Shown here piece after piece: positions 1 through 32,624 of a stretch of 32,624 nucleotides of DNA. Location: positions 1 to 32,624 of IMG/VR virus record IMGVR_UViG_3300037327_000103; one strand, given 5' to 3'. How positions within the stretch are numbered: the first letter of the stretch is position 1; each line of letters starts with the position of its first letter. Position numbers and translations under genes: made by a program. This DNA is from a virus. A model generated the notes under the pieces. The model saw only the letters and a program-made list of their open reading frames with translations, searched no databases and was not told where the DNA came from.

Positions 1-133
1 TCGTCCCGTCATCGCGCTGGCGACTGAGGGTTTCGGCAGCCGGTCCGCCCTCTATCGCCGCCTCGCCGATCTCCGCCACGTCCTCACCGCCCACGGTCTC
101 GGTCCGGCGTGGGACGATCTGGCGGCGGCCTGA
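1..133 (+). CDS. 3' end of an unidentified gene (partial)
   Basis: An open frame enters from the left edge (frame beginning at base 2) and ends at a TGA at 131-133, giving the last 43 residues of a protein ending GPAWDDLAAA. The tail is Arg/Leu-rich and looks helical (SALYRRLADLRHVL). It is followed after 22 bp by a ribosome binding site and the next gene on the same strand, so it probably belongs to the same early operon. No family is recognised from so short a piece. Confidence 0.5.
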   Translation, partial: RPVIALATEGFGSRSALYRRLADLRHVLTAHGLGPAWDDLAAA

Positions 134-155
134 GTAGAGGGAAAAGGAGGAGATC

Positions 156-506
156 ATGTTCATGGGAACCACACCCTTCATCACGGTTCGCGCCAGTCGA
201 CCGCTGTCCGAGATCGAGTTCTGCGCATGGGTGGCGCAGGCCGTTCCCGGCGACCGGCTGGAATACCATCGCGGCTTTCTGGTGCTCGATACCTTTCCGG
301 CGATCTCGCACCTGCCGGATGCGCAGCGCGTCGAACTGGCCAAGCTGGGAAGCCGCGCCTTCTGGGCCGCCGAACAGGGCCTCGTGCACCTGGTGCAGGA
401 GCGCATCGACACAGATCGGTTCGCCTACATCGCCGTCGCCCGCCCCAGGCCGAAGGCCGCCACCGCATCGCTGTCCGCGCTGCTGCTCGACGCGCAGGCG
501 GCGTGA
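156..506 (+). CDS. hypothetical phage protein, 116 aa
   Basis: The start is chosen because AAAAGGAGG lies at 142-150, about 5 bp before the ATG at 156; a second in-frame ATG at 162 is possible but less well spaced. The protein is soluble, without signal peptide or membrane segment, with an N-terminal mix of helix and strand and an Ala-rich C-terminus. It has no motif I can tie to a function. It opens a run of co-oriented small genes leading into the recombination genes, so a role in early phage metabolism or control is plausible but is inference only. Confidence 0.7.
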   Translation: MFMGTTPFITVRASRPLSEIEFCAWVAQAVPGDRLEYHRGFLVLDTFPAISHLPDAQRVELAKLGSRAFWAAEQGLVHLVQERIDTDRFAYIAVARPRPKAATASLSALLLDAQAA

Positions 507-549
507 CCCTCCCTTCCGGACCCAACACGCAAACCAAGGAGGCACAAAT

Positions 550-1038
550 ATGCCGTTTTCAGAAAACACCCCCACGCCGGATGATCTCCAGGCGCTCAGC
601 GCGGCCGAGATCGCGGCCTTGCCGGTCGAACTGCTGGCCATCCTGCAGCACGAGATCGATGCGCGGCTCAAACGCGACAAGGCCGCCAAGGCCCGGCTCG
701 ATGCCGGTCTCGCGGTGCGCTACGCCGATCGCGCTGCTGAGGAACGGCAGGCCGCAGGCAAGGACACGGGCACGACGCGCTTCGATGACGGTGATTTCAC
801 CATCGTGGCTGACCTGCCCAAGCGGGTCGATTGGGATCAGGACAAGCTCGCCGCGATGGTCGCGCGCATTCGCGATGCCGGTGACGACCCCGCACAATAT
901 GTCGACATCGCCATCAAGGTGCCGGAGCGCAAATACGCGGCCTGGCCCGACGCGATCCGGAAAGGCTTCGAGCCCGCGCGGACCGTGCGCACCGGCACGC
1001 TCAAGGTCGAGCTTCTCTCTCAGGGAGGCGATCAATGA
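550..1038 (+). CDS. hypothetical phage protein, 162 aa
   Basis: It starts at ATG 550 behind AAGGAGG (536-542). The N-terminal 70 residues are predicted helical and rich in Ala, Lys and Arg (LKRDKAAKARLDAG), followed by a mixed region with TIVADLPKRVDWDQ and a short basic C-terminus. Its TGA overlaps the ATG of the following ATPase gene (ATGA at 1035-1038), which suggests translational coupling with the recombination module. It could be an accessory factor of that module; no domain is recognised. Confidence 0.72.
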   Translation: MPFSENTPTPDDLQALSAAEIAALPVELLAILQHEIDARLKRDKAAKARLDAGLAVRYADRAAEERQAAGKDTGTTRFDDGDFTIVADLPKRVDWDQDKLAAMVARIRDAGDDPAQYVDIAIKVPERKYAAWPDAIRKGFEPARTVRTGTLKVELLSQGGDQ

Positions 1039-1883
1039 GCCTGCGCATTCTCACCGCCGATGAGCGCCTGCGCGAGGCGCAGGGCAAGACCACCATGGCG
1101 ATCTTTGGCCCGAGCGGGGGTGGCAAGACGACCCTCCTGACCACCATGCCCGAGGAGCAAACCGTCTGCCTCGACTTTGAAGCGGGTCTCAAATCGGTGC
1201 AGGGCTGGAAAGGCGACAGCATCTCGATCCGTCGCTTTGCCGATGCGGTCGATATCGCCTGCCTGATCGGTGGCGCAAACCCGGCGGCCCAACCGGAAGA
1301 GCATTTCTCCGAGGCCCATCATGCGCACCTGCGCGGGCTGCATCCCGAGCTAGCCGCGCGGCTCGACACCAAGCGCATCGTCTTCGTCGACAGCATCACC
1401 GATCTGACGCGCCAGGCGATGGCATGGGCCAAGACCCGACCCGAGGCGCTGTCGGACCGCACCGGGAAACCCGACACACGCGGCGCCTACGGGCTTCTGG
1501 CGCGCGAGGTCATCGGCCTGCTGAAGCATCTTCAGCATGCGCCGGGGCGCACCGTCATCTTCGTCGGCATCCTCGAGAAGGTCGTCGACGACATGAACAG
1601 GGTGACGTTCCAGCCGCAGATGGAAGGCGGCAAGGCCGCGCGCGAACTGCCGGGCATCGTCGATCAGGTCATGACGCTCGACCTCTTCACGCAGGAAGAG
1701 GGCGCGGAGGGCGCGCGCAGCTGGCGTCATGATCCCGACAAGGGCACCGCGCGCCGCCTCGTCTGCCAGTCCGCCAACCCCTGGGGCCTGCCCGCCAAGG
1801 ATCGCTCGGGCCGTCTCGACCTGACCGAACCCGCCGATCTCGGCGCGCTTCTCACCAAGATCAACCAAACCCCGAAAGGATAA
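1035..1883 (+). CDS. phage AAA/RecA-fold ATPase, Sak4-like
   Basis: This 282-residue protein has a Walker A motif GPSGGGKT at residues 25-32, directly after a short N-terminal strand, and a Walker B strand IVFVDS at 115-120, the architecture of the compact phage nucleotide-binding proteins (AAA_24 type). Sak4-like members of this group are RecA-related annealing proteins that work with a single-strand binding protein. The next gene here is SSB-like and a PD-(D/E)XK nuclease follows two small genes later, which fits a recombination module. The ATPase fold is secure; the annealing role is inferred from context and family. It overlaps the upstream gene by 4 bp. Confidence 0.8.
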   Translation: MSLRILTADERLREAQGKTTMAIFGPSGGGKTTLLTTMPEEQTVCLDFEAGLKSVQGWKGDSISIRRFADAVDIACLIGGANPAAQPEEHFSEAHHAHLRGLHPELAARLDTKRIVFVDSITDLTRQAMAWAKTRPEALSDRTGKPDTRGAYGLLAREVIGLLKHLQHAPGRTVIFVGILEKVVDDMNRVTFQPQMEGGKAARELPGIVDQVMTLDLFTQEEGAEGARSWRHDPDKGTARRLVCQSANPWGLPAKDRSGRLDLTEPADLGALLTKINQTPKG

Positions 1884-1888
1884 TCCCC

Positions 1889-2650
1889 ATGACCTTCGAC
1901 ATGAACGACGTCGCACCGCAGCAATCCGGCGACCTGATCCCGGACGGCACCTTCGCCAAGGTGACCATGTCCATCCGCAAGGGCGGCACGGACGGGATGA
2001 GCGAGGTGGATCGCGGGCTGCTGAAACCCTCGAACCAGCCGGGCAGCGATGTGCTGATGGTGGATGCCGAGTTCACCGTGGCCGAGGGCCGGTTTGCCCG
2101 GCGTAAGTTCTGGCAGAACTTCACCGTGCAGGGCGGCAAGCTCGACGAGCAGGGCCAGTCGATCGGCTGGAAAATCTCCAAGAGCCAGTTCCGGGCCATG
2201 ATCGACAGCGCGCTTGGGCTCAACCCCGAGGACATGAGCGAGGGCGCCAAGGCCAAGCGCATGCTGCGCGGGCTGGCCGATCTCGACGGGATCACCTTTG
2301 TCGCGAAGATCCAGATCGAGGCGAACCGGAACCCCGCCTACAAGGATGCCAACAAGCTCGACCATGTGGTGCTGCCGACGGCGCCCGAGTGGCAGAAGGT
2401 CATGTCGGGCGAAGCGGTGCCCACGCAGCCGTCCCAGAAGCCGCGGCCCGCTGCCGCTCCGGCGCAGCCCGCTGCCCCGGCATGGGGTCAGTCGCAACCC
2501 GCTGCCGCGCCAACCGCACCGGCCTGGACTACACCGGCCTCGACGCAACAGCCGGCCACGCAGCCCACGCAAGCGCCGCAACCAGAGAGCGGCCCACAGC
2601 CGTCGCACGGTTCTCAGCCGTCGCAGGGCCCGGCCTGGTTGAACCCGTGA
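1889..2650 (+). CDS. single-stranded DNA-binding-like phage protein
   Basis: A 253-residue protein with a folded N-terminal part (about 1-175, strand-rich, including VDAEFTVAEGRFARRKFWQNF) and a low-complexity tail (about 176-253) of Pro, Ala, Gln, Ser and Thr ending in PAWLNP. This resembles DUF669-type phage proteins thought to act as SSBs, which often neighbour Sak4-like ATPases: an OB-like body plus a disordered tail. The tail lacks the acidic tip of bacterial SSBs, so partner recruitment would differ. It starts 5 bp after the ATPase gene. The function is inferred from position and shape rather than from a diagnostic motif. Confidence 0.6.
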   Translation: MTFDMNDVAPQQSGDLIPDGTFAKVTMSIRKGGTDGMSEVDRGLLKPSNQPGSDVLMVDAEFTVAEGRFARRKFWQNFTVQGGKLDEQGQSIGWKISKSQFRAMIDSALGLNPEDMSEGAKAKRMLRGLADLDGITFVAKIQIEANRNPAYKDANKLDHVVLPTAPEWQKVMSGEAVPTQPSQKPRPAAAPAQPAAPAWGQSQPAAAPTAPAWTTPASTQQPATQPTQAPQPESGPQPSHGSQPSQGPAWLNP

Positions 2651-2880
2651 GCCCGGACGAATGGCAGGCGCATGTCACCACGGAGGCGGCGCTCGCGATG
2701 GGGCGCTGGCTCGAGGCGCGGGGGCGGCTCGACCGCCCCATCGCCGGCCTCACGCGAAAGGATCTCGAATGCATGGCATCAAACGCGATCGGCCGCTTCA
2801 TCTTACTGGCCTCGGAGCGTCGGACGGAGGCGCCCGACCCGGAGGAACGCGCAAAGCTGGACCTTCTGCTTATGGGGTGA
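2647..2880 (+). CDS. hypothetical phage protein, 77 aa (GTG start)
   Basis: The GTG at 2647 overlaps the stop of the SSB-like gene (GTGA, 2647-2650) and gives a 77-residue protein beginning VSPDEWQAHVTTEAALAMGRW. It is mostly helical with no membrane segment. In-frame codons upstream of the GTG fall inside the low-complexity tail of the preceding gene and are unlikely to be used. Its own stop overlaps the next GTG in the same manner, so three genes are chained by 4-bp overlaps. No function is recognised. Confidence 0.6.
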   Translation: MSPDEWQAHVTTEAALAMGRWLEARGRLDRPIAGLTRKDLECMASNAIGRFILLASERRTEAPDPEERAKLDLLLMG

Positions 2881-3245
2881 CGCGCGCTGACCTCGCCCGC
2901 CGTGTGCCCTGCGCGCTCTGCGGACGGGAAGCGCACGGCTTCGGCTACTGTCACCAATTGCGATGGGACCGCCATCCCCACCACCGATTTTGCTCGATGG
3001 CCTGCCTCACAGCGGGCAGCGCCATCGCCAGGAGAAACCACGGAATGATCGACAAGACCGACATGGAAGCCCGCGCGATCTTTGAGGCGCGCCGCAACCT
3101 CGCTGAAGCGCTCACCGAAATGGACCTGATGGAGCCCTTCTTCGACCGGCCGGCCGAGGACATCGACTGCCTGATCGAGGCCTGCGTCGAGGGCTTTCAG
3201 GCCTCGATGCGGCGCCAGTCCGATGCCGGCGAAATTCCTTTTTGA
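2877..3245 (+). CDS. zinc-finger-like small phage protein (DUF6511-like)
   Basis: Starts at GTG 2877 inside the previous stop (GTGA). The 122 residues begin with a Cys/His-rich segment: CALC near residue 11, a Cys in FGYCHQ, histidines in DRHPHHRF and then CSMAC, which together could hold one or two zinc ions. The rest is helical and acidic (EARRNLAEALTEMDLMEPFF). It resembles the small DUF6511-type proteins I recall from rhodobacterial prophages; that family name is from memory. It sits just before the Fe-S nuclease gene, whose start lies 13 bp beyond its stop. Confidence 0.62.
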   Translation: MTRADLARRVPCALCGREAHGFGYCHQLRWDRHPHHRFCSMACLTAGSAIARRNHGMIDKTDMEARAIFEARRNLAEALTEMDLMEPFFDRPAEDIDCLIEACVEGFQASMRRQSDAGEIPF

Positions 3246-3258
3246 GCCGGAGACCAGC

Positions 3259-4032
3259 ATGCTCGACCTCAACCACAAATCCGGCTTCGTCTATGGGCGT
3301 GAGGCTTCGGAGCCCGAGCCCCTCGGGGCGCGGATCAACAGCCGCATCGACGCAGCACTTGTTGCGGAGCGCGACACGCAGCGCCCGCGCGACTATCTCG
3401 GCGCCAGCCGCATCGGCGAGCCCTGCGCGCGCCGCCTCGTCTATGAATTCACCAGGACACCGGTCGATCCGGGCAAGGAATTCGAGGGGCGCACGCTGCG
3501 CATCTTCAAGGCCGGTCACGTGTTCGAGGATCTCGCCATCCGCTGGCTGCGCACAGCGGGGTTCGACCTGCGCACCGAAAGGCGCGACGGCGGCCAGTTT
3601 GGCTTCGAGACGGCAGGCGGGCGCATTCGCGGTCATGTCGATGGCGTGATCGTCAGTGGCCCGGAGATGGGGCTCACCTGGCCGGTGCTCTGGGAACACA
3701 AGGCGCTGAAGGCCTCATCCTGGTCCGACACGGCGAAGAAGGGTGTGCAGATCTCGAAGCCCGTCTATTACGGCCAGTTGCAGATCTACATGGCTTATAT
3801 GGGCCTAGCCTCCGCGCTCTTCACCGCGCTGAACAAGGACAGCTGCGAGCTTTACCACGAGCATGTGCCGTTCGACCCAGGCGCCGCGCAGGCGCTGTCG
3901 GACAAGGCGGTGGACGTGCTGCGCGCCGCGGACGCGGGCGATCTGCTGCCACGCATCGCCGTTCATGCCGATTTTTATCTCTGCCGGTTCTGCCCCTTCA
4001 GCGCCCGGTGCTGGTCGGAGGGTCACGCATGA
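3259..4032 (+). CDS. PD-(D/E)XK exonuclease with Cas4/AddB-type Fe-S cluster
   Basis: A 257-residue nuclease of the RecB/Cas4 superfamily. The active-site set is visible: GHVDG with Asp128, WEHKA with Glu146 and Lys148, and the following Q-x3-Y motif (Gln173, Tyr177). Cys56 near the N-terminus plus C242-x2-C245-x5-C251 near the C-terminus reproduces the four-cysteine [4Fe-4S] arrangement of Cas4 and AddB. I prefer ATG 3259, which has GGAGA 5 bp upstream, over ATG 3223, which overlaps the preceding gene and has no ribosome site. It probably resects phage DNA ends for the Sak4/SSB pair. Its stop overlaps the helicase start. Confidence 0.82.
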   Translation: MLDLNHKSGFVYGREASEPEPLGARINSRIDAALVAERDTQRPRDYLGASRIGEPCARRLVYEFTRTPVDPGKEFEGRTLRIFKAGHVFEDLAIRWLRTAGFDLRTERRDGGQFGFETAGGRIRGHVDGVIVSGPEMGLTWPVLWEHKALKASSWSDTAKKGVQISKPVYYGQLQIYMAYMGLASALFTALNKDSCELYHEHVPFDPGAAQALSDKAVDVLRAADAGDLLPRIAVHADFYLCRFCPFSARCWSEGHA

Positions 4033-5312
4033 GTCTCACGCTTTCGGAGGCGCAAACGCGCGCCATTGCCGCCATCCGCGACTGGTATCTGCACCGCACC
4101 CACGCGCAGCAGGTGTTCCGGGTGTTCGGCTACGCAGGGGTCGGAAAGACCACCATCACCGCCATGGCGATCGAGGCGCTCGGCCTCCGGCCGATGACGC
4201 CCGGCGGTCTGGGCGGCGTGATCTTCGCCGCCTTCACCGGCAAGGCCGTCCATGTGATGACGCAGAAGGGCACGCCGGCCCAGACGATTCACAGCCTTAT
4301 CTATCGCTTCTCCGAGGCCACACCCGACGAAATCGCCCGCGTGACCGAGGAACTGGCGGCGCTGGAGCGCGACCTGCCGCGCATGGGCGTGGCTGAGCGC
4401 AGCTTTGCCGAGACCCAGATCAGACAGCTGAAGTTCAGGCTCGATCACATCCATGAACCGCGCTTCGTGCTGAACACGCAATCCGCCCTGCGCGATGCGG
4501 ACCTGCTCGTGCTCGACGAGGTCTCGATGGTGGGCACGGACATGGCACAGGACCTCATGGCCTTCGGCAAGCCGATCTTGGTGCTGGGCGATCCGGGCCA
4601 GCTGCCGCCCGTGAAGGATACCGGTTTTTTCACCGAGGCCACACCTGACGTGATGCTCACCGAGGTGTATCGGCAGGCCGCCGAGAGCCCGATCCTGCAG
4701 CTGGCCACCCTCGCGCGCGAGGGCCGCGACATTCCCTTCGGCGCGTTCGACGATCAGGTCTGGAAGATGTCGCGCCACGAGGTGAGCCCGGCGCAGATGC
4801 TGCAAGGCGGCCAGGTGATCTGCGGCACGCACGCCACGCGGCGGCGGCTCAACACCGCGATGAAGGGCGCTGCCGGGTTCGAGGCCGATTATCCCGCAGG
4901 GGCCGGCGAAAAGATCATCTGTCTGCGCAATCGCCATGATCTTGGGCTGATCAACGGCATGTTCCTGCATCTGTCGGACGTGCAGGCGCATCCCCGCAAC
5001 GACCGGGCGTTTCGCGCCACAGTGCGCACCGAGGACGGCACCTGCATCTCGGGCGCGCAGGATTTCTGGCGCGGGGAATTCGACGACCATGTGCGCTTCG
5101 ATCCCGACCGCCATCGCCGCGAATGGATGGCGTGCCGCGGGCTGATCCAGTCCAGCTGGGGCTACGCGATCACCTGCCACAAGAGCCAGGGAAGCCAGTA
5201 CCCCACCGTGATCGTCGTGGATGACGGCTTCGGGCACACCGCCGAGGACCGCAAACGCTGGCTCTACACCGCAATCACCCGGGCCGAACACGGCCTGCTG
5301 ATCCTTGCCTGA
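4029..5312 (+). CDS. RecD-like superfamily 1 helicase/ATPase
   Basis: A 427-residue protein with helicase motifs in order: Walker A GYAGVGKT (34-41), Walker B LLVLDEVSM (about 160-168), GDPGQLPPV (about 187-195, motif III) and CHKSQGSQYPTVIV (about 383-396) with a C-terminal AITRA, the UvrD_C_2 signature. This is the layout of RecD/ExoV-alpha and Dda-like 5'-3' helicases. The ATG at 4029 overlaps the nuclease stop (ATGA); an upstream ATG at 4008 lies inside that gene and has no better ribosome site. Its coupling to a nuclease gene suggests they act on the same DNA ends or forks. Confidence 0.88.
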   Translation: MSLTLSEAQTRAIAAIRDWYLHRTHAQQVFRVFGYAGVGKTTITAMAIEALGLRPMTPGGLGGVIFAAFTGKAVHVMTQKGTPAQTIHSLIYRFSEATPDEIARVTEELAALERDLPRMGVAERSFAETQIRQLKFRLDHIHEPRFVLNTQSALRDADLLVLDEVSMVGTDMAQDLMAFGKPILVLGDPGQLPPVKDTGFFTEATPDVMLTEVYRQAAESPILQLATLAREGRDIPFGAFDDQVWKMSRHEVSPAQMLQGGQVICGTHATRRRLNTAMKGAAGFEADYPAGAGEKIICLRNRHDLGLINGMFLHLSDVQAHPRNDRAFRATVRTEDGTCISGAQDFWRGEFDDHVRFDPDRHRREWMACRGLIQSSWGYAITCHKSQGSQYPTVIVVDDGFGHTAEDRKRWLYTAITRAEHGLLILA

Positions 5313-5324
5313 AGGAGGCCACGC

Positions 5325-8261
5325 ATGAGTGCCACCGTGATCGATCTCAACGACGCCATGCCGTCGCGGCCGCAACCGGAACGCTACGATCTGGACCTGA
5401 TCGTCCAGCGTCTGCGCGAGACGGCGGAGCATTGGGTGCCGCGGCTGTTCCCAAATGGACGCCGTGTTGGCGACGAATGGCGGCTGGCCAATATCCGCGG
5501 CGACGCACCGCGCAATACCGGCTCCTGCGTCATCACCCTGCGCGGGCCGCATGCCGGGGACTGGATCGACTTTGATGGCAATGAGGGCGGCGGGCCGATC
5601 AGTGCCATCGAGGCGGCAACGGGGCTCGATGGGCGGGACCTGATCGTCGAGGCGGCGGAGATGGCCGGCGTTCAGTCCGGTGCCCCCGCGCGCCAGGCCC
5701 CCGCAGCCAAACCCGCGCCAAAGCGCGACGCGTCCCAGGACATCGCGCATATCCTGTCGAAAGCCGTGCCCATCACCGGCACCTCAGCCGCGGCCTATCT
5801 GCAGGCCCGCGGCCTTGCGCTGCCGGACGCGCCCGATCTGCTGTTTCATTCCGATCTGACGCATTGGGAGACGAAGACCGGCTATCCGGCGCTTCTCGGC
5901 CAGGTGCGCGATCGCAGCGGCGATGTGATCGGGCTGCACCGTACCTACATCGTTGAAGCCGGCAACGAAGTGCGCAAGGCGCCGGTCACCAAGCCGAAGA
6001 TGATGCTCGGGCGCGTGGCCGGTGGCGCCGTGCAGCTCGCACAGCTCGGGAATGGCGACCGGCTGGCGCTGTCAGAGGGCATCGAGACCGGGCTCGCCGT
6101 GATGACCGCCTGTCCGGACCTGGCGGTATGGGCGACGCTGTCGACCTCCGGTCTCGAACAGATCGATTTGCCTCCCGCCGCACAGCGCGTGCTGATCCTC
6201 GCCGACCATGACGTCTCCGGCGCCGGTCTGCGGGCCGCCGAAGCCGCCGCCCGGCGCTTGCGGGCGCAGGGGCGCGATGTCGCCATCGCGATCCCACCGG
6301 AGGAAGGGCAGGACTTCAACGACCTGTTGTTGCGCGACGGGGCCAAGGCCGTCGCCGCCCTGATCGAGGACGCGGAGGCCGTCACCGAGACCGAGGCGGT
6401 CCTGCAGATCGGCCAGCACCGGCCGGTCAATTATCAGGGCAGCGGCGAGGCCATGCCCACCCTGCGCGCCGACGAAGGCGATCTGGGCCGTTCGGTCTCC
6501 CAGGCCTGGAGCGTGATCATGGCCTCCAATCGCACGCCATGGGTCTATCGCTTCGCAGGCCAGCCCACATGGGTGGTCCCCGACGACGAGGGGCGCCCGG
6601 TGGCCACCATGCTCAACGAGGAACGCCTGCGCCACATGCTGGCGCGGCTGGCCCGCTGGGTGCGCGAAACTTCGAAGGGCGAATTGCTGCCTGCGCCGCC
6701 GCCCGTCGCGGTCGTCAAATCCGTGCTGGCCACGCCCGATCCGGCGCTGCCGGTGCTCACCGGTATCGTCAACACGCCGGTCTTCGGGCGCACCGGCACG
6801 CTGATCACCACGCCAGGATACCACCCGGACGCACGGTTGCTCTACGTGCCCGCGCCCGGGTTCACCGTGCCGGAGATCCCTACCCGACCGGGTGCAGAGG
6901 ATATCGCGGCCGCGCGCAGGCTGATCTGCAAGGACCTGCTCGGCGACTTCCCCTTCACCGGCGAGGCCGAGCGCGCGCATGTCGTGGCCCTCCTGCTGCT
7001 CGGCTTCCTGCGTGGCATGATCGACGGGCCGACGCCGCTGCACCTGATCGAAAAGCCCACGCCCGGCACCGGCGCCACACTGATGGTAGATGCGATCGCC
7101 ACGATCCTGACCGGCACCGGTGCCAGTGTCATGACCGAGGGGCGCGACGATGAGGAATGGCGCAAGCGCGTCACCGCCAAGCTGCGCCAGATCCCCTCGA
7201 TCATCCTGATCGACAACCTGCGTGCCAAGCTCGACAGCGCGGCCGTTGCCGCGGCCCTCACCGCCCCCTTCTGGGAGGATCGTGTGCTCGGGGTCTCGGA
7301 AATGACCCGGCTGCCGATCCGCTGCCTCTGGATCGCGACCGGCAACAACCCCGAGTTCTCCAACGAGATGGCGCGCCGCCTCGTGCGCATCCGGCTCGAT
7401 GCCAATATCGAACGCCCCTGGCAACGCGGCGGGTTCCGCCATCCCGATCTCATGGTCTGGGTGCGCGCCAATCGCGCCCGGCTTGTCGCGGCCTGCCTGA
7501 CGCTGTGCCAGGCTTGGATCGCCGCCGGCAAGCCGCGCGGCAAGAAGACCATCGGCTCCTACGAGAACTGGGCGCAGATCGTCGGCGGCGTGCTCGAAAC
7601 CGCCGGCATCCCCGGCTTTCTCGGAAATCTCGAGGAGATGATGGAAGCGTCCGATAACGAGGGGGCCGCGTGGAACGGGTTCATCGCAAGCTGGTGGGAC
7701 CGGTTCGGGACCGCAGAGGTGGGAGCAAACGATGTGCTTGACCTCGCGATAGTCGCAGACCCGAAGCTCCCGGTGGGCCGCCCGGGCAAGACTGTCGACA
7801 CGGCAGAACTCGGTCGTGGGATCAGTCGGATGCGAGACCGTGTTTTCGATGTGGATGGGCGGAAGCTGCAATTGAAGTTCAGCAGGATGCTGCGGCGCTC
7901 GCAACGCTGGGTTCTGACGCTCACCGCGGACCGCTCGCGCCAATCTCCTTCAGCAGGGTGTGAGGTGTGTGAGGAGGGGTGTGAGGATAAAAACGTCGCA
8001 CCTCACACATCCAAGCCATTGGATACGCAACAGAAAACGGAAGGGTGTGAGGTGTGTGAGGTAAATTCCCGTACCCTTACGCATGCGGGCACGCGCGCAC
8101 ACGCGAAGGAGAGGCCGGAAAACACCTCACATTCCTCACATTCCTCACACAGGCCCATAAAATCAGAGACTTATGGGTGTGAGGATGGGTGTGAGGCAGA
8201 TTTGCCCTCCTCACACAGCCCCGACCTGGTGCCTGACTGGCTCAGGGAGGTGCTCGAATGA
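5325..8261 (+). CDS. Toprim primase fused to helicase-like ATPase
   Basis: The 978-residue replication protein starts behind GGAGG at 5315-5319. Residues 20-115 resemble the N-terminal primase region of this phage family but lack a CHC2 zinc set. The Toprim domain follows, with LSEGIETG (about 248) and LADHDVSG (about 290), then DFNDLLL. The C-terminal half (about 530-780) looks like a D5/AAA-type ATPase: KPTPGTGAT in the Walker A place (no Lys after the Gly), IILIDNL as Walker B and ATGNNPEF as sensor. The last 100 residues are an unusual Cys-Glu/Ser-His repeat encoded by GTGTGAGG iterons. It should prime and unwind phage DNA. Confidence 0.85.
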   Translation: MSATVIDLNDAMPSRPQPERYDLDLIVQRLRETAEHWVPRLFPNGRRVGDEWRLANIRGDAPRNTGSCVITLRGPHAGDWIDFDGNEGGGPISAIEAATGLDGRDLIVEAAEMAGVQSGAPARQAPAAKPAPKRDASQDIAHILSKAVPITGTSAAAYLQARGLALPDAPDLLFHSDLTHWETKTGYPALLGQVRDRSGDVIGLHRTYIVEAGNEVRKAPVTKPKMMLGRVAGGAVQLAQLGNGDRLALSEGIETGLAVMTACPDLAVWATLSTSGLEQIDLPPAAQRVLILADHDVSGAGLRAAEAAARRLRAQGRDVAIAIPPEEGQDFNDLLLRDGAKAVAALIEDAEAVTETEAVLQIGQHRPVNYQGSGEAMPTLRADEGDLGRSVSQAWSVIMASNRTPWVYRFAGQPTWVVPDDEGRPVATMLNEERLRHMLARLARWVRETSKGELLPAPPPVAVVKSVLATPDPALPVLTGIVNTPVFGRTGTLITTPGYHPDARLLYVPAPGFTVPEIPTRPGAEDIAAARRLICKDLLGDFPFTGEAERAHVVALLLLGFLRGMIDGPTPLHLIEKPTPGTGATLMVDAIATILTGTGASVMTEGRDDEEWRKRVTAKLRQIPSIILIDNLRAKLDSAAVAAALTAPFWEDRVLGVSEMTRLPIRCLWIATGNNPEFSNEMARRLVRIRLDANIERPWQRGGFRHPDLMVWVRANRARLVAACLTLCQAWIAAGKPRGKKTIGSYENWAQIVGGVLETAGIPGFLGNLEEMMEASDNEGAAWNGFIASWWDRFGTAEVGANDVLDLAIVADPKLPVGRPGKTVDTAELGRGISRMRDRVFDVDGRKLQLKFSRMLRRSQRWVLTLTADRSRQSPSAGCEVCEEGCEDKNVAPHTSKPLDTQQKTEGCEVCEVNSRTLTHAGTRAHAKERPENTSHSSHSSHRPIKSETYGCEDGCEADLPSSHSPDLVPDWLREVLE
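7958..8216. repeat. GTGTGAGG iteron array, candidate replication origin
   Basis: Twelve 8-bp units lie in 259 bp. Forward GTGTGAGG begins at 7958, 7967, 7979, 8045, 8054, 8177 and 8189. The inverse CCTCACAC begins at 8001, 8143 and 8209, with the variant CCTCACAT at 8125 and 8134. Units in clusters are 9 or 12 bp apart. The array includes an inverted repeat CCCATAA (8154-8160) / TTATGGG (8171-8177) and short AT-rich gaps. It lies within the 3' end of the primase gene, as the lambda origin lies inside gene O. The copy at 8001 is read in another codon phase, which argues for a DNA-level signal. Origin function is inferred. Confidence 0.6.
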
Positions 8262-8388
8262 TGCGTCCGCCCGCTACCGGCCCGCCGCGCGACGGGCCCG
8301 TTCAAATCCGACGACGGCGGCCGGTACCGCCAAGCATCAACCGCCGTCGTCTTCCACCCGAGCAGCCAACCAGAAAAGGAGACCACCC

Positions 8389-8925
8389 ATGGCTGATACG
8401 ACTCTCGCCGACGCCAACCTCGGCGCAACCCCGAAAACGCCCATGCCGCCTGAGCCCGCGCGCACCATCCTTGCGCTCGATCTCGGCACCACGACCGGCT
8501 GGGCGCTGCGCGGCCATGACGGGCTGATCACCAGCGGAACAGCATCGTTCAGGCCCGGCCGCTTCGATGGCGGCGGCATGCGGTATCTGCGCTTCACCAA
8601 CTGGCTGACCGAGCTGGACCGGCTGTCTGGCCCGATCGCGACGATCTGGTTCGAGGAAGTGCGCCGCCACGCAGGCACCGACGCAGCCCACGTCTTTGGT
8701 GGACTGCTTGGTGTGCTGACCAGTTGGGCGGAATTGCGCGGCGTTCCCTATCAAGGCGTACCCGTTGGCACGATCAAAAAATATGCCACCGGTCGCGGCA
8801 ACGCCAACAAGCAGGCAATGATCGACGCGGCCCGCGCCCGTGGGTTCAGCCCGGCCGACGACAACGAGGCCGACGCCATCGCCATTCTGCTCTGGGCCAT
8901 CGAGACCCGGGGAGGTGCGGTATGA
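8389..8925 (+). CDS. RuvC-like Holliday junction resolvase
   Basis: 178 residues with an RNase H/actin-like fold signature. The first strand TILALDLGTTTGWAL carries Asp31, the strand IWFEEV supplies Glu89/Glu90, and the C-terminal DDNEADAIAI (Asp158, Glu160, Asp162) completes the acidic cluster expected of RuvC-type nucleases. ATG 8389 is chosen because AAAAGGAGA lies 6 bp upstream. The long frame reaching back to 8173 overlaps the primase and is not needed. In phages such enzymes resolve recombination intermediates or debranch DNA before packaging. The 127 bp before it (8262-8388) shows no clear gene. Confidence 0.8.
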   Translation: MADTTLADANLGATPKTPMPPEPARTILALDLGTTTGWALRGHDGLITSGTASFRPGRFDGGGMRYLRFTNWLTELDRLSGPIATIWFEEVRRHAGTDAAHVFGGLLGVLTSWAELRGVPYQGVPVGTIKKYATGRGNANKQAMIDAARARGFSPADDNEADAIAILLWAIETRGGAV

Positions 8926-9116
8926 GCTTCCACCCGAAAGGCTACGGCGGTCACCGCCGCGATCCCGAACAGGTCAAGCGCGACGGTTGGCACGACCAGC
9001 AGATGCTGGCTGTGTCGCTGGACGACCACCGCCTCACCTGGCCCGAGCGCGAACTGGTTCGGCAACTGGGCGAGCGGCTCTATGGCAAGCGGCAGGAGGA
9101 CCGACGTCATGGCTGA
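8922..9116 (+). CDS. hypothetical phage protein, 64 aa
   Basis: The ATG at 8922 overlaps the resolvase stop (ATGA). The product is small, charged and probably soluble, with His/Arg-rich N-terminal (KGYGGHRRDPEQVKRDGWHDQQ) and a helical C-terminal segment. It overlaps the next gene by 8 bp. It has no recognised domain; small basic proteins in this place could bind DNA, but nothing visible proves that. Confidence 0.6.
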   Translation: MSFHPKGYGGHRRDPEQVKRDGWHDQQMLAVSLDDHRLTWPERELVRQLGERLYGKRQEDRRHG

Positions 9117-9555
9117 CTGGACCACGGGCCGCGTGCAGGACCGGCTGGAGCTGGCCGCAGACGTGTTCGCGCAACTGCCCGGCGTGAAGCCCACGGGCTA
9201 CTTCAACGCCTGGCCCGAGTATTTCCACAGCTTCGCCGATCATGTGGGGCAAGAGCCGGAAACGCGCCGCCCGCGCCCTACCCCGCGCCAGATCACCGAA
9301 GCCGAGGAGGCGATGCTCTGGCTGCGCTGGCTGGAGCGTGACGACGCGCGCATCGTCTGGCTGCGCGCAAGGGGCAAGCCGTGGAAGAAGATCACCTGGG
9401 AGATCGGGCTCAGCCGTCCGGCCGCCAACCGCCACTGGCAGTACGGCGTCGCGCTGATCACCTGGCGGCTCCATGGCCGCGTGCCATCATCGCGGCGCTC
9501 GAGGCGGTTCGTGATCGACAACGCCGACAGCCTGTCAAGGAAAATCATCCTGTGA
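9109..9555 (+). CDS. DUF6362-like protein with helix-turn-helix character
   Basis: 148 residues starting at ATG 9109 behind CAGGAGGA (9093-9100). The conserved core is EEAMLWLRWLERDDARIVWLRA (about 65-86), then KPWKKITWEIGLSRPAANRHW (about 90-110), which reads as a helix-turn-helix of the kind found in sigma-like or late-regulator proteins. I recall this as DUF6362, common in rhodobacterial prophages before the methyltransferase and terminase genes; the number is from memory. A role in activating later genes is plausible given the structured intergenic region that follows, but is not shown. Confidence 0.62.
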   Translation: MADWTTGRVQDRLELAADVFAQLPGVKPTGYFNAWPEYFHSFADHVGQEPETRRPRPTPRQITEAEEAMLWLRWLERDDARIVWLRARGKPWKKITWEIGLSRPAANRHWQYGVALITWRLHGRVPSSRRSRRFVIDNADSLSRKIIL

Positions 9556-9669
9556 CGGAATTTTCGGGGAGACATCCCGTGGGGTTCACCAAGCCGGCCT
9601 CGGGGCCTACAAATGGGTTATGCTCGCACGAGGCGTGAGCGACGGGACACCACGACACGACTGGATTCC

Positions 9670-10034
9670 GGGGTCCACCCGGGGTCCAGTTGGGAATCCA
9701 GAAGGGGACACGATGGCACGAGAGCGGCGACAGTTCGACCCCGGGCAAACGGTGACCGGTTGACCGGAAAAACCATCTCCGCCACCCGCTAAGTCATTGA
9801 TTTCACGGTTCCTTTCTGTGCACTTCGTATGCTGGCGGGCGTGGCGCAAAATGTCGCCAGCGACAGGGCCGATTTTTTGGGAAGCCACCGGTGTCCAGCA
9901 TCCAGCTACGACACCCTGAAAGCTTCGTGATTTCAAAGACCTGACCGGCCGCGCGGGGTGGATACCCCGCGGACTTCGGAGTCCAGCCGGAAGCCGGTGG
10001 CCCCCACCGCGGAGTCCACCCGTGGGGGAGTCCA
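9670..10034 (+). repeat. six direct copies of GGNGTCCA
   Basis: GGGGTCCA occurs at 9670-9677 and 9681-9688, GGTGTCCA at 9890-9897, and GGAGTCCA at 9978-9985, 10011-10018 and 10027-10034, all in the same orientation. The first two lie in the loop of an inverted repeat, and the last three overlap the hairpins upstream of the methyltransferase gene. A repeated, same-strand octamer confined to a non-coding stretch suggests a protein or RNA recognition site. Its role is unknown. Confidence 0.5.
9952..10028 (+). promoter_or_regulatory. three successive hairpins before the methyltransferase gene
   Basis: CGCGGGGT (9952-9959) pairs with ACCCCGCG (9964-9971) around a GGAT loop. GGACT (9971-9975) pairs with AGTCC (9980-9984) around TCGG. 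CCCCCAC (10001-10007) pairs with GTGGGGG (10022-10028). They lie 43-119 bp before the ATG at 10071, so would be in its leader RNA if transcription starts upstream. No T-tract follows, so these are not classical terminators. Attenuation or protein binding is possible. Confidence 0.4.
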
Positions 10035-10070
10035 ATCCCTTCGGCCCCAATGCCATAGACAGGAATACGC

Positions 10071-11405
10071 ATGACGCTGAGCTTCGCCCCGGAGCGGATC
10101 GAGCACTGGCCGCTCGCGCGCCTGCAGCCTTACGCGAAGAACGCGAAGCAGCACGGGCCCGACCAGGTCGCGAAGCTCGCTGCCAGCATGGCCGAGTTCG
10201 GCTGGACCGTGCCGTGCCTCGTGGGCGAGGACGGCGAGCTGATCGCCGGCCACGGGCGGGTGCTGGCCGCGACGCAACTTGGGCTGACCGAGGCGCCGGT
10301 GATCGTGCTCGGGCACCTGACCGAGGCGCAGCGCCGGGCCTATCGTTTGGCCGACAATAAATTGACCGAACTCGGAACATGGGACGAGGCGCTGCTGTCG
10401 GCGGAACTGAACGAGCTGCTGGCCGACGACTACGACCTGTCGCTGGTCGGCTTTTCCGACGGCGAACTCGACAAGCTGCTGGCCTTCGATACGGACGTGG
10501 GCGGCGGAGAAGAAGGTAGCGCCGGGGGCTCCGTGCCTCCGCTGACCATCCCCGAGCCACCGCGCAATCCGGCCTCGCGGACAGGCGACCTGTGGATCCT
10601 CGGCGATCATCGGCTGCTCTGCGGGGACAGCACGAACCACGAAGATGTCCGCCGTCTGATGAACGGCGAGCGCGCGGTGCTGTTTGCGACCGACCCTCCG
10701 TATCTCGTCGACTACGACGGATCGAACCACCCGACGCGGAACAAGGACTGGAGCCAGTCCTACGGCGTCACTTGGGACGACAGCAGCCAAGGGGCCGAAC
10801 TCTACGACGGGTTCATAGCGGCCGCCGTCGCCGAGGCGATCACCGAGGACGCCGCCTGGTACTGCTGGCACGCCTCGCGCCGGCAGGCGATGCTGGAGGC
10901 CTGCTGGGAGAAAGCCGGCGCCTTCGTCCACCAGCAGATCATCTGGGTGAAGGACCGCGGGGTTCTCACCCGGTCGCATTACCTCTGGAAGCACGAGCCC
11001 TGCTTCATGGGCTGGCGCCGACCGAACCGCCCGCCGAAGGTTGCCGAGCAGACGTTGCCCTCGACTTGGGAGATGCCGTCCTTCGCCAAGGACGACCGGC
11101 CCGACCACCCGACGCCGAAACCGCTCGACGCTTTCGGGATCCCGATGCGCCAGCACGTCGCCCGTGGAGGGCTCTGCTACGAGCCGTTCGCTGGCTCGGG
11201 CTCGCAGATCATGGCGGGTGAGGCCAACGGCCGGCGCGTCTTCGCAATGGAGATCAGCCCGGCTTACGTCGATGTCGCCGTAGAGCGCTGGCAGGCCGAG
11301 ACCGGCAGGGACGCGATCCTCGATGGCGACGGTCGGACCTTCGCGCAGGTGAAAGCCGAGCGGCTGGGCGAGACCACGGCAGCAGGCGCCGATGCCGCTG
11401 CCTGA
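10071..11405 (+). CDS. ParB-domain/DNA adenine-or-N4-cytosine methyltransferase fusion
   Basis: A 444-residue fusion. Residues 1-130 are a ParB/sulfiredoxin-like domain (LARLQPYAKNAKQH, then ELIAGHGRVLAA). Residues about 180-425 are an amino-methyltransferase with DPPY (about 208-211, catalytic motif IV) before YEPFAGSGS (about 369-377, AdoMet-binding motif I), the beta-class order. EISPAYVDVAVERW near the end is the usual last motif. The enzyme should methylate adenine N6 or cytosine N4 in a short target; the target cannot be read from sequence. Its stop shares one base with the next start (TGATG), so it is coupled to a second methyltransferase. Anti-restriction protection is the likely benefit. 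Confidence 0.88.
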   Translation: MTLSFAPERIEHWPLARLQPYAKNAKQHGPDQVAKLAASMAEFGWTVPCLVGEDGELIAGHGRVLAATQLGLTEAPVIVLGHLTEAQRRAYRLADNKLTELGTWDEALLSAELNELLADDYDLSLVGFSDGELDKLLAFDTDVGGGEEGSAGGSVPPLTIPEPPRNPASRTGDLWILGDHRLLCGDSTNHEDVRRLMNGERAVLFATDPPYLVDYDGSNHPTRNKDWSQSYGVTWDDSSQGAELYDGFIAAAVAEAITEDAAWYCWHASRRQAMLEACWEKAGAFVHQQIIWVKDRGVLTRSHYLWKHEPCFMGWRRPNRPPKVAEQTLPSTWEMPSFAKDDRPDHPTPKPLDAFGIPMRQHVARGGLCYEPFAGSGSQIMAGEANGRRVFAMEISPAYVDVAVERWQAETGRDAILDGDGRTFAQVKAERLGETTAAGADAAA

Positions 11406-12397
11406 TGGCCGTCTACTACAACGATGCCGACCCCTTGGCCTGCGCATGGCTGCGGGAATTGATCGCGGCCGGGCTGCTGCCGGATGGCGACGTGGACGAG
11501 CGGTCCATCCTCGAAGTGGAGCCCACCGACCTGCGCGGCTTCGCGCAGTGTCATTTCTTCGCCGGAATCGGCGGCTGGCCCTACGCACTACGCCTCGCCG
11601 GCATAGCCGAGAATCTGTCCGTCTGGACCGGCTCGCCGCCCTGCCAGCCATTCAGCCAGGCCGGGCAGCGCAAGGGACAGGACGATGACCGCCATCTCGC
11701 CCCGGCCTTCCTGCGGCTCGTCGCAGCCTGCCGCCCGGAGTTCGTCTTCGGCGAGCAGGTCGCGAGCGCGGCAGTGCTCGGACCAGTTGGCAGCGCGACT
11801 CGCACAGCGGCTGAGGGCCCGGCTGGCTGGGCGTGGTTCGACGCTCTGGCTTCTGACCTGGAAGCGGCATCTTACACCGTCGCGGCGGCCGATCTGCCGG
11901 CTGCGGGCATCGGCGCTCCGCACATCCGCCAGCGGCTGTTCTTCGGCGCCGCCGCCCTGGAGCCGGGCGGGCTGGGCAACGGCCTCAGCGCGGGATCACA
12001 AGGACGGATCGGAATGCCGGGCGGTGCCGATCAACGCGCTACTCGGCCGGCAGGTCTGGCTGGCGGGCTGGCCGACGGCGATGGCGGGCTCGCCCGCGAC
12101 GGCAGCGTACAACGCGGCGGGCAACACGGATGCGAGCCGCAGGACGGTAAAGCTGGTCGACTGGTCGAAGGTGACGACCCCACCGGCGCCGATGCGACGG
12201 ACGGCGTCTGGCGAGATCCGGACTGGCTCCTCTGCCGCGATGGCCGCTGGCGGCCCGTTGAGCCCGGAACATTCCCGCTGGTTGATAGGATATCCGGTCG
12301 CATGGGGCTGCTGCGGGGCTACGGCAATGCGATCGTGCCGCCGCTCGCGGCGGAGTTCGTGACGGCGTTTCTGGAGAGCCTGCCGGAGGGGCTGTGA
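11405..12397 (+). CDS. DNA cytosine-C5 methyltransferase
   Basis: 330 residues with motif I FAGIGG (about 52-57), motif IV GSPPCQPFS (about 76-84, catalytic Cys), GEQV in the motif VI place (usual ENV altered), GAPHIRQRLFF (motif VIII region) and motif X GYGNAIVPP near the C-terminus. The ATG at 11405 overlaps the previous stop. Between about residues 195 and 265 the sequence is Gly/Asp-rich and poorly conserved-looking, the variable target-recognition region. The DNA from 11685 on is also open in another frame that matches a common phage protein type (separate entry). It probably protects phage DNA with the preceding methyltransferase. Confidence 0.85.
   Translation: MAVYYNDADPLACAWLRELIAAGLLPDGDVDERSILEVEPTDLRGFAQCHFFAGIGGWPYALRLAGIAENLSVWTGSPPCQPFSQAGQRKGQDDDRHLAPAFLRLVAACRPEFVFGEQVASAAVLGPVGSATRTAAEGPAGWAWFDALASDLEAASYTVAAADLPAAGIGAPHIRQRLFFGAAALEPGGLGNGLSAGSQGRIGMPGGADQRATRPAGLAGGLADGDGGLARDGSVQRGGQHGCEPQDGKAGRLVEGDDPTGADATDGVWRDPDWLLCRDGRWRPVEPGTFPLVDRISGRMGLLRGYGNAIVPPLAAEFVTAFLESLPEGL
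11685..12362 (+). CDS. alternative-frame ORF nested in the C5 methyltransferase gene
   Basis: 225 codons lie wholly inside the methyltransferase gene in a different frame. The translation is not random-looking. It contains CSDQLAARLAQRL, STLWLLTWKRHLTPSRRPIC, RASALRTSASGC, WPTAMAGSPATAAYNAAGNT and LSPEHSRWLIGYPVAWGCCG. From memory these match the distal part of a widespread phage family annotated as DNA methylase (RRTSxSGxxxWPTP... LNPAHSRWLMGxPxxW). The main frame over the same DNA carries normal C5-methyltransferase motifs, so both frames look conserved. The ORF may be an overlapping gene, a frameshift product or a relic. A weak AAGGGA lies about 10 bp before the ATG. Confidence 0.4.
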   Translation: MTAISPRPSCGSSQPAARSSSSASRSRARQCSDQLAARLAQRLRARLAGRGSTLWLLTWKRHLTPSRRPICRLRASALRTSASGCSSAPPPWSRAGWATASARDHKDGSECRAVPINALLGRQVWLAGWPTAMAGSPATAAYNAAGNTDASRRTVKLVDWSKVTTPPAPMRRTASGEIRTGSSAAMAAGGPLSPEHSRWLIGYPVAWGCCGATAMRSCRRSRRSS

Positions 12398-12606
12398 TGA
12401 AGCAGAGCCGGATCATGTCGATGGTCGAGGCCGCGACGAACGTCGTCGTCGGCTACGTGCTGGCCATCGCCACGCAGATCGTCGTGTTCCCATTGTTCGG
12501 GATCGAGACCGGTCTCGCCGAGCACATGACCATCGGCCTCGCCTTCGTCGGCGTCTCGCTGGCGCGCGGCTATCTTCTGCGCCGGCTGTTCGAATTTTGG
12601 CGGTGA
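12397..12606 (+). CDS. small two-helix membrane protein (DUF7220-like)
   Basis: 69 residues from ATG 12397, which shares a base with the previous stop (TGATG); a GTG at 12394 is an alternative. There are two hydrophobic stretches, VVVGYVLAIATQIVVFPLF (about 15-33) and IGLAFVGVSLARGYLL (about 45-60), after a short KQSR-type N-terminus and before a basic end RRLFEFWR. It resembles a conserved small phage membrane protein I recall as DUF7220, often beside methyltransferase and terminase genes. Function is unknown; it is far from the lysis genes, so holin is not the first guess. Confidence 0.7.
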   Translation: MKQSRIMSMVEAATNVVVGYVLAIATQIVVFPLFGIETGLAEHMTIGLAFVGVSLARGYLLRRLFEFWR

Positions 12607-12615
12607 CGCCGCGCG

Positions 12616-12813
12616 TCACTCTTCGGAGGCGACTTCCGAGACGTATGCACCGCCCGCATTCCACGAACCTTCATCGAGGGTCCAGACGGCGTTTTCCATG
12701 TCGGCCAGAACCTTGAAGGCGGCGACTTGCGCCGCCTCAGGGGATAGTGCTTCGACGGACACGAAGGTGCTTTCGGTGACGTCGCGGGTGATCTTGACCC
12801 TGAAGCGCGGCAT
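12616..12813 (-). CDS. small hypothetical protein, 65 aa
   Basis: Minus-strand gene whose ATG (12811-12813) overlaps the stop of the DUF3489 gene (12813-12815). It begins MPRFRVKITRDVTESTFVSVEAL, an alternating strand pattern followed by a helix (SPEAAQVAAFKVLADM), similar in shape to small DpnD/PcfM-like proteins; that comparison is tentative. It is the last gene of a four-gene minus-strand block that ends 9 bp from the convergent membrane protein gene. Confidence 0.6.
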   Translation of the reverse strand: MPRFRVKITRDVTESTFVSVEALSPEAAQVAAFKVLADMENAVWTLDEGSWNAGGAYVSEVASEE

Positions 12814-13403
12814 CAGTCCGCGTCCTGAATGCGATAGCAGCGCCCACGACCCTCGACCTTCTCCGAGGTGATGGTCAGGCCGAGCTTCTTTTTCAGTGCG
12901 CCGGACATGGCGCCCCTAGCGGTGTGAGCCTGCCAGTCGAGTGCCGCCACGATCTCGTCGATGGTGGCTCCGCCCTCGGCGCGGAGCATCTCGATCAGCT
13001 TCGCCTGCTTCGTGCCCGCGCGCGGTGTGCGCGCCTTGGCCGCGGGGTCGCCCTCGGCGGGAGCGTCCTTCGGGGCCTCCGCGCTCGGCGCCGCGTCGGC
13101 GCCCGTGTTCGCTCTGTCGCCGCCTTCCGGCTCGATCCCGATGGCGGCGAGGCCCGCATCTGCGATGTGCAGGAGGATGGCGCGGCCGTCCGTGTCGTTG
13201 CGCCAGATGCGGTTGAGGGCGGCATCGGCCTTGGTCCGGCTGTCGGTCGTGGTCTCGGCGATCAGCCCGCGGGAGAGGAGCGCGCCGACCACCTTGGCGG
13301 CCGCGCCGCCGCGGAGCGAGCCGGGAAGCGGCAGGACGTTGCGGTCCTCGCGCTGCGCGGCGGCGCTGAGGATCACGAGCTGGGTATCGGAAAGCTTGGT
13401 CAT
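12813..13403 (-). CDS. DUF3489 domain protein
   Basis: 196 residues. The N-terminal 80 residues look like a winged-helix-type region (LSDTQLVILSAAAQREDRNVL). An Ala/Pro/Glu-rich linker follows at about 90-125, then the DUF3489 core: TKQAKLIEMLRAEGGATIDE, WQAHTARGAMSGALKKKLGL and TSEKVEGRGRCYRI (about 129-192), itself a winged helix-like fold. These proteins are common in alphaproteobacterial phages and mobile islands and probably bind DNA, but have no defined role. It starts at 13403 behind AAGGAG on the minus strand and is coupled to the downstream 65-residue gene. Confidence 0.8.
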   Translation of the reverse strand: MTKLSDTQLVILSAAAQREDRNVLPLPGSLRGGAAAKVVGALLSRGLIAETTTDSRTKADAALNRIWRNDTDGRAILLHIADAGLAAIGIEPEGGDRANTGADAAPSAEAPKDAPAEGDPAAKARTPRAGTKQAKLIEMLRAEGGATIDEIVAALDWQAHTARGAMSGALKKKLGLTITSEKVEGRGRCYRIQDAD

Positions 13404-13498
13404 GGGGTCGTCTCCTTGGTCGGGGCCGCGACCGTCGCGACCCTCCTACGACCCCGAGCCGCGCCTTGGCGCGGCAGGAGTTCCGGCGGGGCCGGAGG

Positions 13499-13717
13499 TC
13501 AGATCAGCCCGAGGTCTCGCAGGAGCGTGGCGGCGTCGGGCAGCCGATCCGTCGCCACGTCGATGGCGATGGTCATGCTGTCGGCGGTAAGGCGGGCCGA
13601 AATGTCCGCTTCCTCGCGGAGGGCGTCCCCGATCTCCTCGAGAACGGCGGGGATGCGGCTGGCATCCCAAGGCTCGTTCAGGCCGCGGATGGCGATGCGG
13701 ATGGTGCTGGTTTCCAT
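13499..13717 (-). CDS. small hypothetical protein, 72 aa
   Basis: Starts at 13717 on the minus strand, 5 bp after the preceding gene's stop. The 72 residues start METSTIRIAIRGLNEPWD and end with TDRLPDAATLLRDLGLI; strands alternate with helices, with no membrane segment or catalytic motif. It belongs to the minus-strand block upstream of the DUF3489 gene. The 95 bp between this gene and DUF3489 (13404-13498) contain only the DUF3489 ribosome site and GC-rich sequence. Confidence 0.55.
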   Translation of the reverse strand: METSTIRIAIRGLNEPWDASRIPAVLEEIGDALREEADISARLTADSMTIAIDVATDRLPDAATLLRDLGLI

Positions 13718-13722
13718 GGTGC

Positions 13723-13995
13723 TTACTCCGCGTGCTCGCCCTCGCCGAAGGCGCTGTCGGTGATGCGCTTGAGGAGGCTGGCGTAGTGGTCAAGGGTGCC
13801 GACCATCGCCCAGCCCACCTCGTCGGGGTGGCAGTTGAAATGGTCGTCGCTCAGCGCCTGTAGCCGGGCGAGCATCTCGTCGATCTCGGCTTTCTTGCCG
13901 ATGAAGGCGTTCAGCGCGGCTTCTTTGTTGCGGCGCGCCTTCTCGGCGCGGAGCTGGTGGCGGGGCGTGGTGATTGGGTTCAGGCGCGTGGTCAT
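13723..13995 (-). CDS. small helical hypothetical protein, 90 aa
   Basis: I place the start at 13995 (MTTRLNPITTPRHQL), with GGAG about 8 bp upstream. An upstream ATG at 14022 would add nine residues and has AGAAGG only 3 bp away. The protein is basic at the N-terminus (LRAEKARRNKEAAL) and helical, with a conserved-looking NCHPDEVGWAMVGTLDHYASLL section near the C-terminus. It is the first gene of the minus-strand block, divergent from terminase, so its promoter should lie in 14023-14107. No function is recognised. Confidence 0.58.
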   Translation of the reverse strand: MTTRLNPITTPRHQLRAEKARRNKEAALNAFIGKKAEIDEMLARLQALSDDHFNCHPDEVGWAMVGTLDHYASLLKRITDSAFGEGEHAE

Positions 13996-14022
13996 CCGGT
14001 GGCTCCGTGTGCTGAGTTGCAT

Positions 14023-14107
14023 CGTCCTTCTGGATCCAGGTTCGCTCCGGCGCAGAGGCTTATCAACTCAATAAGCACATGATTTCGAATGATAATCGGA
14101 GCGCGGC
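14023..14107. promoter_or_regulatory. divergent control region between minus block and late operon
   Basis: This AT-rich pocket in a GC-rich genome separates the divergent starts. It holds an inverted repeat GCTTAT (14058-14063) / ATAAGC (14071-14076) with a 7-bp centre, a TTCGAA palindrome (14084-14089), and GATAAT (14091-14096), which could be a -10 for the terminase operon. I find no convincing -35 for it. It is the natural place for late promoter control and possibly for the cos site of a lambda-type terminase, though no cos sequence is recognisable. Confidence 0.4.
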
Positions 14108-14668
14108 ATGGAGGGTCTGAGCGAGCGCCAATACGCCGCCCGCGTCGGCCTCTCGCGCGGGGCGATCCAGAAGGCGAAGGCCGCCGGCCGCCTGGTGCTG
14201 CACGCCGATGGGAGCATCGATCCCGACGCCAGCGACGCGCGCCGGGCCGAGAGCACGGACCCGTCGAAAACCCGCAAGCCGCCCGCGCCGAAGCGCAAGC
14301 CCGTACCGGAGGCGGCTGTTTCGGCGGTGGGCGATACCCTCAAGGAACAGGGCCTGGCCGCGCCGGCCACGGGCGGCGGGACGACCTTCCTGCAGGCGAA
14401 GACGGCCAACGAGGTGCTGAAGGCGCAGGAGCGGCGCATCCGGCTGCAAAAGCTGAAAGGCGAGCTGATCGACCGCGCCCGCGCGCTGGCGCTGGTGTTC
14501 CGGCTGGCGCGGCAGGAGCGCGATGTCTGGGTCAACTGGCCCGCCCGGGTGGCCGCACTGATGGCGGCCGATGTGGGCGTGGAACCGGCCGCGATGCAGA
14601 AGGCTCTGGAGAAACATGTCCGATCCCAGCTCGACGACCTCGCCGAGATCCAGCCCGATCTCCGCTGA
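14108..14668 (+). CDS. terminase small subunit (gpNu1-like)
   Basis: 186 residues directly before the large subunit gene and overlapping it by 53 bp. The N-terminus is a helix-turn-helix (LSERQYAARVGLSRGAIQKA, residues 4-23) for binding packaging sites. It is followed by a Pro/Lys/Arg-rich linker (about 55-70) and a helical C-terminal part (KTANEVLKAQERRIRLQKLK) that in lambda Nu1 mediates self-assembly and contact with gpA. It recognises concatemeric phage DNA for packaging. The start at ATG 14108 follows GGAG at 14098-14101. Confidence 0.78.
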   Translation: MEGLSERQYAARVGLSRGAIQKAKAAGRLVLHADGSIDPDASDARRAESTDPSKTRKPPAPKRKPVPEAAVSAVGDTLKEQGLAAPATGGGTTFLQAKTANEVLKAQERRIRLQKLKGELIDRARALALVFRLARQERDVWVNWPARVAALMAADVGVEPAAMQKALEKHVRSQLDDLAEIQPDLR

Positions 14669-16616
14669 GGACGCGGACGCGCAGGCCTTCGACGGGGCGC
14701 AGGACATCCTGCGTGCCTGGGGCGCAGGGCTGCGGCCCGACCCGGACCTGACGGTATCCGAATGGGCCGACCGGCACCGCAAGCTGTCGTCGCGCGCCTC
14801 GGCCGAGCCCGGGCAGTATCGCACGGTGCGCACGCCTTACATGGGCGAGATCATGGACCGGCTGAGCCCCGGCGATCCCACGCAGCGGGTGGTGTTCATG
14901 AAGGCCGCGCAGGTCGGCGCGACAGAGGCCGGGAACAACTGGATCGGGTTCGCCATCCACCAGGCGCCGGGCCCGATGCTTGCGGTCCAGCCGACGGTGG
15001 AACTGGCCAAGCGCAACTCGCGCCAGCGGATCGACCCGCTGATCGAGGAAAGCCCGGAGCTGCGGGAGCGAATCAAGCCGGCGCGCTCGCGCGATGCGGG
15101 CAACACCATGCTGTCGAAGGAGTTCGCGGGCGGCATCCTGATCATGACCGGGGCGAACTCGGCGGTGGGGCTGCGGTCCACGCCGGCGCGCTATATCTTT
15201 CTCGACGAGGTCGACGCGTATCCGGCCTCGGCCGACGAGGAAGGCGATCCGGTGACGCTGGCCGAGGCGCGCTCGCTGACCTTTGCCCACCGGCGCAAGG
15301 TGTTCCTCGTCTCGACGCCGACGATCCGGGGGCTCTCCCGAATCGAGCGGGAGCTCGAGGCGTCCGACCAGCGCCGCTTCTTCGTGCCATGCCCGCATTG
15401 CGACGCAATGCAGTGGCTGAAGTTCGACCGGCTGCGCTGGGAGAAGGGGCGGCCGGAGACGGCGGAGTATCTCTGCGAGGGCTGCGACGGGGCCATCGCG
15501 GAGCACCACAAGACGGCGATGCTGGAAGCGGGCGAATGGCGCGCGACCGCCGAGCCGGAGGACCCCGGCACCGTCGGCTATCACCTCTCGGCGCTCTACT
15601 CGCCGGTGGGCTGGCTCGGCTGGGACCGGATCGCGCGCGCCTGGGAGGCGGCCCGAGGCTCGGACGAGGCGATCAAGGCGTTCCGCAACACGATCCTCGG
15701 CGAGACATGGGTCGAGAGCGGCGAGGCGCCCGACTGGCAACGGCTGGCGGATCGCCGCGAGGCATGGAAACCGGGCACCGTGCCGGCGGGCGGCCTGTTC
15801 CTGACCGCCGGCGCCGACGTGCAGAAGGACCGCATCGAGGTCGATGTCTGGGCCTGGGGCCGCGGGCTGGAAAGCTGGCTCGTCGATCATGTCGTCATCG
15901 AGGGCGGGCCCGGCGATCCGGCCTGCTGGCAGCAGCTCACGGATCTGCTGGGGCGCACATGGACGTATGCCTCCGGCGAGCATCTGGCGATCGCGCGTCT
16001 TGCGATCGACACGGGCTACGAGACCAGCGCGGTCTATGGCTGGGCGCGGCAGGTCGGCTTCGCGCAGGTGGCACCCGTGAAGGGGCTCGACGGGTTCAAT
16101 CGGTCGAGCCCGGTGACAGGCCCCACCTATGTTGACGCGACCGTCGCGGGCAAGCGCCTGCGCCGCGGCGCGCGGCTGTGGAGCGTGGCGACCTCGACCT
16201 TCAAGGCCGAGACCTACCGCTTTCTGCGCCAGGACCGACCGGCGGAGGAAGAGATCGCCGCCGGTGCACCGTTTCCGCCCGGAACGGTGCATTTGCCGTC
16301 CTGGGCGGACAGCGAATGGCTGAAGCAGCTGGCCGCCGAGCAGCTGGTCACGGTGAAGGGCAAGCGCGGCTTCACGAAGCTCGAATGGCAGAAGCTTCGG
16401 GAGCGCAACGAGGCGCTGGACTGCCGGGTCTACGCCAGGGCCGCCGCGTGGATCGCCGGGGCCGACCGGTGGTCTGAGGCCCGCTGGGCCGATCTGGAGA
16501 CGCAACTCGGCATCGAACAGCGGAGCGATCCTAATGGGGTGACGGGCTCCGAACCGCCCGCTGGCAAGCGGAGCACGCTGCGGCGGCGGACCGTCCGCTC
16601 GAGTTACATGGAGTGA
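14616..16616 (+). CDS. terminase large subunit, GpA family
   Basis: 666 residues, the usual size of lambda gpA. KAAQVGATE near residue 100 sits in the Walker A place (diverged, as in GpA), and YIFLDEVDAYP (about 191-201) is Walker B. A zinc-ribbon pair CPHC / CEGC lies at about 259-262 and 287-290, and the nuclease half opens with GADVQKDRIEVDVW (about 398). It cuts concatemers and pumps DNA into proheads. ATG 14616 with GGAGA upstream is preferred; the longer frame from 14571 has no ribosome site. Its stop abuts the stop of the antisense gene (TGATCA at 16614-16619). Confidence 0.93.
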   Translation: MSDPSSTTSPRSSPISAEDADAQAFDGAQDILRAWGAGLRPDPDLTVSEWADRHRKLSSRASAEPGQYRTVRTPYMGEIMDRLSPGDPTQRVVFMKAAQVGATEAGNNWIGFAIHQAPGPMLAVQPTVELAKRNSRQRIDPLIEESPELRERIKPARSRDAGNTMLSKEFAGGILIMTGANSAVGLRSTPARYIFLDEVDAYPASADEEGDPVTLAEARSLTFAHRRKVFLVSTPTIRGLSRIERELEASDQRRFFVPCPHCDAMQWLKFDRLRWEKGRPETAEYLCEGCDGAIAEHHKTAMLEAGEWRATAEPEDPGTVGYHLSALYSPVGWLGWDRIARAWEAARGSDEAIKAFRNTILGETWVESGEAPDWQRLADRREAWKPGTVPAGGLFLTAGADVQKDRIEVDVWAWGRGLESWLVDHVVIEGGPGDPACWQQLTDLLGRTWTYASGEHLAIARLAIDTGYETSAVYGWARQVGFAQVAPVKGLDGFNRSSPVTGPTYVDATVAGKRLRRGARLWSVATSTFKAETYRFLRQDRPAEEEIAAGAPFPPGTVHLPSWADSEWLKQLAAEQLVTVKGKRGFTKLEWQKLRERNEALDCRVYARAAAWIAGADRWSEARWADLETQLGIEQRSDPNGVTGSEPPAGKRSTLRRRTVRSSYME

Positions 16617-17231
16617 TCAGTGGGCCTTCTTTTCCCCGCGACTACGATGGCCGGCACGCACCCTGCGCCGGAACTCGGCGAGCATGGCCAGGTCGAACTC
16701 GATCTCCCGGCGGTCGATGTCCTCAGGGTCAAAGGCGCCTCCGACCCATTCCAGCAAGAACGCATGTTCGGGATGTTTCGGGTCGGCGATCGCATCGAGG
16801 AAGTTCATGAACCCGGGCAGACCGCCCACATCTTCGGGCGGTGCGCGGCGTCCGCCCTCGACGAACACCGGATAATCTTTGTCTGGATCACCGTCGCGGA
16901 CGTGCTCCACACGGATGCTGTGCCGCCAGTCGTCACCGAAATCGTAGACATAGGTGAATTGGTCGATTCCCCGATCCATCACCTGATTCAGCCGGGTTCC
17001 CTTGGCCTTGTAGACCCGGCCGGACGCGCTCTCCAATCCGGGGAGCGGGTCGCCATAGGCGCGGTCGCCCACGCGAAACTCGTAGAGATGCGCATGGTCC
17101 CACCGCATCACGGCCTGAAGGATGTCGTGCAATGTCGACAGGGTGATCGCAGCCGCCACGTCAACCCGCCGCCAGATACGCGGGGTGATGTCCTCGAGTT
17201 CGATCATCAGACGGGCGACGGGCTCCGACAT
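16617..17231 (-). CDS. plasmid pRiA4b ORF-3-like protein
   Basis: A 204-residue protein of the pRiA4b ORF-3/IS1096 TnpR-like family. It has the hallmark opening LMIELEDITPRIWRRVDV (about 8-25), LHDILQAVMRWDHAHLYEF (about 34-52) and YDFGDDWRH (about 96-104), with GGLPGF later. These proteins are found on plasmids and islands and lack a clear function. It is transcribed against the late operon, between terminase and the gpW-like gene, and fills the gap almost exactly. Start 17231 has GGAGG about 5 bp upstream; a further 19 codons to 17288 are possible. It looks like an independently acquired gene (moron). Confidence 0.85.
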   Translation of the reverse strand: MSEPVARLMIELEDITPRIWRRVDVAAAITLSTLHDILQAVMRWDHAHLYEFRVGDRAYGDPLPGLESASGRVYKAKGTRLNQVMDRGIDQFTYVYDFGDDWRHSIRVEHVRDGDPDKDYPVFVEGGRRAPPEDVGGLPGFMNFLDAIADPKHPEHAFLLEWVGGAFDPEDIDRREIEFDLAMLAEFRRRVRAGHRSRGEKKAH

Positions 17232-17278
17232 GGGTCCTCCGGGCGGCAGCTTTGTCCCAACCATAGAAGGCGCGCGTG

Positions 17279-17494
17279 ATGCCGACAATTACCGACCTGC
17301 GCAGCCGCCGCGACGCGCTCTCGGCGCAGCGCTCCTCCGGCGTGGCGCGGGTCAGCTATGACGGCAAGACCGTCGAGTATCGCAGCGTGGTCGAGATCGA
17401 CCGCGCCATCGAGGCGCTGGACCGCGAGATCGCCGCGGCCGAGGGCCGGCGGATCGTGCGGCAGCTGCGTGTGACGTCGACGAAGGGGCTGTGA
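17279..17494 (+). CDS. gpW-like head-tail joining protein
   Basis: 71 residues from ATG 17279 (AGAAGG at 17265-17270; a GTG at 17276 is also in frame). It has the size and helix-rich pattern of lambda gpW: TDLRSRRDALSAQRSSGVAR, a short hairpin YDGKTVEYRS, then a helix DRAIEALDREIAAAE and a basic end. gpW seals the head and helps make the tail-binding site. Position between the terminase and portal genes, 3 bp before the latter, is the lambda order. The antisense gene separates it from terminase. Confidence 0.75.
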   Translation: MPTITDLRSRRDALSAQRSSGVARVSYDGKTVEYRSVVEIDRAIEALDREIAAAEGRRIVRQLRVTSTKGL

Positions 17495-17497
17495 TCC

Positions 17498-19027
17498 ATG
17501 GGGCTGTTCGACCGGTTCCGCCGCCAGCCCGCCGGCGGCCCTGCGGGCATGCGTGCGCGCCTCGAAGGGGCGATGTCCCGGCGCCGGTTGCGCGGCTGGA
17601 ACCCGCCGCTGGAGAACGTCAACGCGCTCGTCGCCTCGGGCGGCCCAAAGCTGCTGGCGCGGGCGCGCGAACTGGTGGTCACCAACGGCTATGCCGCCAA
17701 TGCCTGCGAGGCCTTCGCCGCCAATCTCGTCGGCGACGGCATCAAGCCGTCTTCGCTGATCGACGACGCGGAGCTTCGGGACCAGGTCCAGCGGCTCTGG
17801 CTCGCCTGGACCGACGAGGCGGACGCGGACGGGCTGACGGACTTTTACGGCCTTCAGGCCATGGTCGCGCGAGAGATGTTCGTCGCGGGCGAGTGTTTCG
17901 TGCGGCTGCGCCCACGTCGCACCGAGGACGGTCTGCTCGTGCCGCTGCAACTGCAGCTCCTGCAATCCGAGATGCTGCCCTTCGAGAAGACCGAGACGGC
18001 AGCCAACGGCAACCGCATCCGCTGCGGGATCGAGTTCGACGCCATCGGCAGGCGGGTGGCCTATCACTTCCGCCGCAGCCATCCGGGCGACAGCACGGAC
18101 CGGCGCGTGGCGGTGCCGGAGACGGTGCGTGTGCCGGCGGCTGACGTCCTTCACGTCTATCGCCCGCTCGATGCCGGGCAGATCCGCGGCCTGCCGCATG
18201 TCGCGCCCGCCATGGTGCGGCTTTTCCTGCTGGACCAGTACGACGACGCCGAGCTCGACCGGAAGAAGACCGCGGCGATGTTCGCGGGCTTCATCACCAA
18301 GACGGCGCCCGAAGAGCCTATGATAGGCACGGAGGAGGCCGACCCCGACGGCGCGGCCATCGCCAGCCTCGAGCCGGGGACGCTGCAGGTCCTGCTGCCG
18401 GGCGAGGACGTGAAGTTCTCGTCACCGGCGGATGTGGGCAGCAGCTACGAGGCGTTCCAGTACCGCACGCTGCTCGGCGTCTCGGCCTCGCTGGGGCTGC
18501 CGTATCACCTGGTCACCGGTGACGTGCGCCAGGCCAACTATTCGAGCTTGAGGGCCGAGCTCGTCGAGTTCCGGCGTCGCGTGCAGCAGCTCCAGCACGG
18601 GGTGATCGCGCATCAGCTCTGCCGCCCGGTCTGGGCGCGCTGGCTGGAAACGGCGCGGCTGGCAGGCCGGCTGGATCTGCCCGACCCGGCCGTCGCCCAA
18701 ATGGTGCAGTGGATCCCGCCCCGCTGGGACTGGGTCGATCCGCTGAAGGACATCCAGGCGCAGGTGCTGGCGATGGAGGCGGGCATCACCTCGCGGCGCA
18801 AGGTGGTGGAGGCCACCGGCTACGATGTCGAGGAGGTCGACCGCGAGAACGCGACGGACACGGCGCGCGCCGAGGGGCTCGGCCTGCGCTACCGCACCAG
18901 CCCCGGCGAGACGCAGGGCGCGCGGGCGACGCCGGCAACGCGGCCCGATCCGGGCGATGGGTCGGCAGATGACAGCGGTGACGACATCGATGCGGCCGCG
19001 ACCGACCGCGCCACCAATCAGGAGTGA
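17498..19027 (+). CDS. portal protein, lambda family
   Basis: 509 residues, near the length of lambda gpB. It opens MGLFDRFRRQPAGGPAG, carries the family core NPPLENVNALVASGGPKLLA, ARELVVTNGYAANACEAFAA and AADVLHVYRPLDAGQIRGLP, and later VTGDVRQANYSSLRAELVEF. It forms the dodecameric portal through which DNA enters and leaves the capsid. The C-terminus is acidic and low-complexity (DDSGDDIDAAATDRATNQE). The position after gpW and before the protease is the expected lambda-type order. It starts 3 bp after the gpW stop. Confidence 0.93.
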   Translation: MGLFDRFRRQPAGGPAGMRARLEGAMSRRRLRGWNPPLENVNALVASGGPKLLARARELVVTNGYAANACEAFAANLVGDGIKPSSLIDDAELRDQVQRLWLAWTDEADADGLTDFYGLQAMVAREMFVAGECFVRLRPRRTEDGLLVPLQLQLLQSEMLPFEKTETAANGNRIRCGIEFDAIGRRVAYHFRRSHPGDSTDRRVAVPETVRVPAADVLHVYRPLDAGQIRGLPHVAPAMVRLFLLDQYDDAELDRKKTAAMFAGFITKTAPEEPMIGTEEADPDGAAIASLEPGTLQVLLPGEDVKFSSPADVGSSYEAFQYRTLLGVSASLGLPYHLVTGDVRQANYSSLRAELVEFRRRVQQLQHGVIAHQLCRPVWARWLETARLAGRLDLPDPAVAQMVQWIPPRWDWVDPLKDIQAQVLAMEAGITSRRKVVEATGYDVEEVDRENATDTARAEGLGLRYRTSPGETQGARATPATRPDPGDGSADDSGDDIDAAATDRATNQE

Positions 19028-19031
19028 CATC

Positions 19032-20024
19032 ATGAACAGCTGGTACACGATCCGCGCCCGCGACGGCGGCGCGGAGGTGCTGATCTATGACGAGATCGGC
19101 GCCTATGGCGTCTCGGCCAAGGGCTTCCTCGCCGAACTCGGCGCGCTGCCGGACGAGACCGCGATCGATCTGCGGCTGAACAGCCCCGGCGGCTCGGTCT
19201 TCGACGCGGTCGCGATCCACAACGCGCTGAGCCGCCACGCCGGCAGCGTCACCGTCTGGATCGACGGGATCGCGGCCTCGGCCGCCAGCTACATCGCGAT
19301 GGCGGGCGACGAGATCGTCATGCCCGAGAATGCCTTCCTGATGATCCACGATCCCTCCGGCCTCGTCATGGGCACGGCGGCGGACATGCGCGAGATGGCC
19401 GGGACGCTGGACAAGATCGCGGCCGGCATGCTGCGCGGCTACGCCGCCCGCTCGGGCAGGCCCGAGGAGGAGATCGCCGGGCTGATGGCCGCCGAGACCT
19501 GGCTCACAGCGGCCGAGGCGCTGGAGGCAGGTCTCGCCACGCGCCTGGCCGAGCCGGTGCGCATCGCCGCGCGCTTCGATATCGCCCGGTTCCGCAACGC
19601 GCCGCCAGCGCTGGTGGACGCGGTCGAGACCCCAGATCCGGAATACGCCAAGACGGAAACCGACATCGTTGACGACGCCAACGATGTCGCGTCGGTCCCC
19701 GATCCCGCGCCGCAGCCCGTGGCCGACGATCCGGACGGCCCCATGGCAGACGCCAGCACGGCTCCGAACGCCACCGCCATCCGCGCCGAGGCCATCGCCC
19801 ATGCCCGGGCCGTGGTCGATCTCTGCCGCCTCGCGGGTCAGCCGCAGATGGCCGGGCGCTTCCTCGAGGAGGACGCCAGCCTCGACGCGGTGCGCAGCAG
19901 CTTGCTGGACACGAAGGCCGAGGCCGCGCCGGAGATCACGCCCCATCACCCGCAACCCGGCCGCAGCGCCACGACCCGTCCCTGGGGCGACGTGATCGCC
20001 CGCACCTTCAAGCTCAAAGGATAG
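19032..20024 (+). CDS. ClpP-like prohead protease with scaffold-like tail
   Basis: 330 residues. The N-terminal 190 are a ClpP/S49 serine protease: LRLNSPGGSVFDA (about 48-60), GIAASAASY with the probable nucleophile Ser83, and MIHDPSG with His106. The rest (about 190-330) is acidic, Pro/Ala-rich and then helical, resembling the scaffold portion that follows the protease in lambda C/Nu3. It should process portal and scaffold during capsid maturation. ATG 19032 lies 4 bp after the portal stop. In-frame upstream codons to 18825 overlap the portal gene and are rejected. Confidence 0.9.
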   Translation: MNSWYTIRARDGGAEVLIYDEIGAYGVSAKGFLAELGALPDETAIDLRLNSPGGSVFDAVAIHNALSRHAGSVTVWIDGIAASAASYIAMAGDEIVMPENAFLMIHDPSGLVMGTAADMREMAGTLDKIAAGMLRGYAARSGRPEEEIAGLMAAETWLTAAEALEAGLATRLAEPVRIAARFDIARFRNAPPALVDAVETPDPEYAKTETDIVDDANDVASVPDPAPQPVADDPDGPMADASTAPNATAIRAEAIAHARAVVDLCRLAGQPQMAGRFLEEDASLDAVRSSLLDTKAEAAPEITPHHPQPGRSATTRPWGDVIARTFKLKG

Positions 20025-20030
20025 GCTCCC

Positions 20031-20396
20031 ATGACCACGCTTTCTGAGTCCACCCACCCCGGCGGCTTCCTCGTCTGGGAAGCCCATCGCGACTACACCC
20101 GAGAGACCGTCACCGTTGCGTCCGGCACGCTCTCACCCGGCACCGTGCTGGGTCAGATCACCGCCTCGGGCAAATACGCCGCCCACGACCCCGACGCCAC
20201 CGACGGGACAGAGACCGCCGTCGCCGTGCTCTGGGGCAAGGCGGACGCCAGCGGCGGCGATGCACCGGCCGTGGCGGTGGTCCGCGGCCCCGCCATCGTC
20301 AACCGGCATGATCTCGTCTTCGCGGGCACGCCCAGCGATCCCGAGGTCGCCGCCGCCCACGCCGCGCTCTTCGCCGCGGGCATCATCGTCCGCTGA
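20031..20396 (+). CDS. head decoration protein D
   Basis: 121 residues of the lambda gpD type: the N-terminal HPGGFLVWEAHRDYTRETVT, GTVLGQITASGKYAAH in the middle, and a C-terminal AAHAALFAAGIIVR. gpD trimers lock the expanded capsid and allow full-length packaging. It lies between the protease/scaffold and major capsid genes, the lambda order, with 25 bp before the capsid gene. Confidence 0.9.
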   Translation: MTTLSESTHPGGFLVWEAHRDYTRETVTVASGTLSPGTVLGQITASGKYAAHDPDATDGTETAVAVLWGKADASGGDAPAVAVVRGPAIVNRHDLVFAGTPSDPEVAAAHAALFAAGIIVR

Positions 20397-20421
20397 TCCG
20401 AAACCGACAGGAGGCATCAAC

Positions 20422-21435
20422 ATGGCCACCATGGACATCTTCGAAGGCGATGCCTTCACCATCGTCGAACTCACCCGCGCGCTCGAGAATATCCCCTACA
20501 AGCCCGCCATCCTGTCGGGCGCGGACCTCTTCGGCGCCCGCGGTGTGCGCAGCCGCACCGTGATGATCGAGAGCCGCGACGGCACGCTGTCGCTGATCCC
20601 GTTCTCCGAGCGTGGCTCTGCCTACGAGAGCCAGACGCCTGAACGCCGCGAGATGCGGGCGTTTGTTTGCCGGCAGTTCAAGAAGCAGGACGTGCTCTGG
20701 GCCTCGGAGATCCAGGCGATCCGCGACTTCGGCTCGGAAACCGCGGTGCAGCAGGTGCAGGCCGAGGTCGCCCGCAAGCTGGGCCGCCTGCGCAACGACG
20801 CCGAGGCCACGTTCGAGTTCCACCTCTTCAACGGCATCCAGGGCGTGGTGAAGGACCCCAGGGACGGCGCCACGGTGATCGATTACCACGCCGAGTTCGG
20901 CATCACCCCGGCCACGGAGGTCGACTTCGACCTCGACAACACCTCCCCCGCCTCGGGCGCGCTGCGCAAGCGTTGCCAGGCGCTGATCGAGAGCGTCGAG
21001 GATTCTCTGGGCGGGCTCGCCGCCGGCCAGGTGCAGCTCCGTGCCGAATGCGGCTCGGCCTTCTTCGCCGATCTGGTTGCCCACAAGGAGGTGCGCGAGA
21101 CCTATCTCAACACCGCGGCGGCCGCCGATCTGCGCGGCCGCGTGGGCGAGGAGGTCAGCTTCGGCGGGATCACCTTCCGCCGGTATCGCGGCGGGCTGGG
21201 CTTCGGCGTGCCCACCGACAAGGCGTATTTCTACCCCGAGGGCGTCGAAGGCCTGTTCGAGATCTACTACGCGCCTGCGGACACCTTCGAGACGGTCAAC
21301 ACCGTCGGCCTGCCGCTCTATGCCCGCATGATCCCGGACCGGGACCGCGACGAATGGGTGCGGCTCGAGATCGAGAGCAACCCGCTGCCGATCTGCACCC
21401 GACCGCAGGTCCTGCGCAGCGCGCGGCGGACCTGA
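20422..21435 (+). CDS. major capsid protein, lambda gpE family
   Basis: 337 residues, close to lambda gpE (341). Family landmarks are MDIFEGDAFTIVELTRALEN at the N-terminus, SRTVMIESRDGTLSLIPF, AFVCRQFKKQDVLWASEIQA, and the C-terminal EGLFEIYYAPADTFETVNT with GLPLYARMIPDRDRDEWV. It builds the icosahedral shell with the HK97 fold. AGGAGG precedes ATG 20422 by about 8 bp. Its stop shares a base with the next start (TGATG). Confidence 0.93.
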   Translation: MATMDIFEGDAFTIVELTRALENIPYKPAILSGADLFGARGVRSRTVMIESRDGTLSLIPFSERGSAYESQTPERREMRAFVCRQFKKQDVLWASEIQAIRDFGSETAVQQVQAEVARKLGRLRNDAEATFEFHLFNGIQGVVKDPRDGATVIDYHAEFGITPATEVDFDLDNTSPASGALRKRCQALIESVEDSLGGLAAGQVQLRAECGSAFFADLVAHKEVRETYLNTAAAADLRGRVGEEVSFGGITFRRYRGGLGFGVPTDKAYFYPEGVEGLFEIYYAPADTFETVNTVGLPLYARMIPDRDRDEWVRLEIESNPLPICTRPQVLRSARRT

Positions 21436-21746
21436 TGACGGCGGCTGCGATGGCGCTCGACGCGCTCTTCGCCGACGACAACATCGCCCGCGAGGCCGTC
21501 TACACGCCCGAGGGTGGAACGCCTGTCCTCGTCCGGGTGGTGACCCGCCGGGCGGACGAGACCACGGGCTTCGGCGACGCGCGCCTCTGGTCGGAGACCA
21601 CGCGCGTGGATCTGCGCGTAGCCGAGGTTCCGACCCCGCGCCCCGGCGACCGCATCGAGATCGACGGCGAGGCCTTCCTGATCCAGGGCGAGCCGGTCCG
21701 CGACCGCGAGCGGCTCGTCTGGACCGTGGATCTGAGGCCGACATGA
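21435..21746 (+). CDS. head completion/attachment protein (FII-like)
   Basis: 103 residues, strand-rich, with LALFADDN-type opening (ALDALFADDNIAREAVYT), VLVRVVTRRADETTGF, and the C-terminal GDRIEIDGEAFLIQGEPVRD. This matches the small head-tail attachment proteins of the lambda FII type that complete the connector below gpW. It overlaps the capsid gene by one base and the following gene by four, so it belongs firmly to the head-tail joining unit. Confidence 0.72.
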   Translation: MTAAAMALDALFADDNIAREAVYTPEGGTPVLVRVVTRRADETTGFGDARLWSETTRVDLRVAEVPTPRPGDRIEIDGEAFLIQGEPVRDRERLVWTVDLRPT

Positions 21747-22375
21747 AGCTGAAACTCGACGTCACGCCCGACCTCGCTTCGTTGATGGCCGCCGAGATCA
21801 AGGCGGGCGAGCGCGCGGTGACCACGGCAATGCGTGAGGCCGGCGGGCAGCTCAAGACCGACTGGCGGCGCCAGATCACCGGCGCGGGGCTCGGGCAGCG
21901 GCTCGCCAAGAGCATCCGCGCCGAGACCTGGCCCAAGGGGACAACCAGCATCGGCGCAGCCTCGCTGGTCTGGTCGAAGGCGCCCGCCATCGTCGGCGCG
22001 CACGACACCGGCCCGCTGATCCGCTCGAAGGCCGGGTTCTGGCTCGCGATCCCGACGCCCGCCGCCGGCCGCGGATTGCGCGGCGGAAAGATCACCCCCG
22101 ACGAATGGGAACGCCGCCGCGGTCTGCGCCTGCGGTTCGTCTATCGCCGCCGCGGCCCGAGCCTGCTCGTCGCGGATCGGGCCCGGATCAACACGCGGGG
22201 CACCGCGGTGGCCTCACGCGCCAAGACGGGGCGCAACCAGGTCACCGCGCCGATCTTCTTGCTGGTCCCGCAGGTCAAGCTGCCGAAGCGGCTCGATCTC
22301 GACCGGGACGCCGAGCGCGCGCGTGACAGCGTGCCCGGGTTGATCGTGGCGAACTGGGTGGAGGGGCGGCTTTGA
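21743..22375 (+). CDS. tail completion protein, gp10-like (DUF6441-like)
   Basis: 210 residues, basic. It opens MKLKLDVTPDLASLMAAEIK and continues with a helix ending in GGQLKTDWRRQITGAGLGQR, the usual start of minor tail completion proteins, then FWLAIPTPAAGRGLRGGKIT and APIFLLVPQVKLPKRLDLDR. I recall this as DUF6441 in rhodobacterial phages (from memory). It normally stands immediately before the tail terminator gene; here the mer cassette separates the two. Its ATG overlaps the previous stop (ATGA), and its TGA at 22373-22375 is the last base of the uninterrupted head-joining block. Confidence 0.75.
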   Translation: MKLKLDVTPDLASLMAAEIKAGERAVTTAMREAGGQLKTDWRRQITGAGLGQRLAKSIRAETWPKGTTSIGAASLVWSKAPAIVGAHDTGPLIRSKAGFWLAIPTPAAGRGLRGGKITPDEWERRRGLRLRFVYRRRGPSLLVADRARINTRGTAVASRAKTGRNQVTAPIFLLVPQVKLPKRLDLDRDAERARDSVPGLIVANWVEGRL

Positions 22376-22425
22376 TCATGTCGGATCGCCAAACGCCGCA
22401 GAAGTTTCGAGGCTGTTGGATCGGC

Positions 22426-23850
22426 TCAACCAGCACAGCAAGACAGCTTCGCGACATCCATGTCGAAGGTCTGAGCGGCGAGCTTCAGGCCCTCGACTGT
22501 GGTCAGATAGGGAAAGATCGTCTCGCCGAGCGCCTTCGTCGTCATGCCGAACTTCAGCGCCATGGCCAGCGTCTGAACGCTGTCGGCCCCTTCCGGCGCC
22601 ATGATCACGCCGCCCAGCAGGCGGTCCGTCTGCGCATCTGCGACCAGCTTGATCCGCCCCCGCGTGTCGCGGGCGGCGAGCGCGCGGGGCACGTTGTCGA
22701 GGTCAAGCACGCTTGTCTTCACGTCATGGCCGGCGTCGCGCGCGTCCGCCTCGGTCAGGCCAACGCCCGCGACCTGCGGATCGGTGAATACCACCCACGG
22801 CATCGCCGCGTTGTCGTAGCGCTCGGCGCCGTCCAGCACGGCGTTGCGGGCCGCGAGCTTTGCGCCGTAGGCCGCCATGTAGACGAACTGGTCGCGGTCC
22901 GCGACGTCGCCTGCCGCATAGATGCCGGGGCGTGTCGTGGCCATGTCGTCGCCGACCCTGATCGTGCCGCGCGCGTCGGTCTCGACGCCCATTTCGGCCA
23001 GGCCCAGCCCCTCGGTGTTGGGCGCGCGTCCCGTGGTCAGGACGAGATGGTCGGCCGTCAGTTCGCGGACGGTCCCGTTCCGCGTGACCGACAGGAGCGC
23101 GCCGTCATCCACCTCTCGTGCAGCCTCGTAGCGAACGCCGTCGAGGATCGTCAGACCCTCTTCCCGCAAGACCTCCGTGAGCGCCTCGGACACCTCCGGC
23201 TCGGTGCGCGGCAGCAGGCGCGACCGGCAGACGATGGTCACGCGGACGCCCATCCGCGCCATCATCTGCGCCAGTTCCACGCCGATATAGCCGCCGCCGA
23301 GGAAGATCAGGCTCTCGGGCAGCCGCTCCAGTTCCATCAGCGAGGTGCTGTCGAGCGTCGGCACATCCGCAATGCCGGGGATGTCGGGCACTGCGGGCCG
23401 CCCGCCGGTTGCGACGATCACCCTTGGCGCGGCGATCCTGCGCCCGCCGACCTCGACGCCGCCATCCACGAGCCGCGCCGGCCCCTCGTCGACATAGGTG
23501 ACACCGTCGTACTCGGGCAGCAGCTCGGCATATTTCTTCTGTCGCAGGCTTGCGACAAGGTCGTCCTTTGCGCCGATCAGGGCCGCCCAGTCGGTCACCT
23601 GCGAGTCGCCCGACAGTCCGGGGAAACGGCGCGCGGCCTTCGCGCCATGCATGGCCTCGGCCGCGCGGATCATCGTCTTGGAGGGCACGCAGCCCACGTT
23701 CACGCAGGTCCCGCCGATCGTGCCGTGGCCGATCAGCGCGACGCGCTTGCCGCCCTCGACGGCCGTGATCGCGGCCGAGAAGCCGGCCGAGCCCGCACCG
23801 ATGACGGCGAGGTCATAGTCACCCTTGGGCGTGCAGCAATCGTCTTTCAT
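22426..23850 (-). CDS. merA: mercuric reductase
   Basis: 474 residues from the start MKDDCCTPKGDYD at 23850; an ATG at 23862 (overlapping merF) is also possible. It has the FAD-binding GAGSAGFSAAI, the redox disulfide GTCVNVGCVPSK, the NAD(P)H-binding GGGYIGVELAQ, the second FAD motif GIYAAGDVADRDQFVYMAAY, and the MerA-specific C-terminal vicinal cysteines SCCAG. It reduces Hg(II) to volatile Hg(0) in the cytoplasm using NADPH. The N-terminal HMA (NmerA) domain is absent. Last gene of the mer operon, running toward the phage tail completion gene, with 50 bp (22376-22425) between stops. Confidence 0.95.
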   Translation of the reverse strand: MKDDCCTPKGDYDLAVIGAGSAGFSAAITAVEGGKRVALIGHGTIGGTCVNVGCVPSKTMIRAAEAMHGAKAARRFPGLSGDSQVTDWAALIGAKDDLVASLRQKKYAELLPEYDGVTYVDEGPARLVDGGVEVGGRRIAAPRVIVATGGRPAVPDIPGIADVPTLDSTSLMELERLPESLIFLGGGYIGVELAQMMARMGVRVTIVCRSRLLPRTEPEVSEALTEVLREEGLTILDGVRYEAAREVDDGALLSVTRNGTVRELTADHLVLTTGRAPNTEGLGLAEMGVETDARGTIRVGDDMATTRPGIYAAGDVADRDQFVYMAAYGAKLAARNAVLDGAERYDNAAMPWVVFTDPQVAGVGLTEADARDAGHDVKTSVLDLDNVPRALAARDTRGRIKLVADAQTDRLLGGVIMAPEGADSVQTLAMALKFGMTTKALGETIFPYLTTVEGLKLAAQTFDMDVAKLSCCAG

Positions 23851-23854
23851 CAAG

Positions 23855-24088
23855 TCATCCATCCGTTCGAGTGGTCTGGCGCCGCTGCCGCCGCCAGACG
23901 GCATACACCGTCAGCACGACGAAAAAGGCGAGTGCGGGCAGCAGCACATAGTCGAGCCAGCCCAGCCAGGCCGACAGTCCCACGGCGCCGAGAAGCACGA
24001 CCAGGATCGGCGTGAAGCAGCAGAGCGCCACGATGACGGTGCCGACGATCCCTGTCGCGATCAGCTTGCGGTCGGTCTGCTCGGTCAT
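23855..24088 (-). CDS. merF: mercury transport protein MerF
   Basis: 77 residues, two transmembrane helices. The first contains the vicinal pair in VALCCFTPILVVLLGAVGL (Cys23-Cys24), and WLGWLDYVLLPALAFFVVLT forms the second. It carries Hg(II) across the inner membrane. The C-terminus ends RRQRRQTTRTDG and lacks the second cysteine pair seen in the classical MerF, while a CC pair occurs at the start of the adjoining MerA. ATG 24088 is 4 bp after the merP stop; longer starts to 24154 overlap merP and are unlikely. Confidence 0.88.
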   Translation of the reverse strand: MTEQTDRKLIATGIVGTVIVALCCFTPILVVLLGAVGLSAWLGWLDYVLLPALAFFVVLTVYAVWRRQRRQTTRTDG

Positions 24089-24092
24089 CCCG

Positions 24093-24398
24093 TCAGCCCG
24101 CGACCCGCGCCGGGTAGCCCGCATTGGCCGAGGCCGCCGCGATGGCGTCGGCACTGGTCGCGGCGGAGTCGTAGATCACCGTGGCGGTGCGTGCCTCGAA
24201 GTCGATCTCGACAGTGCGCACGCCCGCGACGCCCTCCATCGCACGCTTCACAGTGATCGGGCAGAGCGCGCAGGTCATGTTGTCGACCGCGAACGTGATA
24301 GTCTGCTCCGCGGCGACGGACTGCGCGACCGCAGAAGTGGCGGTCATCGGGGCGACGGCTGTCAGGCCGAACAGTGCAAGGGCAAGGAACTTCTTCAT
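24093..24398 (-). CDS. merP: periplasmic mercury-binding protein MerP
   Basis: 101 residues. A signal peptide (MKKFLALALFGLTAVAP...VAQ, cleavage near residue 26) leads to one HMA domain with NMTCALCP, where Cys43 and Cys46 bind Hg(II) in the periplasm for hand-over to MerT/MerF. KRAMEGVAGVRTVEIDFEAR and the closing AASANAGYPARV are normal for MerP. It lies 18 bp after merT and 4 bp before merF, within one minus-strand operon. Confidence 0.93.
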   Translation of the reverse strand: MKKFLALALFGLTAVAPMTATSAVAQSVAAEQTITFAVDNMTCALCPITVKRAMEGVAGVRTVEIDFEARTATVIYDSAATSADAIAAASANAGYPARVAG

Positions 24399-24416
24399 GA
24401 GGGTGTCCTTCCGGGA

Positions 24417-24806
24417 TCAGTAGAGAAGCGGGGCCCACCAGTCGATGGTGAGTGCTGCGACAACGAGGATCAGCGAGGCCCAGAGTGCGGTCTTGGTGAT
24501 GCGCGCCGATGCTGGCCTTGCGCAGTAGGAACCGGGTTCGCAGACGGTCGGCTTGCGGAAATAGACCTGCCGGAATCCCGCCCCGACGAAGCCGAGCGCG
24601 ATCACGGCGAAGATCGGCTTGTAAGGCTCCAGCGCCGTCAGGTTGCCGATCCAGGCGCCCGAGATGCCGAGGGTCAAAAGCACCAGCGGCCCGATGCAGC
24701 AGGCCGAGGCGAGAAAGGCGCCCAGCACACCGCCTGCCGCAAGCCAGCCCTTTCGGGCGGGGCGATCCGCGCCCGTGCTGTCCGTTCGGTCGTCCGTCAG
24801 CGCCAT
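24417..24806 (-). CDS. merT: mercuric transport protein MerT
   Basis: 129 residues with three hydrophobic segments. The vicinal pair ASACCIGPLVLLTLGISGAW (Cys36-Cys37) lies in the first, and a second pair Cys89/Cys95 (VCEPGSYCA) lies in the loop, as expected for MerT. It moves Hg(II) from MerP into the cytoplasm. I place the start at 24806 (MALTDDRTDS), because the extension to 24884 would run through the operator and promoter. It is the first gene of merTPFA. Confidence 0.93.
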   Translation of the reverse strand: MALTDDRTDSTGADRPARKGWLAAGGVLGAFLASACCIGPLVLLTLGISGAWIGNLTALEPYKPIFAVIALGFVGAGFRQVYFRKPTVCEPGSYCARPASARITKTALWASLILVVAALTIDWWAPLLY

Positions 24807-24837
24807 GTCGCGCACCTCTCGTCTGTGATTTAGGAGA

Positions 24838-24868
24838 GGTGTAGGGTCTGTAGCAACTACAGGCTCAA
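24838..24868 (-). promoter_or_regulatory. mer promoter-operator, MerR type
   Basis: Read on the minus strand, a -35 TTGAGC (24863-24868) and a -10 TACACC (24838-24843) are separated by exactly 19 bp, the over-long spacer typical of MerR-controlled promoters. Inside the spacer lies a perfect dyad CTGTAG (24848-24853), CAA, CTACAG (24857-24862). It sits between the divergent merT and merR starts. This predicts repression without Hg(II) and activation by DNA distortion when MerR binds Hg(II). Confidence 0.8.
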
Positions 24869-24882
24869 GAGGAAACTTGCCC

Positions 24883-25308
24883 ATGACCGATCACGAGCGC
24901 GAGAGCGGTTTCACACGCGGCGACCTGGCCCGGGCGACCGGCTGCAACATCGAGACGATCCGCTATTACGAGAAGACCGGCCTTTTGCCCGACCCGCCCC
25001 GGACCGACGCCGGCTACCGCATCTATTCCACCGCGCACGCCACACGTCTGCGCTTCATCCTGCGCGCCCGCGAACTCGGGTTCTCGATGGAGGACATCCG
25101 CGGACTGATGGGGCTCGAAGACGGCGCCGCGCCGACCTGCGCAGAGGTCAAGGAGCGGACGGAGCGCCACCTTGCCGATGTCCGCGCGAGGATCGCGGAT
25201 CTCCGGCGTATCGAAACCGTCCTCGCTGCAACCGCATCCAGGTGTTCGGGCGCCGAAGTCCCCGACTGTCCGGTGCTCGACGCGATTTCCAACCCGGCCG
25301 ACCCATGA
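24883..25308 (+). CDS. merR: mercury-responsive regulator MerR
   Basis: 141 residues. The N-terminal winged helix-turn-helix FTRGDLARATGCNIETIRYY and the dimerisation helix of the MerR family are clear. The Hg(II)-binding cysteines are Cys86, Cys121 and Cys130, spaced 35 and 9 residues apart, which equals Cys82/117/126 of the classical MerR. ATG 24883 follows AAGAGGA by about 10 bp; a TTG at 24877 is possible. It is divergent from merTPFA. Its TGA overlaps the ATG of the phage tail terminator gene (ATGA, 25305-25308), so mer and phage translation are joined. Confidence 0.95.
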   Translation: MTDHERESGFTRGDLARATGCNIETIRYYEKTGLLPDPPRTDAGYRIYSTAHATRLRFILRARELGFSMEDIRGLMGLEDGAAPTCAEVKERTERHLADVRARIADLRRIETVLAATASRCSGAEVPDCPVLDAISNPADP

Positions 25309-25721
25309 CACCTCGCGAAACCATCCTCGCCGCGCTGAACGCGCGGCTCTCGGCGCTTCCCGCCACCGCTTTGCGCAGCGAGGTGCTGCCCGAGCGCGTC
25401 CCGGCCGATGGATTACTGATCCTGCGCGACGGCGAGCCGGGGGAGCCGGAGGTGACGTTTTCGCCGCTGCGTTATCACTACCAGCACCGCGCCGAGATCG
25501 AGGCGGTGGTTCAGGGCGCCGACCGTGATGCCGCCTTCGACACGCTGACCGCCAGCATTGGCACGGCGCTCGCCGCCGACCGCACGCTGAGCGGGCTCTG
25601 TGACTGGGTAGAGGCAGAAGCGCCGCGCCCGGTCGACTTGGCCGTAGAGGGCGCGGCGAGCCTGAAGGCGGCGACCATCGCGGTGGTGCTGCACTACGCG
25701 ACGGACGACCCGCTGAGCTGA
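25305..25721 (+). CDS. tail terminator protein
   Basis: 138 residues of the small tail-terminator/minor tail type: MTPRETILAALNARLSALPA at the N-terminus, ILRDGEPGEPEVTFSPLRYH, DTLTASIGTALAADRTLSGL and AATIAVVLHYATD at the end. Such proteins cap the tail tube and set the connection to the head. The gene would be expected directly after the gp10-like gene; the mer cassette stands between. It has no ribosome site of its own beyond the 3' end of merR, so it may depend on coupling to merR translation. Confidence 0.75.
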   Translation: MTPRETILAALNARLSALPATALRSEVLPERVPADGLLILRDGEPGEPEVTFSPLRYHYQHRAEIEAVVQGADRDAAFDTLTASIGTALAADRTLSGLCDWVEAEAPRPVDLAVEGAASLKAATIAVVLHYATDDPLS

Positions 25722-25773
25722 GCGCGGCGTCCACGGCAACCGGGCGACCTCCCCAACCTGACCACTGACCCAC

Positions 25774-25809
25774 CGGCCCGCGGACCCGCTCCGCGGGCCG
25801 TTCCTTTTT
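25774..25809 (+). terminator. intrinsic terminator in the tail operon
   Basis: CGGCCCGCGGA (25774-25784) pairs perfectly with TCCGCGGGCCG (25790-25800) around a CCCGC loop, followed by TTCCTTTTT (25801-25809). An 11-bp GC-rich stem and a T-rich tail make a strong rho-independent terminator for + strand transcripts. It lies between the tail terminator and tail tube genes. The opposite side lacks a T-tract, so it should act in one direction only. Confidence 0.82.
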
Positions 25810-25825
25810 GCGACAGGAGAGCATC

Positions 25826-26767
25826 ATGGCACGATCCCTTGGGGCCCGGGCGCGGCTCGCGCTCGGCTTCGAGACCACCTACGGCACGCCGCCGGCCAGC
25901 GGCTTCATCCGAATGCCCTTCGCGCCGGGGCTGACCGTCGCCGCCGAACAGCCGCTGCTCGACTCCGAGCTGCTGGGCTACGGCCGCGATCCGCTGGCGC
26001 CGGTCAAGGACGCGATCACCGCCGACGGCGACGTGGTGGTCCCGATCGACGCGGAGGCCTGGGGCCACTGGCTCAAGGCCGCCTTCGGCGTGCCCACGAC
26101 CAGCGGCACCGGGCCCTACACCCACGAGTTCCAGTCCGGCGCCTGGGACCTGCCGAGCTTCGCGCTGGAAAAGGGCCTGCCGGAGGTACCGCACTTCGCC
26201 ATGTATCCCGGCTGCCGGGTCAACCAGTTGCAATGGTCGATGGAGCGCTCGGGCCTCGTCACGGCGACCGTCGGCGTGATCGCGCAGGGCGAGGACAAGA
26301 GCGCTGCGAGCCAGGCCGGCACCCTGACCGAGCCCGCGCTCAGGCGCTTCGGCAGCTTCAACGGCAGCGTCCAGCGCGATGGGGCGGCGCTCGGCAACCT
26401 GGTCTCGGCCGAGATCACCTATGCCAACAACCTCGACCGGGTGGAGACGCTCCGCGCCGACGGCAAGATCGACGGCGTGGAGCCCGGCATCGCCGCGCTC
26501 ACCGGCAACGTGGTGGTCCGCTTCGCCGACGAGACGCTGCTGCAGCAGGCGATCGACGGGGCGGCTTGCGAGCTGGTTTTCGGCTACGCGCTGCCCTCGG
26601 GCGAGAGCTTCACGCTGACTGCGCATGCCGTCTACCTGCCGCGCCCGCGGATCGGGATCGACGGGCCGCAGGGCATCCAGGCGACATTCGACTGGCAGGC
26701 GGCGCGTGACCCCGGCACCGGCCGCATGGCCACCGCAACCCTCATCAACGACGTGGACCTGTACTGA
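25826..26767 (+). CDS. major tail tube protein
   Basis: 313 residues. ARSLGARARLALGFETTYGT at the start, VVVPIDAEAWGHWLKAAFG, and alternating strands through to RMATATLINDVDLY fit the phage tail tube proteins that pair with DUF3168-type terminators. It polymerises into the tail tube around the tape measure. CAGGAGAG precedes ATG 25826 by about 6 bp. It follows the intrinsic terminator, so a nearby promoter or antitermination is needed for its high expression. Its stop overlaps the next ATG by one base. Confidence 0.82.
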   Translation: MARSLGARARLALGFETTYGTPPASGFIRMPFAPGLTVAAEQPLLDSELLGYGRDPLAPVKDAITADGDVVVPIDAEAWGHWLKAAFGVPTTSGTGPYTHEFQSGAWDLPSFALEKGLPEVPHFAMYPGCRVNQLQWSMERSGLVTATVGVIAQGEDKSAASQAGTLTEPALRRFGSFNGSVQRDGAALGNLVSAEITYANNLDRVETLRADGKIDGVEPGIAALTGNVVVRFADETLLQQAIDGAACELVFGYALPSGESFTLTAHAVYLPRPRIGIDGPQGIQATFDWQAARDPGTGRMATATLINDVDLY

Positions 26768-27264
26768 TGCTCCGACTCGACATGACCCGCAAACCCGCCT
26801 GGCACGACATGCCCGGCGGCGTGCGCCTGAAACTCCTGCCGATCACCACCGCCCTGATGGCCGAGGCGCGCCGCGATCCCGACGTGGTCGAGGCGCTGCA
26901 GAGCGTGCCGCCCGAGGCCATTGAGGCGGAGGCAAACGCGGCCATTTCGCGCGCGACCGACGAGGCGGTGGCGATCCCTTTCGCGGTCGCGCTGGCCCGG
27001 CTGGCGATCGTGGAATGGGACGGCGTCGGCGACGCGAGGGGCAATCCGGTGGAGCCCGGGACCGAGACGATCCCGGCGCTGATGGACATCTGGCCGATTT
27101 TCGAGGCGTTCCAGACCCGCTACGTCCAGAAAGGACTGCTGCTGGAGCAGGAAAAAAACGCCTCTGCGCCCTCGCAGCCTGGGTCTGGGGCGGGGGCGCG
27201 GAGTACTGCGCAGGGTGCCAAGGGCCGTGCCCGGACTGCCCGCAAACGCAAGAGCGCCCGCTGA
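26767..27264 (+). CDS. tail assembly chaperone (gpG-like), zero-frame product
   Basis: 165 residues with a folded helical region (MLRLDMTRKPAWHDMPGGVR, then DEAVAIPFAVALARLAIVEW and FEAFQTRYVQKGLLLEQEKN to residue 131). A very basic, low-complexity tail follows (KGRARTARKRKSAR). The gene lies between tail tube and tape measure, where lambda-type phages encode G/GT chaperones that coat the tape measure. A slippery heptamer at codons 129-131 lets some ribosomes make a longer product (separate entry). The basic tail after the slip site is probably the default, non-shifted end. Confidence 0.75.
   Translation: MLRLDMTRKPAWHDMPGGVRLKLLPITTALMAEARRDPDVVEALQSVPPEAIEAEANAAISRATDEAVAIPFAVALARLAIVEWDGVGDARGNPVEPGTETIPALMDIWPIFEAFQTRYVQKGLLLEQEKNASAPSQPGSGAGARSTAQGAKGRARTARKRKSAR
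27153..27159 (+). other. -1 programmed frameshift heptamer A_AAA_AAC
   Basis: In the chaperone reading frame the codons are GAA AAA AAC. Bases 27153-27159 form A AAA AAC, one of the canonical X_XXY_YYZ -1 slip sites, in the right phase. The -1 frame is open from here to 27506. The position between tail tube and tape measure genes is where lambda and most siphoviruses use such a shift. Confidence 0.75.
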
Positions 27265-27506
27265 CGCTGGAGGGTCGGCAGATGCGGGATCTGGTGCAGG
27301 CGGCCGGCGGCCAGCTGCGGCTGGCGCCGATGGGCGGCGTCATCGGCTTCGACATGACCGCGCTCCTGACGATGGCCCGCGTCCGCGGCGTTCCGCTGGC
27401 CGCCGCCGCCGAGCTTCTCCCGCATGTCGAGGCGGTGGTGGTCGAGACCCTGCAGAAACGAAACGACGAGTCGCGCGGGGACGGCGGCGCCATGGGGGCT
27501 GACTGA
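27159..27506 (+). CDS. frameshift extension of the tail chaperone (gpT-like part)
   Basis: After the -1 slip the frame encodes 115 more residues, for a 246-residue fusion with the first 131 of the chaperone. The extension starts RLCALAAWVWGGGAEYCAGC, continues with a Cys cluster GPCPDCPQ, and has RDLVQAAGGQLRLAPMGGVI and a helical AAELLPHVEAVVVETLQKR. Similar Cys-rich proteins occupy this place in rhodobacterial phages. No good ribosome site precedes the first internal ATG (27282), which supports expression by frameshifting. Its stop overlaps the tape measure ATG. Confidence 0.68.
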   Translation, partial: RLCALAAWVWGGGAEYCAGCQGPCPDCPQTQERPLTLEGRQMRDLVQAAGGQLRLAPMGGVIGFDMTALLTMARVRGVPLAAAAELLPHVEAVVVETLQKRNDESRGDGGAMGAD

Positions 27507-29983
27507 TGGCCGAGAAACGTGTGAGCGTGCGCCTGTCGGCGACGGGCGGGCGGCAGGTCAAGGATGCGCTGCGCGGTGTGGGCGAGGCCGGGCAGCAGGG
27601 CTTCCGGCGCCTCTCGCGCGAGATGGAGGCGGCCAACCGCCGGCTCGCCCGCTTCGCGCGGCAGGCCACGCGGATCGCCCGGGTCGTCGGCGCGGCAGCT
27701 ACGGCGGCGGGCGCGGCGCTGATCCGCTCGGGGCTCCAGACCGTCGACGCGCAGGCCAAGCTCGCGCAGTCGCTGGCCACCACCACGGCGAGCGTGCAGG
27801 TGCTCGCGCGTGCGGCGGACCTGTCGGGCAATACCTTCCGCGAACTCGAGGCCGGCTCTGCGCGCCTGACCCGGCGCCTTTCGCTCTTCGCCGCCGATGG
27901 CAGCGGCCCTGCGGCCGACGCGATCCGGCGGCTGGGGCTGAATGCGACGGAGCTGCTCGCGCTGCCGCTCGACCAGCGCATCGCGCGGGTGACCGAGGCG
28001 ATCCGCAGCAATGCCGCGGCCTCCGAGCAGGCGGCGCTCTTCTCGCAGCTCTTCGGCGATCGCGCCTTCGTGGCCTTCCAGCGGCTCGAACCCGCGCAAC
28101 TGCGCCAGGCGAACGACGAGCTGCGCCGCTTCGGCGTGCTGGTCAGCGACGCCGACGCCGACCGGATCGAGGAGACCAACGACGCGATCTCGCGGCTGGG
28201 TCTGCTCTGGCGGGGCCTGTCGAACCAGCTGGCCGTCGCCGCCGCGCCGGCGCTGCAGAGCGCCGCCGAAGGGCTGGCCCGGCTGGGCGAGGTCGGCGGG
28301 CCGATCCAGCGGGTCTTCACCGGCCTTTCGGACGCGTTCGTCCTGTTGATCGACAATTTCGCGCGGGTGGCCAGCACCGCGGCGGCCTTCGCGGGGTTCA
28401 TCGCCGGGCGCATGGTTGTCCGTCTCGCGTTGGCCGCGACGACGGTCCGCGGTCTCGCCACGGCGCTGGTCGTCCTGCGCGGGGCGCTGATCCGCACCGG
28501 CATCGGTGCGCTGATCGTCGGCGCGGGCGAGCTGATCTACCAGTTCACGCGGCTGGTGGCAGCGACGGGCGGCATCGGCGCGGCGCTCGATCTGCTGAAG
28601 GACGTGGCCGCGGAGGCCTGGGACCGGATCGCGCTGCGCGCCGGCGCCGCCTGGGCGCGGGTGGAGGCCGGCTGGGCCGCAGCGCAGGCCAGCATCTTCG
28701 AGGGTCTGCAGGGCGCGACGGAGGCTGTGGTCGGCTGGGGCAACAGCACCGTCGCGACCTTCTCCGGCGCGTTCGACGCGGTGAAGGCGACTTGGGGGGC
28801 GCTGCCGGAGGCCATCGGGGACTTCGCCTTCCAGGCCGCGAATGCCCTGATCGACGGCGTCGAGTCGATGATCAACGGTGTGGTGGCGCGCATCAACCGC
28901 TTCATCACCCGGCTGAACGCGGCGCTGTCCAATCTCCCCGACTGGGCAACCGGCGAGGGCGGCCTCTCCATCGGCACGCTGGACCCGGTCGAGCTGGGCG
29001 GGGTCGAGAACCCGTTCGCCGGGGCGGCCACGGCGGTCGGCGATGCCGCGGGAGAGGCCTTCCGTGCCGCCATGGGCCGCACCTATGTCGAGGCGCCGGA
29101 TCTCTTCGGCGGGATGGCCGCGGATGCGCGCGGGCGCGCCGCGGGCTATGCCGAGGCCGCCGGCATGCTGTCTCAGGCCGCCGCGCGCCCGATGACCGCG
29201 TGGCAAGCACTGAAGGACGCCGTGGCGGGCGCGGGCTCGGACGGCGCGGCGGCGCTCGAGGCGGCCACGGACTCGGCCGACCGGTTCGAGGAGGCGCTCG
29301 GCGCGGCTGGACAGGCGGCCACCGAGGCCGGCGCCGCGGCCGGCGCGGCCGCCTCCGCCGCCGCGCCCAGCACCGAGCGGGCCGTCACCGGCTGGCAGGC
29401 CGTCACCGTGGCCCTGTCGGATTACGCGACGAAGGCGCGTCAGATCGGCGGCGATATCGGCCAGAGCCTCGTGGGCGCCTTCCGGTCGGCGGAGAGCGCG
29501 GTCGGCGAGTTCGTGAAGACCGGCAAGCTGAAGGTCCGCGACCTCGTCACATCGCTCATCGCCGATCTCGCGCAGCTCGCCGCGCGGCGCTTCATCCTGG
29601 GGCCGATCGCCAATGCGCTCGGCGGTGCGCTCGGGGGCGCCGGCGGGCTTTTCGCCAATGTCCTCCATGCCGGCGGTGTGGTCGGTGCACCGGGACCCGG
29701 ACGCACGGTTCCGGCTGCGGCCTTCGCGGACGCGCCACGCATGCATTCTGGCGGCACGCTCGGGCTTCGCCATGATGAGGTACCGGCGATCCTGCAACGC
29801 GGCGAGCGGGTGCTCTCGCGCCGGGAGGTGCGCGCCGAAGACGCCCAGGGCCGCGACCGCGAGCCCGCCCCGACCGTCAATGTCACCATCCAGACCCGCG
29901 ACGCCGAGAGCTTCCGACAGTCCCGCACACAGGTCGCCGCCGACATCTCGCGCGCCGTGGCCATGGGTCGAAGGGGAATGTGA
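27506..29983 (+). CDS. tail tape measure protein
   Basis: 825 residues. The long Ala-rich, helical and partly hydrophobic middle contains segments such as MVVRLALAATTVRGLATALV (about 305-324). The C-terminal part is of the lambda tail-tape-measure type: RFILGPIANALGGALGGAGG and the motif SGGTLGLRHDEVPAILQRGE, RVLSRREV. It sets tail length and is ejected at infection; by the usual 1.5 angstrom per residue rule the tail would be of medium length. ATG 27506 overlaps the previous stop (TGATG). The strong GC bias creates long false open frames on the other strand here. Confidence 0.93.
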   Translation: MAEKRVSVRLSATGGRQVKDALRGVGEAGQQGFRRLSREMEAANRRLARFARQATRIARVVGAAATAAGAALIRSGLQTVDAQAKLAQSLATTTASVQVLARAADLSGNTFRELEAGSARLTRRLSLFAADGSGPAADAIRRLGLNATELLALPLDQRIARVTEAIRSNAAASEQAALFSQLFGDRAFVAFQRLEPAQLRQANDELRRFGVLVSDADADRIEETNDAISRLGLLWRGLSNQLAVAAAPALQSAAEGLARLGEVGGPIQRVFTGLSDAFVLLIDNFARVASTAAAFAGFIAGRMVVRLALAATTVRGLATALVVLRGALIRTGIGALIVGAGELIYQFTRLVAATGGIGAALDLLKDVAAEAWDRIALRAGAAWARVEAGWAAAQASIFEGLQGATEAVVGWGNSTVATFSGAFDAVKATWGALPEAIGDFAFQAANALIDGVESMINGVVARINRFITRLNAALSNLPDWATGEGGLSIGTLDPVELGGVENPFAGAATAVGDAAGEAFRAAMGRTYVEAPDLFGGMAADARGRAAGYAEAAGMLSQAAARPMTAWQALKDAVAGAGSDGAAALEAATDSADRFEEALGAAGQAATEAGAAAGAAASAAAPSTERAVTGWQAVTVALSDYATKARQIGGDIGQSLVGAFRSAESAVGEFVKTGKLKVRDLVTSLIADLAQLAARRFILGPIANALGGALGGAGGLFANVLHAGGVVGAPGPGRTVPAAAFADAPRMHSGGTLGLRHDEVPAILQRGERVLSRREVRAEDAQGRDREPAPTVNVTIQTRDAESFRQSRTQVAADISRAVAMGRRGM

Positions 29984-29986
29984 GCA

Positions 29987-30613
29987 ATGGCGTTCCATGA
30001 GGTGCGTTTCCCGGACGACATCAGCCGCGGCGCGCGCGGCGGGCCGGAGCGGCGCACGCAGATCGTCGAACTCGCCTCGGGCGAGGAGGAGCGCAACGCC
30101 AGCTGGGCCAATTCCCGCCGCCGCTACGACGTGGCCTACGGCATACGGCGCGCGGACGATCTGGCGGCCGTGGTCGCCTTCTTCGAGGCGCGAAACGGCC
30201 GGCTCCATGGCTTCCGCTTCAAGGACTGGGGCGATTACAAGTCGGCCCCGCCGTCCAAGGCGATCGCGCCCACCGACCAGGAGATCGGCACGGGCAATGG
30301 CGGCCTCACCGAGTTTGCACTCCTGAAACGCTACAGCTCCGGCGCGCAAAGCTGGATCCGCGCCATCGCCAAGCCTGTGGCAGGCAGCCTGCGCGTCGCG
30401 CTCGGCGGCGTCGAGCAGATGTCGGGCTGGACGATCGACACGACCAGCGGCGTCGTCACCTTCGCCACCGCGCCGGCGGCGGGCGTCGCGATCACCGCAG
30501 GCTTCGCCTTCGACGTGCCTGTCCGTTTTGACACCGACGCGCTCGACGTGACCCTCGACCTCGAGCGGCTCGGCTCGATTACCTCAATTCCGCTTCTGGA
30601 GATCCGGCGATGA
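29987..30613 (+). CDS. DUF2460 distal tail-type protein
   Basis: 208 residues of the DUF2460/TIGR02217 family: AFHEVRFPDDISRGARGGPE at the start, GFRFKDWGDYKS in the middle, then TSGVVTFATAPAAGVAITAG and FDVPVRFDTDALDV. The Rhodobacter gene transfer agent has a homologue (gp12) at its tail tip, where it forms part of the distal tail ring. It begins 3 bp after the tape measure stop. In related phages the DUF2163 gene follows immediately, whereas here eight small or lysis genes come between. Confidence 0.92.
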   Translation: MAFHEVRFPDDISRGARGGPERRTQIVELASGEEERNASWANSRRRYDVAYGIRRADDLAAVVAFFEARNGRLHGFRFKDWGDYKSAPPSKAIAPTDQEIGTGNGGLTEFALLKRYSSGAQSWIRAIAKPVAGSLRVALGGVEQMSGWTIDTTSGVVTFATAPAAGVAITAGFAFDVPVRFDTDALDVTLDLERLGSITSIPLLEIRR

Positions 30614-30741
30614 ACGATTCCGGCGTTCGCGGGGCTTACGCGGCGGTCCGAAGGACGGCGCCACGGTCCCCGCTCACCGTCGCAGCCGTGCTGCGCGACC
30701 CCATGCAAACGTCAAGACCTCGGGGCATCCGCCATGAATGA
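30610..30741 (+). CDS. possible small basic protein, 43 aa
   Basis: ATG 30610 overlaps the DUF2460 stop (ATGA), and the frame stays open for 43 residues, MNDSGVRGAYAAVRRTAPRS onward, ending 4 bp into the next codon set after the holin-like start. The product is Arg-rich without a membrane segment. The overlap style matches the rest of the operon, but nothing in the protein is recognisable. It may be a spacer ORF or a small lysis-cassette leader. Confidence 0.35.
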   Translation: MNDSGVRGAYAAVRRTAPRSPLTVAAVLRDPMQTSRPRGIRHE

Positions 30742-31081
30742 CGGATCCGGCTTCATCGCAGCAGTTCTCAGGGAACTTGCAGCATCTACCGCCGTGATCC
30801 TCGCCGCCTGGGGCGCGCTCGGCGGCGCCACGAACGCGCTGACCACGAAGATGCGCCTGCGCGATGCGTTGCGCCACATCCTGCTCGGCGGGCTGATCGC
30901 GGCCGGCATGGGGAGCCTGTCGATGGCCGTCATCGCGGCGTGGCTGGGGCTGCGCCCCGACGCGATCCCTGCGGGCGGGCCCGCCGGCTCGGCCGCCTAT
31001 CTCGTCGGCGTTTTCGGCCCGGCCTTCATCGAAGTCGTCCACGCCCGGCTGCGCGCCGCGAAGGGGCGCAAGGATGACTGA
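30734..31081 (+). CDS. holin-like membrane protein
   Basis: 115 residues with three hydrophobic stretches: GFIAAVLRELAASTAVILAA (about 6-25), HILLGGLIAAGMGSLSMAVI (about 48-67), and GSAAYLVGVFGPAFIEVVHA (about 85-104). The charged C-terminus RLRAAKGRKDD is typical of holins. It is the first clear gene of the lysis cassette, four genes upstream of the spanins and before the GH24 lysozyme. It should form inner-membrane holes that release the endolysin. The assignment rests on topology and place. Confidence 0.65.
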   Translation: MNDGSGFIAAVLRELAASTAVILAAWGALGGATNALTTKMRLRDALRHILLGGLIAAGMGSLSMAVIAAWLGLRPDAIPAGGPAGSAAYLVGVFGPAFIEVVHARLRAAKGRKDD

Positions 31082-31205
31082 GCTTATCCGCCTCGCCCGC
31101 GCGCTGCGGAGCGGGTGCGAGGACCCTCGGGTGCGCTTTGCGCACCGGCTGCGCGTCGGCATCGCCGTTGCGGTGCTGATCCTGATCCTCTCGTTTTTGG
31201 AGTAA
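31074..31205 (+). CDS. small single-TM lysis-cassette protein, 43 aa
   Basis: ATG 31074 overlaps the holin-like gene by 8 bp, and the frame ends at TAA 31203-31205. The product MTELIRLARALRSGCEDPRV... has a basic N-terminal half and one C-terminal membrane helix, VGIAVAVLILILSFLE. Its size and place just before the lysozyme suggest an antiholin or holin partner, which cannot be shown from sequence. Confidence 0.5.
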   Translation: MTELIRLARALRSGCEDPRVRFAHRLRVGIAVAVLILILSFLE

Positions 31206-31209
31206 TCCC

Positions 31210-31872
31210 ATGGAGATGACCGCCAAGAAAATGTCACATCGTGGCCTGCTGGCCCTGGCCAGGCACGAAGGTATCGTGCCCGCGCCCTACCGCGATTCCA
31301 CCTGCACCTGGACCTTCGGCATCGGCCATACGGCCGCGGCCGGACCGCCCGATCCCGGCGAGATGCCCCGCGGCATGCCCGCCGATCTCGATGAGGGCAT
31401 CGGCGAGGCTTTCCGGGTCTTCCGCACGGACCTCGCGACATACGAGGCCGAGGTCAGGGCCGCGGTGACGGTACCACTGGCGCCGCACGAGTTCGATGCG
31501 CTGGTCAGCTTCCACTACAACACCGGCGGCATCGCGCGGGCTGCGCTGACCCGCCACCTGAACGCCGGCGACCGCGAGGCTGCCGCGCAGGCCTTCCTGA
31601 ACTGGCGGCGGCCGGCGGAGATCATCCCACGGCGCGAGGCGGAGCGCGACCTGTTCCGCCATGGCCGCTATCCCGGCGGGGCCATCCCGGTCTGGTCCGT
31701 GGACCGCACGGGCCGCGTGGATTTCTCGCGGCCGGTCCGGCGGCTGACCGAAGACCAGGCTCTGGCTCTGCTGCAGCCTGTCAGACCCTCAGTCCCCGCA
31801 ACCCCCGAGACGCCGACCGGCTGGCTCGCCCGGCTGGCCACCTTCTTCTCCACCCTAATCCGGAGGGCCTGA
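31210..31872 (+). CDS. endolysin, GH24 lysozyme
   Basis: 220 residues of the T4-lysozyme/RrrD type. The catalytic set Glu20, Asp29 and Thr35 in RHEGIVPAPYRDSTCTWTFG has the same spacing as T4 lysozyme Glu11/Asp20/Thr26, and GIGHT follows. LVSFHYNTGGIARAALTRHL and FLNWRRPAEIIPRREAERDL are further family marks. It cleaves the MurNAc-GlcNAc bond of peptidoglycan. No N-terminal signal-anchor is seen, so it should depend on a holin. The C-terminus (about 185-220) is Pro-rich with a hydrophobic end. Confidence 0.92.
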   Translation: MEMTAKKMSHRGLLALARHEGIVPAPYRDSTCTWTFGIGHTAAAGPPDPGEMPRGMPADLDEGIGEAFRVFRTDLATYEAEVRAAVTVPLAPHEFDALVSFHYNTGGIARAALTRHLNAGDREAAAQAFLNWRRPAEIIPRREAERDLFRHGRYPGGAIPVWSVDRTGRVDFSRPVRRLTEDQALALLQPVRPSVPATPETPTGWLARLATFFSTLIRRA

Positions 31873-31877
31873 TCCCC

Positions 31878-32108
31878 ATGCGCTACGTTCGACCCAACTC
31901 CATGACCTGGTGGGCGGGACTGCTCGCCATGCTCACAGGCATTGCCGCCCTCGCGCTGCCCGCTACCGGACCGCTGAGTGAGCTGTCCCGCCTTGTCGCT
32001 CTGCTCGCTGGCTCGGGCGATGCCTCGCCCGCGGGGCTGATGTTCCTCGGTCTGGGCCTGATCGGTCTGCGCGACCGGATCGAGCGCGGGTTCCGTGGCG
32101 ATGCTTGA
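31878..32108 (+). CDS. small membrane protein of the lysis cassette, 76 aa
   Basis: Two hydrophobic segments, WWAGLLAMLTGIAALALPA (about 11-29) and GLMFLGLGLIGL (about 53-64), are followed by a basic tail RDRIERGFRGDA. It starts 5 bp after the lysozyme stop. A second holin-like or accessory membrane protein is the natural guess. It has no catalytic motif. Confidence 0.6.
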   Translation: MRYVRPNSMTWWAGLLAMLTGIAALALPATGPLSELSRLVALLAGSGDASPAGLMFLGLGLIGLRDRIERGFRGDA

Positions 32109-32202
32109 GTGTCTTGCAGGGATGATCGTGGGCGGCAGCGTGGGCGTCTTCGTCGTCGCCCTCTGCGTGGCCGCCACGCGCGGGGAACGGGGCGATGGCT
32201 GA
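32101..32202 (+). CDS. very small TM protein, 33 aa
   Basis: ATG 32101 overlaps the preceding gene by 8 bp, and the frame ends at TGA 32200-32202 inside the next gene. The product MLECLAGMIVGGSVGVFVVA... is essentially one membrane helix with a short charged end. The chained overlaps on both sides support it as real, but its role is unknown. Confidence 0.4.
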   Translation: MLECLAGMIVGGSVGVFVVALCVAATRGERGDG

Positions 32203-32425
32203 GTTCCTGATCTGGTTAGTCGCGGCTCTGGGCGCGGTCGGAGGTGTCGTCCTCGGCCGGGTCTGGGGGCGCGCAGCAGCAAAGCGCGCGGGCAAACGGG
32301 AGGCAGAACGCGATGCCATGGAAGACAAGAACAAGCGTGTCGAGCGCGGACGCGACGCGGTTCGTGACGGCCGCGGCGCCGGCAATCCTGCTGAGCGGCT
32401 GCGCCGCAACGATGGGCGGTGGTGA
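32195..32425 (+). CDS. Rz-like i-spanin candidate
   Basis: 76 residues. The N-terminal membrane anchor FLIWLVAALGAVGGVVL (4-20) is followed by a highly charged helix (RAAAKRAGKREAERDAMEDK) and an Arg-rich end, the layout of an inner-membrane spanin. A lipoprotein gene lies within it in another frame, as Rz1 lies in Rz. It is shorter than lambda Rz (153 residues), so the periplasmic reach would be limited. It would fuse inner and outer membranes in the last step of lysis together with the lipoprotein. Confidence 0.55.
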   Translation: MAEFLIWLVAALGAVGGVVLGRVWGRAAAKRAGKREAERDAMEDKNKRVERGRDAVRDGRGAGNPAERLRRNDGRW

Positions 32426-32555
32426 CGCCGGCTGTGCTTCCTACGCCGAGGCGCGGCTCACCCGGCCGGATGCCGAGACGGTCGCCGCTGTGCCGCCGGA
32501 CTGGGCCGACTGGATCGCCGATGTCGACGACCGCATGACAGGAACCTGCCGATGA
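32313..32555 (+). CDS. Rz1-like outer-membrane lipoprotein (o-spanin candidate)
   Basis: 80 residues from ATG 32313, in another frame and overlapping the Rz-like gene by 113 bp. GGGAGGCAG lies about 8 bp upstream. The signal peptide ends in a lipobox ILLSGC with Cys30 as the lipidated residue. The mature part is about 50 residues (GGGDAGCASYAEARLTRPDA onward), acidic rather than Pro-rich. Nested lipoprotein in a TM-charged protein next to a lysozyme is the spanin hallmark. Its stop overlaps the DUF2163 start (ATGA). Confidence 0.6.
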   Translation: MPWKTRTSVSSADATRFVTAAAPAILLSGCAATMGGGDAGCASYAEARLTRPDAETVAAVPPDWADWIADVDDRMTGTCR

Positions 32556-32624
32556 AATCCCTCTCGCCTGCTCTGCAGGCCCATCTCGACGAGGGCACGA
32601 CGACACTCGCCTGGTGCTGGCGCA
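32552..32624 (+). CDS. DUF2163 tail protein (partial, runs off the edge)
   Basis: ATG 32552 opens a frame continuing beyond the window: MKSLSPALQAHLDEGTTTLA then WCWR. This is the characteristic start of DUF2163/BR0599-type proteins (Rhodobacter GTA gp13 type), which sit at the tail tip beside DUF2460. Only 24 residues are visible, but the pattern is distinctive and the location after DUF2460 is as expected once the lysis cassette is ignored. Confidence 0.75.
   Translation, partial: MKSLSPALQAHLDEGTTTLAWCWR

Follow-up and report, generated by a model that had tools for sequence, protein, structure and literature searches.

An entangled gene pair at a phage C5-cytosine methyltransferase locus and its probable role as two parts of one enzyme

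Genes and motifs at the locus

The analysis covered virus record IMGVR_UViG_3300037327_000103 as one strand of 32,624 nt, hereafter called the window. The locus described here (GC 0.71) holds the gene for a C5-cytosine methyltransferase (MTase) large subunit, alpha, and a second open reading frame, beta, which lies within it at an offset of +1 (Table 1). The initial annotation of this DNA had described a main frame carrying C5-MTase motifs through GYGNAIVPP and a second frame of 225 codons with four recognizable phrases, and both were recovered. The main frame, in which CHFFAGIGGW, PPCQPFS, and GYGNAIVPP were found, matched PF00145 in the profile search (E 4.3e-13) and phrog_363 (E 2.4e-72). 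The second frame contained LTWKRHLTPSRRPIC, RASALRTSASGC, WPTAMAGSPATAAYNAAG, and SPEHSRWLIGYPVAWG. Its open stretch is limited upstream by a TAG at 11604–11606, and this stop was the same in several close relatives (7 +1-frame stops in codons 66–95 among 20 sequences). The gene 5' of alpha (10071–11405) comprises a ParB-like N-terminal part and an N6/N4 DNA methyltransferase. Its stop overlaps the alpha ATG (TGATGG at 11403–11408), which suggests that the two are translationally coupled.

Table 1. Positions of the two genes and their features in the window
Feature	Position	Strand	Basis
Alpha gene, 330 aa: large subunit of a C5-cytosine methyltransferase with motifs I–VIII and X	11405..12397	+	ORF, PF00145, phrog_363, AF2, Foldseek
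Alpha motif I, CHFFAGIGG	11549..11575	+	Alignments A1/A4/A6
+1 frame, stop-to-stop open stretch, 251 codons	11607..12362	+	ORF scan
Alpha motif IV, PPCQPFS, catalytic Cys80	11636..11656	+	Alignment with M.HhaI
Shine-Dalgarno-like AAGGGA, 7 nt 5' of ATG 11685	11672..11677	+	Sequence
Beta gene: nested +1-frame ORF, 225 aa, probable target-recognition region and motif IX subunit	11685..12362	+	phrog_31772/phrog_1008, stop counts, synonymous constraint, hhalign
Candidate beta start ATG	11685..11687	+	Sole ATG/GTG/TTG between upstream stop and constrained region
Alpha motif VI, GEQVAS (ENV-type)	11750..11767	+	Alignment
Beta hairpin LTWKRHLTPSRRPICRLRAS; same DNA as alpha between motifs VI and VIII	11853..11912	+	AF2 beta, local pLDDT about 80
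Alpha motif VIII region, APHIRQR	11915..11935	+	Alignment
Alpha codons 186–265: linker unstructured in alpha, constrained coding in beta frame	11960..12199	+	AF2, position rates
Beta WPTAMAGSP: WPTP/LPTP repeat of target-recognition region	12069..12095	+	Aligned with LLPTP elements of monomeric MTases
Beta motif IX, LSPEHSRWLIGYPVAW	12258..12305	+	Alignments, hhalign, regex
Alpha motif X, YGNAIVPP	12320..12343	+	Alignment

As alpha unites motifs I, IV (with its Pro-Cys), VI, VIII, and X on one chain, it was counted as a PF00145 protein, although its motif VI reads GEQV, not ENV. The alignment with M.HhaI covered alpha motifs IV–VIII. In the single-chain AF2 model, for which the input was limited to sequences of the window and of viral contigs, the pLDDT was mostly >90 over motifs I–VIII and 31–40 for residues 200–260; the disorder spanned residues 195–260 approximately, and a folded helix (residues 312–324) followed motif X. 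When this model was used in Foldseek, M.HhaI was the best match (E 1.2e-7), and other C5-MTases also matched. The hhalign comparison with monomeric mycobacteriophage MTases aligned alpha over motifs I–VIII only (E 2e-20). The target-recognition domain (TRD) and motif IX of the monomeric members were found in the alpha chain by none of AF2, hhalign, and the motif regex. Since alpha had no folded TRD and motif IX lay in the +1 frame, alpha was regarded as the catalytic chain of a C5-MTase and not as a complete monomeric enzyme.

Two homologous loci had an altered alpha frame. In EBPR siphovirus 2 (L005, 201–1400), an insert of approximately 370 residues broke alpha at catalytic motif IV (SCPC / CQPFS); it had matches to Hint, intein-splicing, and LAGLIDADG and is probably an intein placed at the cysteine of the active site. 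As the insert lies upstream of the beta start, beta was left whole. In Pseudomonas phage PMG1 (L007, 1124–2021), the alpha frame was shifted between its first 35 codons and the remainder, and beta was intact; a frameshift mutation, a sequencing error, or a different mode of expression may account for this.

Beta matched phrog_31772 (E 5e-25) and phrog_1008 (E 1e-10), whereas no match was found among the Pfam and NCBIfam models. Both families, and phrog_363 as well, carry the label 'DNA methyltransferase', which agrees with the earlier proposal that the second frame represents a phage family labeled DNA methylase. The family consensus at the beta end, GQLNPAHSRWLMGLPxEW, resembles C5 motif IX, which reads LHPRECARVMGYPDSY in M.HhaI. 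In hhalign, the beta profile was placed on the TRD–motif IX segment of mycobacteriophage MTases encoded in a single frame (95.5%, E 1.4e-8), at a low identity of 9% and with partly low-complexity repeats; much of the argument depends on motif IX. By regex, motif IX in the +1 frame was accompanied by motif X in frame 0 at at least 179 loci, and both motifs lay in the main frame at at least 8 loci, all from the monomeric set; these counts are lower bounds because the regex misses divergent forms of motif IX. The AF2 model of beta alone reached a pLDDT of 59 and a pTM of 0.25, and the fold search with this low-confidence single-chain model returned no PDB match. Such a weak model would be expected if beta needed its partner in order to fold, but other causes could also produce it.

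Open-frame tests and selection on each frame

The distribution of +1-frame stops was determined in 169 distinct loci. The initial 25 codons of each match, 4,225 codons in all, contained 229 stops, and the 10,804 codons from there to the proposed beta start contained 69. Past the proposed start, 35,317 codons contained 3 stops, and the rate per 100 codons dropped from 0.64 ahead of the site to 0.01 beyond it. All 3 late stops were located in two loci, one from Paraburkholderia fynbosensis (L350) and one from an Arsenophonus endosymbiont (L373). Stops were present in alpha as well as in beta at both, which is consistent with decayed prophage copies.

Permutation tests were performed in both directions. 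In the forward test, the alpha protein was held fixed, its codons were permuted, and +1-frame stops were counted. For the locus in the window alone, P was 0.12 at a GC of 0.71, a value at which chance is not excluded. An open +1 frame was improbable by chance at a GC of 0.50–0.58. For homologues with a GC of 0.50–0.56, P was mostly ≤0.006, with 0.010 and 0.029 for two of them; one homologue with a GC of 0.50 (L071) had 0 +1 stops compared with 7.5 expected. The third frame was without protection from stops in this test. In the reciprocal test, beta was held fixed, and permutation of its synonymous codons led to an expectation of 405 main-frame stops in 81 loci, compared with 0 observed. Loci with stops inside the best match had been left out beforehand, which biases this count towards open frames, and the exclusions for alpha stops concerned a few loci only.

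The frames also differed in the codon positions at which variation was tolerated, main codon position 1 being position 3 of beta. Among 20 close relatives, the differences at positions 1, 2, and 3 (p1/p2/p3) were 0.07/0.05/0.26 in codons 1–65 (p3 0.257), 0.23/0.06/0.07 in codons 186–225 (p1 0.232, p3 0.065), 0.25/0.13/0.13 in codons 226–265 (p1 0.252), and 0.06/0.02/0.13 in codons 266–300. Over codons 186–265, the identity of alpha was 0.66–0.72, compared with 0.81–0.91 for beta. The p1 rate in this segment equaled the synonymous rate elsewhere; thus, the main demand on alpha there is that its frame be free of stops, whereas the beta protein is conserved. Accordingly, codons 186–265 are constrained mainly in the beta frame.

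Excess synonymous constraint in the main frame was calculated for 87 divergent loci and amounted to 0.07–0.26 in codons 1–84, 0.5–1.8 in codons 85–305, and 0.29–0.11 after codon 306, with its onset at codons 82–86 and its end at codon 305. The Paenibacillus-type phages (GC 0.47–0.53) served as an independent replicate, in which p3 fell from 0.575 to 0.24 and returned to 0.58 past the beta end. In the monomeric mycobacteriophage MTases, used as a negative control, p3 exceeded p1 and p2 across the TRD, motif IX, and motif X. In the first half of these control genes (L182–L198), the +1 frame was open for 120–200 codons with a recurring YSETxPxxGMxxxGxxxxLPxSxPxT, and p3 variation dipped at codons 111–130. 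It is possible, judging from the sequences, that this stretch is a further overlapping ORF.

With these data, it is nearly certain that the beta frame is a genuine second gene and that the two genes overlap, both being real. The checks proposed in the initial annotation thus ended with database families matching the second frame and codon-level constraint in both frames. That annotation had left overlapping genes, a frameshift pair, and an annotation artefact side by side as options. The first is borne out by the constraint on both frames and the database matches, and the second is not favored. As for the third, the confusion among annotations is real, but it is a consequence of the overlap and not its explanation.

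Probable division of one enzyme between the two products

Alpha and beta are very probably two parts of one C5-methyltransferase, encoded as an entangled gene pair: the segments to which beta could be aligned, the TRD and motif IX, are those missing from alpha. This identity of the second protein goes beyond what had been proposed for the locus. The reading is grounded in both frames being coding and under selection, in the motif content, and in the kinship of beta to the corresponding TRD–motif IX segment of enzymes that are monomeric. Alpha would bring the SAM-binding and catalytic motifs I–VIII and the C-terminal motif X, with an unconstrained linker where the target-recognition domain would be expected, and beta would bring the target-recognition region with its WPTP elements and motif IX. 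Both would be translated from a shared transcript, most likely with the ribosome initiating internally at ATG 11685 for beta, which would then dock on alpha to complete a heterodimeric enzyme. The putative enzyme would methylate a specific sequence in phage DNA, and the methylation would probably guard this DNA from host restriction. A segment that alpha conserves, DWLxCRDGxxRPVEPGTFPL, is unaccounted for by the division into two parts.

An alternative is that beta was overprinted as an independent protein whose function has nothing to do with methylation, such as anti-restriction or nuclease activity. The lack of Pfam, NCBIfam, and PDB matches for beta would agree with this, as would the hidden out-of-frame HNH nuclease known from a phage methylase gene (PMC11855218). 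However, beta aligns to C5-MTase parts that alpha lacks, neither HNH nor any other nuclease family appeared among its Pfam matches, and it overlaps conserved alpha sequence and motifs instead of forming an insertion. Thus, an unrelated function is improbable.

How beta is started bears on a further alternative. Internal initiation was inferred from four features taken together: where constraint sets in, how stops are distributed, the biased codons, and the excess of start codons. At the start site, ATG, GTG, or TTG was present in 84/104 loci (0.81), compared with a mean of 0.55 and a maximum of 0.73 in 200 permutations. The codons used at the site were biased as well, with TTT for Phe in 54/59 (background 0.27), GCT for Ala in 35/44 (background 0.21), and GAT for Asp in 24/30 (background 0.40). 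The AAGGGA upstream of the ATG is no more than suggestive because the Shine-Dalgarno strength at the start site across the family did not exceed that of the codon-permuted null. The RNA near the candidate ATG had no unusual local structure (z = -0.46). Overall, an internal start of beta at 11685 is likely. The annotation of K1ind2 places the beta start further upstream, and some phages may start beta upstream of the equivalent site.

The further alternative is a programmed +1 frameshift near codons 92–94, which would yield a fusion of N-terminal alpha with C-terminal beta beside full-length alpha. Synonymous constraint does set in at codons 82–95, and GGG-TTT-G, a sequence that could slip, is present there in many members, in line with the bias towards TTT. 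However, no conserved slippery sequence was found, the junction differs by clade, and the clade of the locus reads GGA-CAG-GAC-GAT without TTT. There is also no in-frame stop as a stimulator, a fusion made at that site would miss motifs VI–VIII and X, and start codons at the site exceed the null expectation. A frameshift is likewise improbable. That the second frame is a GC-rich by-product, held open by codon bias and given a propagated 'DNA methylase' label, might be thought from the GC of the locus, its own P of 0.12, and nearby antisense ORFs open up to 572 aa, but this is refuted by low-GC homologues conserved and open at a GC of 0.47–0.56, the scarcity of stops, the permutation tests in both directions with an unprotected third frame, the reversed p1/p3 rates, and the synonymous constraint, and its probability is negligible.

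Homologues, implications, and comparison with known systems

The tblastn search with the beta frame yielded 187 phage records, with the matches lying on the same DNA as those of the main frame where inspected. A search with the main frame alone yielded 80 loci, and a beta homologue at the same +1 offset was present in 80/80. The bacterial-genome loci showed the +1 offset in 80/80, and 69/80 were stop-free in both best matches; close relatives sit in Rhodobacteraceae genomes. Phages bearing the pair infect Proteobacteria, Firmicutes, and Bacteroides. In the Bacteroides phage, the overlap was open, and purifying selection on both frames was seen for the Proteobacteria and Firmicutes phages. The E. 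coli phages Bas71 (L174) and Bas80 (L176) share a nearly identical alpha/beta gene, in which the recognition region of beta is short and different, among different gene neighbors; this suggests that the pair has been exchanged between phages.

The entangled pair recurs in hundreds of phages, and databases usually list one half only. Both frames are annotated in K1ind2, PhiXhv-18, and Shelly, the Paenibacillus phage Shelly bearing the note 'g55 internal gene'. The beta frame is annotated in PhiXhv-7, PMG1, R6L, and Tunturi_1, as judged from coordinates, and other public records annotate the main frame only; alpha, beta, or both are listed without a pattern. In PHROG, of which the proteins of the locus are members by profile score, phrog_363 (alpha) and phrog_1008/phrog_31772 (beta) are kept as independent families, whereas at the loci examined they are two frames of one DNA. 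The earlier suggestion that two known protein types are two readings of the same DNA is thereby supported. All 95/95 members of alignment A5 matched phrog_1008 and phrog_31772. A literature search, with subscription literature and REBASE outside its range, found no description of the phage family as a nested pair.

Dual coding finds a strong natural example in this same-strand overlap, which exceeds 200 codons and has purifying selection on both of its frames; each product can be matched with a complementary part of one enzyme. These halves are stored in databases as unrelated 'DNA methyltransferase' families, and a codon-optimized alpha expressed alone would destroy beta and could appear inactive. 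Since the recognition segment is selected in one frame only, phages could swap or diversify specificity through beta, with alpha merely staying open. With codons 186–265 serving mainly beta, the constraint pattern offers a way to test how entangled genes evolve, and the laboratory E. coli phages Bas71 and Bas80 carry variants. The chances are about even that the phages of several host phyla share a C5-MTase class with the catalytic core and the DNA-recognition part in different frames of the same DNA, to which monomeric (Moonbeam) and partly fused forms (L290/L291) are related by frame changes. In L290 and L291 (1501–2430), a single frame joins motifs I–VIII to the LPTP region and motif IX and stops just past motif IX, and motif X (YGNAIV) is read from a different frame that overlaps it.

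The monomeric form is represented by Moonbeam and its relatives, in which motifs I–VIII, LLPTP repeats, RLxxAFPEWMMGWPAGW, and GNGVVPQQ occur in one frame. The phage pair shares the catalytic domain, LPTP elements, motif IX, and motif X with the Moonbeam gp69 family (alignment A7). However, that family is one polypeptide from one frame, with no dual-coding signature in the TRD and motif IX, whereas the pair is split. The ShiLan domain of a mycobacteriophage methylase gene is likewise a second ORF read out of frame within that gene, but it is a hidden HNH endonuclease and an inserted homing element (PMC11855218). Unlike this insertion, beta lies across conserved motifs of alpha, would contribute a portion of the enzyme, and has no HNH match. 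In M.AquI, two subunits likewise divide the motifs of one enzyme, but they are split in order, with motifs I–VIII and part of the variable region on one and the rest with motifs IX–X on the other (PMC3404938). In the phage pair, motif X stays with motifs I–VIII, and the genes overlap.

The closest parallel by description is M.EcoHK31I, which is a two-polypeptide C5-methyltransferase, as is M.EaeI. Lee et al. (1995) reportedly found the small subunit of M.EcoHK31I to be encoded within alpha in a different frame and activity to require the two subunits together. As reported for that enzyme, the phage beta overlaps alpha in another frame, with a +1 offset throughout. M.EcoHK31I, which recognizes YGGCCR, has a large subunit with motifs I–VIII, X, and a predicted TRD and a small subunit with motif IX (PMC3404938). 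The phage alpha similarly carries motifs I–VIII and X, with motif IX on the smaller second polypeptide. Unlike in M.EcoHK31I, it is beta to which the recognition region of the phage pair was mapped, with no structure in the corresponding part of alpha; the pair is also phage-borne, with no restriction enzyme identified adjoining it. Among candidates for M.EcoHK31I itself, Klebsiella aerogenes LR134256 was rejected as phage-like DNA with broken ORFs, and four plasmid methyltransferases were rejected as being annotated as single genes. Since the TRD-like region is in beta and the comparison was one of motif content and gene layout, the phage pair is considered to work like M.EcoHK31I and is not classed as a member. 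Compared with M.EcoHK31I, the phage pair is new in its breadth across host phyla, in the placement of its recognition region in beta, and in the inconsistency of its annotation.

Follow-up and report, generated by a model that had tools for sequence, protein, structure and literature searches.

A mercury-resistance operon occupies a repeatedly refilled cargo slot between two virion genes of a phage

The window analyzed here is the whole of IMG/VR virus record IMGVR_UViG_3300037327_000103 (32,624 nucleotides). Terminase, portal, protease, and decoration genes, followed by capsid and head-tail attachment genes, lie on the plus strand at 14571..21746. The first four were assigned by PHROGs, and the capsid and head-tail genes were placed by position and by the gene order of Rhodobacter phage RcSwan, with the last head-tail gene beginning at approximately 21435. 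A DUF6441 virion gene follows on the same strand (21743..22375; PF20039, 1.7e-50; phrog_6367, 1.8e-73), whose homologue in RcSwan is annotated as "minor tail protein." The tail terminator gene is at 25305..25721 on the plus strand (phrog_4204, 4e-41), and genes for the tail tube, chaperone, tape measure, a phrog_2913 protein that we take to be DUF2460-like, and lysozyme occupy 25826..32624, also on the plus strand. The record stops after the first 24 residues of the tail gene that follows lysozyme; a loss of tail-tip genes was considered and rejected, as the record merely ends within that gene. A Sak4-like single-stranded DNA-annealing recombinase is encoded upstream (1035..1883, plus strand; phrog_124, 1.5e-32). 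Gene transfer agents of the RcGTA type package host DNA and have no replication genes of their own; genes for a primase, a helicase, and Sak4 are present in the window phage, which does not fit such an agent.

The interval from the DUF6441 stop (22375) to the tail terminator ATG (25305) is filled by a mer cassette of 2,929 bp (22376..25304), with merA, merF, merP, and merT on the minus strand and merR on the plus strand. An earlier note on this DNA had proposed a complete mer cassette at exactly this interval within phage morphogenesis genes, between the tail terminator and the DUF6441 gene (called there a gp10-like tail completion gene), and the profile matches and flanking genes bear it out. 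The mercuric reductase gene merA (22426..23904) matched TIGR02053 with 528 bits against a cutoff of 454; its start may be at 23904 or at an ATG 14 codons further in, and no Pfam match was found for an N-terminal HMA domain. The merF transporter gene (23855..24091) matched NF033565 with 111 bits against a cutoff of 50, and its open frame extends to 24154, with an ATG at 24091. MerP, the periplasmic Hg-binding protein (24093..24398), has an HMA domain (PF00403) and scored 78 bits with TIGR02052, below the cutoff of 92.6. The mercuric transporter gene merT (24417..24806) exceeded the Pfam cutoff (PF02411, 6e-30) and scored 107 in NCBIfam, below the cutoff of 150; its start at 24806 was picked by reading, and alignments of relatives begin nearly there. 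The divergent merR (24883..25308) matched PF09278 and PF13411, and its best NCBIfam model was TIGR02051 MerR, with 128 bits (cutoff, 151) and CueR close at 121. MerR, MerP, and MerT thus fall short of the NCBIfam equivalog cutoffs.

The translations also uphold the claim that the key cysteines of all five proteins are intact. MerA has the redox-active pair in GTCVNVGC and the C-terminal CC expected of the reductase in a narrow-spectrum mer operon of the Gram-negative type; MerT has CC and C-x5-C, MerF has CC, and MerP has CxxC, so that cysteine-pair Hg transporters are present in MerF and, by the Pfam cutoff, MerT. MerR has four cysteines, the last two spaced 8 residues apart; the corresponding spacing in Tn501 MerR is 9 residues. 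The functional roles of these motifs are assumed from general knowledge of Mer proteins. The mer genes are evolving under purifying selection (dN/dS of 0.08 to 0.24 for the five genes, and 0.15 to 0.18 for merA against four relatives). Judged from its sequence, the operon is apparently complete and working.

A mer operator-promoter was read in the sequence at 24838..24868 on the minus strand, consisting of TTGAGC, a 19-bp spacer with the dyad CTGTAG-TTG-CTACAG, and TACACC. It is nearly invariant among the mer loci at this position in related phages and is recognizable in most of the loci elsewhere that were listed. A generic sigma-70 promoter scan limited to spacers of 16 to 18 bp gave no matches, as expected because the mer promoter spacer is 19 bp. 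The biochemical roles of MerR, MerT/MerP/MerF, and MerA are well established. MerR bound at the divergent operator-promoter would switch on merTPFA once Hg(II) enters the lysogen; MerT, MerP, and MerF would bring Hg(II) in, and MerA would reduce it to Hg(0). Transcription of merTPFA opposes the phage late operon and therefore could operate in a silent prophage. merR has the same direction as the late operon and terminates in the tail terminator start codon. Its stop overlaps that start as ATGA, an arrangement that recurs, as judged by coordinates, in 19 of the 22 mer loci found at this position. The lysogen is predicted to be mercury resistant.

Two mer-less relatives (L029 and L024) matched both blocks adjoining the cassette at 88 to 90% identity and in the same order. 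These collinear matches indicate that the flanks are a single phage and reject separate elements to the left and right. mer genes are classically carried by transposons, and a transposon could have brought mer into the phage and since lost its ends; the mer genes of phage-plasmid SJ1 do sit among Tn21 and IS genes. We regard such an origin as highly improbable here. No transposase or resolvase, such as those of Tn21/Tn501-type elements, was recognized among the open reading frames, and none of 15 inverted-repeat pairs (at least 14 nt) has arms at both cassette edges, in agreement with the earlier note, which had reported that transposase, resolvase, and terminal inverted repeats are absent near the cassette. 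The cassette edges fall at the same gene borders between which 60 other cargo clusters lie in related phages, and transposase Pfam domains were found in none of 52 cargo proteins, a set representing 44 of the 45 clusters of the first sample and no later clusters. The same-phage flanks and lack of transposon ends support the note's further suggestion that the phage could transfer mer as a lysogenic-conversion trait.

The DUF6441/tail terminator junction serves as a general slot for cargo and has been refilled repeatedly, a property that the earlier note had not seen. The slot measured at least 335 bp in all 107 distinct sampled units whose tail terminator is at least 75% identical, and it was filled in 82 of 82 measurable loci of the first sample. 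Among all 118 distinct units, it exceeded 300 bp in 112, measured 219 bp in one, and was empty in five; in the distant RcSwan, Sc-Yong805-1, and L227, the empty slot is a 4-bp overlap of the DUF6441 and tail terminator genes. Extra genes missing from relatives therefore stand here between conserved virion genes. Control junctions longer than 300 bp were found between head-tail attachment and DUF6441 genes in 4 of 112 cases, between tail terminator and tube genes in 10 of 78, and between tape measure and phrog_2913 genes in 1 of 42; the exception was the capsid/head-tail attachment junction (12 of 49). The slot thus combines a fixed position and many cargos with neighboring junctions that are mostly closed.

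The 112 filled slots contained 61 cargo clusters reaching about 4 kb, including mer, chromate transport, an ArsP-type permease with a MerR-type regulator, toxin-like and nuclease genes, and many unknowns. Because the slot is general and refilled, mer is no isolated insertion and ranks as just one of dozens of cargos. Pfam matched nothing at E 0.01 for 27 of 50 scanned cargo-region proteins, some of which are probably wrong-frame ORFs. A general defense role of the slot was unsupported, as PADLOC models matched only single members among the 52 cargo proteins. GC content of the mer inserts is slightly below that of the slot walls (median difference, 0.031, versus 0.138 for 87 other inserts), and because this gap is small, mer is hardly marked as foreign by composition.

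Pairwise comparisons revealed cargo exchanged independently of its flanks. Loci L114 and L115 have an identical run of 2,467 bp that starts 306 bp inside DUF6441 and continues for 34 bp past the mer cassette, and are only 60 to 92% identical per 100-bp window outside this run; an assembly chimera is possible for this tract because one partner is a metagenome-assembled genome. The same cassette, identical in sequence, is present in IMG/VR contig L005. In a second pair (L091 and L244), the inserts are 99 to 100% identical and the adjoining flanks 74 to 92%. Slot cargo is replaced when the conserved virion genes at both sides recombine homologously, with the Sak4-like recombinase as a candidate driver. 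Since cargo is swapped by flank recombination, the same route, rather than transposition, probably brought in the mer cassette. MerA sequences labeled as slot or non-slot show 10 label changes, three of them forced by starred branches, a rough count in that L014 is labeled slot although some 8 kb separate its tail terminator from mer, and in that slots may go unseen on short contigs. The changes give only a rough indication of repeated MerA movement between the slot and other places.

A genome scan found 255 relatives, and 22 of the 80 merA loci kept have mer in the slot, 14 of these in named isolates; the other 58 lack slot walls in the available DNA, where short contigs may hide some. mer was present in none of 26 measurable slots of genomes newly drawn from the order, making it a rare cargo. 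In hosts of different genera and from two orders, related mer prophages are 97.9 to 99.9% identical over 14 to 21 kb. The Amaricoccus and Histidinibacterium prophage blocks share 99.77% identity over 40,978 bp, and the Jiella prophage matches these two at 98.4 to 98.8% over 34 to 37 kb. Roseisalinus antarcticus contigs matched pieces of the window phage at 99 to 100% (889-8906, 17763-21500, and 21968-27914), and matched only at lower identity (best, 96%) over approximately 8907-17762. The window phage's own integrase is unseen because the record lacks both phage ends. Of six contigs with related mer prophages, five encode a large serine recombinase within the phage regions analyzed (the sixth was covered in part), and tyrosine integrase (PF00589) had no match inside these regions of the six host genomes.

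These near-identical prophages in different genera and orders agree with phage-borne transfer. The prophage and its mer genes might instead travel mainly within plasmids or islands, and four of the six compared prophages are on contigs of 65 to 125 kb, with a metal-resistance region after the Histidinibacterium copy that is common to Amaricoccus. This route appears unlikely, as the identity spans the phage block, with DNA farther out mostly failing to align between hosts, and contigs of 1.58 Mb and 0.62 Mb carry the copies of Amaricoccus and Tropicimonas, respectively. Nor is it probable that mer is host DNA kept inside a grounded, defective prophage. In its favor, most host assemblies are drafts, and 12 host genomes have one to six tail terminator matches each; against it, those late genes that were scanned keep full-length open frames to the record end, DUF6441 and the tail terminator have dN/dS of 0.06 to 0.32, and near-identical copies occur in unrelated hosts. 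Very likely, a temperate lambda-like siphophage of Rhodobacterales and some neighboring orders carries the cassette as lysogenic-conversion cargo, in a hypervariable slot whose content is swapped by recombination. The mer phage would be expected to form particles and transfer mercury resistance, and on this genomic evidence the virus may well spread such resistance among environmental bacteria.

More tentatively, a single junction among the tail genes might be a port that this whole phage clade keeps filled at all times. Two ancestral genes that overlapped would have been split apart, and dozens of cassettes (mercury and chromium resistance, ArsP-type permease, toxin-like, nuclease) would be pooled and exchanged by recombination via virion-gene arms across alphaproteobacterial orders. 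Viable recombinants would have to bring cargo with the tail terminator start context, so that the slot could be swapped and never emptied. The slot makes it testable how phages add cargo to an assembly operon with little spare room while leaving it functional, and it is a ready-made place for finding new resistance, toxin, and defense genes.

Plasmids and transposons are the usual carriers to which mercury resistance in the environment is traced; here, it travels as exchangeable cargo of a temperate phage, near-identical copies of which occur in several host genera and two orders. Lambdoid morons are autonomous genes between conserved virion genes, often with their own promoter and a different GC content. 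The slot resembles them in where cargo is inserted and differs in that every close relative sampled has cargo at the same single junction, which takes up to about 4 kb, has 61 clusters, and can accommodate a whole regulated detoxification operon. P2- and P4-like accessory and defense hotspots likewise have a fixed position, conserved flanks, and alternative cargos, including nucleases and toxins, but the present slot belongs to another phage group, splits genes that overlap in some relatives, and contains metal resistance. The record of the P1-like phage-plasmid SJ1 (OQ595196) is another phage record with mer genes, merA among them; they are of the Tn21 type, with merC, merD, and merE among IS and transposon genes, outside the morphogenesis operon.

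Phage-borne metal resistance itself is already known. Paracoccus prophages carry it, including a reversed arsB among structural genes, and the parts of that report consulted mention no mer operon, cargo slot, alternative cargo, or cassette exchange (PMC6536676). Soil viromes along a chromium gradient contain metal-resistance genes, given in the consulted portion as community-level gene counts that name no operon position or slot (PMC8240259). A search of titles and abstract openings in the open-licence literature found nothing that describes this slot, with or without mer as its cargo. Other alphaproteobacterial mer operons share with this one the divergent merR and structural genes and the operator type, and their MerA proteins are 70 to 86% identical.

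Analysis of relatives of the window phage indicated that its mercury-resistance region is a real and well-supported feature, and that mer is one cassette within a hypervariable cargo slot between the DUF6441 gene and the tail-terminator gene (the wall genes). The best 80 of 528 relatives from a DUF6441 protein scan of viral contigs were combined with mer loci, and loci were considered measurable if both wall genes were present and the tail terminator was >70% identical. All 82 measurable loci had 335 to 3,057 bp between the walls, and grouping by nucleotide similarity sorted their 73 distinct inserts into 45 clusters. This sample was enlarged by merA loci from species genomes and by places from 121 drawn host-order genomes, 22 of which contained the tail terminator. 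The draw gave 40 places, of which 37 were retrieved and 29 of those were measurable (23 filled, five empty, and one with 219 bp); three extra places in one Tropicimonas genome (G011) came from outside the draw. Among the resulting 118 distinct units, 112 had >300 bp between the walls (maximum, 4,062 bp), five were empty, and one had 219 bp. The slot was filled in all 107 units with a tail terminator at least 75% identical to that of the window; the 11 units below 75% comprised five filled, five empty (53-72% identical), and one with 219 bp. The filled units represented 61 cargo clusters. Since mer loci were deliberately over-sampled, the 25 mer-filled units among these 112 should not be taken as a frequency; mer was found in none of 26 measurable slots of newly drawn host-order genomes (excluding the previously known G002 and G009).

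At empty sites the walls overlap or nearly touch. As annotated, Rhodobacter phage RcSwan and Synechococcus phage Sc-Yong805-1 both have a 4-bp overlap between the wall genes. The same overlap was present in one genome locus (L227), and gaps of 4-7 bp separated the walls in four further empty loci. By coordinates, merR takes the place of DUF6441 in such an overlap in 19 of 22 slot mer loci.

Unlike the slot, the other late-gene junctions in these units were mostly closed. Intervals of >300 bp were found at head-tail attachment/DUF6441 in 4/112, tail terminator/tube in 10/78, tube/chaperone in 4/68, chaperone/tape measure in 4/46, tape measure/phrog_2913 gene in 1/42, portal/protease in 0/25, protease/decoration in 0/34, decoration/capsid in 1/47, and terminase/portal in 5/42 (typical spacing, 242 bp). 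The exception was capsid/head-tail attachment, enlarged in 12/49 and always by 892-895 bp (for example, in loci L069, L071, and L244). The extra DNA at tail terminator/tube measured 336-1760 bp, and this junction is perhaps a rarer second slot. Three loci (L007, L030, and L055) had a second tail-terminator-like copy between the tail-terminator and tube genes.

The cassette reported by the earlier note at 22376-25304 spans exactly the 2,929 bp from the DUF6441 gene stop to the tail-terminator gene start, and the claimed gene set was recovered, with merR on the plus strand and the other four genes (merA, merF, merP, and merT) on the minus strand. MerA and MerF scored above curated NCBIfam cut-offs and MerT above its Pfam cut-off; MerP and MerR matched their own mer models best, yet under the NCBIfam equivalog cut-offs, and the lead for MerR was narrow (128 bits versus 121 bits for CueR). 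The key cysteines claimed were seen as pairs in the translated Mer proteins, with roles known from mer biology. The absence of transposon traces was also borne out: no transposase gene was recognized, and no repeat pair bounding the cassette was found. The merR TGA and the tail-terminator ATG share ATGA. A divergent merTPFA promoter (TTGAGC, a 19-bp spacer with CTGTAG-TTG-CTACAG, and TACACC) was almost unchanged across slot loci. Comparing the window with four mer prophages gave dN/dS values of 0.08-0.24 across the five mer genes; merF was not found in one of the prophages. Given these low ratios and the near-invariant promoter, and by analogy with known mer operons, merTPFA of lysogens, lying in a silent late operon, should be switched on upon contact with Hg(II). 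Between the window and one relative (L101), dS fell from 0.58 in merA to 0.10 in merR (wall genes, 0.45-0.50); the merR/merT half of the cassette thus seems to have undergone a more recent exchange than merA.

A Pfam scan covered 50 proteins representing 44 of the 45 first-sample clusters, plus two later proteins; some ORFs were chosen mechanically and are probably on the wrong strand. No Pfam family was matched at E 0.01 by 27 of the 50. Among the hits were ChrA and ChrB (L023), a permease of the ArsP type accompanied by a MerR-family regulator close to the tail terminator (L026), and GNAT, glyoxalase, EamA, SulP, HipA, RNase-A-type toxin, PLD, pPIWI-associated nuclease, HNH, T5orf172, and NYN domains. 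PADLOC gave few matches on 52 cargo proteins (10 models, with a single member each). Insert GC was below that of its own walls in 112/112, with a median deficit of 0.031 for 25 mer inserts versus 0.138 for 87 other inserts. At four loci (L005, L006, L114, and L115) the mer variant is 2,125 bp long and has merR and merA only; no merT, merP, or merF was detected there. A more distant mer cluster was present on viral contigs L013, where a search for the wall genes found none, and L014, where the tail terminator lay ~8 kb away.

Cargo and flanks differed in relatedness in a number of pairs. L114 (Rhodobacter kunshanensis) and L115 (a Frigidibacter MAG) shared a 2,467-bp run at 100% identity, from 306 bp upstream of the DUF6441 stop to 34 bp past the cassette, and phage genes outside it were 60-92% identical per 100-bp window. 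Similarly, L091 and L244 had 513-bp cargo at 99-100%, adjoining flanks at 74-92%, and 87-98% again farther left. Cargo likeness exceeded flank likeness by >8 points in 33 pairs, and nine pairs had unrelated cargo despite flanks at least 92% identical. Together, these comparisons show the sequence pattern of homologous replacement, with crossovers within or close to virion genes. We infer that the Sak4-like protein of the phage may drive this exchange.

The mer prophages extend across host orders. Of 255 merA relatives found in species genomes, 80 loci were kept; 22 of these had mer in the slot, 14 of them in named isolates. For seven loci (L103, L107, L108, L110, L112, L153, and L156), the pairwise comparisons made gave 97.9-99.9% identity across 14-21 kb. 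In longer DNA, Amaricoccus and Histidinibacterium (Rhodobacterales) had 40,978 bp in common at 99.77%, and Jiella (Hyphomicrobiales, as is Roseibium) shared 34-37 kb with each at 98.4-98.8%. Roseisalinus antarcticus contigs, searched with window sequence up to 27914, matched at 99-100% over 889-8906, 17763-21500, and 21968-27914, with lower best matches for the remainder of the first 20 kb; because this genome has many related prophage pieces, the matches speak for parts of the window phage in it rather than for the whole.

The closest precedent is a report of metal-resistance genes in 10 Paracoccus (pro)phages (PMC6536676): near-identical prophages from separate continents carried arsB in reverse orientation amid structural genes, and a serine-recombinase cluster was also described. 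In two other sources, soil phages are termed reservoirs of metal-resistance genes (PMC8240259), and metal-resistance genes of a contaminated-site mobilome are placed on non-viral contigs only (PMC11128244). Titles and abstract openings in the open-licence literature yielded no report of mer in this slot, the slot itself, its cargo range, or the exchange tracts. The weight of the finding lies in the cargo slot and its cross-order spread, tempered by the Paracoccus precedent.

Further features were observed in the prophages and the window. In Histidinibacterium lentulum, L195:5223-16660, right of the lysis genes and past the mer prophage late genes, encodes a DUF411 protein, two heavy-metal-type P-type ATPases, cytochrome c, DUF302, and a MerR-family regulator; it is ~99.8% identical in Amaricoccus and may constitute a second cargo region for metal resistance at the right prophage end. 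A 622-kb Tropicimonas contig (G011:C20) has three tail-terminator copies and four serine recombinases, with successive gaps of 70, 60, and 28 kb, which suggests tandem related prophages. Besides terminase, portal, protease, decoration, tail, and lysis genes, the 32,624-bp window carries genes for replication, for methyltransferases, and for a Sak4-like recombinase, and its 3' end falls within a tail gene. At 10071-11405, a ParB-like nuclease domain and a DNA methyltransferase are apparently fused.
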